Source of the DNA: an uncultured Verrucomicrobiota bacterium
GTDB lineage: Bacteria > Verrucomicrobiota > Verrucomicrobiia > Opitutales > Seribacteraceae
NCBI GenBank assembly: GCA_902612125.1
Contig: CACMBV010000012.1
Location: 1 to 64,000 of the forward strand
Reading direction: 5' to 3'
Length of the DNA stretch: 64,000 nt
The notes under the pieces were generated by a model. It was given only the letters and a program-made list of their open reading frames with translations. It was not told where the DNA came from and made no database searches. Both the position numbers and the translations under genes were made by a program. This document shows, piece by piece, positions 1 to 64,000 of the stretch (within the stretch, counting starts at the first letter, position 1; every line of letters starts with the position of its first letter).

Positions 1-1149
1 AGTTTGGTAGCCACGACCTGCCATTAGAATGGGGAGGTTGTTGTTGGTGTGGGCATTACCGTTACCCATTCCACTGCCAAATAATACCGTGGTTTCGTCC
101 AAGAGCGAGGAGCCGTTTGCAGATTTAGTGGATTGAAGTTGGTCAAGGAACTGGGAAAAACATTCCATTTGATAAAGTTCGAGAGCAAGCAGGGCATCAA
201 TATTTTCCTGTTTTTGACCGTGATGAGAATATGCATGGTATCCGTTGTTCAATCCAAGCAGTCCGGTATTGAACTGTGCCCCGGCCATTTCGAAGCTGGC
301 AATCCGGGTGGAGTCCGTATCTAAGGCCAGTGCGATAAGCTTGTATAGCATGGGTATATCTTCCACCAGGTTTCGGTTAAATGGTTCATCGATCGGTGCC
401 TGGGGCTTCGGAACCGAGTGCCATTTTTCTTTCTGCTGAATACCAATTTCTACTTCACGAATGGAGGTGAAATATTCATCCAATTTATCACGGTCTCGTC
501 CATTGAGTCGCTTCCCGAGATTGCGGGCGTCTTCCAGCGATGCATCAAGAATAGATTTTCCAAGGTCATATTGCTGGAGAACTTGCTGGTTTTTTCTGGA
601 TGGTTCTTGAACAAAAAGCTTACGAAATAGATTTTTTGGACCTTCAACCGGCGGAACTCGGACACCAGAGCGAGTCCATGACATTTGACATCCTCCGTGC
701 AAACCATCTTCAGAACCCACCACCAAGGAAGGAAATCGGGTTTTGAAGCCAAAGACTTCTGCTGCCCGTTGATCAAGGGACAGGTTTCCATTGGGCATGG
801 ATGAGGCTTGTGTATGCTTCACTCCGGAAAGAAAGGAATGAACTGCAAAGTGACCACCTTTCACACCATGATCAAGGTTGGAAAAAACCGTGGTCTGTTC
901 GAGTTTTGTCTTCAGCGGTTCAAGTGCCCTTGGAAGTGAACGAATGGGTCCGGGCTCAGTGGGAAAGAAATGGGAAGCATGAAATCCAAACGAATTGCCT
1001 ACACAGACAAGCCTTTTCATTTCCTTGCTGCTGGACAGGTTTAATTTGGAACCTTGAACCTTGGTCAAACCAACGGATTCCAAAGCCGGTAAAGCCAAAG
1101 CTCCTAACGATCCACGCAAAAATAATCGACGATTCATCTTAAACATCAT
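1..1149 (-). CDS. DUF1552 domain-containing protein with TAT-like signal (3' end beyond window)
   Basis: Own translation of the reverse strand: MMFKMNRRLFLRGSLGALALPALESVGLTK...; N-terminal NRRLFL twin-arginine-like motif; runs off the left edge, so absent from the ORF track. Confidence 0.8.
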   Translation of the reverse strand, partial: MMFKMNRRLFLRGSLGALALPALESVGLTKVQGSKLNLSSSKEMKRLVCVGNSFGFHASHFFPTEPGPIRSLPRALEPLKTKLEQTTVFSNLDHGVKGGHFAVHSFLSGVKHTQASSMPNGNLSLDQRAAEVFGFKTRFPSLVVGSEDGLHGGCQMSWTRSGVRVPPVEGPKNLFRKLFVQEPSRKNQQVLQQYDLGKSILDASLEDARNLGKRLNGRDRDKLDEYFTSIREVEIGIQQKEKWHSVPKPQAPIDEPFNRNLVEDIPMLYKLIALALDTDSTRIASFEMAGAQFNTGLLGLNNGYHAYSHHGQKQENIDALLALELYQMECFSQFLDQLQSTKSANGSSLLDETTVLFGSGMGNGNAHTNNNLPILMAGRGYQT

Positions 1150-1250
1150 TTTGTCCTGTTTTTTTACCAAGGCAAACCATATGAATTACCGATTACAGAA
1201 TTTTGGGCTACCAACGGACCTCTCCAATAGGAAGCTGATTTTTAGAAGGC

Positions 1251-4200
1251 TTAACTTTCAGGCAATTTGTAAATGGTGAAATAAACCGGACCGGAAAGTT
1301 CCGCACCGTTTTCCCCCGTGACTGCAAATCCGAGTTTTAAATTGTGGCAGGGGGTTAGTTGAGGGATTCCCACGGTAAGGGTCAATCCGTCATCCGAGAG
1401 TGCGATCGAATCAATGGACAGTTCATCAACGCCTCTGGTTAGAGGGTCGGACGGTTTGAGTTGAGGCGATCCATAACCCTTGGACCATTGGTAATTCCAT
1501 GCGCTGGCAGTAAAGGATTCCTTGGCTATTGAACCGGGCTTGACCCGCTCAGTAAAAGTAAGTTGCAAACGATCTTTACGGGCCTTGGCTTCCGTTAGGT
1601 AAATTCCTTTTTCAGCGGTGTAACGAAGTCGTTGTATGCTTCCCTCCTGGGTGGCCCCTGCCTGCCAACCGGTAAGCCCGGAATAATAAAGTTGGCCATC
1701 AACCGGACTTATGGCTGCCCTCATGGTACCGGATTCCATTTTTAGAGGTAGTCGGTAAACGGCTCCCTGAACAGTATTTTTAATTTCATCGATCATTACA
1801 TACATGGTGGCCGCTTTTCCGTAGGAGGTATGAAAATACTGTCCACTCAGAGGGCCCAGCCTTTTATCTTTCTCGACCCAAAGCTGGCCGCCGGATGAAC
1901 TATCCAAGTCCTGTGGCATGTAAACAATGGGCTGAACGATTTTTTCGGGATCGTATTTGTCACCGTGTCTGGTCCATGACCCGGCCCCGTGGAATGCGTC
2001 CGGACGGGTGATGGAAATTTTGCTTGCAGGCACATAAGTTCCTTGGTTGTCGCCTAGCGTAATTCTTCCGTCCGGCAGTTTTCCGATTCCATTGGGGACC
2101 CGTAATCCAGCTCCAATCACGGTGGATTTTTTACCGTCGGCAGATACCTTTACCACTCCGCCCGGTACTGACCACTGACTGAAGCCCCCGGTCCGTCCAT
2201 AGTAAAAGGATCCATCTTTGCCAACTTCGAGGTCAAAATTATACGCGTGCCAACCTTTGTCGGGTTCATCCTCGTTAAAGAAAGCCTCGTAGAAGTCGGC
2301 TTCGCCGTCGTTATTGTAGTCATGCAGTTTGACAATACGACCGCGCGTAATTGCGGTCAGGACCCCGTCCACAACTTTCATGCCTAAAGGCTCGTAAAGC
2401 CCGGCGGCAAATCTTTGCCAGGTAACCTGACTTAAGTTGTTATTAATTCCGCTGACGATCCAGACATCCCCGGGTAAGGTCCCCACGGCGAGACGACCAT
2501 CCGGGAAAAAGGCAAGGGAGGAGGTTCGCATCCATGAATTATAGGCGTTCTTGAGAGGCACGGTGATGCTGTCCATTACATAGCCCTGAAAGGTGGAAGT
2601 CGCTAATCTACCTTTTGTGGTGTGAGCAGTCAGCCATCGCCGGGGCCCACCTTTGGTTTTACCCGCAAGGTTAGCGATCTGATTGGAAGGTTGTTTGTTT
2701 TTTATAGATTCGCTCTCGTCATGAGCGAAGGCCACATTGAAGTGAATTAAGTTGTCACTTGGAGGGATTTGCAGGACGAGCTTTCCGTTTTCGCTGGATC
2801 GAAATTTTAATCCAGGTTCCTCAGACTGTAACCAGACTTTTGAAAATCCGATGGTGGCGGAATTTCCCTTTATCACTGGCTTATCATCCAAAACAATTAA
2901 TTCCAATTGATTTCTTCCAGGATTAATGGTCATGCGATGATGAATAACGACTGCTTTCCCCATTTTTTGAAGTTTTGGGCTCTCAAGAACTCCTCTTCCC
3001 TGAACGGAATAGGAGATAATCGTATCCTCGCCGTGAGGGTAATGTCCATTGTAACGAAGTTGCTTCTCTGGCCAGACAGTCTTGGGAAAAATATCCGGAG
3101 TTTCGTTTTCGGCCTTTCCATCCCATGCCCATTGCCATCCGTCGGAACGTACGATTTTCTCAAACCTTGCATTGGGCAGACCTCCTGCTCGGAGCCGGTG
3201 GTGCAGGGTTCCACTGAAATCAAGAAATCCACCTGTCCATGTTCCGATCGTTCGCATGGTACCCAAATCATAGGAGATAGTGGTTTGTTGACCGAGGTCG
3301 ATGGTCAGGGCGTTGTTACTCTTCGCATTTCCAACAACTGGAGAAATCAGGGCTTTTCCATAATCCCGTAAATAGCCGATACGGGCAAGTCCCTCCATCC
3401 GTTGGGCATCGTCGCCGGCACTATCCGGATTTTCAGGCATGACATAAGTGGCAGTTTGGTCAAATTTGACATACAATTCTGGTGCTTTTTCTCTAATGAT
3501 TTTTTCCCGTAGGTAATGAATCACTTTATAACGATCGGTTGGATTGAGTTGCACGGAGGGCATCATATTCCGAAATCCGTAGGTCAGGGTTTTGAACATA
3601 CTGTATGGATCTGCCCCATTTTCCATTTTATGTTTGGTGAACGAACGGGCGAGTGGGTTGGTGGGCTGAGAAACTCCGTCCTTACTATGACAGGCCGTAC
3701 AATTTTTAAGATATAACTTTCTTCCGGCTTCGAGATAACCATCGTCCAATTTAGCTGACTCAAAATAGGCCAGTTTACGATGGTTAACATTTTCGAAATC
3801 ATTGAAGGCAAGTAATGAACCTGGAAAAGCTGTGCCTTGATAGAGACTTGAAATTTCCGCCTCATCGAAAGGACGGTTATGAAGTTCGAAATCATCAATC
3901 TTCCCATCAAAGTAATCCCCATATTTACCTTTGCCGAACAGGGCAGCTCCGAAATGATAATGATCAAACTTGGTGGCGTATCCCATCTGACCCCGTCCTC
4001 CCTGAGCCATTTTTTTCGCGTTGAGATAGATCGCCGGTCCCGTGCCCTGGGCGTAGGAAATTGCGATGTGGTTCCACTTTTCTTTTTGCACTCCTTTGAC
4101 AAGTAATTTCCATACTCTCTTTTTTTGTTTGGGGTCTCCAAAGGTGAGGGTTCCGTTTTCATAGGTTAAACGATAAGCTTCGCCTCTGTCCTCATTGCGG

Positions 4201-4457
4201 ACGATGCCAAATAAATCTCCCTTCTTATTTGACTTTGCCTCAAACCAGAGAGACAGAGTCCAGCCGGATAGTTCCCCTAACGGAGACCCCCGGTAATAGC
4301 CTTTGCTCATGGCCAGGCCTGAGCCTAAACTTGGCAGGTTGTTTTTCGGTGGAGGTGTGCGGCCAACTTCGAATTCAACCGATGCAGCTGCTACAAAAGA
4401 AAGAGAAATAGAAATTACGAGAAAAACTTTGGTTATTCTCTGGAAGGTTCTTTTCAT
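1251..4457 (-). CDS. LamG/ConA-like + cytochrome c (CTACH) + DUF6797-like + PVC-type beta-propeller protein
   Basis: 1068 aa ORF; signal peptide; LamG-like N-terminus; NCTACHSKDG heme motif; propeller-like region LAVGTLPGDVWIVSG...; DGRITLGDNQGTYVP. Confidence 0.8.
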   Translation of the reverse strand: MKRTFQRITKVFLVISISLSFVAAASVEFEVGRTPPPKNNLPSLGSGLAMSKGYYRGSPLGELSGWTLSLWFEAKSNKKGDLFGIVRNEDRGEAYRLTYENGTLTFGDPKQKKRVWKLLVKGVQKEKWNHIAISYAQGTGPAIYLNAKKMAQGGRGQMGYATKFDHYHFGAALFGKGKYGDYFDGKIDDFELHNRPFDEAEISSLYQGTAFPGSLLAFNDFENVNHRKLAYFESAKLDDGYLEAGRKLYLKNCTACHSKDGVSQPTNPLARSFTKHKMENGADPYSMFKTLTYGFRNMMPSVQLNPTDRYKVIHYLREKIIREKAPELYVKFDQTATYVMPENPDSAGDDAQRMEGLARIGYLRDYGKALISPVVGNAKSNNALTIDLGQQTTISYDLGTMRTIGTWTGGFLDFSGTLHHRLRAGGLPNARFEKIVRSDGWQWAWDGKAENETPDIFPKTVWPEKQLRYNGHYPHGEDTIISYSVQGRGVLESPKLQKMGKAVVIHHRMTINPGRNQLELIVLDDKPVIKGNSATIGFSKVWLQSEEPGLKFRSSENGKLVLQIPPSDNLIHFNVAFAHDESESIKNKQPSNQIANLAGKTKGGPRRWLTAHTTKGRLATSTFQGYVMDSITVPLKNAYNSWMRTSSLAFFPDGRLAVGTLPGDVWIVSGINNNLSQVTWQRFAAGLYEPLGMKVVDGVLTAITRGRIVKLHDYNNDGEADFYEAFFNEDEPDKGWHAYNFDLEVGKDGSFYYGRTGGFSQWSVPGGVVKVSADGKKSTVIGAGLRVPNGIGKLPDGRITLGDNQGTYVPASKISITRPDAFHGAGSWTRHGDKYDPEKIVQPIVYMPQDLDSSSGGQLWVEKDKRLGPLSGQYFHTSYGKAATMYVMIDEIKNTVQGAVYRLPLKMESGTMRAAISPVDGQLYYSGLTGWQAGATQEGSIQRLRYTAEKGIYLTEAKARKDRLQLTFTERVKPGSIAKESFTASAWNYQWSKGYGSPQLKPSDPLTRGVDELSIDSIALSDDGLTLTVGIPQLTPCHNLKLGFAVTGENGAELSGPVYFTIYKLPES

Positions 4458-4535
4458 ATTGGCAGAGTTTATTGACCTTAGTTGTCAGGCAATCAAAAAT
4501 ATCAAGAAAGCGAAAAGATTAAAATTCGGTTAGAA

Positions 4536-6023
4536 TTATTTTCTTTCGAGATCAGGAACACTCAGGCCTTCAAAATATTTCTCGCGTATCCACTCTGGTT
4601 GCCAACGGTCAAGGACCCGTAATTGATTATCATAGGACGGTTTAAGGGGTAACGGATTATCAGATCGTAAGGGTTGTGGGTCCCTGAGAAAATTTCTCCA
4701 TTCATTCATCCGTTTTTCCATATTTATGAGTTGTTCAGCGTACTTTGGGTCTTTGGCCAGATCTTGCATCTCATGGGGATCTTTCTCCAAATTGAAGAGA
4801 AGTTGATGGTTAATCTGCGGATAGATATGGAGCTTCCATTTACCGTCATTTATGCTTCGCTGGTTGTCCTGAAAGGGGAGGAAGAGAGTTCTTCTGACCC
4901 TTTTGGAATTTCCCCGGATGATCGCAGTTAAATCCTTGGAGCCGATTTTATTTTCAGGCTCAATACTAACCAGGTTGCATAATGTCGCATACAGATCGTG
5001 CACATAAGTAAAGGCATGGCTCGACTTTCCTTGGGGTATCCCCGGTCCCCTGAGGATCATCGGGCATTGCATGCTCTGTTCATAAACATTTTGTTTTCCG
5101 AGAAGGCCGTGGCTTCCCATGGCCAATCCATGATCCGCGGTGTAAACAACAATGGTATTTTCAGCCAGTTCAGCTTGTTCAAGAGCCTGGAGGATTCGAC
5201 CAACCTGATCATCAAGATGAGTAATTAATCCATAATATTCGCAAAGTTGATCACTGATCATTTCTTGGATACGTGGCCAGGGAGCCAGGCCCTCGTCCCG
5301 TCCCGAGGTGGCTTGCGGAGCATTCTGAAATGGATGCTCTGGGAGGAAGTTTTGGGGCAAGGGAGGACGATTCCTGTAATACATCTCACGGTATTTTTCC
5401 GGAGGATTACGGGGATCGTGAGGGGCCATGAAGGAGACATAGAGAAAGAATGGATTTTCCGTTTTTCCGGCCCCTTGGATGAATGATATGGCATCATTTG
5501 CGAAAACAGTACTGGAAAAGTCTCCTGCAGGTCTTTTACTACTTAGTTTCCCATTGCTTAGGTCCTGTACCTGAAAATTAGTGTGATCAGCCATACCTCC
5601 CATATAAACCGAGCTTCCGTTGGAAAAAGACTGATCAAGGGTTTTCTTTCCATTGTGCCATTTGCCGATGATGAAGGGCCGGTAGTTCCCCCTTTCTTTT
5701 AACAGGGCAGGAAGTGTTTGATTTGATCCCCAATTGGCCTGAGGTTTTTCACGGGGCAGGGACATCCAGTGCTGACCAGTCATGAGCATGGCCCGGCTGG
5801 CCACACAGACGGCCCCACTGAAGGAACCGGCACAATAGTTCTTCCGAAAACTGAATCCCTCTTCAGCCAATTGGTCCAGGTGCGGGGTTTGAATATGGGG
5901 ATTTCCGTGAGCGGCAACGGTATCGGCCCGTTGATCATCCGCAAAAAGAAAGAGGATGTTAGGTCGTTGCTTGGCTTGTAGAAAAGCCAGTGAGCAAACA
6001 AGAACCAAAAACAGCCGGATCAT
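4536..6023 (-). CDS. sulfatase (S1 family)
   Basis: 495 aa; signal peptide; RPNILFLFADDQRADT; CVASRAMLMTG; YTADHGLAMGSHGLLGK. Confidence 0.92.
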   Translation of the reverse strand: MIRLFLVLVCSLAFLQAKQRPNILFLFADDQRADTVAAHGNPHIQTPHLDQLAEEGFSFRKNYCAGSFSGAVCVASRAMLMTGQHWMSLPREKPQANWGSNQTLPALLKERGNYRPFIIGKWHNGKKTLDQSFSNGSSVYMGGMADHTNFQVQDLSNGKLSSKRPAGDFSSTVFANDAISFIQGAGKTENPFFLYVSFMAPHDPRNPPEKYREMYYRNRPPLPQNFLPEHPFQNAPQATSGRDEGLAPWPRIQEMISDQLCEYYGLITHLDDQVGRILQALEQAELAENTIVVYTADHGLAMGSHGLLGKQNVYEQSMQCPMILRGPGIPQGKSSHAFTYVHDLYATLCNLVSIEPENKIGSKDLTAIIRGNSKRVRRTLFLPFQDNQRSINDGKWKLHIYPQINHQLLFNLEKDPHEMQDLAKDPKYAEQLINMEKRMNEWRNFLRDPQPLRSDNPLPLKPSYDNQLRVLDRWQPEWIREKYFEGLSVPDLERK

Positions 6024-6026
6024 GGA

Positions 6027-7082
6027 TCAGCTGGCCACTTTTTCCCGATAGGATTCCACTTCCCAGTTTTCGATGAATTCTCGTGCACGGTCGGTCATGT
6101 AGTCAATGCCTCCAAAAGCTTGGGAGAGTTTCATGACTTGGGCACCATCCCTGGCAAAGAGTAGGGCAAGTCCGGCATTTTTCTCCGTTTTGCCCAGTCC
6201 ATAGATGCGATTGTTGTGGATAACCACTTTAGGGGCGAAACCATGCCTGGCATGATAGGCATCCGCATGAACCTGAGTCAATTCACCCGTAAAAGGAAAG
6301 GCCCGGGCGTAAACCAAATGATCCGGGGTAATGGGTCCGGGAACGCACTCAAAGAATCCGGAAGATTCAATAAAAGCGGCGTCCTCGCCAAAGATTTCCT
6401 GGATTTTAGTCAATACCTCGGAATCCTGACCGGTTTCTTCGATACCCAGGTCTTCACTGATTCCGAGCTTTTCATACTCCTCCTTAATGGGATTCATCAC
6501 GCTGGCATAGAGAGAACGGATCTCCTCCGCGGTATCTCCAGAAACGAAAATGCCATGGTTTTTGAGCATGATGATTTTTGGAATTCGGCCATGCGCAGCC
6601 TTGTAGGCATCGATCCGGTCCTTGAGTACCATGCAAAGAGTGTATCCGGCATCAATATATTCAACCCACAGGGCATCGGGGAAAAGACTTTTGCAAACCG
6701 CTTCACCATCCTTCGCACAGGTCATTCCGTTCACGAGCAGTGCATGAGTATGGACCACGAATTTGGTTTCGAGGATATTGTGCAGCGGGGCTTCCACCGA
6801 CGGGCGGCCGGCATCGTTTAGGACAGCTTCTCCCATGAAATTCCTGACCAGCTCTTCGCGGGCATGAGGTTCTTCGGGTGTATCCACATCATAGAGCTCG
6901 TTGACCTTTTCCCGGTTCAGGGTCACGAAGGTACTTTCATGCAGTCCGGCCAAAGTGGTCCCTGAAGGTTTGACCCATAGGGTGCTTTCGTCCTTGTAGG
7001 AGGTATTTCCACCACCACCCTTGACATATTCCGGCGTTCCAAATTCATGAGACAATTCAACAATGGTCTTGAGGTCTTGCAT
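6027..7082 (-). CDS. class II aldolase/adducin family protein (aldolase part of RhaD/SDR-like bifunctional family, SDR domain absent)
   Basis: 351 aa; GGGGNTSYKDESTLWVKPSGTTL, HTHALLVNGM; ends FIENWEVESYREKVAS. Confidence 0.85.
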   Translation of the reverse strand: MQDLKTIVELSHEFGTPEYVKGGGGNTSYKDESTLWVKPSGTTLAGLHESTFVTLNREKVNELYDVDTPEEPHAREELVRNFMGEAVLNDAGRPSVEAPLHNILETKFVVHTHALLVNGMTCAKDGEAVCKSLFPDALWVEYIDAGYTLCMVLKDRIDAYKAAHGRIPKIIMLKNHGIFVSGDTAEEIRSLYASVMNPIKEEYEKLGISEDLGIEETGQDSEVLTKIQEIFGEDAAFIESSGFFECVPGPITPDHLVYARAFPFTGELTQVHADAYHARHGFAPKVVIHNNRIYGLGKTEKNAGLALLFARDGAQVMKLSQAFGGIDYMTDRAREFIENWEVESYREKVAS

Positions 7083-7114
7083 GGCGGGTTTTTATAGAGA
7101 AAACTTTCCTTGCC

Positions 7115-7132
7115 TGCGAGTGGAAACTCGCA
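7115..7132. promoter_or_regulatory. short inverted repeat in divergent intergenic region
   Basis: TGCGAG-TGGAAA-CTCGCA, perfect 6-bp arms, between the divergent aldolase and DUF1553 genes. Confidence 0.3.
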
Positions 7133-7197
7133 AATTTAAAGCAAAGAAAATTGCATTGTCTACTCGAAGTAGGATTCTTTAAGTTTAGAATTATATT

Positions 7198-9855
7198 ATG
7201 GGAATATTGAAATGCATCACGGTGTTTGCACTAGTTTTTAATTCAACATTGATGCATTCGCAAGATAAGCAGTGGTGGTCGCGTAAGCCTTTAACCATGC
7301 CTCCTATGCCTGTGACGGATGCGTGGGGAAGGAATGAAGTAGATTCTTTTATCCTTCATAAATTGAAAGCCAATCATCTGCAGCCAAGTGAACCTGCACC
7401 ACCCAGAGTTTTGATTCGCCGACTGACTTTTGATCTTACTGGACTGCCCCCCGCACCCAAAGATATTCGAGCATTCCAAAGGAATTATGCCTCGAACCCG
7501 GATAAGGCTTACGAGGAACTGGTGGATCGTTTGCTCGCTTCGCCAAGGTATGGCGAACGATTTGCCAGACATTGGTTGGATGTCGCCAAGTACGCAGACA
7601 CCTGCGGGTATGATAAGGACAAGTTGCGTCCGCATGCCTGGCCCTATCGGGATTATGTGATTCGTTCCTTCAACGAGGACAAACCGTATGCTCAATTTGT
7701 TAAGGAGCAGATTGCGGGAGATATTCTTTATCCGGACTCGGAGGATGGAATTTTGGCTCTTGGCTTTTTGGCTGCCGGTCCCTGGGATTTTATTGGACAT
7801 GTGGAGGTACCTGAATCCAAGTTGGATGGAAAAGTCGCCCGTAATCTGGACCAGGATGATATGGTGTCCAATGTTTTTAACAGTTTTTGTGCCACCACCA
7901 TTCAATGTGCCCGTTGTCATGAGCATAAAGGGGATCCAATTGGACAGGATCATTATTACAGTTTGCAATCCGTGTTTGCTGCGGTCGATAAAGCGGACCG
8001 GGTGTATGGAATGGATCCGAAAGTTGCACGCAAAAAAGAAGAGTTGCTAATTCGACGGGCCGAATTGTCCAGGGAAATCGCTCTTGCGGAAAAAGAGATC
8101 AAGAGGAAAGGCGGCGAGAAGTTGAAGAAACTGGATGAACAGATATCCGATCTTGAGAAGATTGCGTGTAAGGCAGAAAGGGTGCCTGAGCACGGTTACC
8201 ATAGTCAGGTTGCCAGATCTGCGAATTCAAAAAAATGGGTACAGGTGGATCTGGGGAAAAGAGAGAAGATATCTTTCATTACTATGCAGGCCTGTTATGA
8301 CGACTTTGCTGGAATTGGGGCAGGCTTTGGTTTTCCTGTTCGGTTCAAAATCATTGCATCTAATCAGGCAGACTTTTCGAGATCGGAAATCTTGGTCGAT
8401 CAAACAAAAAAGAAATTCCCTAATCCAAAACTGGTGCCCGTTAGTTATAAGGTGAATTCCCATGCCCGTTATTTCCGAGTGGAAGCAGTCGAATTGACCG
8501 TAAGAAAAAACGATTTCATCTTTGCCTTGGCTGAATTGGAATTAAAAAATGCTGATGGCATAAACCTCGCAGCTGCAAAAAATGTTACTGCGAAGGACAG
8601 TATTGAAGCTCCCCTCCGTTGGCGAAAAAGCAACCTGACGGACGGAAAGTGGTCGAAAAGTAAAAATCCCGAGATGCAAAAGGAAATGGTCGCCTTGGTC
8701 GATGAATGTAAGAACTTCATTGATTCTCTAACCAGCCAAGAGGAAAAGAGTGAGTTGTCGGCAAAAAAGAAAGCATTGGAGAAAACGGAAGCTGAACTGA
8801 AGGAGCTTCCATCCGGCAAATTGGTTTACGCGGCTACCACTCATTTTAAGCCCCGCTCAAATTTCAAACCTACGGAAGGCAAGCCGCGGATGATTCATGT
8901 TCTTCACCGGGGAGAGGTCAATCAACCGAGGGAACCTGTCCGTCCGGGTGCTATTCCCATGTTTCCAAATGAATCATGGGAGTTTCCTTTACCTGAAGTC
9001 CATGATGAAGCAGAGAGGCGTGCCGCCTTAGCAGAATGGATTGTACGAAAAGATCATCCGCTCACCTGGCGTACGATCGTTAATCGAGTATGGCAGTGGC
9101 ATTTTGGACAACCGCTTGTGGGCACGCCAAATGACTTTGGCCCCCTCGGGCAGCTCCCCACACACTCGAATCTCTTGGACTGGCTGGCGGTTTATTTCCG
9201 TGATTCCGGTGGATCATTCAAGAAGCTGCACAAGTTGCTTGTGATGAGCGAATCCTACAGGCAGTCCTCGGTCGAGGATGAAGCGAAAGAGAGGGTGGAT
9301 TCCAGTAATCAATGGCTTTGGCGGATGAACAGACGTAAACTTTCAGCGGAGGAAATGAGAGACTCCGTACTGATGGTCAGCGGAAAATTGAACCTGGAAA
9401 TGGGTGGTCCTGGCTTTTATCTTTTCAATTTGGAGCAGACTGCACATTCACCTCATTATTACTACCACAAATTCGACCCGGAAGATCAAAAAAGTCATCG
9501 TCGATCTGTTTACCGCTTTGTGGTGAGGTCGCAGCCCAATCCGTTTATGACAACACTCGATTGTGCTGATTCTTCCCAAAGTACCCCGAGACGTAACGAG
9601 ACTCTGACCGCCCTGCAAGCTCTCAGTCTACTTAATAATAAATTCACGCTAACAATGTCTCAGCATTTTGCGGAACGGCTGACAAATGAAGTATCCGGGA
9701 TGGAAAATCAGGTTCGTGCCGGTTTTGAACTCGTAACCGGGCGCTCGCCAAATACCGAGGAACATCGACTCCTCTTGGAGTATGCGGATAAGCATGGAAC
9801 GCCTAATCTTTGCCGGTCCCTGTTTAGCCTCAGCGAATTTGCCTTTATTGATTGA
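7198..9855 (+). CDS. DUF1549/DUF1553 domain-containing protein with F5/8 type C-like insertion
   Basis: 885 aa; RYGERFARHWLDVAKYADT; CARCHEHKGDPIGQDHYYSL; GQPLVGTPNDFGPLGQLPTH; discoidin-like stretch GYHSQVARSANSKKWVQVDLG. Confidence 0.88.
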   Translation: MGILKCITVFALVFNSTLMHSQDKQWWSRKPLTMPPMPVTDAWGRNEVDSFILHKLKANHLQPSEPAPPRVLIRRLTFDLTGLPPAPKDIRAFQRNYASNPDKAYEELVDRLLASPRYGERFARHWLDVAKYADTCGYDKDKLRPHAWPYRDYVIRSFNEDKPYAQFVKEQIAGDILYPDSEDGILALGFLAAGPWDFIGHVEVPESKLDGKVARNLDQDDMVSNVFNSFCATTIQCARCHEHKGDPIGQDHYYSLQSVFAAVDKADRVYGMDPKVARKKEELLIRRAELSREIALAEKEIKRKGGEKLKKLDEQISDLEKIACKAERVPEHGYHSQVARSANSKKWVQVDLGKREKISFITMQACYDDFAGIGAGFGFPVRFKIIASNQADFSRSEILVDQTKKKFPNPKLVPVSYKVNSHARYFRVEAVELTVRKNDFIFALAELELKNADGINLAAAKNVTAKDSIEAPLRWRKSNLTDGKWSKSKNPEMQKEMVALVDECKNFIDSLTSQEEKSELSAKKKALEKTEAELKELPSGKLVYAATTHFKPRSNFKPTEGKPRMIHVLHRGEVNQPREPVRPGAIPMFPNESWEFPLPEVHDEAERRAALAEWIVRKDHPLTWRTIVNRVWQWHFGQPLVGTPNDFGPLGQLPTHSNLLDWLAVYFRDSGGSFKKLHKLLVMSESYRQSSVEDEAKERVDSSNQWLWRMNRRKLSAEEMRDSVLMVSGKLNLEMGGPGFYLFNLEQTAHSPHYYYHKFDPEDQKSHRRSVYRFVVRSQPNPFMTTLDCADSSQSTPRRNETLTALQALSLLNNKFTLTMSQHFAERLTNEVSGMENQVRAGFELVTGRSPNTEEHRLLLEYADKHGTPNLCRSLFSLSEFAFID

Positions 9856-9857
9856 TC

Positions 9858-11312
9858 ATGAATTTACCACTCCTTTCACGCCGTTCCTTTGTTTCTCAGT
9901 CAACGATGGGTGGGCTGGCCCTTGCCTCGATGCTGTCGCGAGAGCCATTGCAGGCGGCGGGTACGGGCTTGCCTGCGGGTCTGCATCATCCACCACGGGC
10001 TAAGCGGGTGATTCAGTTGTTTATGGCAGGTGCGGCCAGCCATATCGATATGTTTGATCATAAACCGGAATTGATTAAGAGGCATGGAGAGAAATCTGAT
10101 TTCGGTGAGCATGTGGAAGCCTTTCAGAATGGTCTCGGTCCCTGGATGAAGTCCCCATTTGCATTTAAGAGAAATGGGCGATGTGGTAAGTTACTCAGCG
10201 AGATCGTCGAACCTCTCGGGGAAGTGGTCGATGATATTTCATTCGTCCACAATATGGTGGGGAAGACAGGCGTTCACAGTCAGGCTACTTATTTGCAGGC
10301 TACCGGTTTCCAGTTGCCCGGGTTTCCAGGAGCAGGTTCGTGGGTTAGCTATGCGTTGGGCTCGGAAAATGAGGATCTGCCCGCTTTTGTGGTTTTACCG
10401 GACCATCGTGGGTTTGCTTCGAATGGTCCCAAGAACTGGGGGAGTGCGTTTTTGCCTACCCATACGCAGGGAACCACCATTTTCCCACAACGATCAAATC
10501 CGATCGAGGATCTTCATCCACAGGCCAATTTCGTGACCCCAGAAAGTGATGGTGAAGGGATTGATCTGATCAATCGAATAAACCGGATGCATCAGCAACA
10601 GCGTCCTCTTGATCCAAGATTGGATTCCCGTATCCGTAGTTATGAACTGGCGGCACGGTTACAATTGTCAGCCACGGACGCCCTCAATCTCTCCAAAGAG
10701 CCCAAACACATCAAGAAAATGTATGGTTTGGAAAACCCGAAAAAGGCGTATCCCAAAAAGATCAACCCGGAGGAGGAGACTGAATACTTTGGCAGGAAAT
10801 GCCTCATCGCGAGAAGACTGATAGAAAGGGGTGTTCGTTTTGTTCAGGTATGGAGCGGAAATGATAATGGGTTTCCGCGTCGTAACTGGGACAGTCACGA
10901 GGACATGACCCGAGATCACCCATCTCTTGCCATGGGTATGGCTCGGGGTACGGCTGCCTTGATCAAGGATCTGAAACAAAGAGGTTTGCTCGAGGATACC
11001 ATTATACATTGGACCACGGAGTTTGGTAGGATGCCGAGCAGTCAGGGAAGTAAGGGCAGGGATCATAATCCTTTCGTCTTTACCAATTGGTTTGCCGGAG
11101 GAGGTTTCAAGGGTGGAGTCACTCACGGAGAGAGTGATCAGTGGGGGTACAAGCCCTTAGACCGCAAGAACCCGACATTGGTTTACGACACCTATGCCAC
11201 GATGCTCCACCAACTGGGCTTCGATCATGAAAGATTGACTATTCGACACAACTCGATCGACCGCCGCCTCACCGATGTTCATGGCCATGTGGTGAAGGAA
11301 ATTCTTGCCTAG
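9858..11312 (+). CDS. DUF1501 domain-containing protein with TAT-like signal
   Basis: ORF track start 9852 (TTG) but ATG at 9858 gives MNLPLLSRRSFVSQSTMGG; RAKRVIQLFMAGAASHIDMFDHKPEL; GRDHNPFVFTNWFAGGGFKGG. Confidence 0.88.
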   Translation: MNLPLLSRRSFVSQSTMGGLALASMLSREPLQAAGTGLPAGLHHPPRAKRVIQLFMAGAASHIDMFDHKPELIKRHGEKSDFGEHVEAFQNGLGPWMKSPFAFKRNGRCGKLLSEIVEPLGEVVDDISFVHNMVGKTGVHSQATYLQATGFQLPGFPGAGSWVSYALGSENEDLPAFVVLPDHRGFASNGPKNWGSAFLPTHTQGTTIFPQRSNPIEDLHPQANFVTPESDGEGIDLINRINRMHQQQRPLDPRLDSRIRSYELAARLQLSATDALNLSKEPKHIKKMYGLENPKKAYPKKINPEEETEYFGRKCLIARRLIERGVRFVQVWSGNDNGFPRRNWDSHEDMTRDHPSLAMGMARGTAALIKDLKQRGLLEDTIIHWTTEFGRMPSSQGSKGRDHNPFVFTNWFAGGGFKGGVTHGESDQWGYKPLDRKNPTLVYDTYATMLHQLGFDHERLTIRHNSIDRRLTDVHGHVVKEILA

Positions 11313-11339
11313 GATTGAAGTTTTGAAATGGTTCAAGGT

Positions 11340-11951
11340 ATGAAAAATTACCCGCTTTTATTTTTTCCTCTTTTTCTTTTATCTGTGGCTTTCGGGTCCG
11401 AATCCATTTCATTATTTAACGGTAAGGATCTGACCGGTTGGAAAAAGGCCAACTATCTGGTGGAGGACGGTGCGATTGTTTGCAAAGGTGGCAATCTGGT
11501 TTCGGAAAAAGAATACTCAAATTATGTGTTCGAGTTCGAATTTCTTTTACCACCCGGTGGAAACAATGGACTGGGTATTCATTATCCAGGAAAGGGAGAT
11601 GCCGCTTACACGGGAATGGAATTGCAAATCCTCGATAACTCCCATGCCCGGTATGCAAAGCTAAAAGATTATCAATACCATGGATCACTCTATACCTTAG
11701 CGGCGGCCAAGCGTGGACATCTTAAGCCTGTGGGTGAGTGGAATCGACAGAAAGTAACCGTGAAGGGCTCATTGATCAAAGTGGAACTCAATGACACTGA
11801 GATTTTGAATGCAAATTTGGATGAGATTAATAAAGCCAAGCCCAAACATAAGGGTGCCCAGCGGCGGAGCGGTCATATCTGTTTCTGTGGCCATGGAGCA
11901 CCGGTTAAATTCAAGAACATTACGATTCTGGAATTACCCAACAGTAAGTAA
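11340..11951 (+). CDS. DUF1080 domain-containing protein (3-keto-glycoside hydrolase-like family)
   Basis: SISLFNGKDLTGWKKANYLVEDGAIVCKGGNLVSEKEYSNYVFEFEFLLPPGGNNGLGIHYP; ORF track start 11328; alternative ATG 11340 gives MKNYPLLFFPLFLLSVAFG signal peptide. Confidence 0.85.
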   Translation: MKNYPLLFFPLFLLSVAFGSESISLFNGKDLTGWKKANYLVEDGAIVCKGGNLVSEKEYSNYVFEFEFLLPPGGNNGLGIHYPGKGDAAYTGMELQILDNSHARYAKLKDYQYHGSLYTLAAAKRGHLKPVGEWNRQKVTVKGSLIKVELNDTEILNANLDEINKAKPKHKGAQRRSGHICFCGHGAPVKFKNITILELPNSK

Positions 11952-11958
11952 ACTTTAC

Positions 11959-12108
11959 CTAGCGGCGGAGTTTGCGGTCGCAGAACTGTTCGTTTTGAGG
12001 CTGGAGGATCGGAATGAAGAGACCGTCCGTTAGATATAGTTGATTACATAATTGTTCCCGCATTTTCATAAAAATGAATTTCAGGTGATCGTAGGAAGTA
12101 ACGGGTTG
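11959..12108 (-). pseudogene. possible gene remnant (C-terminal coding fragment)
   Basis: Open reverse-strand frame QPVTSYDHLKFIFMKMREQLCNQLYLTDGLFIPILQPQNEQFCDRKLRR* between convergent genes; protein-like composition but no recognised family. Confidence 0.25.
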
Positions 12109-12116
12109 TTAATCCC

Positions 12117-13685
12117 CTATAATTGGGATTTTCGTAAATGTTCTTTTTCTTCCTGCTGCCAAAGTTGAGCGAGTTGCCTTACTTTGTTTGGTTTGTTTTC
12201 CGCTAAATCAATAAGTTCATTGGGGTCACTCTTCATGTCGTACAGTTCCCATTTGGCTTCTTTTTTATGATCCTTATTGAATACGAGTTTCCAGTTCCCG
12301 ACGCGAAGTGCTTTACCACGTGCGTGACTAAAAAAGAGCAAGGGTGGATCCTTTTGTTTTTTTCCTTCGATCGAAGGCAGGATAGATCTTCCGTCCCAAG
12401 GCAGTCTTTCGTGTCCTCGAATTTTGGAAGTGGGTGTAATGTCGCTGGCTTCTAGAATCGTGGGCATGAGATCGACTAAATGGGAAAGGGTATGGCTGAT
12501 GGATCCCTTTTTCTTAATTTTGTCCGGCCACTGGGCAATCATAGGGGTATGGATTCCGCCCTCATGGTCATATTGTTTGAAAAGCCGGTAAGGGGTATTG
12601 GATAAATTGGCCCACCCATAGCCGTAGCTCTGATAAGTATTTTCCGGTCCGGGCATAATCTGAGGTAGATTACCCGGTTTCATGGGTTCCCCTTTGCGGG
12701 TTTTTTCGGGCAGGTAATCTCCCTTGCGTTGGGGTGGGTATTCCACATGACATCCACCATTGTCTATGGTGAAAAAGATGAGAGTTTTATTAAGCTTACC
12801 AACATTTTCCAAATGCCGGATTACATTTCCGATCGCTTGATCCATGATGGTTACTTGGGCAGCATAAACTTCCATCCTTCTCTCCTGCCAATCTTTTTGC
12901 TTTTCATCTTTCCAAGAAGAAACCTTGGCATGCCTCGGTGAAAGTTCGACCGATTTGTCAATCACTGCAAGTTTCTTCATTCGTTCTAATCGCTTAGCCC
13001 TCAATTGATCCCACCCTTCCGAAAACATACCTTTATATTCCTCGATATCCTTGGCAGGAGCATGAAGAGGCCAATGAGCGGCAGTGAAGGGCAAATAAAG
13101 AAAGAAAGGCTTTTGATCAGGAGTTTGTTGAAGAAAAGAAATCGCTTCCTCTCCAATCGCACTGGTGAAGTAGTAATCCTTGTCATTGATGAATTCATGG
13201 TCGATGGAATTTCGGTTTCTTTTCAGACCGTGGGGTGCATAAAAGCTACTTGCACCACCGAGAATTCCGTAAAAGTAATCGAAGCCCCGTTGGTCGGGAT
13301 AAACCGCTTCCAGTCCATTATTCTTGGTATATTTTCCTGCCAGGTGCCATTTGCCCATCATCCCTGTTCGGTAACCATTACTTTTCAGGGCCTCGGGGAG
13401 AGTGAGGCAACGAGGGTGCAAGGCATTATCTTTAAGCGAAGCACGGTGGTAGATGCCCGTCATCATCGATGCCCTTGAAACCCAGCACATATTTTCGCTG
13501 TAAAAATTAGTGAACCGGATGCCATTTTCTGCCAGTGAGTCCAAATTTGGCGTGCGGATCTCTCCACCAAAACAACCAAGGTCGGAATATCCCATATCAT
13601 CGGCCATGATTAGAAGAATATTGGGTTTTCCATAGAGTTGCAGGACTCCTGTAATCAAGAAAACGAAACATAAAATGAATCTCAT
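12117..13685 (-). CDS. sulfatase (arylsulfatase A-like) with atypical CWVSR motif
   Basis: ORF track start 13721; ATG at 13685 gives MRFILCFVFLITGVLQLYG signal; KPNILLIMADDMGYSDLGCFGGEIRTPNLD; MCWVSRASMMTG. Confidence 0.9.
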   Translation of the reverse strand: MRFILCFVFLITGVLQLYGKPNILLIMADDMGYSDLGCFGGEIRTPNLDSLAENGIRFTNFYSENMCWVSRASMMTGIYHRASLKDNALHPRCLTLPEALKSNGYRTGMMGKWHLAGKYTKNNGLEAVYPDQRGFDYFYGILGGASSFYAPHGLKRNRNSIDHEFINDKDYYFTSAIGEEAISFLQQTPDQKPFFLYLPFTAAHWPLHAPAKDIEEYKGMFSEGWDQLRAKRLERMKKLAVIDKSVELSPRHAKVSSWKDEKQKDWQERRMEVYAAQVTIMDQAIGNVIRHLENVGKLNKTLIFFTIDNGGCHVEYPPQRKGDYLPEKTRKGEPMKPGNLPQIMPGPENTYQSYGYGWANLSNTPYRLFKQYDHEGGIHTPMIAQWPDKIKKKGSISHTLSHLVDLMPTILEASDITPTSKIRGHERLPWDGRSILPSIEGKKQKDPPLLFFSHARGKALRVGNWKLVFNKDHKKEAKWELYDMKSDPNELIDLAENKPNKVRQLAQLWQQEEKEHLRKSQL

Positions 13686-13824
13686 ATTACAGGATGGAAG
13701 AGAAGAAGGCTTTCGGGTCAATTATTAACCGTTTGCTCCAGAGAGATTCTTTTTAGAATATTGATTTCAGCGTGACCTTTTCTCTGTCAGTCACTTAAAT
13801 GATGGTTTGCTCAGTACTTAAATT

Positions 13825-15192
13825 ATGAAAATATTCCTCACCACTCTTACAAGTTTCTTGTTCCTTTCATGCCTGGCCTCGGCCAAGAAACCTAATTTTG
13901 TTTATATCATGGTGGATGATGCAGGGTATGGCGATTTCTCCTGTTTCGGTCAGAAAAAGTTCAAGACTCCGAATGTGGATCGCATGGCAAAGGAAGGAAT
14001 GAAAATGACCGATTTTTATTCTTCCAGTACGGTGTGTGCACCTTCCAGGTCGAGTTTAATGACCGGTCACCATTCGGGGCGGGGTTACATTCGTGGAAAT
14101 AAGGAAATCAAACCTGAAGGTCAGCACCCATTACCATTACAGGCGGTGACCATACCTGAGGTCCTTAAACAGTCAGGATATGTTTCCGGTATGTTCGGAA
14201 AATGGGGACTCGGGGCTCCCGGTTCAGAAGGAGATCCGATGAATCAGGGCTTTGATCGGTTTTATGGACTGAACTGCCAGCGACAGTCCCATAATTTTTA
14301 TCCCACCCATATTTGGAGTGACCGGAAGAAAGTCATGCTGGATCGCAAGCATTATTCCCATAGTTTGATTGCAGATGAATGTCTGAAGTTTATTCAGGTA
14401 AACAAGGATAACCCGTTTTTTTGCTATGTTCCCTTTACCATTCCTCATGCCGCCATGCAGTCTCCGGAAGAAAGGATTGCTCCCTGGAGGAAAAAGTTTC
14501 CTGAGTTCGAAAAGGTAACCGGTAAGTACGGTGGGTCACTGATCACAAACCCGGTAGCAGCTTTTGCAGCCATGATGCAGCACATGGATGAAGATGTTGG
14601 GCGAATCCTTGATCTCCTGGAAGAGCTTAAGATTGATGACAATACTTTGGTGATTTTTACTTCGGACAATGGACCGCACAAGGAAGGCGGTCATAAGCCT
14701 GACTTTTTTAACAGCAATGGACCCCTTAAAGGGTATAAACGCGATTTATATGAGGGCGGGATTCGCGTAGCCACAGTTGCGTGGTGGCCGGGAAAAATCA
14801 AGCCAGGCACAACCAGTTCCCAAATAGCGGCAGGGTGGGACCTCATGCCCACGCTTTGTGAGTTATCCGGTACGCCCACCCCGGCTGGTCTGGATGGAGT
14901 TTCTTTTGCCCCCACTCTTCTTGGACAAGCTCAAGGACAAGAAAAACGCCAATATCTTTACTGGGAGTTCCACGAACAGGGAGGAAAGCAGGCAGTACGA
15001 ATGGGCAAGTGGAAAGGGATTCGACTGAATGTTCGCAGGGACCCGGATTCCCCGCTCGAACTTTATGACTTGTCTAAAGATATCGGGGAAAAAAATAATA
15101 TTGCTTCCAGGTATCCCCAAATCGTCAGTAAAATTGAGACCGCAATCAAGGATTCTCATCAGGAAAATCCAATTTTCCCGTTCATCGAATAA
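13825..15192 (+). CDS. sulfatase (arylsulfatase)
   Basis: 455 aa; signal peptide; KPNFVYIMVDDAGYGDFSCFGQ; VCAPSRSSLMTG; GLYEGGIRV-type motif (RDLYEGGIRVATVAWWPG). Confidence 0.93.
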   Translation: MKIFLTTLTSFLFLSCLASAKKPNFVYIMVDDAGYGDFSCFGQKKFKTPNVDRMAKEGMKMTDFYSSSTVCAPSRSSLMTGHHSGRGYIRGNKEIKPEGQHPLPLQAVTIPEVLKQSGYVSGMFGKWGLGAPGSEGDPMNQGFDRFYGLNCQRQSHNFYPTHIWSDRKKVMLDRKHYSHSLIADECLKFIQVNKDNPFFCYVPFTIPHAAMQSPEERIAPWRKKFPEFEKVTGKYGGSLITNPVAAFAAMMQHMDEDVGRILDLLEELKIDDNTLVIFTSDNGPHKEGGHKPDFFNSNGPLKGYKRDLYEGGIRVATVAWWPGKIKPGTTSSQIAAGWDLMPTLCELSGTPTPAGLDGVSFAPTLLGQAQGQEKRQYLYWEFHEQGGKQAVRMGKWKGIRLNVRRDPDSPLELYDLSKDIGEKNNIASRYPQIVSKIETAIKDSHQENPIFPFIE

Positions 15193-15224
15193 TCCTCTGG
15201 GTAGATTTTATCTCGGTAATACCC

Positions 15225-16439
15225 CTATGGTTTCGCGAATGCCGGGATCAGGTTTTCGGGTAATTCTTTAAGCATTTTTCCCATGCCTTGGTTGTGAGCG
15301 GTAGCGACGATCACAAGGTCAATGGAGGGTGCCACAAAAATGAATTGTCCGCCCGCTCCGCGTCCCTGAATTAAGGGATATTTCCTGCCTTGAATCTCGC
15401 GAGTCTGATGCCACCAAAAATAACCGTAAAAATTTTCTTCATTGGTTTGAACCAGGGGTGAGGTGGCTTTGGTTACAAAGGCTCGGGGAAGAAGTTGTTT
15501 TCCGTTCCATGTTCCTTGATTTAGAGTTAGCAAGCCGAATTTGATCATATCCCGGGAACGGATACTGGAGCCGGCTGCTGATTTCGGATATCCACTTAAG
15601 TCCTCCTGCCAGTTGAAATTGGATATGCCCAAAGGTTTAAGCAGATGGTCGCAAATAAATTGCTCTGCCGTTCCGGGTACCACAGCTTCCAGTACTTGCA
15701 TCGTGAGTACGGGATCGGAAGCCTGGTATTTGAAGGGTTTGGGAGCAGGTGGAAGGGGGCGGGTGAAGTGAAGGTAAGCTTGAGCCTGACCTTGGCCGAG
15801 CAACCGTTCAGGCTGGCTGAGAATATCGGGAAGGCTTTTTTGCGGAAGTAAAATACCCGAGCTCATCTGCATCGCTTGATCCAAGGTAATTTCATTTGCC
15901 CCCTCCGCTAATTGGGAGGAATCGATGTCCTTGAGAAAGGAGGCGACCGGTTTCTTTAGGTCCTCCATGGTCATATGCCCGAGTTGAATGGCCCTTCCAA
16001 TAGCATAAGCGGTGTAAGATTTGGTGATCGACATTTGATAATGAGGATAATTTACCCGGCCTCGTCGGTAATAAGCTTCGAGAATAAGTTTTCCCCGATG
16101 GGCGATCAATAAACTGTCGGTGTTTCCGAATTTGACCGAGTCCGAGGGGCTGGCGAGCCGGCGAGCATAGGCAAGAATCCTTTCACGATCCTCTCCGCCT
16201 GCTCCCAATTTACCCACTTTCAATTGATCCTTCCGGTCTCTCGGAGCGGGGGAAATAAATGCTTGGTTGAGATAAGGGATCTTTTTCTCGCTTTCAAAGG
16301 AAACATCCTCGGCATTAAGATCGACTACTTCAGGACCTAACCCGTTTTTGGCCACATCCTGACTAATGCATGAGGTAAGAAAGAGAGGAATAAAAAGAAA
16401 GGCTTTCAAGAATTTGGGTTGGGTAAAAGGTTTGCTCAA
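15225..16439 (-). CDS. serine hydrolase / class C beta-lactamase-like lipoprotein
   Basis: 404 aa; lipobox-like LTSC; SITKSYTAYAIGRA (SxxK); MQMSSGIL; KFGLLTLNQGTWNGKQLLP. Confidence 0.85.
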   Translation of the reverse strand: MSKPFTQPKFLKAFLFIPLFLTSCISQDVAKNGLGPEVVDLNAEDVSFESEKKIPYLNQAFISPAPRDRKDQLKVGKLGAGGEDRERILAYARRLASPSDSVKFGNTDSLLIAHRGKLILEAYYRRGRVNYPHYQMSITKSYTAYAIGRAIQLGHMTMEDLKKPVASFLKDIDSSQLAEGANEITLDQAMQMSSGILLPQKSLPDILSQPERLLGQGQAQAYLHFTRPLPPAPKPFKYQASDPVLTMQVLEAVVPGTAEQFICDHLLKPLGISNFNWQEDLSGYPKSAAGSSIRSRDMIKFGLLTLNQGTWNGKQLLPRAFVTKATSPLVQTNEENFYGYFWWHQTREIQGRKYPLIQGRGAGGQFIFVAPSIDLVIVATAHNQGMGKMLKELPENLIPAFAKP

Positions 16440-16499
16440 AGAAAGAAATGGTACGCAATGAACTTGACGGCTGATCTTGGAAGATACGGAATCAATGCA

Positions 16500-17342
16500 A
16501 TGAAAAAAATATCCCTGCTTTCTTTCTTATTCGCAACCTTAACCTGCGCCTTTGTTGCGAAGGCCGTTCCCGTTATCCGTAAGGAAATCAAAGAAGAAAA
16601 CGGCCGCAAGGTGGAGTATATGTTTATCGACGGAATCAAGGTGCATGAGAAGGATGCTGAAATACAACCGCAGCCCCCTGTGGTCGAACCCAAACCCTAT
16701 GATGCCAAAGCTGCCAAGCCACCAAAAGGAGCAATCGTCCTTTTTGATGGTACGGAAAAAACTCTGAAGAATTGGACTTCGGGCAACGGGAAACCCACCA
16801 AATGGAAATTGGTGGATGGTGCATTGGAGTCGGTTCGTGGTGGTGGATATTTACAGAGCAAGCAAGAATTTGGCTCCTGTAAATTACATGTGGAGTTTGC
16901 CACCCCCAAGGAGGTGAAAGGGAGCGGTCAAGGGCGTGGGAACAGTGGTGTGTTTCTCATGGGGCAGTACGAAATACAGGTTCTGGATTCCTTTAATAAT
17001 ATTACCTATCCTGATGGTCAGTGTGGTGCTCTTTATGGGCGGGCCAAGCCATTGGTGAATGCATCACGAGGTCCAGGTGAATGGCAAACTTATGATGTTA
17101 CTTTTCATCGTCCCATTTTTAATGATGAGGGGGAAGTTACCCGCAAGGCAAAGTTTCATGTTATTCACAACGGTCATGTCATCCATGATAATCTGCAACT
17201 CAGTGGAGGCACCGGTTGGAGAGGCCCGCACTCGATTTCCGAATACAAGAAACATGGCGATCAAGGACCTTTAAAAATGCAGGATCATGGGAACCCTGTA
17301 CGTTTTCGAAATGTTTGGATTGTGCCCTTACCTGAAGTTTGA
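16500..17342 (+). CDS. DUF1080 domain-containing protein (3-keto-glycoside hydrolase-like family)
   Basis: ORF track start 16419 overlaps the divergent neighbour; ATG 16500 gives MKKISLLSFLFATLTCAFVAKAVPV signal; GAIVLFDGTEKTLKNWTSGNGKPTKWKLVDGALE; GNSGVFLMGQYEIQVLDS. Confidence 0.88.
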   Translation: MKKISLLSFLFATLTCAFVAKAVPVIRKEIKEENGRKVEYMFIDGIKVHEKDAEIQPQPPVVEPKPYDAKAAKPPKGAIVLFDGTEKTLKNWTSGNGKPTKWKLVDGALESVRGGGYLQSKQEFGSCKLHVEFATPKEVKGSGQGRGNSGVFLMGQYEIQVLDSFNNITYPDGQCGALYGRAKPLVNASRGPGEWQTYDVTFHRPIFNDEGEVTRKAKFHVIHNGHVIHDNLQLSGGTGWRGPHSISEYKKHGDQGPLKMQDHGNPVRFRNVWIVPLPEV

Positions 17343-17399
17343 CTTAATCAAAAACCTCTCAAAAAATACGGGTCAAGTTGTACTTCAAATGCTTGGCTA

Positions 17400-18749
17400 T
17401 TATTTGCCTTCAATAATTTGTATGTGGTTTTGGCTGTGGGTGCGGAACCAAATTTGGGCTTCGTCCCATCGGGGCTTTTCCAGTTTGGCTTTCCAATTGT
17501 TGAGTTGAGCAATCATTTGGTCTGACCTTTCCTTTTCCAATTTGATCAGGTTTTTGGATTCGCTCAGATCTTCTTCCAGGTTGTAAAGGGCGTGGCCATA
17601 ATCCTTCACATAAATTAATTTCCAAGGACCCTCCCGCATGGCAGAGAACCACAACTTGTGCCAGTAGAGATTCTGGTGAGGGGGCTTGGGTTTTTCATCC
17701 TGGATGAAGGGGAGCAGGTTTACCCCATCCAGATTCTTTAAATCTTTATGCTTGGCTCCTGCCGCAGCCAGGGAAGTGGCCATGATATCCAAGGAGATCA
17801 TCATCGGATCAAATGTTTTGGGTTCCTTGAATTGCTTGGGCCAATGCACGAAAAACGGAACCCGGGTACCCCCTTCGAATTTGATTCCCTTATGCCCGGC
17901 CAATGGCAGGTTGATTGATGCGTTTCCAGTGGCCCCCCCGTTATCGCTAAGAAACCAAATCAGGGTATTTTCGAATTCCCCGGAGGCTTTCAGGGAATCA
18001 ACCAGTTGGCCGATCGCCCGGTCCATCGCCCAAATCATCGCCGCGTAGCTTCTTCTCTTCGTATCTTTGATCGATGGGAATAGGGCCTTGTCTTCCTCGG
18101 TGGCATGCATCGGTCCATGAGGTGCGGTGAAGGAGTGGAAGAGAAAGAAGGGTTTTTCGTCTTTTGCATGGATGAAATCGATCGCCTTTTGTCCGAATAC
18201 ATCCGTAAGGTAGCCATCGAATTTGACCGGTTTCCCATTCTCTTCAATCGCTTTGGCGTTGCCTGCCTTATCATCCTTTTTGGGATGATAGAAATAACTT
18301 CGCGACCCGGACCGTAGGCCGTAAAAATAATCGAATCCTCTTTGAGTCGGGTAATATTGATCCTGGTTTCCCAGATGCCACTTGCCGATTAACCCAGTCC
18401 GGTAGCCTAGTTTTTTGAGACGGTCGGCCATGGTGACTTGCTCCAGGTCCATGCCATCAGTGGGGGGCGGGGAATTGGCTTCATGCCCAAAGCGTTGTTG
18501 ATAACGCCCTGTCATTAAACCCGCCCGTGAAGGACTGCAGACAGAGGCGGAGACATGTCCATCCGTGAAACGGATGCCGTTCTTGGCCAAACTATCAATA
18601 TGGGGCGAACGAATATCATCCGATCCCTGATAGCCAAGGTCGGCCCATCCGAGATCATCCGCCAGAAGGATAATAATGTTTGGCTTATCCTTGGCCGAAA
18701 GAGAAATCGTTATGCAAACTAAGATTAAGTTGAGCGAAATACTTTTCAT
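17400..18749 (-). CDS. sulfatase (arylsulfatase)
   Basis: 449 aa; KPNIIILLADDLGWADLGYQGSDDIRSPHID; VCSPSRAGLMTGRY; KFEGGTRVPFFVHWP. Confidence 0.93.
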   Translation of the reverse strand: MKSISLNLILVCITISLSAKDKPNIIILLADDLGWADLGYQGSDDIRSPHIDSLAKNGIRFTDGHVSASVCSPSRAGLMTGRYQQRFGHEANSPPPTDGMDLEQVTMADRLKKLGYRTGLIGKWHLGNQDQYYPTQRGFDYFYGLRSGSRSYFYHPKKDDKAGNAKAIEENGKPVKFDGYLTDVFGQKAIDFIHAKDEKPFFLFHSFTAPHGPMHATEEDKALFPSIKDTKRRSYAAMIWAMDRAIGQLVDSLKASGEFENTLIWFLSDNGGATGNASINLPLAGHKGIKFEGGTRVPFFVHWPKQFKEPKTFDPMMISLDIMATSLAAAGAKHKDLKNLDGVNLLPFIQDEKPKPPHQNLYWHKLWFSAMREGPWKLIYVKDYGHALYNLEEDLSESKNLIKLEKERSDQMIAQLNNWKAKLEKPRWDEAQIWFRTHSQNHIQIIEGK

Positions 18750-20143
18750 TTGGTCAACTGTACCCGGGTGTAGGGGCTGGAGATATAAGTTTTATAAGCA
18801 TTCTTATTATAGCTCAGAGTTCTGCCATGGTTACTGAAAAAATCGATCTGCTTGGCAGTCGCAGGTAGCGGAATGGTTGCTGTCCAACTTCCCCCCATTT
18901 TTTTCATTTCCTTGGTTTGGTTATCCGGAATCATTTCGCTAAGGTAATTCGGGCTACCATCGGGAGCCCGGTCATAGATCCACCAGATACGACCGCTCTC
19001 TTCACCGGAATCCGGGGTGAAGGATACACTTACTCTTAGCGTTTTGCCTTTGCGTTCACTTTTCACTTGGGGGGGGGCAAGCAGGTTACCCTTCATCTTA
19101 CTAGGAAAGAAATGCTTAAGCATAAAGGCCGCCTTGTTTTGCTGATCTTTTTCGGACTTGGGATGGCCCCGTTTCCCATGCCCGGAATTGGCACCTAGAT
19201 AAACGGGGATGGTTGGGTGGTGTTTCCCGCCCCAGGCCATATCAAAGGCAACGAAGTCATGGGTGCCCGGATGAAAGAGCATATCCACCCCTCGCTTTCG
19301 TAACGCTTTCAGGTTTCGGGATATGAAGACTTGATCGGAAATGTCGCGGGCAAAATTTTGCAGGTCTTTCCAGGTGCCGCCCGCATCCAAAACGCGTTCG
19401 TTGAAGTTGGGGCCGAAATGCCCGCCCGTAAACCCACCTCTTCTTCCGGGTTGAGCCCGCAGTTCCTTCCATGCGTCATCGTCATTGAGGCGGAGCGGGG
19501 AGTCCCAGATCGGAGAAACCGTCGCGTGCACTGCGGTCATGCGTTCATCGTGAATGATTGCCATGGAGGGGGAAGCTCCGTTTTTTGATCCGCCGGAGAC
19601 AGCAACCTTACCCTTGTCAAAATGATCCTTTTCCGCATAGGCGGTGGTGATCGCCCGCATCAAGGTGGCGGGCCAGGCCCAGTATTGAATCTTGACTCTT
19701 GGGTTAAGGGTCTTCGCAAACCTCTTCTCTGCAGCCTGGGATAATGCTCGTTGCCCATAGGTTCCCGGTTCCTGCACCACGGTAATGACGAGGCCAACTC
19801 CGCCCTCAAGAAGCTCACGCTCGTTGGGGTTGGGCCTAGCATCCTTTTCCAGACGGGATGGGGAACTTCCACCAGTGAGGTGAAATCCTTTGGCTTTGCG
19901 GTTGGCGGGCACAACCATGCGGACCGGGATTCGGTATTCCTGCCCCGGCCATAGCTCACCCACATTGATGGTGACCAGTTTCTGCCGTGTTTGAATGACC
20001 CCATTTACTTGGTGCCAGTCCTGCAGAACCTTGATTTGAAGGGTGCTCGGGTTGCGGATTTCCTTCATATCAAACACCTTCATGCCGAAGGCTGAGAAGT
20101 AGAAATAGAGGCTTAATAGGGTAATGATGGCAATTTTATCCAT
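18746..20143 (-). CDS. alpha/beta hydrolase, PhoPQ-activated pathogenicity-related-like
   Basis: 465 aa; signal-like N-terminus; VAVSGGSKNGASPSMAIIHDERMTAV; DMLFHPGTHDFVAFDMAWGG; overlaps the downstream sulfatase start. Confidence 0.65.
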   Translation of the reverse strand: MDKIAIITLLSLYFYFSAFGMKVFDMKEIRNPSTLQIKVLQDWHQVNGVIQTRQKLVTINVGELWPGQEYRIPVRMVVPANRKAKGFHLTGGSSPSRLEKDARPNPNERELLEGGVGLVITVVQEPGTYGQRALSQAAEKRFAKTLNPRVKIQYWAWPATLMRAITTAYAEKDHFDKGKVAVSGGSKNGASPSMAIIHDERMTAVHATVSPIWDSPLRLNDDDAWKELRAQPGRRGGFTGGHFGPNFNERVLDAGGTWKDLQNFARDISDQVFISRNLKALRKRGVDMLFHPGTHDFVAFDMAWGGKHHPTIPVYLGANSGHGKRGHPKSEKDQQNKAAFMLKHFFPSKMKGNLLAPPQVKSERKGKTLRVSVSFTPDSGEESGRIWWIYDRAPDGSPNYLSEMIPDNQTKEMKKMGGSWTATIPLPATAKQIDFFSNHGRTLSYNKNAYKTYISSPYTRVQLTK

Positions 20144-20160
20144 AATGCATGTTTTAGAAG

Positions 20161-23043
20161 TTACCTTTTCTTTTTTTTCTTTTTTTGACCTTCAATATTT
20201 TCCAGCCACTTTTCCAGGTTGGGGAGGATGTCCGCTTCCGATTCGTCAATGAGGGGAGAAGGATCGGGCATATTTGCATGCGGTCGCACCTCGGCCTCCA
20301 TGACGCTGAAGAATTTATTATTCTTTTGGCTCAGTTTTTTCAGCACCTTAGGGTATTGCTTCGCCAGGTTGTGAGTTTCCCCAAGGTCCTTCTCCAGGTC
20401 AAACAACTGTTTTCCGACCATCTTCCAATTCCCGAGCCTGTAGGCCTTGCCCTTATGGGCAAAACCCTCATGGGGTGATTTTGCCTTGTCGGGATCCAGA
20501 AAGAGGTCAGACAGATCGCGCCCGTCAATTCTGTTGCCCGAAAGTTTGCCGCCGCAAAGTTTGGCAAAAGTCGGAAGCAGATCGAAGCTGACCCCAATTT
20601 CGTGAGAGACTTTACCAGCAAGAATGGATTCAGGCCAGCGAATCAGAAAGGGTGTCCGCGGACCGCCCTCGTACAAAGAGCCTTTACCTCCTTTCAGCGG
20701 TCCCATGCTCGTCCCCCTCGATCCACCATTATCAGACATGAATAGGACGATGGTGTTTTTCTCGACTCCCAGCTCCTTCAAGGTGCTAAACACAGTGCCA
20801 ACCGCGGCATCCAGCTCTTCGATCTGAGCCTTGAGGTGAACGGTAAGCTCTGCCCCGGTTTTATTGGCCTCGGAGCGGGGAGCTCCGTCAGGCAGGAAGT
20901 CCGGGTGTCCTACGCGAGGAAGATGCACTGAGGCATAGGGCAGGTAGGCAAAGAAAGGTTCCTTCTTTCCGCCTTTTTCCCGAATGAACTCCAGGGCGGC
21001 TTTTGTCGTTGCCTGCGTCAGCAAGCTCTGATCGGTGGGATTTTTTACAACCGCCACGGACTTACCATCTATGATCCAAGGTAGCGGAGTCTGCCAGTCC
21101 TTCAGCTTCTTCCATATCTTAGTCGCGGGATGATAGGGGGCCCACATATCATTGGAGTATGGAATTCCCTCATAGACATCAAAACCATGGTCGTTGGGCA
21201 GATAACCGGGCCGATGACCAAGGTGCCACTTACCGAAGCATCCCGTTGCATAACCGGCATCCTTAAACATCTCGGCCATGGTATACTCGGACGGGTTCAA
21301 GGCTTTGGCTTCGTTGGGAAAACATACTCGACCATCCATTCCCACACGCTTGGCGTAGCAACCGGTCAGAAGTGCCGCTCTCGACGGCGAACAATTTTGC
21401 GAGGCATTATAGAAGTTAGTGAACTTAAGACCCTCCGCTGCCATCCTGTCCAGGTTTGGCGTCTTGTTGATCGTTGAACCAAAAGGCCCAATATCCCCGT
21501 AGCCCATATCGTCAATAAATATAAGCACGATATTAGGCCTGGCTGGGGAGTGCTTGCGACGCCATTCAAGCAAAGTGGGCACACTCTCCGAATCAGTCAG
21601 AAGTGGCTTTGGGTTGTCTGCATAGCCGGCCGGGCGAATCTCGCTTTCCAGTTTCTCGACATGCATATCCAGTGCAGAGATTAATTCCCTGACCTTTTCC
21701 GGATGACGGTTGGCTAGGTCTTTTTGTTCGCCCAGATCTTTTTCCAAGTCATACAACTCCGCAAAACGGTCGGCTTTTACCCGGTAGCGGACGAGCTTCC
21801 ATTTTCCCTGCCGGATCCCTTCCTTTTCGTAATAAAGTGTTTTGTGGGGAGATTTGGCCTTCTCTGTTCCCAGTAGGATATTGCTGACATCATGCCCGTC
21901 AATGATCCGATCCTGAGGAACTTTTTGGCCGGAAAGGCTCCCGATGGTGGGCAGGAAATCGATGGTGGCCATAATCTCCGAGGAGACGGATCCTGGAGGG
22001 ATTTTTCCGGGCCACCAGGCGAGGGTGGGGACCCGCATGTGCCCTTCGTATTTGGGACCAAACTTATGCCCCCGCAAAGGACCACTGTTGGTCTTGCCTG
22101 CTCCTCCGTTGTCATTGGTGAAAAGAACTAAGGTATTATGCTCGATGCCATTTTTTCGGATGCAGTCAAGGATCCGACCCGTACTTGCATCAATCTCGCC
22201 AACCAGCGCACGCATCACATCATCGCCCGCGGAATTCAGCCGTTCCGGAGTTACCATAAAGGGGGCGTGTACCGCAGAGTGAGGGATGTAGCAGAAAAAT
22301 GGCTGGTCCTTATGCCTGTTGATGAAATCGATCGCAGCATCAGTTATGGAGTCGGTAATGACCGCCTGGCTGGAAGCATCGGGGATGTGGGCAACGGGCT
22401 GGTTTCCAACCATCCAGGGAAGGGGCGGGTAGTTTCTTTTGGGGTTACCCGGAACCCACATGTCATTGGAATAGGGTATCCCCTGATATTCATCGAAGCC
22501 TTGAGCCAGGGGCATAAAGGGAAGCTGGTCTCCAAGGTGCCATTTGCCGAAGCATCCGGTCTTATATCCGCCTTCCTTTAGCATCTCGGCTATGGTAATT
22601 TCCTTCGGATTTAACCCCCGCTTATCTGCGGGGAAGACCACGCTTCTCCCCATCTCAATACGGTCAGCGTAGCATCCCGTCAGAAGAGCGGACCGGGAGG
22701 GGGTGCAAGCCGTGGAACTGACATAAAAGTCGGTGAGTTTCATGCCTTCCTCCGCCATCCTGTTCAAATGAGGGGTGGGGTGATCCGATCCGAAAGGCCC
22801 GATATCTCCGTAACCCATGTCATCAGTGAATATGATTACGAAATTGGGTTGGTTCGTTTTTGCGAGTGACCCGAGATTGACTAAGCCTATCGTGCTTAGG
22901 ATGAATAGCACTCGATAAAAGGAACTGGGCAAATGGTGATTGATAATTTGCAAGCTGCGAAAAGAATGAGATAGGGTGAGGAAAAGGGATAGAGATTCCA
23001 AATCTGGAAATACAATATTGTGTAAAAGATTCCTCACCTGCAA
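20161..23043 (-). CDS. tandem double sulfatase (two S1 domains in one polypeptide)
   Basis: 960 aa; domain 1 NQPNFVIIFTDDMGYGDIGPFG...ACTPSRSALLTGCYADRI; domain 2 RPNIVLIFIDDMGYGDIGPFG...NCSPSRAALLTGCYAKRV; exact start uncertain. Confidence 0.92.
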   Translation of the reverse strand: MQVRNLLHNIVFPDLESLSLFLTLSHSFRSLQIINHHLPSSFYRVLFILSTIGLVNLGSLAKTNQPNFVIIFTDDMGYGDIGPFGSDHPTPHLNRMAEEGMKLTDFYVSSTACTPSRSALLTGCYADRIEMGRSVVFPADKRGLNPKEITIAEMLKEGGYKTGCFGKWHLGDQLPFMPLAQGFDEYQGIPYSNDMWVPGNPKRNYPPLPWMVGNQPVAHIPDASSQAVITDSITDAAIDFINRHKDQPFFCYIPHSAVHAPFMVTPERLNSAGDDVMRALVGEIDASTGRILDCIRKNGIEHNTLVLFTNDNGGAGKTNSGPLRGHKFGPKYEGHMRVPTLAWWPGKIPPGSVSSEIMATIDFLPTIGSLSGQKVPQDRIIDGHDVSNILLGTEKAKSPHKTLYYEKEGIRQGKWKLVRYRVKADRFAELYDLEKDLGEQKDLANRHPEKVRELISALDMHVEKLESEIRPAGYADNPKPLLTDSESVPTLLEWRRKHSPARPNIVLIFIDDMGYGDIGPFGSTINKTPNLDRMAAEGLKFTNFYNASQNCSPSRAALLTGCYAKRVGMDGRVCFPNEAKALNPSEYTMAEMFKDAGYATGCFGKWHLGHRPGYLPNDHGFDVYEGIPYSNDMWAPYHPATKIWKKLKDWQTPLPWIIDGKSVAVVKNPTDQSLLTQATTKAALEFIREKGGKKEPFFAYLPYASVHLPRVGHPDFLPDGAPRSEANKTGAELTVHLKAQIEELDAAVGTVFSTLKELGVEKNTIVLFMSDNGGSRGTSMGPLKGGKGSLYEGGPRTPFLIRWPESILAGKVSHEIGVSFDLLPTFAKLCGGKLSGNRIDGRDLSDLFLDPDKAKSPHEGFAHKGKAYRLGNWKMVGKQLFDLEKDLGETHNLAKQYPKVLKKLSQKNNKFFSVMEAEVRPHANMPDPSPLIDESEADILPNLEKWLENIEGQKKKKKKR

Positions 23044-23112
23044 CCATGGTTTTCGTTGTGCGAGCGGTTGCTTGGGTATCTAATGATCGCTTTGTGATTT
23101 TATCTAGCACTC

Positions 23113-25269
23113 GTGACAATTCATACTAAGTGGGCTCTTTACCTAGGGGTTCATTTGAGCCTATCCATATCCCTTGGGTCGGAGGAAGTTTCCCGGGCCA
23201 AGGCGAAGTTGGTTGAGCAGGGTCCGGTTTTGGATGGAAAGCTGGATGATCCCTGCTGGGAGGGATTGCCTGTGATCAAGGACTTCCGTCAGCGCCGTCC
23301 CAACGAAGGGTTTGCAGAGACTGAAAAGACTGAAGTACGGCTTTGTCGGGACTCCAATTTTCTCTTCATAGGGGTGCGCTGTTTTGATTCGCAACCGGAT
23401 CAGATTCGGGCTGGAGTTATGCAACGGGATGCGCCAGTTCGGGGAGACGATTATTTTTTTATTCTCATCGATCCCTTCAGTCGCGGAAGGGATGGGTATT
23501 ATTTCCGAACGAATGCGAATGGTGCGAAAGGTGAGGCTCTGATCAATTCTGACATGAGCAGACCCAAAATGGACTGGGATACCATCTGGGAAGTCCGTTC
23601 GCAAAAAGATAACTTAGGTTGGAGTGCAGAATTCGCCATTCCCTTTCGGAGCATTCCCATCAATCCCGATTCCGATGAATGGAGAATTGATTTCGGGAGA
23701 TGGTTTTCACGCGGACAGGAAAGAACCAAATGGGTCGGTTACTCGAGAAACCGGAACTGGTTTTCTCTTGAAGACGCAGGAGTTTTAAATGGTTTGTCGG
23801 AAGTGGACCGTGGAAAGGGAATCGATTTTAAACCTTATATCTCCGCGAAGTGGCTTGCGGAAGATTCCGGGGAAGTTACGGATTTTGAAACCGGATTTGA
23901 TTTGTTTTATGATGTAACCCCAAGTCTGAAAGTAACCTTCACTTACAACACCGATTTTGCGGAGACGGAAGTTGATCAGCAACGGGTCAATCTAAGCCGA
24001 TTCCCTCTCTTTTACCCGGAAAAGCGTGATTTTTTTCTGGAAGGATCCGATCAGTTTTCCTTCGGAGGCCTCGACCGCAGTCCCTTGGCCTTCCATTCAC
24101 GAACAATCGGACTCTCGGATGACGGATCAAAAATTGAGGTAACTGCGGGAGCTAAACTCACCGGCCGATCGGGACCCCTTGGAGTGGGACTCCTGATTAT
24201 GGGGCTGGATGAGTTTGAAGACCTTGACTCGGATGAGGCAATCGTCGGCCGTTTCACTTATGATCTTTTTGAAGAATCCAAAGTGGGGACCATTTTCACT
24301 TATGGCGACCCTCAAAGTAACCTCGACAATCATTTGGTTGGGGTTGACTTGAACTTACGATCCAGTGACTGGTGGAACGGTCTAAGTGCTTCCTGGCATA
24401 GTTTCTACATGGCCACCAGTGATGAGCATAAGAATTCTGATGATGTGATCGGTACTCATTTTTCATTACCCAACTATCCTTTCAGGGCAGGTGGACACTG
24501 GCTCCGCACCGGAGAGGATTTCGAACCGGCTCTTGGCTTCGTGAGGAGGCGAGGTGGGCAGTCTATGGGTGGACGGTTTACTTATTATTTTGAACAACCG
24601 GATCGCAAATGGTTGGAGGATCTTTCCATGGGTGTGGAGTATGATCGTTACCAATGGTTGGATGGTGACTTGGATTCGGAGGAATTGGAATGGAATGTGA
24701 TTGGTGTACGGACCTTACAGGGGGACTATATTGGATTTGAAGTGGAATTCGAACGGGAAATTCTCCGGGAATCTTTTGAGATAATCGATGCTTTGATGGT
24801 ACCCGTTGATGAGTATCGGGGAATCGATTTCGAATTGGAATTCCGTTCAAGCAGTGACCGTTCTCTTTTTGGCGAGGTAGAACTTGCCTACGGAGACTAT
24901 TACGGTGGAAGCTCGACCCGGGGGGAAATCGAGCTTTCCTGGCGACCCTCTAGATTTCTTCAGTTGGATTGTGAACTTGATTCGACTCTTGCCCGGTTGC
25001 CTCAGGAGGATTTTGAAGTGGTGACGGGATCTCTGGGGTTGCGGGTGACTCCGACGACCCACCTTTCCTTCAATGCGATCGCTCAGTATGATAACCAGAC
25101 GGAAACCATGGGGGTCAATTCCCGGATTCGTTATATCATCAAGTCCGGCAGTGATCTTTTTCTTGTATTTAACAAAGGCTTCGAACGAGAGGAGAATGGA
25201 GATCGCAGAAGTTTTCGAACAACAAAGACGGATGCGGTAGCCAAACTTGGATGGACCTTCCAGTTTTAG
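23113..25269 (+). CDS. DUF5916-like outer-membrane beta-barrel protein with N-terminal CBM9-like domain
   Basis: 718 aa, GTG start; KAKLVEQGPVLDGKLDDPCWEGLPVIKDFRQRRPNEG; FPLFYPEKRDFFLEGSDQFSFG; C-terminal LGWTFQF (terminal Phe). Confidence 0.82.
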   Translation: MTIHTKWALYLGVHLSLSISLGSEEVSRAKAKLVEQGPVLDGKLDDPCWEGLPVIKDFRQRRPNEGFAETEKTEVRLCRDSNFLFIGVRCFDSQPDQIRAGVMQRDAPVRGDDYFFILIDPFSRGRDGYYFRTNANGAKGEALINSDMSRPKMDWDTIWEVRSQKDNLGWSAEFAIPFRSIPINPDSDEWRIDFGRWFSRGQERTKWVGYSRNRNWFSLEDAGVLNGLSEVDRGKGIDFKPYISAKWLAEDSGEVTDFETGFDLFYDVTPSLKVTFTYNTDFAETEVDQQRVNLSRFPLFYPEKRDFFLEGSDQFSFGGLDRSPLAFHSRTIGLSDDGSKIEVTAGAKLTGRSGPLGVGLLIMGLDEFEDLDSDEAIVGRFTYDLFEESKVGTIFTYGDPQSNLDNHLVGVDLNLRSSDWWNGLSASWHSFYMATSDEHKNSDDVIGTHFSLPNYPFRAGGHWLRTGEDFEPALGFVRRRGGQSMGGRFTYYFEQPDRKWLEDLSMGVEYDRYQWLDGDLDSEELEWNVIGVRTLQGDYIGFEVEFEREILRESFEIIDALMVPVDEYRGIDFELEFRSSSDRSLFGEVELAYGDYYGGSSTRGEIELSWRPSRFLQLDCELDSTLARLPQEDFEVVTGSLGLRVTPTTHLSFNAIAQYDNQTETMGVNSRIRYIIKSGSDLFLVFNKGFEREENGDRRSFRTTKTDAVAKLGWTFQF

Positions 25270-25344
25270 GATATTCCATAATATTTATTTTTTACCATTC
25301 AACTTTATTGAATGAAGATAAGAATAATGTAAGGTAAATAGGGA

Positions 25345-28300
25345 ATGAAATATATTTCAATTTGGTTATTGGTTATACCGTCGATTTTTACACTTGGAAA
25401 TCCGTCCCGTCTGGGAGTGCCTGAAGAATTGGAAGCCACGCTTTTCTCCTCAAGGGAACTCACTCCATGTGTTGCCTGTCTAAGTGCTGCTCCCACGGGT
25501 GAGGTGTACGCAGGAATTGATCAGATTGGCTCTCTGGGTAAGGGTGCCGGTTTTGGAAGAATTCTTCGTCTTTTTGATAAGAACAATGATGGCGTTTCAG
25601 ATGGTCATACCGTGTATGCGGAAATTGATAACCCCCGGGGACTAATATCGGTGGGAGATAAACTTTATGTACTACACACAAGATGGGGGGATGAGAAGAA
25701 GTTTGAAGGTATGTTTCTCTCCGTTTTGGAGGACAAGGATGGAGACGGAAAAGCGGATGGTCCGCCTAAGCACTTGGTTAAGGAAATCAGTACCCGAAAG
25801 TATAACCAGGTACGCGGGGTTGATCATACGACTAATGGGATACGGATGGGAATTGACGGATGGATCTATGTCGCGGTGGGCGATTTTGGGTTTGTGGATG
25901 CAACCGGAACCGACGGGACAAAATTAACCATGTATGGTGGGGGAATCATCCGGGTCCGGCCTGACGGAACGGAGCTGGAGACTTTTGCCCACGGTTTGCG
26001 AAATATTTATGATATCGCCATCGATCCATTCATGAATGTCTTTACCCGGGGAAACACCAATGATGGGGGAGGATGGAACATCCGTTTTATTCATGAGGTG
26101 CAAACCGGACAATACGGCTATCCCACCTTATTTAAAAGATATACTTCCGAGATCATTCCTGCCCTGGTGGATGTCGGGGGCGGTTCGGGAACGGGTGCGA
26201 TCTATTTTGACGAACCCGGTTGGCCTAAAAAATTTACCGGGGTTCCCATGATGTGTGACTGGGGCAGGGGGCATTTATTTATTCACCGGGTGAGTGCGGA
26301 TGGACCGACTTTTACCCAACAGCAGGAGGATTTTATCAAGTGTGGAAGAATTACGGATGTGGACTGCGATGGATCGGGTCGATTATTCATCGGTAGTTGG
26401 GGAAGTTCAGGCTTCAAGGGTGGGGATGATGGCTATATTTCCCGTGTGGTTCCCAAAGGATGGAAATATCAGAAGTTTCCTGACCTGAAAAAGGGAAATA
26501 AAATGGATCTGGCAAATTTATTAACCTCACCAAGTGCAAAGACTCAGCTTCATGCACAGCAAGAAATTTTGAGAAGAGGGGACATGAATAAGGAAATCCT
26601 GAATGTTGCCATGGACGCAAACCAAGCCACGAAGTCAAGAGTAGCGGCCATTTACACAGCAAAACAACTGCTCGCAGAAAAATCACATCCGCATTTATTG
26701 AAATTAGTTGAGGATCCGACTGTTGCAGAGCATGCCCTGCGGGCCCTGGCCGACCGAAAGACTGAGCTGAAGGGGGTTCCCCTGAAAGTGTTTACGGACG
26801 CCCTTAAAAACCTAAACCCGCGGGTACAGGTGGCGGCTGCGGTGGGTCTGGGGAGGTTAGGCGATCAAAAAGCAGCCAAGGACTTGTTGGCCGTTTCAAA
26901 TCCGCCTTCGATAGATCCTTTGCCCAGCATAGATTCAGTTCCTCCGGGAAATGAACCAGATGGGGAGGTAAAGCAAAGCCCCATTGTGGAGGGAAAAAGT
27001 GTTCATGAGTTTGATCTAGATGTAAGCGGATGGAACGAGCTTCATCTTACCTTGGGGGATGGTGGGAACGGCACGGGCAGTGATCATGGTTCCTGGTTTG
27101 ATCCGATCCTGATCAAAAAGGATGGTTCGATTTTAAGATTAATAGAATTAAAATGGTCCAAGGCCAGTCAAGGATGGGGGAAAACAAGGATTGGATACAG
27201 CCCAACGGGTGCCAAGCTTGCCCGTAAGGATGGCAAGCCTATGACGGATGGGATTGGTACGCACTCGGTTGGTTCGATCATTTATAAAAAATTGCCTGCA
27301 AATGTTGTTCGTTTTAAATGTACCGCCGGACTTGCAAGTACGGATCATGGAGGAAAAGTCCGTTTTTTTGTCAGTCAGACCCCGATAAAGAAATTGGCGG
27401 GAAGCGGCAGGGCTGAGATACCGGAAGGCCCGCACGCTATTCCCAACTCGGCAGTGGTTCTTCCCCATGTGGCAAGAAAGGCATTGGTGGAACTGGGTGC
27501 TGGGGATGCCTGCATTCAGGCAATTGGTAGGAAAAATCAGGAGGGAGCATTAATGGCGTTAAGTTATATGCATGATTCCAGAATTGTGGAACAATTGGTG
27601 AACAGGTTTTCGAAAATGTCAGACTCAATAGGTAAGCAAAGGGTAGCTAGAACTTTGATCCGTCTCGTGAACAAGGAAAAGATGTTCGATGGAGAGACCT
27701 GGTGGAGCACCCGACCGGATACACGTGGTCCCTACTATTATCCCACTCCCTGGGAGAGAACGGAAATGCTTACAAAAGCCGTAGTTGATGCAGCGAAGAC
27801 CGGATCGAATGAAATGAAGTTTGTAATTTCAGCATTGGCCAAAAAGGACCGGGTGGATTTGCACGGTCTTCCCAAGACCGAGGATGTTCAGGTTATTGCC
27901 AGAAATGAACCAAAAGTAAACCTCAAGAAGATTATGGATAAGCAGGGTCAGGTGGGGGAAATGAGTGTTGAGGACATATCGATCTCCCTTGATAAATACA
28001 AAGGGGATCTAAGCAAAGGGCCCGATCTTTTTGCCCAGCAGGGATGTGTTGCCTGTCATGCCTTGAAAAAGGATGAAGTACAAAAGGGTCCTTACCTCGG
28101 ACAAATCGGGGGAATTATGGATGCTGACCGCATAGCCATGAGTATTCTTCGTCCAGAGCAGGAAATTTCACAGGGTTTTAAAACCGTTTCAATCACCACC
28201 AAAAAGGGCGGGGCCCATGTGGGTTTTGTAACCAACCGTTTGAGCGATCAAATTGAAATGAGAGACATAGCCGGGACGGTTACCACATTAAAAACTTCGG

Positions 28301-28416
28301 AGATTGCCAGTGAGACCCTGCTACCGATCTCCATGATGCCGGCCGGTTTGGCCAATGGCATGTCCATGAACGACTTTGCATCACTGGTTCATTACCTGGC
28401 AGCTCAGAAAAACTAG
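25345..28416 (+). CDS. PVC-type heme-binding protein: beta-propeller + HEAT repeats + NPCBM-like insertion + C-terminal cytochrome c
   Basis: 1023 aa; PGDV/propeller motifs, WIYVAVGDFGF, GLRNIYDIAIDP; GWGKTRIGYSPTGAKLARKDG...GIGTHSVGSI; GCVACHALKKDEVQKGP. Confidence 0.88.
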   Translation: MKYISIWLLVIPSIFTLGNPSRLGVPEELEATLFSSRELTPCVACLSAAPTGEVYAGIDQIGSLGKGAGFGRILRLFDKNNDGVSDGHTVYAEIDNPRGLISVGDKLYVLHTRWGDEKKFEGMFLSVLEDKDGDGKADGPPKHLVKEISTRKYNQVRGVDHTTNGIRMGIDGWIYVAVGDFGFVDATGTDGTKLTMYGGGIIRVRPDGTELETFAHGLRNIYDIAIDPFMNVFTRGNTNDGGGWNIRFIHEVQTGQYGYPTLFKRYTSEIIPALVDVGGGSGTGAIYFDEPGWPKKFTGVPMMCDWGRGHLFIHRVSADGPTFTQQQEDFIKCGRITDVDCDGSGRLFIGSWGSSGFKGGDDGYISRVVPKGWKYQKFPDLKKGNKMDLANLLTSPSAKTQLHAQQEILRRGDMNKEILNVAMDANQATKSRVAAIYTAKQLLAEKSHPHLLKLVEDPTVAEHALRALADRKTELKGVPLKVFTDALKNLNPRVQVAAAVGLGRLGDQKAAKDLLAVSNPPSIDPLPSIDSVPPGNEPDGEVKQSPIVEGKSVHEFDLDVSGWNELHLTLGDGGNGTGSDHGSWFDPILIKKDGSILRLIELKWSKASQGWGKTRIGYSPTGAKLARKDGKPMTDGIGTHSVGSIIYKKLPANVVRFKCTAGLASTDHGGKVRFFVSQTPIKKLAGSGRAEIPEGPHAIPNSAVVLPHVARKALVELGAGDACIQAIGRKNQEGALMALSYMHDSRIVEQLVNRFSKMSDSIGKQRVARTLIRLVNKEKMFDGETWWSTRPDTRGPYYYPTPWERTEMLTKAVVDAAKTGSNEMKFVISALAKKDRVDLHGLPKTEDVQVIARNEPKVNLKKIMDKQGQVGEMSVEDISISLDKYKGDLSKGPDLFAQQGCVACHALKKDEVQKGPYLGQIGGIMDADRIAMSILRPEQEISQGFKTVSITTKKGGAHVGFVTNRLSDQIEMRDIAGTVTTLKTSEIASETLLPISMMPAGLANGMSMNDFASLVHYLAAQKN

Positions 28417-28422
28417 GAGCAG

Positions 28423-29808
28423 ATGAAATCCATGAACGCTTTCTGGTTACTCGCGTTTTCCTGTTTAAGTATATATGTTGCACCTTCCTTATCTGCTCAA
28501 ACTCAGCCAAATGTGGTGATTTTATTGGCCGATGATTTAGGCTACAAGGACGTGGGCTGTTATGGAGGTCCGGTTAAAACTCCTGCAATTGATCAACTGG
28601 CCAAGGACGGCGTTCGGTTTACTGATTTTTATTCTGGTTGTGCGGTCTGTTCACCTTCCCGGGCCACGCTTTTGACAGGCAGGCATCACATAAGAACGGG
28701 TGTTTACAGTTGGATTTCCGATGAGTCGCAAAATTCTCACCTGCTTCTTCGTGAATATACGATTGCGGAAATTTTAAAGGATCGGGGCTATTCCACTGCA
28801 CATATTGGAAAATGGCATTTGGGTTTGCCGACAAAGAACCGGTCGAAGCCCACTCCCGGTCATCATGGCTTTGATTACTGGTTCACCACATGGAATAATG
28901 CATCTCCCAGTCATAAGAATCCAAAAAACTTTATTCGGAACGGACAGGCAGTCGGACCTTTGGAAGGTTATTCCTGTCAGTTGGTGGCGGATGAGGCTAT
29001 TGAATGGCTGGATAATCATCGGCATCCCAAGGCTCCCTTTTTTTTAAATCTTTGGTTTCATGAACCGCATGCCCCGATTGCGGCACCAGATCAAATAGTT
29101 TCCACTTATGGGGAATTAAAAGACAGGGCAGCGATTTACTCTGGAACGATTGAGAATTCGGATCGGGCCATCAGCCGGATCGCCGAAAAATTAAAGACCA
29201 TGGGGGTCAGGGAAAATACCCTTATCATTTATGCTTCGGATAATGGCAGCTACCGGGATGATCGTGTCGGAAATTTAAGGGGGAAGAAGGGTTCAAACTG
29301 GGATGGAGGAATTCGGGTGCCCGGTGTCATCTCCTGGCCGGCCGTAATCCCAAAAAATAGGGTCGAGAAACAACCGGCCGGGCTGGTTGATGTACTGCCT
29401 ACCTTGTGCGGATTATTAAATTTGGATGTTCCCCAGGATCGATTGATTGATGGTTCTGATTTGACCCCCTTGCTGAAAGGGAAACCAGAACAATTTAAGC
29501 GTCATCAGCCCATGTTCTGGCATTTGCAAAAGTCCCGTCCGATTGTAGCCATGCGAGACGGAAATTTCTCTCTGGTGGCCAATCCGGATTATGAAATTTC
29601 AACCTCGAATATGTTTCAGGAACACTGGATACCAAGTATAAAGGACGGAGGATATAAGGATTTTCAATTATTTGATTTGTCAAAAGATCCGGGTCAAACC
29701 CGTAATATTGCTGTAGAAAATCCTCAATTACTTACCAAGCTGAAGGTGACGCTATTGGAAATTAATCAAAGTATTATGGCAGATGGAACGGACTGGGATT
29801 TGCAGTAA
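28423..29808 (+). CDS. sulfatase
   Basis: 461 aa; signal; QPNVVILLADDLGYKDVGCYGGPVKTPAID; VCSPSRATLLTGRH. Confidence 0.93.
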   Translation: MKSMNAFWLLAFSCLSIYVAPSLSAQTQPNVVILLADDLGYKDVGCYGGPVKTPAIDQLAKDGVRFTDFYSGCAVCSPSRATLLTGRHHIRTGVYSWISDESQNSHLLLREYTIAEILKDRGYSTAHIGKWHLGLPTKNRSKPTPGHHGFDYWFTTWNNASPSHKNPKNFIRNGQAVGPLEGYSCQLVADEAIEWLDNHRHPKAPFFLNLWFHEPHAPIAAPDQIVSTYGELKDRAAIYSGTIENSDRAISRIAEKLKTMGVRENTLIIYASDNGSYRDDRVGNLRGKKGSNWDGGIRVPGVISWPAVIPKNRVEKQPAGLVDVLPTLCGLLNLDVPQDRLIDGSDLTPLLKGKPEQFKRHQPMFWHLQKSRPIVAMRDGNFSLVANPDYEISTSNMFQEHWIPSIKDGGYKDFQLFDLSKDPGQTRNIAVENPQLLTKLKVTLLEINQSIMADGTDWDLQ

Positions 29809-30034
29809 TTTTACCCTTATATCAACTGGAAATTCTTGAATTTGCAGAAGGGTCTATCTTTGGCGGTTGGAGGTTTGCCCAACCCAAAACGGAACATGGT
29901 GAATTACGCTGCTCTTGAATTTAATCAACTAAAGAAAAGAATTTAGCATTTCCTGAGATTTTGACTGCAAGGTAGCATTTATCATTGTGGATGAATTCTA
30001 AATTTATCACCATAAAACCTTACTAAGCCTTTTT

Positions 30035-31471
30035 ATGAATAATTTCGTTCCCTTGATTTCCTTATCTTTGCTTTGGGTGTTCCCCATGCTCGCGAAACCT
30101 GTCAGACCAAATGTTTTGTTCCTTATGTCCGATGACCTCAATACGGCATTGAGTGGATTTGGTCATCCACAATGTAAGACTCCGGAACTGGACAAGCTTG
30201 CCAGTCGGGGCATGCGTTTTGAGAATATGCATTGCCAATACCCTGTTTGTGGATCCTCGCGTGCTTCTCTGATGTCGGGGTTATATCCATACACAAATGG
30301 AACACTGGGTAATGCAGGTACTTTGCGTGGCAACATGCCGGATGTGGTAACCATGTCACAGATGTTTCGAAATAATGGATATCGAGTGGGGCGTGTCAGT
30401 AAGATTTATCACATGGGCATTCCGCCTGAAATTCTGGTCGGCACAGCCACCCGTGATGATCCCCTCTCGTGGGATGAAGTGGTTAACATCAAGGCACCTG
30501 AGCAGCACGCCCCGGGTCAAAAAACAAACTGGTCACCCAAGGACAAGGGCTCCCAGTCTTTTACCGGAGTCATAGCCAAAGGCGATGATTTCGAGCATGC
30601 AGATGGGATGGCGGCAAGCCATGCAATCGATTTTCTTAAAAGATACAAAGATAAACCCTTCTTTTTGGCCTGCGGGTTTGTTCGTCCCCATGTCCCCCTG
30701 GTAGCTCCAGCAAAATATTTTGATCTTTATGACCGAGATGCGATGAAAGCACCGGTGGTGCCTGAGAATGATCTGGAAGATGTCCCTGTAATTATCCGCA
30801 ACTACAAGCGTAATAGTACGACTTATGGGGTTACTCCTGAATTGCACAAAGGATTGCTCGAGGCTTATTACGCAAGTATATCCTACATGGATGCTCAGGT
30901 TGGCCGAATCCTGGATGAACTTGAGGACCTGAAGTTGGCCGAGAGTACGATTGTGGTTTTTACCAGTGATCATGGATACATGCTGGGGCATCATCATAAA
31001 TTTCAGAAGCAACACCTGTTTGAAGAATCAACCCGTGTACCCTTCATCGTAAGTGTCCCTTGGATGAAAAAGCAACACGGCAAGGCTACAAAACAAATTA
31101 CCGAGTTAATCGATCTTTTTCCCAGCCTTGCGGATTTGAGCGGATTAAAGGCACCGAAGACCCTGCATGGTGAGAGCTTAGTACCGTTGCTTAAGAATCC
31201 ATCTTCTGCAAAGTGGAAAAAAGATTTAGCTTTTACCATAAGCCGGAATGGTGGGGAATCAATTCGCACTCACGAGTGGCGATACACGCACTGGGGTTTT
31301 GGGAACGCAGGAGAGGAACTCTATGATTTAAAAAATGATCCGGGAGAGTTCACCAACTTGGCTGATCATTCAGACTATTCCTCAACCTTGAAAGAACTAA
31401 GGGAAAAGCTTCTGACCAAACGAAGGGAAGCAGGCTATTCCCCTGACCGGTATGGTAAAAAGAAAAAGTGA
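30035..31471 (+). CDS. sulfatase (iduronate-2-sulfatase-like), CGSSR motif, KKKK tail
   Basis: 478 aa; RPNVLFLMSDDLNTALSGFGHPQCKTPELD; VCGSSRASLMSG; FVRPHVPLVAPAKYFDLYD. Confidence 0.92.
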   Translation: MNNFVPLISLSLLWVFPMLAKPVRPNVLFLMSDDLNTALSGFGHPQCKTPELDKLASRGMRFENMHCQYPVCGSSRASLMSGLYPYTNGTLGNAGTLRGNMPDVVTMSQMFRNNGYRVGRVSKIYHMGIPPEILVGTATRDDPLSWDEVVNIKAPEQHAPGQKTNWSPKDKGSQSFTGVIAKGDDFEHADGMAASHAIDFLKRYKDKPFFLACGFVRPHVPLVAPAKYFDLYDRDAMKAPVVPENDLEDVPVIIRNYKRNSTTYGVTPELHKGLLEAYYASISYMDAQVGRILDELEDLKLAESTIVVFTSDHGYMLGHHHKFQKQHLFEESTRVPFIVSVPWMKKQHGKATKQITELIDLFPSLADLSGLKAPKTLHGESLVPLLKNPSSAKWKKDLAFTISRNGGESIRTHEWRYTHWGFGNAGEELYDLKNDPGEFTNLADHSDYSSTLKELREKLLTKRREAGYSPDRYGKKKK

Positions 31472-31496
31472 ATTTCAGGTATTCGACATTTAAATT

Positions 31497-32906
31497 TTGA
31501 AATTTTCATCCCTCCTGTTTTCCCTTTTTTCATTTCACGCTTTGGCAATTAGTGCCAAAGAGAAACCCAATGTCCTCTTAATTTCCATTGATGATTTGAA
31601 TGACTGGGTAGGCTGCCTGGGCGGGCACCCTCAGGCGAAGACACCGAATATTGACAGGTTGGCCAAAATGGGAACCCTTTTCAAGAATGGTCATTGCCAG
31701 TCTCCGGTCTGTAATCCTTCCCGTGCCAGCATGATGACCGGACGCTACCCCCATACCAGTGGGGTGTATTTTTTAAGCCCGGATCTCAAGGCAGCCCCAG
31801 TTCTTAAAAACCTAAGAACCATGCCTGAAGTTTTTGCCGATCATGGCTACCAAACGATGGCAGCAGGCAAGATCTTTCACCGGGAAGACAGGCGCTTTTT
31901 TCAGGAATATTTTCCTACGGGTGGATTTGGACCTCGTCCCAAGAAAAAGATTTCACAACCGCATGGACATCCGCTGTGGGACTGGGGAATCTTTCCGGAT
32001 GATGACAATGTGATGCCAGACATGAAATGTGCTAAATGGGCAGTCGATCAATTGAGTCAGAAGCATGAAAAACCCTTTTTCATGGGAGTCGGATTTTACC
32101 GACCGCATGTACCCATGTTTGCCACGAAGAAATGGTTTGATATGCACCCATTAGAAAAAATTAAGCTCCCCGCCGTTCGGGTTGATGATCTAAAAGATCT
32201 TAGCCAGTATGGGATTGATCTCACAAATTTGAATCATGTTTCTCCCACCCATAAATGGGTAAAGAAGGCGGGACAATGGGAACATGCCGTTCAATCCTAC
32301 CTGGCTTCGGTAACTTTCGCGGATCATTGCCTTGGGCTTGTGCTCGATGCCCTGGAGAAAAGTGAGTATGCAGACAATACGGTTGTTGCCCTGTTTTCCG
32401 ACCATGGTTTTCACCTTGGTGAAAAGGAGCGATGGGCCAAGCGTTCCCTTTGGGAAGATGGAACCCGGGTGCCAATTATCTTATCAGCTCCCGATTTCAA
32501 AAGAAACCAGACATGCGATCGGCCCGCTGAGCTACTCGACATTTTTCCAACCTTGCTTGAATTGGCCGGATTGCCCGCCGACTCGACTCAGCAAGGACAG
32601 AGCCTGGTCCCCCTCATGAAGAACCCTCAGAGAGAATGGAAGCATCCCGCCATCACCAGTTTCGGACTGGGCAATTATTCGATTCGGTCTACCAATTATC
32701 GGTTTATCCAGTACTTTGACGGTTCCCGTGAGCTCTACGATCTGAGAGATGATCCTCATGAATGGAAGAACCTCATTGAAAATCCTAAGATGACACAACT
32801 TATCCAGGAACATGCATCCTTTATTCCACAAAAACAACACCCCATACTCCCCGGAAACTCCACTGGGCATAAGGCTTATGCGGCTGCGAAACAAAATATA
32901 AAATGA
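31497..32906 (+). CDS. sulfatase (iduronate-2-sulfatase-like)
   Basis: 469 aa, TTG start; KPNVLLISIDDLNDWVGCLGGHPQAKTPNID; VCNPSRASMMTGRY; FYRPHVPMFATKKWFDM. Confidence 0.92.
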   Translation: MKFSSLLFSLFSFHALAISAKEKPNVLLISIDDLNDWVGCLGGHPQAKTPNIDRLAKMGTLFKNGHCQSPVCNPSRASMMTGRYPHTSGVYFLSPDLKAAPVLKNLRTMPEVFADHGYQTMAAGKIFHREDRRFFQEYFPTGGFGPRPKKKISQPHGHPLWDWGIFPDDDNVMPDMKCAKWAVDQLSQKHEKPFFMGVGFYRPHVPMFATKKWFDMHPLEKIKLPAVRVDDLKDLSQYGIDLTNLNHVSPTHKWVKKAGQWEHAVQSYLASVTFADHCLGLVLDALEKSEYADNTVVALFSDHGFHLGEKERWAKRSLWEDGTRVPIILSAPDFKRNQTCDRPAELLDIFPTLLELAGLPADSTQQGQSLVPLMKNPQREWKHPAITSFGLGNYSIRSTNYRFIQYFDGSRELYDLRDDPHEWKNLIENPKMTQLIQEHASFIPQKQHPILPGNSTGHKAYAAAKQNIK

Positions 32907-32924
32907 TAATCTACACATTCATCT

Positions 32925-34532
32925 ATGAAGGGCATCTTGGTCGCTAAGTTAAACCTATTTGTATTTCTTTCTCTAGGGGCAAAGTTTAAACAGCCCGACA
33001 TTGTGGTGATCATGGCGGATGACGCCGGGTATTCGGATTTGGGCTGTTACGGCGGGGAGATCGAAACTCCTGTTCTCGACAAGCTTGCCAGGCATGGTTT
33101 GCGCTTCTCGCAATTTTACAATACGGGCAGATGCTGTCCCTCCCGGGCGGCCCTGCTGACCGGGGTCTACCAGCACCAGGCGGGGATGGGCCACATGTCA
33201 CGGGACCGTGGAATTAAGAGCTACAGCGGGACTATTCTACCGGGTGTTCCGACTCTCGCTGAGCTTCTTCGTAAAGGAGGCTACCGTACCATGATGACCG
33301 GCAAATGGCACCTCGGTACGGAACCTCATCAATCTCCCATTGCCCGGGGTTTCAACCGGTTCTACGGAACCAGGAACTTTATTGATTCCTACTTTACCGT
33401 TTTAAGGAATTGCCAAGTATACCTGGATGACAAGGAAGTGCTTCCCCCAACCGAGACACCGGTCAACCACCTCCACCCCGACCGAGAATGGTATACCACC
33501 GATGTCTTCACTGACTACGCCCTTCACTTCATGGAGGAGTCCTTTGAGAAGCACCCGGACAAGCCCCTTTTTCTCTATGTCGCCCACAACGCCCCGCATT
33601 TCCCGCTGCATGCCCGGGAGGAAGATACCAAAAAGTATCGGGGGCGCTTCAAGGACATAGGTTGGGACAAGCTCCGCCAAGGACGCTACGAACGGATGGT
33701 GAAAATGGGGTTGATTGAAAAGTACTGGACACTCTCGCCCTTGGATGTACCGGGATGGGAAACCTATGACGAGAAAATGCGGGACGAGCTTGATCTCAAG
33801 ATGGCTCTCTACTCGGCGATTATCGACCGGATGGACCAGAACATCGGTCGCATCGTGGATAAACTTGAAGCCGTTGGCCGTTTGGACAACACGCTTATCC
33901 TCTTCCTCGTGGACAACGGCGTCCCCGGGACGGGGGTTCATGACTGGCGCGGGCTGTTTGCCAAGAACGACAGGAATCCCGAAACCCGGGTGGATAATTA
34001 TGAGGAGTGGGGGCGTCTTGGAGGCTGGACCTCGAGCTCCGGTCGGGGGTGGGCCAACCTAAGCAATGCACCTTTCCGCATGTACAAGCGCTACACCCAT
34101 GAGGGTGGGGTAGCCACTCCGCTCATCGTGCATTGGCCCGCCGGCCTGAAGAGCCAAGGGGAGTTGCGTCATGCCCCCAGCCACATCATTGACATCGCGC
34201 CCACCTGCCTATCGGCTGCCGGTCTTTCGGCAAAAAGAATGGAAGGTAAGAGCCTGTTGCCGGTCTTTGTCAGGGATTCCAAGGATGAACGTACCCTCTA
34301 TTGGGAGCATGAAGGAAACCGGGCCGTGCGCAAGGGGGATTACAAGTTGGTCGCGATGCACGATGCCCCCTGGGAACTTTATGATATGGCGAAAGATCGC
34401 AGTGAGTTGAAGGATCTACTTGAAGATATGCCCGGTAAAGCCAACGAGTTGCGTCTCCTATACGAGGCCTGGGCCAAACGCGTTGGAGCTTTGCCTTGGG
34501 AGCAAGTCATAGCTGCGAGAAAAAAAAAGTAA
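32925..34532 (+). CDS. sulfatase (arylsulfatase A-like), lysine C-terminus
   Basis: 535 aa; QPDIVVIMADDAGYSDLGCYGGEIETPVLD; CCPSRAALLTGVYQHQAG; GWANLSNAPFRMYKRYTHEGGVATPLIVHWP. Confidence 0.93.
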   Translation: MKGILVAKLNLFVFLSLGAKFKQPDIVVIMADDAGYSDLGCYGGEIETPVLDKLARHGLRFSQFYNTGRCCPSRAALLTGVYQHQAGMGHMSRDRGIKSYSGTILPGVPTLAELLRKGGYRTMMTGKWHLGTEPHQSPIARGFNRFYGTRNFIDSYFTVLRNCQVYLDDKEVLPPTETPVNHLHPDREWYTTDVFTDYALHFMEESFEKHPDKPLFLYVAHNAPHFPLHAREEDTKKYRGRFKDIGWDKLRQGRYERMVKMGLIEKYWTLSPLDVPGWETYDEKMRDELDLKMALYSAIIDRMDQNIGRIVDKLEAVGRLDNTLILFLVDNGVPGTGVHDWRGLFAKNDRNPETRVDNYEEWGRLGGWTSSSGRGWANLSNAPFRMYKRYTHEGGVATPLIVHWPAGLKSQGELRHAPSHIIDIAPTCLSAAGLSAKRMEGKSLLPVFVRDSKDERTLYWEHEGNRAVRKGDYKLVAMHDAPWELYDMAKDRSELKDLLEDMPGKANELRLLYEAWAKRVGALPWEQVIAARKKK

Positions 34533-34688
34533 ATAAGTAATCAGCCTATTCAAAAGTTAAATCGGAAAGCTTCTATAGATTGATATTTTGTTTTTAGAAA
34601 AAGAAAATTTCTTCATGTCATCTTTTGCGTACCAAATTTTTTCTTTCCAGAGTCAAGCCCAGAACAACTGGTAAAAAAGCCAATAACC

Positions 34689-36203
34689 ATGATGCAGATA
34701 TTCACTAAGATCCTCTATATTTTTAGCCTATTTTGGGTAGCATTTCTTTCTTCTGGAGAAAAACCGAATATTGTGCTCATCCTGGCCGATGATGTCAGTG
34801 CCGATATGTTTTCATGCTACGGGCAGAAAGGATCCGCCAAAACACCAAATATTGATCGAATAGCAAAGGAAGGGGTTCAGTTCAAAACATGCTTTGCTCC
34901 TGCGATTTGTGCTCCATCCCGTGCTTTGTTCATGACGGGTGTATATGCCAACCGTACGGGTGTTTTTCGGAATGACATGTGGGCATTTGATTCAAGGGGG
35001 AAGTTGTTTACGGATCGGCCCAGTTGGTCGAAGCTTTTACAAGATGGGGGATATGCAACCGCGATTGCTGGAAAGTGGCATTGCGGGAATCGTGAGCCGT
35101 GGGATGAGAACATTGGTTTTGATGAGTATTGTTTATGGGAGAGTCCGGAAAAGATTAAATCTCATCTTGGAGTCAACCCGGTTGCGTCCGGCCTGCGAAA
35201 GGATTTGGGACTTGTGGACTTGCGCTATTGGCACCCTTCCACGGTTGAGAATGGTAAATACCTCCAAGTGACGGGTGATGACTTTGGTCCCGATCAACGT
35301 TGTGATTTTCTTCTGGATTTCATGAGTCGAATGACCAGGGAAGAGAAGCCTTTCGTTGCCTATTGGCCTACAGTGATTCCTCACGGCCCATATTCAACCA
35401 CCCCTGATCATGGAAAACCAATGGATTTGGAATTGGAGAAGCCGGATTTTAAGGGACTGAGTAAAGAGGAAAAAGAAAAGGCAGTGGCAAAATATGAAAA
35501 AAAGCGTGGGGCTCGATTTGCTCGACTGATTGAATATATGGATAAACTGATCGGGAAGCTCATAACAAAAGCGGAAGATTTAGGTATCTACGAGAATACC
35601 TACTTTATTTTTTGTGCGGATAACGGAACCGCCGTTACCGCAAAGGATCGTGGGGTGGAAAGAGGAGTACATGTTCCGTATGTGTTGCGAGGGCCGGGCA
35701 TCAAACCTCTAGGAATTACGAATGAACTAACTGATTTCTCTGATGTTGCTCCCACTCTGTTGGAAATGGCGGGCATTCCAAAACCAGATGATCTTTATTT
35801 CGATGGTACGAGCCAAGTTCCGTTTTTGACTGGTAAGACTAAGTCTCACCGCGAATGGATCTATGCATACACCGGTTCGGTTCAGGTTTTACGAACCAAG
35901 AAGTATTTGTTGGAGGCAAGGTCTCATTTGTTAGGCAAACCGGAAGGTCGATTTTATTTTACCGGTAATGACCGTTTTGGTCGCGGATATGAACGAGCAG
36001 AAGGGTTACCTGAACATGCCCCAACACTTTCTCTTTTCAGGAGAGTTCTGGATTCAATGCCATCGCACCTTGAAAAAGACCATCCTTTTTGGAATTCGAA
36101 ATACGGAAAACGTTGGAGCCAAAATAATCCAAAACTCGAAGAGCTTTCGAACAAGCAGCTCTACAACCATCCTGATTATTCACGATATGATGAATCCGAT
36201 TAA
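34689..36203 (+). CDS. sulfatase
   Basis: 504 aa; KPNIVLILADDVSADMFSCYGQKGSAKTPNID; ICAPSRALFMTGVY. Confidence 0.92.
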   Translation: MMQIFTKILYIFSLFWVAFLSSGEKPNIVLILADDVSADMFSCYGQKGSAKTPNIDRIAKEGVQFKTCFAPAICAPSRALFMTGVYANRTGVFRNDMWAFDSRGKLFTDRPSWSKLLQDGGYATAIAGKWHCGNREPWDENIGFDEYCLWESPEKIKSHLGVNPVASGLRKDLGLVDLRYWHPSTVENGKYLQVTGDDFGPDQRCDFLLDFMSRMTREEKPFVAYWPTVIPHGPYSTTPDHGKPMDLELEKPDFKGLSKEEKEKAVAKYEKKRGARFARLIEYMDKLIGKLITKAEDLGIYENTYFIFCADNGTAVTAKDRGVERGVHVPYVLRGPGIKPLGITNELTDFSDVAPTLLEMAGIPKPDDLYFDGTSQVPFLTGKTKSHREWIYAYTGSVQVLRTKKYLLEARSHLLGKPEGRFYFTGNDRFGRGYERAEGLPEHAPTLSLFRRVLDSMPSHLEKDHPFWNSKYGKRWSQNNPKLEELSNKQLYNHPDYSRYDESD

Positions 36204-37653
36204 GCAACCGACGCTCGCTTTACTTGTCTGCCTGGCGACTTGGTCTGCTGATGGCGAGATGTTGCCCAACATGGTATTCCTGATGACGGATGACCAGGGA
36301 TGGGGGGATGTCGGCTACAACGGACATCCAAAAATCAAGACCCCCCACCTCGACGACATGGCAAAATCCGGTCTGCGTTTCGATCGTTTTTATGCCGGTG
36401 CATCTGTTTGCAGCCCAACCCGTGCATCCTGTATGACGGGACGCTGCAATTGGCGGGTAAGCATAAACGATCCCTCGCGGGCGGACGAAGAGCACCTGCC
36501 GCAGGAGGAAATCACCTTGCCTGAAGCCCTGAAGGCAAAAGGCTATGCCACGGGCCACTTCGGGAAGTGGCACTTGGGAGGTTTCGATGAAAAAATGGCG
36601 AAAGGGCCAGTCCATGTGATGCCGCCATGGAAAGCAGGTTTTGAAGAATGTTTTTCCACTTTCAATGTTTTGGTAACCCATGACCCATATGCCAAAATCG
36701 GCAAACATGGAATCGAGGGCTTGTATTGGCACAACGGCCAAAACATTCCCTTCGAGGAGGGGCAGAAGGATCCCACCTTGCGGGGCGACGACGCGGCCAT
36801 TGTGATGAACAAAGCGATCCCTTTCATCCGTGAGCAGGCAAAGGCAAAGAAACCCTTCCTTGCCGTGATTTGGTTCCACAATGTGCACACCCCTCTGGGC
36901 AAGAACCCCGAACTGATGAAGCAATACTCAGACTGTTCGGTTAAGGAGCAGATTTACTATAGCAACATCACCGCGGTGGACACCCAAGTGGGAGCCTTGC
37001 GCAGAGCCCTCCGAGAACTTGAAATTGCAGATAACACAATGGTTTGGTTCACCAGCGATAATGGCCCCAATCTAAAGGGTAAAAAGGAGGTAATGATCGG
37101 TAAAGCACAAGGGGGTAAGTTTACCTACACCCCGCTTGGTTCGACCGGTGCGTATCGTGGATGGAAACGTTATCTTTACGAGGGTGGTATTCTTATGCCG
37201 GGCATCCTCGAGTGGCCCGGCCGGATCAAGAAACCTTTCGTCACCGACATACCTGCCGTTACCAGCGACTATTTCCCCACCGCACTCGCGGCTGCCAACA
37301 TACCATTGCCCGATGATCGGGACTACGACGGTATCAATCTCTTGCCATTAATCGATGGAATGATGAAAAAACGAAAGGGGATTGGTTTTCATTGCCGGGG
37401 GATGCAGGCATGGGTCGAGCACCGTTACAAGGTGATCCGCCTAACCTCCAAGAAACGCGAACCCAATCCATGGGAACTTTATGATCTTCTGGCCGACCCC
37501 TTCGAAGAAAAGGACCTCGCCAAGGAACTGCCTGAGGTGGTCCGTAGAATGGAGGAGGAATTCACGGTTTGGGCGACTTCCGTTCAGGCGGATGAACAAA
37601 AGGTTCTGGACAAATACCATTCGACTAAAACTAAAAAGAAAAAATCAAAATAA
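36187..37653 (+). CDS. sulfatase (arylsulfatase), lysine-rich C-terminus
   Basis: ORF track start 35968 lies inside the upstream gene; ATG 36187 gives MMNPIKQPTLALLVCLATWSADG signal; LPNMVFLMTDDQGWGDVGYNGHPKIKTPHLD; VCSPTRASCMTGRC. Confidence 0.92.
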   Translation: MMNPIKQPTLALLVCLATWSADGEMLPNMVFLMTDDQGWGDVGYNGHPKIKTPHLDDMAKSGLRFDRFYAGASVCSPTRASCMTGRCNWRVSINDPSRADEEHLPQEEITLPEALKAKGYATGHFGKWHLGGFDEKMAKGPVHVMPPWKAGFEECFSTFNVLVTHDPYAKIGKHGIEGLYWHNGQNIPFEEGQKDPTLRGDDAAIVMNKAIPFIREQAKAKKPFLAVIWFHNVHTPLGKNPELMKQYSDCSVKEQIYYSNITAVDTQVGALRRALRELEIADNTMVWFTSDNGPNLKGKKEVMIGKAQGGKFTYTPLGSTGAYRGWKRYLYEGGILMPGILEWPGRIKKPFVTDIPAVTSDYFPTALAAANIPLPDDRDYDGINLLPLIDGMMKKRKGIGFHCRGMQAWVEHRYKVIRLTSKKREPNPWELYDLLADPFEEKDLAKELPEVVRRMEEEFTVWATSVQADEQKVLDKYHSTKTKKKKSK

Positions 37654-39206
37654 TGATTAAGATTTATTCACTACTTGTATTCTTCTCTTTGATCCTCTCC
37701 GTTGGTGCAAAAAAGAAACCTAATTTTCTTTTCATCATAGTGGATGATCAGTCCCCGCTTGATTTGAGGATATATAATTCCCGGTCAACTCTTGATACCC
37801 CAAATATCGAACGATTGGCAAAGGAGGGAATGGTTTTTGATCGTGCCTTTCATATGGGTGCGTGGGTTGGTGGGGTTTGTACGCCTTCTCGTCATATGGT
37901 GATGTCCGGGCGGACGGTCTGGCATATTCCTGACAAACCGGGTCGGGTAATGAATCCCCATGTGCACGATCCCGAAAAGGTGCCTCCCAATTTGGCACAA
38001 CATAGCTTGCCGGCGGTTTTTAATGCTGCGGGATATGATACGATGCGGACCTGTAAGAATGGGAACAGTTATGAAGCTGCCAATCAACTTTTCACCGTTC
38101 GTCACGATGGTACCCGGCGTGGGGGAACCGACGATAAGGGAAGTCACTGGCATGGGGAACAAGTCATGAATTACCTGGTGGACCGGGAGCAATCCAAGGA
38201 TAAGGATCCATTTCTAATTTATTTCGGATTCAGTCATCCGCATGATGTACGTGATGGTAAACCCGGATTGCTTAAAAAATATGGTGCCACCAATCATACG
38301 GACCGCAATCATCTTCCCATGGCACACCCGCAGCAGCCAAGACTTCCAGTTAATTGGCTGCCCAGTCACCCATTCGACCATGGTCATATGTCCGTTCGGG
38401 ATGAGGTGGCGGTAAAGGGGGTTTGGCAGAACCGGGATGAAGTGACCATTCGCAATGAAATGGGCCGTGAATATGCCTGTAGTGAAAATATTGATATTCA
38501 GGTGGGGAGAGTGCTGGATAAACTCGAGCAGATGGGAGAGCTGAATAATACCTATATCATTTACACCGCGGATCATGGAATGGCGATTGGCCGGCATGGT
38601 CTGCAGGGAAAGCAGAACCTTTACGATCACACCTGGCGGGTGCCCTTCATTGTCAAGGGACCTGGAATCAAAGAGGGAAGTCGGGTGCCCGGTAATATTT
38701 ACCTTTTGGATGTGCTTGCCAGCCTTTGCGATCTGGCAAATATTAAAGTACCTGCCACATCCGAAGGCTTAAGTTTTATGCCCACACTGATGGGTAAGAA
38801 AGATCAGGTCAGAGATACTGTTTACGGGGTTTATTGCGGAGGAGGACGCCCGGGGATACGCAGCGTTCAGCATGGAGATTGGAAGTTGATTAAGTACGAG
38901 ACTTCCAAAACGGGAGAGAAGCATACGCAACTTTTTAATCTGAAGGAGAATCCCCTTGAATTTATAAAGGAACATCATGATCCAAAGGTGGTTGCATCCA
39001 TTGGAGTAAAGCCGAAGAAGCATCAGGTCAATTTAGCGGATTCCCCAAAGCATTCCTCTAGATTAAAAGAGATGGAAGCCTTGTTATTAAAACAAATGAG
39101 GGAGCATGATGATCCTTATCGTTTTTGGAATCAGCCCAGTGATGGGTTAGCTGCCCCAGTACTGAATGAAAAAATCGCTAAACCCGGTAAAAAAAAGAAA
39201 AAGTGA
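37653..39206 (+). CDS. sulfatase, KKKKK C-terminus
   Basis: 517 aa; KPNFLFIIVDDQSPLDL; VCTPSRHMVMSG; YTADHGMAIGRHGLQGKQNLYDHTWRVPFIVKGPG. Confidence 0.92.
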   Translation: MIKIYSLLVFFSLILSVGAKKKPNFLFIIVDDQSPLDLRIYNSRSTLDTPNIERLAKEGMVFDRAFHMGAWVGGVCTPSRHMVMSGRTVWHIPDKPGRVMNPHVHDPEKVPPNLAQHSLPAVFNAAGYDTMRTCKNGNSYEAANQLFTVRHDGTRRGGTDDKGSHWHGEQVMNYLVDREQSKDKDPFLIYFGFSHPHDVRDGKPGLLKKYGATNHTDRNHLPMAHPQQPRLPVNWLPSHPFDHGHMSVRDEVAVKGVWQNRDEVTIRNEMGREYACSENIDIQVGRVLDKLEQMGELNNTYIIYTADHGMAIGRHGLQGKQNLYDHTWRVPFIVKGPGIKEGSRVPGNIYLLDVLASLCDLANIKVPATSEGLSFMPTLMGKKDQVRDTVYGVYCGGGRPGIRSVQHGDWKLIKYETSKTGEKHTQLFNLKENPLEFIKEHHDPKVVASIGVKPKKHQVNLADSPKHSSRLKEMEALLLKQMREHDDPYRFWNQPSDGLAAPVLNEKIAKPGKKKKK

Positions 39207-39260
39207 CAACTTTCTTCCATCATTCCTGAAACCCTAAAACTTTCCATCTAATCCATTAAA

Positions 39261-40505
39261 ATGAAAAAATTATCATGCATTACTCTATCTTTCTTGCTCT
39301 CCTGCTTTTTCCATTTTGGGACTCTTGCAAATGATAATCCATTGAAAGTATTCATTCTCTGTGGACAGTCCAATATGGAAGGGCATGCGAAAATAAACAC
39401 ATTTGAGGCCATGAAATTAGACCCTGTAACCAAGCCTATCTACCAGGAGATGGTCGATTCATCGGGAGATCCGATTACCTGTGAGCAGGTATGGATTTCT
39501 TATTTTACTGGGGGGCGTGATAATATGGGGGAAGGATATGGAAAACTTACCGCTGGCTATGGTTCCCGACGAGTTCCCTCAGAAATGGGGGAAAAAATTG
39601 GGCCTGAATTCACTTTCGGAATCTATGCCCAGAAAGCATTGAAGGAGCCAATATTGATTATCAAAACCGCATGGGGAGGGAAATCGATTCATACTGATTT
39701 TCGTCCTCCCTCAGCCGGTCCCTATGTTTTTAATGAAAATGAACTGGAAAACTTCAAACGCCGCGGAAAAGACATTGAAAGAATCAAAATGGAGAAGGTT
39801 GAACAAACCGGAAAATTCTATGGTTTGATGATCGATCATGTGAAGAAGGTACTTGCTGATATCAAACGGGTTTATCCTAAATACAACGAAAAGAAAGGAT
39901 ATGAGCTTGCCGGATTCGTCTGGTTTCAGGGATGGAATGATATGGTAGCCAGTGGTACCTATCCGAACCGCGATAAGCCGGGTGGATATGATGCTTACAC
40001 TGATTGTTTGGCCCATTTCATAAGGGATGTCAGAAAGGATCTTGCAGCACCCAAGATGAAGTTTGTAGTCGGGGTAATGGGGGTTGGCGGACCCCTGGAA
40101 AAATATGCCAGCCCGCGTTATGTGCCCGTTCATGGAAACTTTCGCAATGCCATGGCTGCCCCCGCAAATATGCCCGAATTAAAGGATAATGTGTTTGCGG
40201 TGAGAACCGCCAAATTTTGGGATATGCGTTTGCAGGAATTGGAGGATAAAAAAACACAGGTCAAACAGATGGCCGGTTATTTAAAAAGTAAGCACAAAGA
40301 TCATGCGAACCGGGATGGTACGATGTCGCATGCTGAGCAAACAGAATATCTAGAAAAATACCGGGAAGAGCTGATCTCCGAAGAGGAAGAAGCCTATGCT
40401 CAAATTGCCCGTTCCAATGGGGGCTATCATTACTATGGAAGTGCCAAGACTATGGCTCAAATCGGGAAGGCGTTTGCGGAAGTATTGACCAGAAAAACCA
40501 ACTAA
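39261..40505 (+). CDS. SGNH / sialate O-acetylesterase-like carbohydrate esterase
   Basis: 414 aa; signal; VFILCGQSNMEGHAKINTFE; IIKTAWGGKSIHTDFRPPSAG; VWFQGWND. Confidence 0.85.
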   Translation: MKKLSCITLSFLLSCFFHFGTLANDNPLKVFILCGQSNMEGHAKINTFEAMKLDPVTKPIYQEMVDSSGDPITCEQVWISYFTGGRDNMGEGYGKLTAGYGSRRVPSEMGEKIGPEFTFGIYAQKALKEPILIIKTAWGGKSIHTDFRPPSAGPYVFNENELENFKRRGKDIERIKMEKVEQTGKFYGLMIDHVKKVLADIKRVYPKYNEKKGYELAGFVWFQGWNDMVASGTYPNRDKPGGYDAYTDCLAHFIRDVRKDLAAPKMKFVVGVMGVGGPLEKYASPRYVPVHGNFRNAMAAPANMPELKDNVFAVRTAKFWDMRLQELEDKKTQVKQMAGYLKSKHKDHANRDGTMSHAEQTEYLEKYREELISEEEEAYAQIARSNGGYHYYGSAKTMAQIGKAFAEVLTRKTN

Positions 40506-41248
40506 TTGATTTCCAAAAGTTCGCATTCGAAAATCAGGGTGTCACCGGGTTTAATTTTTCCGCCGGGACGGGGATTATCTCCGTAGCCCAGTTCGCTGGG
40601 AATGTAGATCCTGATTTTGCCTCCTACCTGTGTCTTGGTGAGTCCACCCGAAAATCCCTTAATCACTCCATTCATGGGGAAACTGGCCGGTTGGCCACGA
40701 TCGACCGAGCTGTCAAAGACGGTGCCATCGATCAGGGTACCATGATAGTGAAGTCGCACTGTGTTATTCATGGCCGGGCTTGGGCCTTCCCCTTTCTTGA
40801 GAATTTCATAGTAAAAACCGGAAGGATCTTTTTGGACACCTTCCTGGTTGCTGAGAAGGGCAAGAAATTCTTTGCCTTTGGCTTTGTTTCCTTGGGCCGC
40901 CTTGGACATTTGTGCCTGTTCCGTTTGCCGGGCAACTTGCATTTTTTTCATCATCAATTCCTGTACTTTCTGCTGAACGGCTGCATGTTCAGGTGGCATA
41001 CCCTCCATGGCGATGCCTTTTTTCATCCCGGCCAGGATGTGATTTACTTGCTCTTCGGTAAATTGCATCTTTCCCAACCCGGATCCTTTGGCAAACATGA
41101 TTCCAATGGTCTCATAAATAAGGACATCTTCGGATAGTTTTACAGGTTCGTCTGTTTTGGCCTGTCCAGTAATCGAAAGAGTCGTGAAAAGAAAACCGAC
41201 AAGCAAGGCCTTGGCGGTAAAGTCTGATTTAGGTGTGAACATTAGCAA
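40502..41248 (-). CDS. FKBP-type peptidyl-prolyl cis-trans isomerase (FkpA-like, secreted)
   Basis: 248 aa; signal; VRLHYHGTLIDGTVFDSSVDRGQPASFPMNGVIKGF; IPSELGYGDNPRPGGKIKPGDTLIFECELLEI. Confidence 0.93.
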   Translation of the reverse strand: MLMFTPKSDFTAKALLVGFLFTTLSITGQAKTDEPVKLSEDVLIYETIGIMFAKGSGLGKMQFTEEQVNHILAGMKKGIAMEGMPPEHAAVQQKVQELMMKKMQVARQTEQAQMSKAAQGNKAKGKEFLALLSNQEGVQKDPSGFYYEILKKGEGPSPAMNNTVRLHYHGTLIDGTVFDSSVDRGQPASFPMNGVIKGFSGGLTKTQVGGKIRIYIPSELGYGDNPRPGGKIKPGDTLIFECELLEIN

Positions 41249-41298
41249 ACGCTCACAGGTTCCACCTCAGAGTCAACGGAAATGAATCCGACACTTAA

Positions 41299-41887
41299 TT
41301 ATTTCTGGGTTACCCAAACCCGGCCATTTGCATCGGTTCCTGAATCCAGAAAGGCTTCCGCTGTTTTTGAGTCGGCTGTAGTAATCACTTTACCAAACCC
41401 TTTTTCAGGTTACGATGATCTTGCCATAATATTTACGGTGGTATCTTTCGAGGTCGTTCCCCAGAAAACCCATACCTTACCACTCGTTTTTTCCAAAGCC
41501 ACTGCCGGAGTGCTTAGAACAACTGAAGCTACTTCATCGCCTATTGTTTTGATTCCCTCCTTTGATTCTGTTGCCAAAACAAGTTTGTCCTTTTGACCAT
41601 CCCAAGCCAGGTGAGCAATTAAGGCATTTCCGTCTCGGTCAATGATGGCATCATGGAGATCGGACTGTATGCCGTCTCTGGCTAACTTTTGAACTCCTCC
41701 AATCAGGGGTATGGCCGTATTGAGAAAACGCACCTCTTTTTTTCCAAAGAATTTGGTATTTGGTTTCACTTTGGTTTGATGTCCAGCCGTGTTTGCAGGT
41801 TTTTCGTTTTTGACCGTCTTTTGAGCAGTAAGAATGTCGCAAAAAAAATAGTGTAACTAAGGCTGCGACGAACTGGGCTTTGATCAT
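41299..41887 (-). pseudogene. decayed secreted beta-propeller-like protein fragment (frameshift + in-frame stop)
   Basis: ATG at 41887 starts MIKAQFVAALVTLFF, then frame is lost at a T8 run; -1 T restores CDILTAQKTVKNEKPANTAGHQTKVKPNTKFFGKKEVRF...; TAA at 41410-41412 is followed by in-frame PEKGFGKVITTADSKTAEAFLDSGTDANGRVWVTQK*. Confidence 0.65.
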
Positions 41888-41960
41888 ATTTCGATTAGAA
41901 AATCTCTGAAAAATCAGGTCAGTGAGCATTCGAGATTTTATAAATTAATTTTATCCACAC

Positions 41961-42317
41961 TTGACCAATTTCTTTTCGAGACAATTAACTTGGAGGGTGA
42001 AATCCAATCCATGCAAGTCCTTTGACGAGAGATGTTATGATCTTTTGCTTAAAATCCCGAAAGGAAAAGTTACCACTTACAAGAAAATGGCAGAGGCGTT
42101 AGATATCAAAGCATATCGTGCCGTGGGGCAGGCAATGAACCGTAATCCAAATCTCGTGACTGTTCCTTGTCACCGCGTAGTCAATAGTAATGGAGAACTG
42201 GGAGGTTATGCTTCAGGTTCAGCAACGAAGCTAGACTTACTTAGAAAAGAGGGAGTGGATGTCAGCGAAAGTGGTTATATAGACCTGTCCGAGTTTCTTT
42301 ACTCTTTTTCGGATTAA
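41961..42317 (+). CDS. methylated-DNA--protein-cysteine methyltransferase family (MGMT) protein
   Basis: 118 aa; IPKGKVTTYKKMAEAL; AVGQAMNRNPNLVTVPCHRVVNSNGELGGYASG (PCHRV). Confidence 0.9.
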   Translation: MTNFFSRQLTWRVKSNPCKSFDERCYDLLLKIPKGKVTTYKKMAEALDIKAYRAVGQAMNRNPNLVTVPCHRVVNSNGELGGYASGSATKLDLLRKEGVDVSESGYIDLSEFLYSFSD

Positions 42318-44155
42318 TTTAAGACCCGTGTCTTGTATCGGTTTACTACATCTTTAAGAAGTCCGCGCTTTGATAGTTTATCCTCGGGAATCTGGGCTAG
42401 AATTGAAAAGCTTTCCTTGCCCATCCAATCAAAGATATTGGCAAGTGTCTTGTTTCCCGGGTTGTGGGTGATTGCCTCAAGCATCCACTTCTCGGCGAAA
42501 GCTTTTTCCCCGGCTTTATAAATTGCCCAAGCGGCAAATGCTGGAATTTCGTCGCGGTCCCCGAGCACATTTTTTAGTTCCGGGATTGCGGATTTTGCCT
42601 TTTTTTCCAGCAGTAATAATCCAATCACTGACCAATATCGCATCACCGGGTCGCTATCCAATAGACCCTGCGTAAGAGTGCTGAGGTTTTTCTTCTTCCG
42701 GGTCAGGGCAAGGTCGGCATAATCGAGGTATTTTGCGAGTGGATAAAGTTTGGGGTCCCGGACAAAGGCATACACCGTGGTCTTCTTTTCGCTGGTAATC
42801 CGTTTTCTCATTTCCTCGGGCATCAGACCGGAATCAAAATATTTCAACTGCTGCCTACGGAGTTCTTTCTTAAGTTCCTCGATTTTGGATTGATGGAGGG
42901 GGTCTTCAATCCGGTTGTCTATATTGTGGAAGTCCTTAAAGTTATCGTAGAATTCCTCAGAGAGTCGGGGCTCGAAAAATCGCCCGGTTATTTTATTGGT
43001 TTTACCAGCCTGATGGTGTTTTTCCCAAGCCCCAGTCGCCTTCATGTTATGCATATAAGCAAGGTATTGGCCGTTAGGGGCAAAGGGTGCATAGTTTTTA
43101 TGATAGGCAAATTGTTCGTCCCGTACAACCCGTACGTTGTCGAACCTTTCATCTGCCCGCTCTCTCCAGGAGAAATGATAGCGGGGTTCGGGTTCGGTAT
43201 CAGGGCCCAAAAATATTCGTCCCTGAAAATTTTCCGTCACTTTGGCTCCGGTCAAACTGAGCCAGGTCTTGGGCATGTCAATGAAACTGACTACTCTGTC
43301 GATGGTGGAACCGGGCTTTTTCCCTTCGGGGTAGAGATGTTTCCATTTTTCAGGGATTCGCACGATAAGGGGACAATGAATTCCGCTGGAATAAAGAAAT
43401 CGTTTGCTTCGGGCCAGGACACCTCCGTGATCCGAGTTATAGACAACAATGGTGTCCTCGTATAAATTGTCATTTTTTAGATTCTCGACGGCTTGACCAA
43501 CTAATGAATCCATTTTGGAAATGGCACTGGAATATTTGGCATAAGTGTTCCGCATTTCGGGAAGGTCAGGATGATAGGGTGCCAGAATCATTTCTTGAGG
43601 ATCAACGGATTCGTCCTTATGGTCGCCGAAGGCCCGGGATTCATGGCTGTCGCCAATATTGTATACCGTAAAAAAGGGCTGATCTTTTTTGCGTTTTTTC
43701 CAAGTGCCGGCGTAATCACCACCGGAATAATTCCAATATTCCTTGGGGTTTCTGCCTTTTGGACCGCGTAAATTGTAGTCTGTTTTTGAGCAATTACTGG
43801 TGTAATAGCCGGCATCTTGTAGAAGTTCATTATAGAAACTTATGGATTCAGGGATTTCAAATCCACTGCGCATGGGTTGGGTGCCATTGGAAATCGCATG
43901 CATGCCAGTGATCCAGGAGGAACGGGTGGGGGCACAGACCGCTCCGTTATCAAAACAATAAAGATAGCGAAAGCCCCCCTTGGCCAGTTGATCAATGTGT
44001 GGGGTTTTGGCGTTTTTACTTCCATAGCAACTTACCCACTCAATGCTGTTATCTTCACTCGTAATCCAAAGAATATTGGGTTTGGCCATTTTGCCGTGGA
44101 GGCCAAAGGCTGAAAGTATGGAGACCAGGATGAAAGTGAACTTGAAAGGATTCAT
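42314..44155 (-). CDS. sulfatase with C-terminal HEAT-like repeats
   Basis: 613 aa; KPNILWITSEDNSIEWVSCYG; VCAPTRSSWITGMH; C-terminus LTQGLLDSDPVMRYWSVIGLLLLEKKAKSAIPELKNVLGDRDEIPAFAAWAI. Confidence 0.9.
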   Translation of the reverse strand: MNPFKFTFILVSILSAFGLHGKMAKPNILWITSEDNSIEWVSCYGSKNAKTPHIDQLAKGGFRYLYCFDNGAVCAPTRSSWITGMHAISNGTQPMRSGFEIPESISFYNELLQDAGYYTSNCSKTDYNLRGPKGRNPKEYWNYSGGDYAGTWKKRKKDQPFFTVYNIGDSHESRAFGDHKDESVDPQEMILAPYHPDLPEMRNTYAKYSSAISKMDSLVGQAVENLKNDNLYEDTIVVYNSDHGGVLARSKRFLYSSGIHCPLIVRIPEKWKHLYPEGKKPGSTIDRVVSFIDMPKTWLSLTGAKVTENFQGRIFLGPDTEPEPRYHFSWRERADERFDNVRVVRDEQFAYHKNYAPFAPNGQYLAYMHNMKATGAWEKHHQAGKTNKITGRFFEPRLSEEFYDNFKDFHNIDNRIEDPLHQSKIEELKKELRRQQLKYFDSGLMPEEMRKRITSEKKTTVYAFVRDPKLYPLAKYLDYADLALTRKKKNLSTLTQGLLDSDPVMRYWSVIGLLLLEKKAKSAIPELKNVLGDRDEIPAFAAWAIYKAGEKAFAEKWMLEAITHNPGNKTLANIFDWMGKESFSILAQIPEDKLSKRGLLKDVVNRYKTRVLN

Positions 44156-44170
44156 GATGATGAAGTGGGA

Positions 44171-45565
44171 TTATTTCGTTTGGTTTTTATTTTTGTTTTG
44201 ATGGCTAAGTTGAGGTGGGATGGTTGATTCTCCGCATTCAGACATTAGAGCCTTTAGCTTCTGATGCAGGGTCTTGAATCGCTGTTCGTGGCTGGCTTTG
44301 GATGCAAGATCTTTGGTTTCATAAGGGTCGGAAACAACATCGTAAAGCTCGAAGGCTTTGGGTTGAAGGACCCGTTCCACTTTGCGGGCAGCGTTTTTAT
44401 TGGAATTGGCCTTTTCCATCCATTCCGCCCAGGGCTTGGCAAAGAACTTTCCTTTGGAGTTGAAGTTCCCCCAAATATGTTCCCTTTCAGGATGCCCTGT
44501 CCAGATCAGTTTGTAGGTTTCAGTTACGATGGCCTTTTGCCAGAACGGGTGGACATTCGAAATTAGAACTTCCTTGCGATGATCTTTTATGCTCTTGTCC
44601 GTCCATAAACTCATAAGTGAAATGCCATCCAGAAGAGGGTCATCGCCACCTGCAAAATCTATCAAGGTCGGTACGATATCACAATACATTGCCAGGGCAT
44701 TGGTTTTGCGGGGTGCGATTCGTCCCTTCCAGTGGGCAAGACAAAGGGCCCTGGATCCATGCTCGTAGGGGGACCACTTGCCTCGGGGCATGGCAATTCC
44801 CTGCTCGCTTAAGAAGATCAGGATCGTATCCTTTTCCAGATCCATCTTTTGCATCATTTCACGAGTCTCCCGGACCTGCTGATCGAGCACTTCGACTTCA
44901 GCTGCATGTTTGGCTACGGCCTGCCGGGCCGTGGGTGTGTCAATGTAGTGGGGTCTTAATTGAATTTCATCTACTGGGAAATTGGATTCTTCTCCATGAT
45001 CCCAGGGATGGTGGGCATGAGTAGCCCCGATTATTACGCAAAAGGAAAGGCCTTCCTTCTTCGCTTCAGAAATGTATGCTTCGACTCCATCGAAAGTATG
45101 AACTTGGTTGGAACCATTCGCGTTGGAGGGAAACCCCTGAATCGATTCGATCTTCGCGGTGCCCAGGCCGAAGTGTTTTTTGCCTGACAGGCCAACCTTG
45201 TATCCCAGGGGAATGAGGAAATCGGCGATGTTTTTAACCCCAACCCTCTTCTCTTTCTTTGCATTGGCCAGCACCCCATTGTTCTTGGGCAGTAAACCGG
45301 TGTAAAGCTCGGCCCGTAACGGAGCACATTGGGAAACAGCACAGTAAAAACGGGTCATCATGCAGGCTTCCCCGGCAAGTTGGTCGATCGCCGGGGTTCT
45401 TGCTTCCTGCATACCCGTACATCCGAAGGCATCCCACCCAACATCGTCCCCGATAATAATGATAAAATTTGGTTTCGTTTCTTGGGCAACCAGTGACTGG
45501 CAAGTGAGAGCAATCACCAGTGTAAGCTGTAAGGAGAGAGATTTTGGTAGTAGTTGAGCAATCAT
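44171..45565 (-). CDS. sulfatase with atypical CAPLR motif
   Basis: 464 aa; KPNFIIIIGDDVGWDAFGCTG; QCAPLRAELYTGLLPKNNG. Confidence 0.9.
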   Translation of the reverse strand: MIAQLLPKSLSLQLTLVIALTCQSLVAQETKPNFIIIIGDDVGWDAFGCTGMQEARTPAIDQLAGEACMMTRFYCAVSQCAPLRAELYTGLLPKNNGVLANAKKEKRVGVKNIADFLIPLGYKVGLSGKKHFGLGTAKIESIQGFPSNANGSNQVHTFDGVEAYISEAKKEGLSFCVIIGATHAHHPWDHGEESNFPVDEIQLRPHYIDTPTARQAVAKHAAEVEVLDQQVRETREMMQKMDLEKDTILIFLSEQGIAMPRGKWSPYEHGSRALCLAHWKGRIAPRKTNALAMYCDIVPTLIDFAGGDDPLLDGISLMSLWTDKSIKDHRKEVLISNVHPFWQKAIVTETYKLIWTGHPEREHIWGNFNSKGKFFAKPWAEWMEKANSNKNAARKVERVLQPKAFELYDVVSDPYETKDLASKASHEQRFKTLHQKLKALMSECGESTIPPQLSHQNKNKNQTK

Positions 45566-45625
45566 GTATCTGTAAAAGCTACAAAGTAGTATGGAAAAAG
45601 TTCCACTTAGTTTTTGTTTTTTCCT

Positions 45626-47194
45626 TCATTTCACATCGAGGAAGGAGAGATAGGAAGCTAATTCGTGATCACCGGTTTTTCGAAGAGTATTTTTCATCTG
45701 ATTACGAACTTCCTCCAGTTTGCCTTGGTATTTGGCTACCAGGGCTAGGTTGTGATGGCAGCCGGGATCCGTTTTAACATTATATAACTCTTCCCTGGCT
45801 CTTACTGTAATAAAATTATGTTTGATAAGGTAATTTCCATATTCTAAATCAGATGGATTCTTGACCAGATCGGGGAGCAGGAAATGAAATTCTCCAAGCA
45901 TGCTCGGGGGGAGCTCAGTGGCCCCATCAGCCCATCCGTTCCAGACATAACAAAAGTTACGGTTGTTCAGGGATCTGGATGGTCTGTACTGATCAAATTT
46001 TTGAAATAAATTTTTACTGTACGCCTGAATGGTTTCGTCGATCTTTGGATCGTTGTTCATGTAGTTAAAGCAACTGAATGCCCATGATCGATTCCATGCC
46101 TGCTTTTTACCTGTCAATCTTCCGGCAAAGGATTCTCCGTCCGTTCTGACATATTCTTGCAAGCCGCAAATTTCAGCGATAGTCGGAGCAATATCCACAA
46201 CCGAGATAACTGATTTGGAGTCCGTTTGTCCTCGCTTTATCCGGGAAGGCCAACGGATAATGATCGGAGTACGAACGCCTGACGGATAGAGCGACCATTT
46301 ACTCAGATCCCAGGCCATTCCATGATCTGAAAGAAAGATGACCACTGTATTCTCTTTGTTTCCGCATTTTTCAAGCACGGTGAGAACTTCGCCAATGATT
46401 TGATCCATCCGATTGACCGAGTCGTAATAAGTAGCCAAGACTTCCCGAATCTTTTCCTCTTTTGGGTAGGGTGCAGGCACCGGGCACTTCGCTGGTGCAA
46501 ACTTGGTCTGGGGATCGGGGTAGGGTTTTCCGTTGTCCAACGCTTTCCACGAAGCCCCTCCCATCATCTTCCTGATCCAGTCGATTGATTCGCTTGGATG
46601 TCTTGCCCAGTAACGATGGGGATCATGGGTGTTGATCGAGAGAAAGAATGGTTTATTTTTTTCTTTTGCCTGGGTCAGAAAGTCCAGGGTGAAACGGGAG
46701 AATTTTTCGGGATTTCTTCCCATTCCCGTCTGATCATTATCTCCATGGGGAGGCTGACTGAACTGGCACCACTGGGATCCATGTTTGCCAATCATTCCGG
46801 TAAGGTAACCCTTTTTCCATAATTCAGTGGTTATTGATTGAGTATCCGCATTATTTCTGGTCGTCTTCCACCACTTGGGCGGTTGGGCCCCATGCCCAAG
46901 CATACCGTTACTTTGAGGATGTCTTCCGGTGTAGAGGGCTTGCCTCGATGGCCCGCAGATCGGGGTGGCTACAAAGCCGTGTGTAAGGAGCAAACCTTCG
47001 GCTGCCAAGCGATCAAGGTTTGGGGTCAGGCCCGTGAGTTCATTACCCATGCATCCGAGTGAATCCCAACCTAAATCATCCGCCGTAATCAGCAGGATGT
47101 TGGGGTATTCTTCGGGACCAGCTTTCACCAATCCTCCCAATGATAGGATGTTGAGCAGGAGCAGGACTGAGAAAATGTATTTGATACTATTCAC
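45626..47194 (-). CDS. sulfatase
   Basis: ORF track start 47254; GTG at 47194 gives VNSIKYIFSVLLLLNILSLGGLVKAG signal; YPNILLITADDLGWDSLGCMGN; ICGPSRQALYTGRH. Confidence 0.92.
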   Translation of the reverse strand: MNSIKYIFSVLLLLNILSLGGLVKAGPEEYPNILLITADDLGWDSLGCMGNELTGLTPNLDRLAAEGLLLTHGFVATPICGPSRQALYTGRHPQSNGMLGHGAQPPKWWKTTRNNADTQSITTELWKKGYLTGMIGKHGSQWCQFSQPPHGDNDQTGMGRNPEKFSRFTLDFLTQAKEKNKPFFLSINTHDPHRYWARHPSESIDWIRKMMGGASWKALDNGKPYPDPQTKFAPAKCPVPAPYPKEEKIREVLATYYDSVNRMDQIIGEVLTVLEKCGNKENTVVIFLSDHGMAWDLSKWSLYPSGVRTPIIIRWPSRIKRGQTDSKSVISVVDIAPTIAEICGLQEYVRTDGESFAGRLTGKKQAWNRSWAFSCFNYMNNDPKIDETIQAYSKNLFQKFDQYRPSRSLNNRNFCYVWNGWADGATELPPSMLGEFHFLLPDLVKNPSDLEYGNYLIKHNFITVRAREELYNVKTDPGCHHNLALVAKYQGKLEEVRNQMKNTLRKTGDHELASYLSFLDVK

Positions 47195-48914
47195 TGAACC
47201 GGAGTACTTCGTTTCTATACCATTTCCACACCAGGCAAGCACCGGTGCATGCAATGACGAAGCAGATCAGGCATGCCGGAAAGTTAAGCAGTATGCCATA
47301 GGCAATGGTGAGCGATAAACCATAACAAAGCATAACGCCGCCCACCACATCCAGCCAACTCGAAAAGGTCAAAGCCTCTCCGGAAACCATTCCCACTGCT
47401 TTCCGGATGGGCCCCCAGGCTCCTCCGGGCCGAATTTGTTGATAAAATTTTTCCAGCTTCTTTTGAGCAACTGGCTTAGTCAAAAAGGTTACGAGTAGAC
47501 TGAGGGGAAATATCACACTGACCAATAGGGCGACCTTGAATTCCCAGGCAAAGTCTCCCCATGGCTGTCCAAAAATTATCAGGCCGGGGTCTAAAGTTTT
47601 GAACAGAATGCCACCCAATAACCCTCCAATCAGAGCAGTCAGTTCGGTGTAAGCATTGATTCTCCACCAGAACCATCGCAGCACCGAGGCAATCCCTCCG
47701 GGTATCATCAGGTAGGCTAGCCATTCCATCACCCCGGTTACTGATTGCACCTGGGTGGCAATCGCTGCACCGGCAAGCATCAGTAAAACCATAAAAATTT
47801 TGGAAGCCCGAACATAATGAGTATCTGTTCCTCCCTTATGGAAGAAACGTTTATACAAATCGATGGTTAGGAAGGAAGCTCCCCAGTTTAGGTGCGTATC
47901 AATGGTTGACATGAAGGCGGCCAGAAAGGCGGTAATCAAAAGCCCCTTTAGTCCTATGCCAAGGTATTCATTGATCACCATTGGGTAAGCTTTGCTGTGT
48001 TCAGTGAGAGTAGGGAAAGCAATGATGGAAACGAGCCCCACTACGACCCACAGCCAGGGACGGCAGGATTGAAAAATGGAGTAGAACAAGGTCGCCCGAA
48101 TCGCATCCTTCTCATTTCGGCAGGCGGACATTCGTTGCATGTTGTATCCGTTGGCATCACTCCACCAGACAAGTGTGAAAATAACCAGCATTTTCAGGAC
48201 ATCCGAATTGAAGGTTGAAAAATCAGGAAAGATAGAGAGGGTTTTTTCTCCGTATTCAGGCAGGGTACGAATTTCCGCGAGTATCTCCTCCATCCCTCCC
48301 GACTGGCTGACCGCAATACAGGCCAGGGCAAGCATACTTCCCATGGTAATAAAAAATTGCACCACATCGGTGGTCACTACGCCGTAGAAGCCTGAGAATG
48401 TCGCGTAAAATAAAGCCACTGCCATCAGTACGATAATGGCCTGGGTTTGATCAAAGGGGGTGAGGACCTCAATGACCGTGCTCATCCCAAAAGTGACCCA
48501 GCCGATGGTTAACAGATTTTGCAGGATTCCGCCATAACACGCCCGCACTCCCCGCAGGATGGCGGCAGATTGGCCATCATATCGGAATTCAAAAAACTCT
48601 GCATCCGTAATCAGGTTGCTTCTTCTCCAGAGTCTGGAAAACAAAAAGATGCCCACAATCAGGGGAAGAACTGAAACGATGACCCACCACATCCTTTCGA
48701 GACCATCTTTGCGGGTAACTTCAGTGACCCAGATCGGGGTATCGGAGGCAAAGCTCGTGGCGATCATGGAAAGACAAATGGCCCACCAGGGAAGGGATCT
48801 TCCGCCGAGGAAAAAGGATTCAGAATTTTTGGAGGCTTTACCGGAAAAGAAAAAGCCAACTGCAATCGCAAACCCTATGTATGCAAAGATGATGCTGTAA
48901 TCGAACCAATGCAT
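47187..48914 (-). CDS. sodium:solute symporter (SSS) family protein
   Basis: 575 aa; many TM segments; SFFLGGRSLPWWAICLSMIATSFASDTPI; FLAAFMSTIDTHLNWGASFL. Confidence 0.93.
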   Translation of the reverse strand: MHWFDYSIIFAYIGFAIAVGFFFSGKASKNSESFFLGGRSLPWWAICLSMIATSFASDTPIWVTEVTRKDGLERMWWVIVSVLPLIVGIFLFSRLWRRSNLITDAEFFEFRYDGQSAAILRGVRACYGGILQNLLTIGWVTFGMSTVIEVLTPFDQTQAIIVLMAVALFYATFSGFYGVVTTDVVQFFITMGSMLALACIAVSQSGGMEEILAEIRTLPEYGEKTLSIFPDFSTFNSDVLKMLVIFTLVWWSDANGYNMQRMSACRNEKDAIRATLFYSIFQSCRPWLWVVVGLVSIIAFPTLTEHSKAYPMVINEYLGIGLKGLLITAFLAAFMSTIDTHLNWGASFLTIDLYKRFFHKGGTDTHYVRASKIFMVLLMLAGAAIATQVQSVTGVMEWLAYLMIPGGIASVLRWFWWRINAYTELTALIGGLLGGILFKTLDPGLIIFGQPWGDFAWEFKVALLVSVIFPLSLLVTFLTKPVAQKKLEKFYQQIRPGGAWGPIRKAVGMVSGEALTFSSWLDVVGGVMLCYGLSLTIAYGILLNFPACLICFVIACTGACLVWKWYRNEVLRFSE

Positions 48915-48918
48915 GTTT

Positions 48919-50904
48919 TCAGGGGTTGAAATCGATTACGATTCCATCACAAACCAGATGACCATGGGTGCGTGTTAGGCTTTTATTAGCCGGAGTCATC
49001 ACCAGCATCACCGCTTCCCTGGCAGGAATGACAAAGGTTTGTTGTCCGCTTGCATTTTCGCTCAGGATCCGGTTGGCGATCGCATCGTAGATCCGAACCG
49101 AATTTTTACCCACATCCCATTTTATCGATTGGGTCCGGGGGTGTGGGTTGAAGAAAATTCGGGTCGGGAAAGCCTCGGGTTTCAGGATATCCGTGATCAC
49201 CGGATTAATCGCGAGAATAGCCTCGATATTTGTGGGCTCGATCAGGGAGGCAAGGAAACCGACATTGGAACCACCGTATAAGCCCAGGTCAGTTTGAGCC
49301 CATCCATGTATGGTGGCATCACCCCCCACATGAGGAGGATTCGGGAGCCTGCTTTCAACAACCATGTCCTGTACTTTTATGACTTCTCCCGGCTTGAGCC
49401 CCTGAGCCTCTAGGATGATTTCGATTTGTCCTTCGCCGGAAAACTGAATTTTCTGATCATCCCGAAGCTTATTTTGAAAAGTACCATGGAGGTCTTCTCT
49501 TCCTTTTATGAGAAAACGAATATCATTTTCGATTTTCCGGTGCCGAATAACTATAATTAAAGAATGGGAAGTGGTATCCGGAAGTTCAATGGTGCCAGCA
49601 TAATGGATCTTTCCCTCCGCATCCGCGGTGAGAAACATGTCCTTGTCTGGATTGGTGGAGTGGCCAAGCCTGAGCATGCCCGTTTTCATGCGATCATTCT
49701 CGGGATATCTGCGCAGGGTTCCCTGTTTTCTGATACCCTCATAAGGAATGGAAAATAACGGATCATTTTTCTGGGCCCATGAATAACTTGTCTGTTGGCT
49801 GGGAGGCCATGAGTCAGGGTAAAAGAAACGGGCATTGGAGGCGACATGCAGAACCCACTTGGCAAGGTCTTTTGCAAAGTGATCTTCATATCTTGCAATC
49901 GGGGTCATGATGCCGATTGCCTGAAAAGTATTCATCGCAAATGCGTACTCATATTCCGGGTAGACGCTGCCAATCAGACCATGAACCGGGGTGCCATTCC
50001 ACATCTCTCCAATCATACCCCACTTCCTGGGATTGTCGCCGGCAAGGACCCATTCAATAAACTTACCCGTTTGGTGGGTTCCGTTATTTTCCGCATTGTA
50101 TACGGCCGAGGCATAAGCTCCATAGGGAGCAAGTGATTCGTAGTACGGGTTGATTTTTCTTAGATCCATCCAGTCGAGGCATTTTTCCGCAATTCGGAGA
50201 TGGTCATCGTCTGCCGTTTCCTTCCATCCCACATACTGAAGGCAGGCTAGCCCGGCGACCACATCGGCCTCGATCCAACCTTGGTTTACGGGTTTCTTTT
50301 TACGGAAATCATAACCGGTGTAATCAAAGTTTTGACCCAGTTGATCGGTGATCTCAGCCCATTTATGAACCGTTGACAAAAATTGTTCCTGGTATCCCGT
50401 GATCTGGGGGTAATGTTTGTAAATCTGAGTGAATAAAAGGCTGGGAAGAAGGTCATACCAAAAGCTCCCCCCAGTTGAGCCGGGCTGATTCAGGTACAAC
50501 CCTATGCCATTTTTCCGGTCAAAGTGGGCGGATAGCATGGCGGCATGAGTAGACCTGTCGTTCCCCAGCAGAATGCCATTGAGAACCGAAGCCATCGAGG
50601 TAATGGCCTCATGAATATTGGTTTCTGAACTCTGGCGTGAGTCTCCCACATAAGTGGGTAACCCGAAGCCATTCACATCATTTACAATTTTTGCCTTGTC
50701 CTCCCAGATCAAAGGCAGAAACTTTCCGGTCCGGTTCCGGTCAAAGACTAGTTTATCAAATTCATGGGCAGTTTTATCCCAGTCTCGTAATAGGTAGTCA
50801 GGTGGCAAATCGGGGATTTTGGCAATGGTCGGTAGGCTTTGCCCAAAGGCACAGGACATCAAACATATCGAGATGAGTAAAAAGATTCGCACCTTACTTC
50901 TCAA
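48919..50904 (-). CDS. secreted protein of unknown function, possibly (alpha/alpha)6-barrel glycosidase-like
   Basis: 661 aa; signal MRSKVRIFLLISICLMSCAFG; W/Y-rich helical N-terminal region; C-terminal beta-rich region; overlaps upstream DUF1861 gene. Confidence 0.5.
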   Translation of the reverse strand: MRSKVRIFLLISICLMSCAFGQSLPTIAKIPDLPPDYLLRDWDKTAHEFDKLVFDRNRTGKFLPLIWEDKAKIVNDVNGFGLPTYVGDSRQSSETNIHEAITSMASVLNGILLGNDRSTHAAMLSAHFDRKNGIGLYLNQPGSTGGSFWYDLLPSLLFTQIYKHYPQITGYQEQFLSTVHKWAEITDQLGQNFDYTGYDFRKKKPVNQGWIEADVVAGLACLQYVGWKETADDDHLRIAEKCLDWMDLRKINPYYESLAPYGAYASAVYNAENNGTHQTGKFIEWVLAGDNPRKWGMIGEMWNGTPVHGLIGSVYPEYEYAFAMNTFQAIGIMTPIARYEDHFAKDLAKWVLHVASNARFFYPDSWPPSQQTSYSWAQKNDPLFSIPYEGIRKQGTLRRYPENDRMKTGMLRLGHSTNPDKDMFLTADAEGKIHYAGTIELPDTTSHSLIIVIRHRKIENDIRFLIKGREDLHGTFQNKLRDDQKIQFSGEGQIEIILEAQGLKPGEVIKVQDMVVESRLPNPPHVGGDATIHGWAQTDLGLYGGSNVGFLASLIEPTNIEAILAINPVITDILKPEAFPTRIFFNPHPRTQSIKWDVGKNSVRIYDAIANRILSENASGQQTFVIPAREAVMLVMTPANKSLTRTHGHLVCDGIVIDFNP

Positions 50905-51760
50905 AGCTGAGGAACGGATCTTTCATGTCAAGGAATCCTGCTTCAGCATCACTCAAACCAACAAATAAACGGGCATTTCCGTCTGCAAATCTTTGAATCC
51001 CTCCAGAGAAGATCACATCTCGTAAATCCGCTCTTTTAGCCTCTCCTGCAGGGAAGTCGCTCCGTTTTGCAATAACTTCAGGCAGGGTGGATCTGCCTGT
51101 TTCCAAATCGATTGAAAAAACCATGGAATAATAGTGACGATCCCCATCCTCGCTAAATTCTGCAATATGGCCAAGGACACCAATCTTTCCATTTTTAAGG
51201 TAATGGGCCTCATTGGCACCAACCCATAAATCTTCCGGACAATGATCGAAGAGGGGGGCTTTTTCGATTGCCTCGTAAGTCGCATCCTCCAATGAATCAA
51301 CCAGGCAATAACCAATCTTGCCGCGCCCTCCTTTTTCACCCTGCGGTCTGGTCAGAACCAGAATTTTATCGTCCGGTAGTTGCAGAAAGCGGATGTCCTT
51401 CATTTTTGGCGGTCCGCTCAGTACCTGTTCAAAGAATCCTTCACCCCTTTGCAAATAGAATTCCATTTGCCATGCTTTATCGTTCTCTCCTATCTGAACT
51501 GGAAACCTGACGCCACCAAGTAATATTTTTCCGTCTATTTTAGTCACACAGGGATCCTGCAGACCTTCAAAAGACGGGCCGTTGGGATAGGGTTGCCACT
51601 GGTTTTCGGATTTTTCAAAAAAAATGATCCGGGATAATTCTTCTTCTCTTTTTTCAACCCGGCCCGCAATCACCACTCGTCCCATCCATTGAAAGGGGGC
51701 GGTTATATTATAGATATCGTGTTCAGGAAAACCTAAAAAGTTTAGTTTACCGGAATTCAC
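50894..51760 (-). CDS. DUF1861-like protein (five-bladed propeller, GH130-related)
   Basis: 288 aa; HDIYNITAPFQWMGRVVIAGRVEKREEELSRIIFFE; LQDPCVTKIDGKILLGGVRFPV. Confidence 0.72.
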   Translation of the reverse strand: MNSGKLNFLGFPEHDIYNITAPFQWMGRVVIAGRVEKREEELSRIIFFEKSENQWQPYPNGPSFEGLQDPCVTKIDGKILLGGVRFPVQIGENDKAWQMEFYLQRGEGFFEQVLSGPPKMKDIRFLQLPDDKILVLTRPQGEKGGRGKIGYCLVDSLEDATYEAIEKAPLFDHCPEDLWVGANEAHYLKNGKIGVLGHIAEFSEDGDRHYYSMVFSIDLETGRSTLPEVIAKRSDFPAGEAKRADLRDVIFSGGIQRFADGNARLFVGLSDAEAGFLDMKDPFLSFEK

Positions 51761-52797
51761 AAAGATTGAAGAATTTCATGGATCGAAAATTCGGCAGAAC
51801 AAATTACACTGTCCGAGGCGCCATAATAAAGAGTTAGTTTATCATCATCGACAACATGGCCATTTGTAAAGACAACCTTGCCAAAGAAACCTTCTTTTTC
51901 ATAAGGCGCCGTGGGTTCCATAATCGGTTCCCTGCTTCGGCCTATTACTTTCGACGGGTCTTTTTTGTCCAGCAATAAGGCTCCCAGGCAATACCGGTTT
52001 TGATGATCCGCCCCGTGGTAAATTGCTAACCATCCTTGTTCGGTCTCAATGGGAGCGGCACCGGCTCCAATCCGGGAGGAATCCCAGGCCCCATCCCGGG
52101 TGCGGGCAACGCAGGCATGATTGCCCCAATCAGCTAAGTTGGGAGAGGAGGCCAACCAGATGAAGTGACCTCCCAGACCCACCCCACTTGGCCGGTGTAA
52201 ACAATAGTATTTTTCTTCGATTTTTGATTCAAAAATGGCGCAGTCTTTGTTTGCGGGTGGTAAAATCATCCCGAATTCTTCGTAGCTTTCCCAATTGAAT
52301 GTGCGTCGCAAACCCACGCCATATCCGCTTTCGGAAGTTGCGGTGTAAGTAAGTAGAAAAGAACCATCCGCCATCGAAGCTACCCGACAATCTTCAATTC
52401 CATAGCCTTCCAGATCTCCTTTGCCGGTGATACTGGGCAAGGCTGCATCCTCAAAGTGGATCCCATCCTCACTCTTAAACAATCGCAGATGGGAGAGGGT
52501 GGACAGGTAGGTCTCGCCCTTGTATCTGGGTTCACGTGGATCCCGTGTGTCCAATAAAGGATCATCCAAATCAAAGGAAATGATTGCAACCCTTCCGTTT
52601 TGCAGGACGGGGAAAGAAATTTTGCCTTCCTTTTGCTCGGGTCTTTCCGCTACCCGCACCACCAGCCATGTCAATTTCTGGAATTGGAAAACGCCGGGAT
52701 TTAAGAGGCACTCCACTTGTGTGCCGGGGTGATGTGATTTGACCTGTGAAGGTTGTAAGAGCGGGTTGTGGGGGTTGCGGTTAGCCAGGTCGGTCAT
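51757..52797 (-). CDS. glycoside hydrolase/phosphorylase family 130 (beta-mannoside phosphorylase-like)
   Basis: ORF track start 52866; ATG 52797 gives MTDLANRNPHNPLLQPSQVKSHHPGTQVECLLNPGVFQFQ; GYGIEDCRVASMADGSFLLTYTA; GLGGHFIWLASSPNL; GWLAIYHGAD. Confidence 0.88.
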   Translation of the reverse strand: MTDLANRNPHNPLLQPSQVKSHHPGTQVECLLNPGVFQFQKLTWLVVRVAERPEQKEGKISFPVLQNGRVAIISFDLDDPLLDTRDPREPRYKGETYLSTLSHLRLFKSEDGIHFEDAALPSITGKGDLEGYGIEDCRVASMADGSFLLTYTATSESGYGVGLRRTFNWESYEEFGMILPPANKDCAIFESKIEEKYYCLHRPSGVGLGGHFIWLASSPNLADWGNHACVARTRDGAWDSSRIGAGAAPIETEQGWLAIYHGADHQNRYCLGALLLDKKDPSKVIGRSREPIMEPTAPYEKEGFFGKVVFTNGHVVDDDKLTLYYGASDSVICSAEFSIHEILQSL

Positions 52798-52801
52798 GAA
52801 A

Positions 52802-55800
52802 TTATTTGACGAGGAAGGCATGGCCCCAGTCCGCATGGTCTCCTTCCGGTTTGCCATCGCGTCCATTGGTCACCACCAGTTTGAGCTCATCCGCTCCTTC
52901 CACGGATATATCCAGTACCTTGGCCGGTTGCCCTTTTTTCATATCCCCGCTGTCAAAAACTTTTTCTCGGTCCACATGCACCTCGAAAGTCAAGTAGGTA
53001 TCTTGGCCTCCATCATTGTGCCCAACCATGCTGTAAAACCGCCTGAATTCCTTTCCGCTTAGATCGTAGGTTATTTCACTGTGTGCATGCGTACCAATAC
53101 CATGAGAAAATTTTTCACCGGCAATTTGCAACTCGCCTCCGGTTATGGACCGGTTCTGCTTGGCGGTACTCCATCCAACCTTGACTTCCTTTGCCTCGGC
53201 AATCTTGAGATAATGACGGTCCCTAGGTTTGTACTGGTCGACATCCCCCATGCCCGGTCCAATGATTTCTAGGTTGTATAATTGCCACCAATTATTTTTT
53301 TCCTCCAGGCTGGTAATCCGGACATTTTTGGCCACCACCATATCGAATGGAATGGTGGTAACTTGGGCTCCCTTAAATTGATCCGCAACCGTAACCCAGG
53401 AGTCACCATTTTCAGAAATCTCCACTTTGACAATACCCGGGTAATCTCCCCCCCTGGCCGTAAGGATAACCTTAAAGACATTTCGCTGATGAGGGAATTC
53501 AGCCTCAATCCAAGTACCAACCTTCAAGGCTGCCTTGGTTGCGAAAGTCGTTTTCTCATCCTCATCCTGAATGTACTGCAGATGTGGTTGACCATGACTC
53601 GCCGAAAGTTTCCAGAGTTTGATCTCACTGCCTGAATTGAGCAGAACTTCGCGAAGGGAAGCCTCGGTGAATGCCTGCGTCATATCAGCGGTTTCCTTGC
53701 GGGCCTTGGCGACTTCTTCGGTTTTGATCATTCCCGCCTGGTTGCCAAAACTGCTGCGTATGTAAGTCAGTACGGATGCAATATAATCATCATCATTTGT
53801 TTTCAGGGGCATCATGTAACCACCCACATAGGATTGACCGCGCAAAGGGCCGGAAATCCCCTGTAGGGCTACTTTAGCAAGCACATCCTTGGAACCAATC
53901 ACCGTGGGATTATTAACAAAGGACGGGGCCATTTTCATTTTTCCGTCCGGGGTGACGACCCCGGTTCCGTCCGGGGCGTGGCAGGTGGCGCAGAGGGATT
54001 CAAAATGTTTTTTACCCGCGTTAAGCAGGGCGACTTCTTCAGCCTCCAGCCGGGCCAATTCTTTTTGCCGGGCCACTTCCGCAAAATAATCCTTATTCAA
54101 CTCATCATCAATTTCCCTTAGGTATTGGTTGGATGGGTTTGCTGCCAGTACGGAACCAGCCAGTGCCCGGGTTTCAGGCGTTACCCTGGTCGAGGCCGAA
54201 AGCAGAAGCTGAATGGCGACATCGTGATGAGGATCGCTTGCCAAAGATTGAAGCATGGAAACGGTATTTATATCTTGATGGAAGAATGGTTCTGTCATCC
54301 GTATGGCTGCGGCCCGGACCGTCGGGTCATCATCCCGGTAAATCTTTTGCAGGAAATCCAGGTCAATCGCGTCCAATCCCTCGATTGTCCAGAGAGCGTG
54401 AAGCCGTGTAAGCGGGTTTCCAGAGCTCGTGGCCAGTTGCCGCAGGTCGGCAAGCACCGACCGGTCACCTTTCAGAATGATCAGTTTCTGGGCTTCGTCC
54501 CGCCACCATCCGTTCGGGTGGGAGAGGTGCTTGATCAGTTCAGCGGAGGACTCGTTGAGCATGTTGGGGCGAGGCCCGGGCTGGAAGGCAGAGTGGCGGA
54601 CCCGGTAAATCCGTCCACGCTGGATATTCTGGTCCAAACCATAGTGCTTGATTGCGCTATGAATGAATGAGCCTTCAGGAACCCAGGCGGATTCCTGGAC
54701 AACCCCTCGATGCATATCCACGAGATAGAGGGTCCCATCCGGTCCGGTTGCGGAATTGACCGGTCTGAAATTGGCATCCGAACTGGCAATGAATTCCTCC
54801 TGGTGATAGGAATTGTGAAGTATTTTTCTCCCAAAAGCATCGGTTTTAAAGGTGGCCCGCCGGGTCAGGCGCCCGACTGGCTCATGGAAGAATAAATCCC
54901 CAACTAATTCCTTTGGCAGTCGGTCACCACGAAAGACAGTTTGCCCGCAGGTAGCGGTGAAGCTTTTGGCCGTGTTGTCTGCCCGCATGCTTCCAAAACC
55001 TCCCTGGGAATCAGCAATATGGTCGATCGGGAAAACTTCCCGGAAACCTTCGGCCATGACCCACTTTGGGTGCCATTTTGTGTAAATATTGGGAAAGAGT
55101 GGATGAGCCGGTCCGATCCCGGCACCCGCGTCCACAAACAAGACTTTCCCGTGGTTGTCTTGGGTTAATCCCCATTGTCCGCGGTTGCCCTTGGTTTCTC
55201 CCTTGATCACTTTACCGTCGCGTAAACGAAGCCGGTAATCGCTGTATGTCATGTACAACCAATTGTCCATGCTCCAGATCAATCCGGATGGTTGATGTTC
55301 CACATTACCCCCCCGTTTTCCCCCCTCAAACCAGATTTTCTTCTCCTCGGCAACCCCGTCATGGTCACGGTCGAAATATTCATAGATGTCATTGGTGTTG
55401 GATTCTCCGATGAGCACGGAATCAAGCAGGGGTAGGATCATTCTTGGAAGGATCAGGTCTTGGGCGAAGACCGTTTTATGATCCATGATGCCATCTCCAT
55501 CGGTGTCTTCCAGTCGGACCACTTGGCTCACCGGTTCGTCCGTGCCGGTTCCCTTAATGTCCTGCATGTAAGTCCGCCATTCCGCAACATACATTCTGCC
55601 GTTTCCATCCCAAACGCAGACGGTGGGCTCGGTGACCAGGGGATTATCTGCTACCAGTTCAAGCGAATAGCCTGGCTGCACTTTAAATGTTTTCTGGCTT
55701 TCTTCGGGGCTTTGGAAACGAACGGTCGGATCTTGCGTGCCTTCTTTCGGGGGAAGCGAAAAACTTGGTTTGGGAATGGATTCAGTTTCTGCATCTAATT

Positions 55801-56644
55801 CTTTGAGCACGAAACGAAAACCCTGATACCACATCTTGAGTATATCCTTGTGCCAATAAATGTGATGATTATGTCCGGGGCTGGAAACGAAAATTCTCCC
55901 CTTCCCGTATTCTTTAACCCACGCCATGGCATAGTCATTATCCTCTCTTTTTCGACCTCCCCGGTGGTTTTCAAACTTGGACATGTCGATTGAAAGTAGA
56001 ACCCGTACTTTCTCGCGTTCAAAATCTTTGTACTGATAAAGTTCATCATTGATTTTAAAACTCCGGTTCCCATCAAAAATTCCCTTCACCACGGAATGAC
56101 TTGGATCTTCATTGCAGAGACAATAAGTACCATTATGACCCCATGGATGACCGTCAAAATTACCCCCAATCATTTCCGTATAACCGGGCCAGCCTCCGTC
56201 CGTCGCCGCGTGAATGGCGACAATGCCGCCCCCATTCTTAACATATTCAAGAAATTCTTTCCGCATCTTTTCTGTGGTCAGTCCTTTTTCAATGCTGGTT
56301 GAATTATTCAGATAAACCGCGTCGTAATTTTTGAGGTTTTCAGCACTTAGGTCTTTGGGGTCATTGGTGAAATCAGTTTCAAACAGACCCGTTTTTTCTC
56401 CCATTTGTCTGGCCATTTCCCTGGCTACGGCTATCGAGCTGTGGTAGTAAGTGAACGCTTTTGAAAAGACCAATACTTTATGTTTTTTTCGTGGTGTGAT
56501 CCCTTCCGGTATGGCCTTGGAGATATTTTCAATTTCCTCAGGTGTTGCCTGCTTGGCCCCCTCTACTTTTTGATTGGGCCCGAAAATTACGGCAATCCCC
56601 AGACAGATGGTCAATATTTTAAGGAGAAAGCGGGAAATTTTCAT
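52802..56644 (-). CDS. ThuA + PVC-type beta-propeller + HEAT + cytochrome c + F5/8 type C + NPCBM fusion protein
   Basis: 1280 aa; ThuA: HKVLVFSKAFTYYHSSIAVAREMARQ...GGGIVAIHAATDGGWPGYTEMIGG; propeller: RMYVAEWRTYMQDIKGTG; heme: LCATCHAPDGTGV; discoidin-like and NPCBM-like C-terminus (FSHGIGTHAHSEITYDLSG). Confidence 0.9.
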   Translation of the reverse strand: MKISRFLLKILTICLGIAVIFGPNQKVEGAKQATPEEIENISKAIPEGITPRKKHKVLVFSKAFTYYHSSIAVAREMARQMGEKTGLFETDFTNDPKDLSAENLKNYDAVYLNNSTSIEKGLTTEKMRKEFLEYVKNGGGIVAIHAATDGGWPGYTEMIGGNFDGHPWGHNGTYCLCNEDPSHSVVKGIFDGNRSFKINDELYQYKDFEREKVRVLLSIDMSKFENHRGGRKREDNDYAMAWVKEYGKGRIFVSSPGHNHHIYWHKDILKMWYQGFRFVLKELDAETESIPKPSFSLPPKEGTQDPTVRFQSPEESQKTFKVQPGYSLELVADNPLVTEPTVCVWDGNGRMYVAEWRTYMQDIKGTGTDEPVSQVVRLEDTDGDGIMDHKTVFAQDLILPRMILPLLDSVLIGESNTNDIYEYFDRDHDGVAEEKKIWFEGGKRGGNVEHQPSGLIWSMDNWLYMTYSDYRLRLRDGKVIKGETKGNRGQWGLTQDNHGKVLFVDAGAGIGPAHPLFPNIYTKWHPKWVMAEGFREVFPIDHIADSQGGFGSMRADNTAKSFTATCGQTVFRGDRLPKELVGDLFFHEPVGRLTRRATFKTDAFGRKILHNSYHQEEFIASSDANFRPVNSATGPDGTLYLVDMHRGVVQESAWVPEGSFIHSAIKHYGLDQNIQRGRIYRVRHSAFQPGPRPNMLNESSAELIKHLSHPNGWWRDEAQKLIILKGDRSVLADLRQLATSSGNPLTRLHALWTIEGLDAIDLDFLQKIYRDDDPTVRAAAIRMTEPFFHQDINTVSMLQSLASDPHHDVAIQLLLSASTRVTPETRALAGSVLAANPSNQYLREIDDELNKDYFAEVARQKELARLEAEEVALLNAGKKHFESLCATCHAPDGTGVVTPDGKMKMAPSFVNNPTVIGSKDVLAKVALQGISGPLRGQSYVGGYMMPLKTNDDDYIASVLTYIRSSFGNQAGMIKTEEVAKARKETADMTQAFTEASLREVLLNSGSEIKLWKLSASHGQPHLQYIQDEDEKTTFATKAALKVGTWIEAEFPHQRNVFKVILTARGGDYPGIVKVEISENGDSWVTVADQFKGAQVTTIPFDMVVAKNVRITSLEEKNNWWQLYNLEIIGPGMGDVDQYKPRDRHYLKIAEAKEVKVGWSTAKQNRSITGGELQIAGEKFSHGIGTHAHSEITYDLSGKEFRRFYSMVGHNDGGQDTYLTFEVHVDREKVFDSGDMKKGQPAKVLDISVEGADELKLVVTNGRDGKPEGDHADWGHAFLVK

Positions 56645-56929
56645 AGCCCTGAATTATTTCGAAATATATACATTACAAAATACCAATAGGATCTACCCTA
56701 TGAGTTTACCCTAAAAATGGAAAGTTTTAACTTGAGTTTGGTACGAAAACCTTCGTGTCGAAATTTACCTAAAATTTACCATTCCCGGTTGATTCTGTGT
56801 GGTGGTATTTTGGTAAAGATGAGCAACAGGCAAGATGTATCGAAAAACTTAATCCCTAAGCCGGGATGACAGCACATTTCCTTAAAATATAAAAAACTCA
56901 TTCTTCCCGAATTAGGCATTCTTGGTTGG

Positions 56930-57115
56930 TTGCATTTTACCAAGGCATTTGATCAGGCGTTGGACGCTGACTGTGATAAGGGAGAATATGAAATTCACTC
57001 CATTGGTAACGGAGAACGCAACCGGTGGGTCGAGGAAAAGGATTATATTTTGAGTCCGAAAAGTAAGGAGATTTCTCACACCTTGGGATTTTCATCCCGC
57101 CAATATTTTTCAACT
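56930..57115 (+). pseudogene. possible AraC-family regulator C-terminal remnant
   Basis: In-frame KEISHTLGFSSRQYFSTV resembles the AraC second HTH (eIA..lGFsS.qYFs.vFk); ends abruptly against the 3' end of the opposite-strand deoxyribosyltransferase-like gene. Confidence 0.4.
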
Positions 57116-57538
57116 GTCGGGAAACGAGCTAATAAAAGAAAGAATCTCTTCTTTCGCCTGATCCAAATTATTGTAGGGGAAAGTCCTGAATTGGGGGTTC
57201 CCGGAAATCATCGCTGAAAGTTTCCGGCCTTCCTTTGTATTCTCATATAGACAAAGGATCGGTTTGTTCATTTTTTCGGCAATTCCCAGTTCATATCCAA
57301 CGCCGAGGGAAGGATTTGTCACTTCCGCAACTACGGCGTCTGCGGATGCGAGCCATTCGAGATCTCGCTGATATATTTCCTGATCGGAAAGATTTTTCTC
57401 TCCAGTTTGTTCAAGGTCAGGATCGCCTACATGTTCAGTTAGAACCTCAACCTTAGACGAAAGAAACCGAATAAGTTCATTGTATTTGTTTTGATCCTCT
57501 CTTCCTCCGCGGATCGAAGCCGCAAAATAAATTTTCAA
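57110..57538 (-). CDS. nucleoside 2-deoxyribosyltransferase-like protein
   Basis: 142 aa, TTG start; KIYFAASIRGGREDQNKYNELIRFLSS; YQRDLEWLASADAVVAEVTNPSLGVGYELGIAE. Confidence 0.88.
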   Translation of the reverse strand: MKIYFAASIRGGREDQNKYNELIRFLSSKVEVLTEHVGDPDLEQTGEKNLSDQEIYQRDLEWLASADAVVAEVTNPSLGVGYELGIAEKMNKPILCLYENTKEGRKLSAMISGNPQFRTFPYNNLDQAKEEILSFISSFPDS

Positions 57539-58941
57539 GCGATCAGGGGGGTGACCACTTTTCCATGAACGTCAGTGAGGCGGAAATCACGACCAGCGTA
57601 GCGGTAAGTCAGTTTTTCATGATCAAAACCGAGTAAATGTAACATCGTGGCATGAAGATCATGCACATGAACCGGATCTTCCACCGCCTTGAAGCCGAAC
57701 GGATCAGTGGCTCCGTGGATATAACCGGGTTGTACCCCCCCGCCCGCCATCCACATGGTAAAACCATGATGATTATGATCCCTTCCGGATGTGGTGCCTG
57801 CATTGGCACCGGAGGGCAATTCAACGGTGGGGGTTCTTCCAAATTCACCTCCCCATAAGACCAGAGTCTCTTCGAGCATCCCTCTCTCTTTCAGATCCTG
57901 CAGGAGTGCCCCAATGGCCTGATCGCACTGACCAGCCAGTCGACGATGGTTTTTTTCGATTTGATCGTGACTGTCCCAGGGCTGGTCCTTGCCATGCCAT
58001 AGTTGTACGAACCTCACGCCGCGTTCAACCAAACGGCGGGCCATCAGGCATTGTTTGGCATGGACCCCGGATCCATACATTTCGCGTACCCTGGGGGATT
58101 CCTTGCCAATATCAAATGCATCACTTGCTTCCATTTGCATTCGGTAGGCCAGCTCGAAGGAACGGATCCTGGAGTCCAGCTGATCATCTTGATCTCGGGA
58201 GTTTTGATGAGCCCGGTTTACTTTTTGCAGAAGCTGGAGCTGTTTTGATTGGCGGGTGCTCGATCGTGCCGGGTTCAGGTTGGGAATGATTGCTTCCTCT
58301 GCCTTTTTGGCCGGATTAACATAGGTGCCCTGATAAATCCCGGGCAAGAAAGCGGAGCGCCAGTTTTGCGTTTCCGTAACGGGATACCCATTTGGACAGA
58401 GGACCACAAATCCGGGCAGGTTTTGGTTTTCCGTTCCCAAACCATAGGTGATCCATGATCCCATGCTTGGGCGAACCAGCCTGCCATCTCCGCAGTTCAT
58501 TAACATCAGGGATGGTTCGTGGTTGGGCACATCCGCATGCATCGAACGGATTACGCAAAGATCATCCGCGTGCCTGGCCACATGCGGAAACAGGTCGCTT
58601 ACCGGTAATCCGGATTGTCCGTGTTTGGTAAAGGTAAAGGGAGACTTATAGGCAGCCCCGGTTTTCCGTTCGGTTTTTAAACGTTGTTGGTCAGGTAAAA
58701 CCTTCCCATGCCATTTGCTAAGTTCAGGCTTCGGGTCGAAAGTATCAACATGGGATGGGCCACCATTCATGAATAAATGGATCACTCTTTTTGCCTTGGG
58801 TGCAAAGTGAGGCCCTTTGGGAAGCATGGGGTTCCCTTGACCATGGAGTAATGGAGCAAGTGCGGATAATCCCATTCCCATGCCACAACTTGCGAGAAAG
58901 TTCCTTCTTGGAATGTTTACCTTGTCAGAAAAGGGGTGCAT
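57535..58941 (-). CDS. DUF1501 domain-containing protein with TAT-like signal
   Basis: 468 aa; NIPRRNFLASCGMG; AKRVIHLFMNGGPSHVDTFDPKPELSKWHG; GRDHNHHGFTMWMAGGGVQPG. Confidence 0.92.
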   Translation of the reverse strand: MHPFSDKVNIPRRNFLASCGMGMGLSALAPLLHGQGNPMLPKGPHFAPKAKRVIHLFMNGGPSHVDTFDPKPELSKWHGKVLPDQQRLKTERKTGAAYKSPFTFTKHGQSGLPVSDLFPHVARHADDLCVIRSMHADVPNHEPSLMLMNCGDGRLVRPSMGSWITYGLGTENQNLPGFVVLCPNGYPVTETQNWRSAFLPGIYQGTYVNPAKKAEEAIIPNLNPARSSTRQSKQLQLLQKVNRAHQNSRDQDDQLDSRIRSFELAYRMQMEASDAFDIGKESPRVREMYGSGVHAKQCLMARRLVERGVRFVQLWHGKDQPWDSHDQIEKNHRRLAGQCDQAIGALLQDLKERGMLEETLVLWGGEFGRTPTVELPSGANAGTTSGRDHNHHGFTMWMAGGGVQPGYIHGATDPFGFKAVEDPVHVHDLHATMLHLLGFDHEKLTYRYAGRDFRLTDVHGKVVTPLIA

Positions 58942-61298
58942 CAGTCGGTGAAGAAGAATTCGTTGGACACAAGCAAAGTCTGGGCAAGATCCTCAAGATT
59001 GGCAAGATTTGCATTGGACCCCAGGAATTCAACCCCTAGTTTACTTTCATCACTTTCTGGATTACGGGATAAAATTTGGCGGTAAAGAAATTCAACCCGG
59101 GAGAACGGATTGGCGGGTAGGGAATCCAATGCTTTTCTGGCCAGCGTGGCAGACCTCTCAATTACAAATGGATGATTGAAGGCAAAGAGAGCCTGTTGGG
59201 GAACCGTGGTTTCAACCCGTTGGGGTGCATGGATGTTTGGGTTGGCAAAATCAAAGGAGTTGAGTGTCGGGGCAATATTCTGCCGGTCAATATATCCATA
59301 AACGGCCCTTCTTTTCGAGTAGGTTTTGGAGTGTAATTTTTGGGAGGGGCCATACAGGGTCAAGTCGAGTTCTCCTGAAATTTGAAGCATAGCATCTCTC
59401 ATGGCTTCAAAATTCAGTCTTTTTCTATTCATCGAGGACAGAAAAAGATTATCGGGATCTTTTTTTGGCAGTGCCCGAGTTTCCTGCCGGTAAGTCTTGC
59501 TCAAAACAATGGTGCGAATCAGCTTTTTAATACTCCATCCGTCTTCCATGAAAGACTTGGCCAAATGATCAAGTAGTTCGGGATGGGTGGGGGTTTCCCC
59601 CATCAATCCAAAATCACTGGGTGTCCGGACAATCCCTCTTCCAATAAGATGCTTCCAGATTCGGTTTACTATCACCCGTGAGGTTAGGGGGTTGGATGGA
59701 TGGAGTATCGATTCAGCGAGTTCCAATCGCCCGCTTCCCCTGGTGTAAATCTTTCTTTTCATTCCGCTGGGAGAGAGAGCAACGGGAAAACGACGGGGGA
59801 CACGGTCTCCACGTGCACCAAAAGCACCGCGTAAAAAAACATATGGATCCTGAATCTTTTCCTTGTCCATCAGGGACATTGCTCTTGCAGGAGCACCCGG
59901 ATGAGTGGCCTCATGATTTGCCACTTTAGAACGGAGGTTGTTTTTCTGATTGCGGTCTTTTTGATTAAAATATTTTTCAATTTCTTCGGGCTTGATGTTC
60001 GCTGGGAATCCCTTCGCGGTAACGGCAACCCAAAGTCCCTTTTTTGCCCCGGCAGTTTTGGATTCTATCAGGGAATGGTGCAGGGCATCGGCATACCAGG
60101 AAATGAGATCAGGCAGTTCAGCGGACTCATTTACCTTCAATTTTTCGCGCACAAACGAGGGGAAGGAAGCCAAGTCCGAAGACTTCCATTCATTGTAAGT
60201 TTCTGCCTGAGCCGTTGATTTTGCAAAGGCCAGTAATGGTTTCAGAAAGCTCTGATCCGCTTTTTCTTTTCCTTTAAGATAATCCCTCCATCGATTGGCC
60301 AATTTGGGATAGAGATTTCGCTTCCCGGCCAATGCTTCAAAGTCGTTTTTTTGGATTTCATAGCCATCCAGTGACAATTTGATATATTGTTCGATGCCTT
60401 CCTTGGATTGGGCAAAACTAAGTTTTGATTGCAGATACTGATCCACATTTTGCTGCAGATCATTTAGTTTGCTTTTGAATTCAAGATAGGCGGGGGCATC
60501 TTCGTCCGGTTTCCCGATCAAGGGAAACTTGGTAGGCTTATTGGAAGCGTCAAAAATACCATAGAGTGAATAATAATCCTCCGTGGGGATCGGATCATGG
60601 AAATGATCGTGGCATCGGGCACAGGCGACCGTAAATCCCATAAGACCTCGGGTAACCAAATCAATCTGATCATCGATAATTAACTGCTTGCGGTTTAAAA
60701 AAACCGGACCAACAGTCAGGAAGCCAAGGGCGGCGAGATCCGGATGGTTGGGTTGATCAGTGAGGAAATCGGCTGCCATTTGTTTGCGGATAAATTCATC
60801 GTAGGGCAGATCTTCATTCAATGCCTTGATCACCCAGTCCCGGTAGGTGTACGCGTAGGGGTAGGCCCGGCTTTCTCCCCCCGCAAGATATCCCTTGGTA
60901 TCCGCATAGCGGGCAACATCCAGCCAATGCCTCCCCCATCTTTCGCCAAACCGTGGGGAATCGAGCAGTTGATCAACCATCTTGGCATAGGCATCCGGTG
61001 CCTGCTCTTCAAGGAAAGCATGAATTTGCCCAAAGGTAGGTTTGAGTCCAATCAGGTCGTGATAAAGTCGACGGATTATCGTTTGCCGATTTGCGGGCTT
61101 AGCCAAGGTAAGGGAATGCTTCTTTAGATTATGTTCAACGAAGGCATCGATGGGATTGGGAAATTCAGAATCGGGAATGATCGGTTTACGGATCGGCTGA
61201 AAGGCCCAATGCGTATCTGCCCTTTCAAAAATACTCTTCATGCTCATGGGCTGCCCTTTCAGAGTAGGCAGAAATGAACCGAGCAAAAAAAATACCAT
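58941..61298 (-). CDS. DUF1549/DUF1553 domain-containing protein
   Basis: ORF track start 61364; ATG 61298 gives MVFFLLGSFLPTLKG signal; RFGERWGRHWLDVARYADTKGY; CARCHDHFHDPIPTEDYYSLYGIFD; GRGIVRTPSDFGLMGETPTHPELLDHLA. Confidence 0.92.
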   Translation of the reverse strand: MVFFLLGSFLPTLKGQPMSMKSIFERADTHWAFQPIRKPIIPDSEFPNPIDAFVEHNLKKHSLTLAKPANRQTIIRRLYHDLIGLKPTFGQIHAFLEEQAPDAYAKMVDQLLDSPRFGERWGRHWLDVARYADTKGYLAGGESRAYPYAYTYRDWVIKALNEDLPYDEFIRKQMAADFLTDQPNHPDLAALGFLTVGPVFLNRKQLIIDDQIDLVTRGLMGFTVACARCHDHFHDPIPTEDYYSLYGIFDASNKPTKFPLIGKPDEDAPAYLEFKSKLNDLQQNVDQYLQSKLSFAQSKEGIEQYIKLSLDGYEIQKNDFEALAGKRNLYPKLANRWRDYLKGKEKADQSFLKPLLAFAKSTAQAETYNEWKSSDLASFPSFVREKLKVNESAELPDLISWYADALHHSLIESKTAGAKKGLWVAVTAKGFPANIKPEEIEKYFNQKDRNQKNNLRSKVANHEATHPGAPARAMSLMDKEKIQDPYVFLRGAFGARGDRVPRRFPVALSPSGMKRKIYTRGSGRLELAESILHPSNPLTSRVIVNRIWKHLIGRGIVRTPSDFGLMGETPTHPELLDHLAKSFMEDGWSIKKLIRTIVLSKTYRQETRALPKKDPDNLFLSSMNRKRLNFEAMRDAMLQISGELDLTLYGPSQKLHSKTYSKRRAVYGYIDRQNIAPTLNSFDFANPNIHAPQRVETTVPQQALFAFNHPFVIERSATLARKALDSLPANPFSRVEFLYRQILSRNPESDESKLGVEFLGSNANLANLEDLAQTLLVSNEFFFTD

Positions 61299-61421
61299 TG
61301 CTCGGTTGATTGAATATGTTGGGGAAATGTTCAAATTGCTTACCTTTAGAATAATCGAGCCCAAAGCCTAGTCAATCCTGCCTCCCGGTATGCTTGGAGA
61401 ATCTTTTTTGAGGAATCTTTC

Positions 61422-62459
61422 CTAGGACGGGAAATCAATTACGATCTTCAGGGCTTGTTGCTCTCCCTTGGCCAGTGCCGTCATCACTTGCGGCACTTCT
61501 TCAAGGGTGCAATGTCCTTCAATAAAAGTTTGCAGTTCATCCTTGATTGCGGGAAGCATCTCGACTGCGTCTTTGAATGCCTGATGATCGAAACCGTAAG
61601 TTCCGACTAAAGTCGTTTCCCTGGAAACCAAATCCTGCAGGGGAAAACTAACCTTTTTGGCAAGATTGCCGATGAGTAGAACATTTCCTCTTTCAGAAAC
61701 CATTTGAAAAGCCTGCCCAAAAGAGGCCTCCATGCCCACCGCATCAATTACCAGATCAGGCTTTGTCCCAAGTTTGGATTCTATTTTCTCGGCAACTCCG
61801 CTGGCAGTATCTTCCTTTTTTATTTGAATTGTCTGCCCACCAAATTTTTCTGCACGGGCCAGTTTTTCCTCAATCAGATCGAGAACCGCAATCTTTGTAT
61901 GTCCGAGAGATTTGGCCACCAGTAGGCAGCAAAGTCCAATCGTTCCTGAGCCAACAATGGCAATTGTATTCGGTTCGATGGATTTTTCCCGCAGCCGGTG
62001 GAATCCATGCAGGGCCACGGCTACCGGCTCCGCCAGAACGCTGACTTCAGCAGGTATCTCTTCCGATGCGGGGATTGCATTGACCGCCGGGATGGCCAGG
62101 TATTCGGCCATCGCTCCGCGGGTACCCAGGTTCACACCTACGACCCGTTTATTGAGAAAACTGGGATCTCCCTCCTCAGGGCTGGGGGCATGGTTGGAGA
62201 GTACATTAAACACAGTCACCCGTTGGCCAACCTGCAGACTCGTGATTTCAGCAGCGATTTCTTCAATTTTACCCACTATCTCGTGACCCATCACCATGCC
62301 CGGAGCCCGGCGTCCACTTTCCCCGGTAAATCCATGGACATCGCTTCCGCAGATTCCCACGGATTCCATTTTGACCAGGACTTCACCGGGCTGAAGCACA
62401 GGCTTAGGCAGATCCTGCATGGTCATCTTCCAGGGTTCTTGATAAACGAGGGCTTTCAT
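61422..62459 (-). CDS. medium-chain (zinc-type) alcohol/polyol dehydrogenase
   Basis: 345 aa; VLVKMESVGICGSDVHGF; GHEIVG; IVGSGTIGLCCLLVAKSLG. Confidence 0.92.
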   Translation of the reverse strand: MKALVYQEPWKMTMQDLPKPVLQPGEVLVKMESVGICGSDVHGFTGESGRRAPGMVMGHEIVGKIEEIAAEITSLQVGQRVTVFNVLSNHAPSPEEGDPSFLNKRVVGVNLGTRGAMAEYLAIPAVNAIPASEEIPAEVSVLAEPVAVALHGFHRLREKSIEPNTIAIVGSGTIGLCCLLVAKSLGHTKIAVLDLIEEKLARAEKFGGQTIQIKKEDTASGVAEKIESKLGTKPDLVIDAVGMEASFGQAFQMVSERGNVLLIGNLAKKVSFPLQDLVSRETTLVGTYGFDHQAFKDAVEMLPAIKDELQTFIEGHCTLEEVPQVMTALAKGEQQALKIVIDFPS

Positions 62460-62509
62460 ATCCTCTGTATATCATTGTCTAGCTATATTTTTCGATTACA
62501 ATCGCACCC

Positions 62510-62908
62510 GTGAATCAAAATCATGCAAGGGTTGTTTTATTCGACGGTGTATGTGGTCTGTGCAATGCCTGGGTTGATTTTATACTGAAAAGAGACCCCA
62601 AAGGCCTTTTCAAGTTTGCCCCCTTGCAGGGAGAGTATGCCAGTCAGGTTGCCCCGGAGCAAGCCTCCGAATTAAAAAGCATTGTCTATCTTCGCTCTGG
62701 ACAAAAATACACCAAGTCGGGAGCCGTCTTGCGGATATTGAAAGATTTGGGTGGAATCTGGCAGGCGGGCTGGATTTTTTGGTTCATTCCTTTTTTTATC
62801 AGGGATTCTTTTTATTCCCTTGTGGCCGGTAACCGGTACCGGATTTTTGGTCAAAGGGAGTCCTGTCGAATTCCTTCGCAAGGGGAACGGGAAAGATTCT
62901 TAAGTTAA
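62510..62908 (+). CDS. thiol-disulfide oxidoreductase DCC family (DUF393) protein
   Basis: 132 aa, GTG start; VVLFDGVCGLCNAWVDFILKRDP. Confidence 0.92.
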   Translation: MNQNHARVVLFDGVCGLCNAWVDFILKRDPKGLFKFAPLQGEYASQVAPEQASELKSIVYLRSGQKYTKSGAVLRILKDLGGIWQAGWIFWFIPFFIRDSFYSLVAGNRYRIFGQRESCRIPSQGERERFLS

Positions 62909-62971
62909 AAAACTTGCAGGTTTTCATTTTCAAACCTTGGAAGGAAACTAATTTTATTTAGGATTTCAGCA

Positions 62972-64000
62972 ATGTTTGTTCGATCTGTTTTTTCTTGTTT
63001 CATCGTCTTTGTTTGCCCGGGTATACCTGGTAATCTGGGAGCGATTCCGGATCGTCAATCTTTCGCCCGTGTCGAACGGCCCATCGAAGGGGTTCCAGTG
63101 GATGCATTTCAATTGGATGATTCTAATCTATCGATTGAATTGTGGGCCCGCTCGCCCATGATCTATTCTCCGGTGGCCATGGATTTCGATGCGGACGGGC
63201 GCTTGTGGCTAACCGAAGGCATTGATTACCAGCGGGGCCGTCGGGTGGATGCGGGTCGTTCGATCATGGTTTTGGAGGATTCAGACTGGGATGGCAGGGC
63301 GGATTCCTCCAAAGTTTTTGTCACCGAAAAGGAAATCCGGCATGCACCGCTGGGAATTGCGGTTTTTGATAATCGGATCGTGCTTTCTTCGACCCCCTCC
63401 ATCATCGTCTACACCGATGTGAACCGCAACCAGGTGTTTGAACCTGAAATTGATCAGCGCGAAGTATTTCTCAACGGTTTCCGGGATGCCAATCATGATC
63501 ATACCCTGCACGCGGTGGTGGGGGCACCAAGTGGCCAATGGCATTTTTCCTACGGTAACCGCGGAGCTGATATCAAAACCAGGGATGGCAGGCATTTTAT
63601 TTCCGGTTGTTATTATGGCTATGTCGATGGCATTGGTAAAAAGAGTTCAGACGGGGAAGTCTATGTGGGAGGTATGAGTATGCGGATTAATCCCGATGGC
63701 ACGGGGTTGTCCCCAACCGGAGAAAATATGCGCAACCCCCATGATTTATTTATCAGTTCTTATGGTGATCAGTACCAAAGTGACAATGACGATCCCGCTC
63801 ATGCCCGGATCAGCTGGGTGATGGAATATGCCAATATGGGCTATGCCGATCTTACCGATGGTAGCCGTTCCTGGGAAGAAGTGGCCAAGACCTGGGAAGA
63901 ACCTGCAGGCTGGAGCAAGAGTCGCCGGTTTTCCAAATCTCACTGGCGTGAAAATTATCCCGGTGCATTTCCTCCGGGTACGATTTACGGGGCGGGTTCT
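62972..64000 (+). CDS. PVC-type membrane-bound dehydrogenase-like beta-propeller protein (truncated by window edge)
   Basis: Own translation: MFVRSVFSCFIVFVCPGIPGNLGAIPDRQSFARVERPIEGVPVDAFQLDDSNLSIELWARSPMIYSPVAMDFDADGRLWLTEGIDYQRGRR...; open to window end. Confidence 0.8.
   Translation, partial: MFVRSVFSCFIVFVCPGIPGNLGAIPDRQSFARVERPIEGVPVDAFQLDDSNLSIELWARSPMIYSPVAMDFDADGRLWLTEGIDYQRGRRVDAGRSIMVLEDSDWDGRADSSKVFVTEKEIRHAPLGIAVFDNRIVLSSTPSIIVYTDVNRNQVFEPEIDQREVFLNGFRDANHDHTLHAVVGAPSGQWHFSYGNRGADIKTRDGRHFISGCYYGYVDGIGKKSSDGEVYVGGMSMRINPDGTGLSPTGENMRNPHDLFISSYGDQYQSDNDDPAHARISWVMEYANMGYADLTDGSRSWEEVAKTWEEPAGWSKSRRFSKSHWRENYPGAFPPGTIYGAGS

Follow-up and report, generated by a model that had tools for sequence, protein, structure and literature searches.

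Proteins that join a beta-propeller to cytochrome c have multiplied in Planctomycetes, Verrucomicrobia, and Bacteroidota, and their role has been open. He et al. (2017) described the functions of related PSCyt genes as wholly unknown, and PSCyt genes located beside sulfatases are thought to mirror GH genes (PMC5615132). The thuAB genes have been described as making 3-keto derivatives, and thuA mutants are impaired in root colonization (PMC6515357); no established ThuA active site was found in the accessible literature. Both DUF1080 proteins and LacABC have been implicated in the periplasmic use of 3-keto-lactose (PMC9007349). The protein described here is of an already known kind, defined by its TIGR02604/DUF7133 core, while the variant carrying ThuA, F5/8C, and NPCBM domains is new.

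The window, a 64,000-nucleotide stretch from an Opitutales MAG (Verrucomicrobiota) of a marine bacterium, contains on its minus strand an uninterrupted ORF with an ATG start (positions 52802 to 56644) that encodes a 1280-aa protein. A signal peptide (residues 1 to 30, positions 56555 to 56644; MKISRFLLKILTICLGIAVIFGPNQKVEG-A, identified by eye) predicts periplasmic export and is followed by a ThuA domain (residues 55 to 277, positions 55814 to 56482; PF06283, 1.4e-42), which scores 146.8 bits against a curated Pfam cutoff of 33.4. The PVC-type DUF7133/TIGR02604 beta-propeller comes next (residues 311 to 684, positions 54593 to 55714), with 320.8 bits for PF23500 (2e-95; Pfam cutoff of 27) and 159.4 bits for TIGR02604, "PVC-type heme-binding CxxCH protein" (1.5e-46; curated NCBIfam cutoff of 122.2). 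HEAT repeats (residues 700 to 781, positions 54302 to 54547; PF13646 [HEAT_2], 6e-9), helical in the AlphaFold2 model, lead to a cytochrome c domain (residues 875 to 963, positions 53756 to 54022; PF00034, 4.8e-5, above the curated cutoff) with the heme motif CATCH in its sequence (residues 885 to 889, positions 53978 to 53992). The C terminus comprises an F5/8 type C (discoidin-like) domain (residues 1020 to 1121, positions 53282 to 53587; PF00754, 6.4e-9) and an NPCBM/NEW2 domain (residues 1144 to 1276, positions 52817 to 53215; PF08305, 3.7e-35), where PDB chains also match; both are presumed carbohydrate binders. Thus, the domain composition that the initial annotation had read into a single chain is confirmed by Pfam and NCBIfam. 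A Pfam search found no DUF1080 domain (PF06439) in the fusion itself, although sister fusions have one.

Full-length orthologs with an identical domain order occur in independent genomes, both within the genus (85%) and in another class (62%). Conservation of the ThuA part (66 to 67%) equals that of the propeller (67 to 68%). The fusion is therefore not a product of chance or an assembly artifact. The independent full-length orthologs likewise rule out a chimeric assembly or a frameshift that merged two genes.

The propeller-cytochrome pair had been likened to quinone- or heme-linked sugar dehydrogenases, and part of this comparison is supported. The propeller is homologous to GSDH (PF07995; hhalign, 96.6%, E value of 4.8e-10), and Foldseek matches of the AlphaFold2 model (residues 300 to 990; pLDDT of 91.8, pTM of 0.91) include AA12, pyranose dehydrogenase, and s-GDH, with 1cru and 3das among the PDB entries; the best match is HHIP, which is not known to be an enzyme. 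His450 lies at the position of the GSDH catalytic His and is kept in 66/69 propellers, as is Arg627 in 67/69. When a profile of the 69 propellers was searched against PDB sequences, no significant match was retrieved; weak matches to virginiamycin B lyase and calmodulin were judged to be due to chance (DxDGDG loops). The PQQ-binding motifs of s-GDH-type enzymes (RNPQG, EHGPxGGD, NYGWP, and RxRD) are not conserved: NYGWP and EHGP are absent, one Arg of RxRD is retained, and the RN position is variable (G25 S10 N10 R6). Neither PqqE over the cutoff nor PqqC was found in 42 family genomes, a search that had no positive control and in which the source MAG was 64% complete. Given the lost motifs and the lack of detected PQQ genes, the "quinone" part of the initial annotation is unsupported. 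Approximately 13 DUF7133 propeller genes are present in this incomplete genome.

A heme-linked carrier is supported. Cys885, Cys888, His889, and the presumed distal ligand Met944 are identical in 9/9 aligned fused proteins, the modeled cytochrome c domain superposes on the cytochrome c of a heme-Cu nitrite reductase at 2.0 Å, and cytochrome c assembly genes are present. Two propeller proteins of the same genome carry an azurin-type cupredoxin (CTFPGHxxxM) in place of cytochrome c, and one of these has a sub-cutoff ThuA domain. To judge from these sequences, the C-terminal electron carrier of such propellers can be either heme c or an azurin-type cupredoxin; one locus (L121) encodes a propeller and ThuA without any electron carrier.

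The ThuA domain, to which the initial annotation ascribed action on a keto product, keeps His68, His145, His166, Glu201, and His258, which are conserved across ThuA proteins; an independent ThuA-propeller fusion (L187) has apparently lost most conserved ThuA residues. ThuA has been joined to such propellers on at least four independent occasions, and where an unfused ThuA gene lies close to a propeller gene, the two are immediate neighbors in 13/14 cases. In Pedobacter, Paradesertivirga, and Ginsengibacter, ThuA lies directly upstream of propeller-HEAT-cytochrome c as a separate gene, the same order as in the fusion. Direct acquisition of a ready-made Pedobacter pair was rejected, as its ThuA is only 28 to 30% identical, compared with 37 to 48% for other ThuAs.

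DUF1080 domains are 3-keto-disaccharide hydrolases, and 24 of them score over the cutoff in the source genome. This genome and its order also encode propeller-cytochrome c-DUF1080 and ThuA-DUF1080 fusions (the latter found twice), and a DUF1080-propeller-cytochrome c fusion was found with its propeller recognized by inspection. ThuA, propeller-cytochrome, and DUF1080 are thus fused pairwise with one another; a ThuA-AP_endonuc_2 fusion was also found. A second propeller gene begins within the window (positions 62972 to 64000, plus strand) and runs off its end; the full protein (1201 aa; L123:12973-16575) is a propeller-HEAT-cytochrome c-DUF1080 fusion. Because propellers fuse with NPCBM and GDSL domains as well, fusion by itself is not specific. 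Taken together, the recurrent fusions and the exchange of one carrier for another favor a redox enzyme that takes part in the metabolism of 3-keto glycosides.

All of the operon genes are on the minus strand. A GH130 gene resembling beta-1,2-mannoside phosphorylases (positions 51757 to 52797; PF04041, 4e-44; Uhgb_MS, 7e-143; Lin0857, 1e-79) has its likely start, by ortholog comparison, at MTDLA (position 52797), 4 bp past the stop of the fused gene. It is followed by a DUF1861 gene similar to Leishmania MPT (positions 50894 to 51760; PF08950, 1.9e-94; PDB MPT-4, 3.5e-38), a secreted 661-aa protein (U661; positions 48919 to 50904), a sodium:solute symporter (SSF; positions 47187 to 48914; PF00474, 5.8e-32), and, as the last gene of the conserved operon, a sulfatase (positions 45626 to 47254; PF00884, 9e-44). 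The 661-aa protein matched neither a Pfam nor an NCBIfam family and had no convincing counterpart in the PDB, and its AlphaFold model, built from two sequences, was unusable (pLDDT of 34.8). The fusion is linked to the GH130/DUF1861 operon in 4/4 same-genus loci with downstream sequence and in one further locus (L031). DUF1861 and the 661-aa protein, a conserved partner, also lie beside the fusion in another class, without GH130, and a sulfatase homolog (52.5%) adjoins the fusion at L186. The operon itself has no DUF1080 or MocA-type gene. By homology, the GH130, DUF1861, symporter, and sulfatase genes point to beta-1,2-mannosides as the substrate. Neither this operon nor the recurrence of the fusion had been picked up by the initial annotation.

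Our preferred reading, at a probability of about 50%, is that the fusion works in the periplasm as a redox enzyme that helps to break down glycosides, with a beta-1,2-mannoside as the likely substrate. The F5/8C and NPCBM domains would anchor the protein to the glycan, and the GSDH/AA12-like propeller would oxidize a sugar hydroxyl, most likely to a 3-keto glycoside, with His450 as the base and electrons passing from the propeller to heme c and on to the respiratory chain. ThuA may then act on the keto product as a hydrolase, lyase, or isomerase and so loosen the glycosidic bond, which is the least certain step. Sulfate would then be removed from the products, which the SSF symporter would import for cleavage by the GH130 and DUF1861 phosphorylases. 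The stricter proposal of a single-chain oxidative glycosidase, in which a PQQ-less propeller oxidizes the mannoside via heme c and ThuA of the same chain finishes the cleavage, is tentative and rather doubtful. Weighing against the redox reading are the HHIP fold match, the L121 protein with no carrier, the L187 losses in ThuA, the limited specificity of fusion, the lost PQQ motifs, and the lack of a DUF1080 or MocA-type gene in the operon. The initial annotation had advanced a similar oxidation followed by ThuA action, which is supported in part: dehydrogenase homology, the carrier swap, and the pairwise fusions of ThuA, propeller-cytochrome, and DUF1080 favor it, and its quinone cofactor is unsupported.

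Oxidation need not be the outcome: the propeller could be a redox-neutral glycosidase or lyase, or run a closed oxidation-elimination-reduction cycle, with the heme secondary and the fusion in effect a mannosidase. Purified Lac161_ORF7, a propeller-HEAT-cytochrome c protein without ThuA, reportedly released glucose from lactose (Km of 1.8 mM) in an assay for which no electron acceptor is mentioned (PMC5342196). However, glucose was measured with a glucose oxidase/peroxidase kit, and a redox-active heme protein could interfere with such a measurement. Complementation by the cosmid succeeded in S. meliloti and failed in E. coli. As the heme/azurin swaps suggest that electrons matter, we regard a redox-neutral propeller as unlikely.

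Less probable still is an AA12-like aldose dehydrogenase that would oxidize sugars at C1, their reducing end, to lactones with scavenged PQQ, leaving ThuA to act on the lactone or serve as an accessory. The nearest enzyme folds and the GSDH homology fit such an activity, but the PQQ motifs are lost, PQQ genes were not found in the 42 family genomes (searched with no positive control), and the fusion partners are 3-keto hydrolase rather than lactonase domains. Finally, ThuA might be a noncatalytic sugar-binding module with the propeller as sole enzyme, since a binding role is on record for the ThuA-like folds of Agd3 (PMC7229062) and of a levan surface protein (PMC7618045). This is the most improbable alternative: the five ThuA residues listed above are conserved across ThuA proteins, whereas Agd3 has no conserved surface residues in common with ThuA-like proteins (PMC7229062); ThuA is under as much constraint as the propeller; and thuA mutants are poor root colonizers, with thuAB described as 3-keto producers (PMC6515357).

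If an oxidative glycosidase is indeed present, it would represent a large, uncharacterized class in PVC bacteria and Bacteroidota that cleaves glycosidic bonds by redox chemistry. ThuA would gain a defined catalytic step, and a redox route would join hydrolases and lyases in glycan breakdown. The recurrent ThuA/DUF1080 fusions, the heme/azurin swap, and the substrate-specific operon lead to a narrow hypothesis, namely, heme-linked beta-1,2-mannoside oxidation.

Compared with PQQ sugar dehydrogenases (GSDH, AA12, and s-GDH), the fusion has a homologous propeller and the catalytic-His position in common but lacks PQQ-binding motifs and adds fused heme c and ThuA. With rhizobial ThuA/ThuB it shares the ThuA family; rhizobial ThuB is a separate, cytosolic, NAD-type oxidoreductase, whereas the partner in the fusion is an exported propeller-heme module. 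Periplasmic oxidation followed by keto-sugar cleavage is likewise proposed for Caulobacter LacABC with DUF1080, although the oxidase differs and DUF1080 occurs not in the fusion but on related propellers of the same genome. The two-gene pairs of Pedobacter, Paradesertivirga, and Ginsengibacter encode ThuAs 28 to 30% identical to that of the fusion, and their neighbors lack its operon genes, save for one weak sulfatase match. Lac161_ORF7 (AGW45552), a reported beta-galactosidase, is alike in the three core domains by its description, which does not report ThuA or NPCBM (PMC5342196). PVC-type heme-binding CxxCH proteins (TIGR02604/DUF7133, "Piru_Ver_Nterm") have the propeller-HEAT-cytochrome c core in common with the fusion, over curated cutoffs, to which the fusion adds an N-terminal ThuA domain, C-terminal F5/8C and NPCBM domains, and a dedicated operon.

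The gene at 52802-56644 (-) is an uninterrupted ORF of 1280 residues whose N terminus, judged by eye, reads as a signal peptide. Each domain named in the initial annotation was confirmed by Pfam and NCBIfam: ThuA (residues 55-277; Pfam), a DUF7133/TIGR02604 propeller (311-684; both databases), and, all by Pfam, HEAT (700-781), cytochrome c with CATCH (875-963), F5/8C (1020-1121), and NPCBM (1144-1276). The AlphaFold model of the propeller-HEAT-cytochrome part is confident (pLDDT, 91.8; pTM, 0.91), suggesting that these domains probably form a single rigid unit. The source genome is a 2.4-Mb MAG (64% complete), and a closely related Opitutales isolate, AM-382-K23, carries the same gene at 84% identity; the source bacterium (Verrucomicrobiota, Opitutales) is presumably of marine origin.

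Fused orthologues, full-length or at contig ends, were found in five genomes of the source genus, and two genomes from a different class of the phylum encode orthologues that include NPCBM (62% identity). Because ThuA (66 to 67%) and the propeller (67 to 68%) are equally conserved between classes, ThuA is constrained about as much as the propeller. Of 146 propellers placed in a tree, 15 share their ORF with ThuA, and their distribution requires five changes, at least four of them forced by well-supported branches; branches are long and the sample was partly drawn with ThuA-containing queries, so these frequencies are not estimates. One of the 15 (L121) bears ThuA at the opposite end. An independent fusion (L187:4779-8087) has seemingly lost most conserved ThuA residues, depending on the alignment. 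Pedobacter, Paradesertivirga, and Ginsengibacter have the two as separate genes arranged as in the fusion, with ThuA immediately upstream of propeller-HEAT-cytochrome; ThuA is directly adjacent on the same strand in 13 of the 14 loci having a ThuA neighbor. Fusions of this sort are already present in public genomes, where they carry generic names; their core family is a known one, and its function is a long-standing question. With its complete architecture, its recurrence, a carrier swap, and a putative mannoside operon, the fused protein is a good entry point to this question.

The carrier swap occurs in two GDSL-containing propeller proteins of the source genome (L148:859-4092 and L122:1409-5968), in which a C-terminal azurin-type cupredoxin (signature CTFPGHxxxM) occupies the usual cytochrome c site; L122 has an additional ThuA match under the curated cutoff. 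The exchange of heme c for an unrelated one-electron carrier gives the best indirect indication that electron transfer is what the module is for. Counting against this reading, L121 combines propeller and ThuA without any electron carrier.

ThuA, propeller-cytochrome, and DUF1080 are joined pairwise by fusions within the genome and its order. A propeller-HEAT-cytochrome protein with DUF1080, a 3-keto-disaccharide hydrolase domain, at its end begins at 62972 (62972-64000, +; full gene, L123:12973-16575) and has a probable orthologue at L128:9603-13196. A second own-genome protein starts with DUF1080 and finishes with cytochrome; the stretch between them looks propeller-like by eye. ThuA-DUF1080 fusions occur in two Opitutales genomes, a third fuses ThuA to a sugar-isomerase-type TIM barrel, and the source genome has two other sites where ThuA and DUF1080 genes are neighbors. 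GDSL and NPCBM domains are likewise fused to propellers, which limits the argument. The genome has 24 DUF1080 domains, and it encodes sulfatase-DUF1080 and DUF3500-DUF1080 fusions (L153:1-1551 and L154:1181-2833); stand-alone genes lie at 11328-11951 (+) and 16419-17342 (+). Published work connects DUF1080 with the use of 3-keto-lactose in the periplasm (PMC9007349), and thuAB with trehalose and maltitol in their 3-keto forms (PMC6515357).

We propose that the propeller would oxidize a glycoside hydroxyl, probably at C3, with electrons leaving via heme c and ThuA acting on the resulting keto sugar. Among the alternatives, a redox-neutral glycosidase is the strongest, since a purified ThuA-less relative reportedly frees glucose from lactose (PMC5342196). 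Glucose was measured there with a glucose oxidase/peroxidase kit, and the cosmid was active in Sinorhizobium meliloti but not Escherichia coli (PMC5342196); the result is thus compatible with the oxidative route as well. ThuA may possibly be a mere binding domain, although its conserved His/Glu set speaks against this.

Downstream of the fused gene, the first within 4 bp, are GH130, DUF1861, a secreted 661-residue protein, an SSF symporter, and a sulfatase, an order kept at all four loci of the genus whose sequence continues downstream. GH130 is nearest to Uhgb_MS (a mannoside synthase/phosphorylase) and Lin0857 and matches beta-1,2-mannobiose phosphorylase models under equivalog cutoffs; the nearest relatives of DUF1861 are the Leishmania MPT proteins, which turn over mannogen, a beta-1,2-mannan. 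Fused genes of the other class adjoin DUF1861 and the 661-residue gene in divergent orientation, and one of them also has a close sulfatase homologue (52.5%) next to it. From these homologies and neighborhoods, our guess is that the substrate may be a beta-1,2-mannoside, perhaps carrying sulfate; the phosphorylases may instead serve biosynthesis or storage. The 661-residue protein (48919-50904, -), of no known family and beside the fusion in two classes, could speculatively represent a new glycosidase family. At least 14 sulfatase ORFs form a sulfated-glycan locus at 4536-47254, one of which (20161-23043) has two sulfatase domains in tandem. Another conserved neighbor, located between the fused gene and DUF1501, is a nucleoside deoxyribosyltransferase-like gene (57110-57538, -); some relatives have an AraC-type regulator intervening.

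The initial annotation likened the propeller-cytochrome pair to quinone/heme-linked sugar dehydrogenases. The resemblance held: against ten canonical GSDH proteins the propeller profile scored a probability of 96.6% (E value, 4.8e-10), aligning His450 with the catalytic His and Arg627 with the first Arg of RxRD (near invariant among 69 propellers, at 66 and 67, respectively), and the best solved folds by Foldseek include HHIP, a Trichoderma AA12 enzyme, pyranose dehydrogenase, and s-GDH. The quinone part found no support, as RNPQG, EHGPxGGD, and NYGWP, which from s-GDH we take to be the PQQ-binding motifs, are not conserved. Across 42 genomes of the family, searches run without a positive control returned no PqqE over the cutoff and no PqqC. 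In outline the propeller would act like a sugar dehydrogenase, but it should not be classed as a PQQ dehydrogenase.
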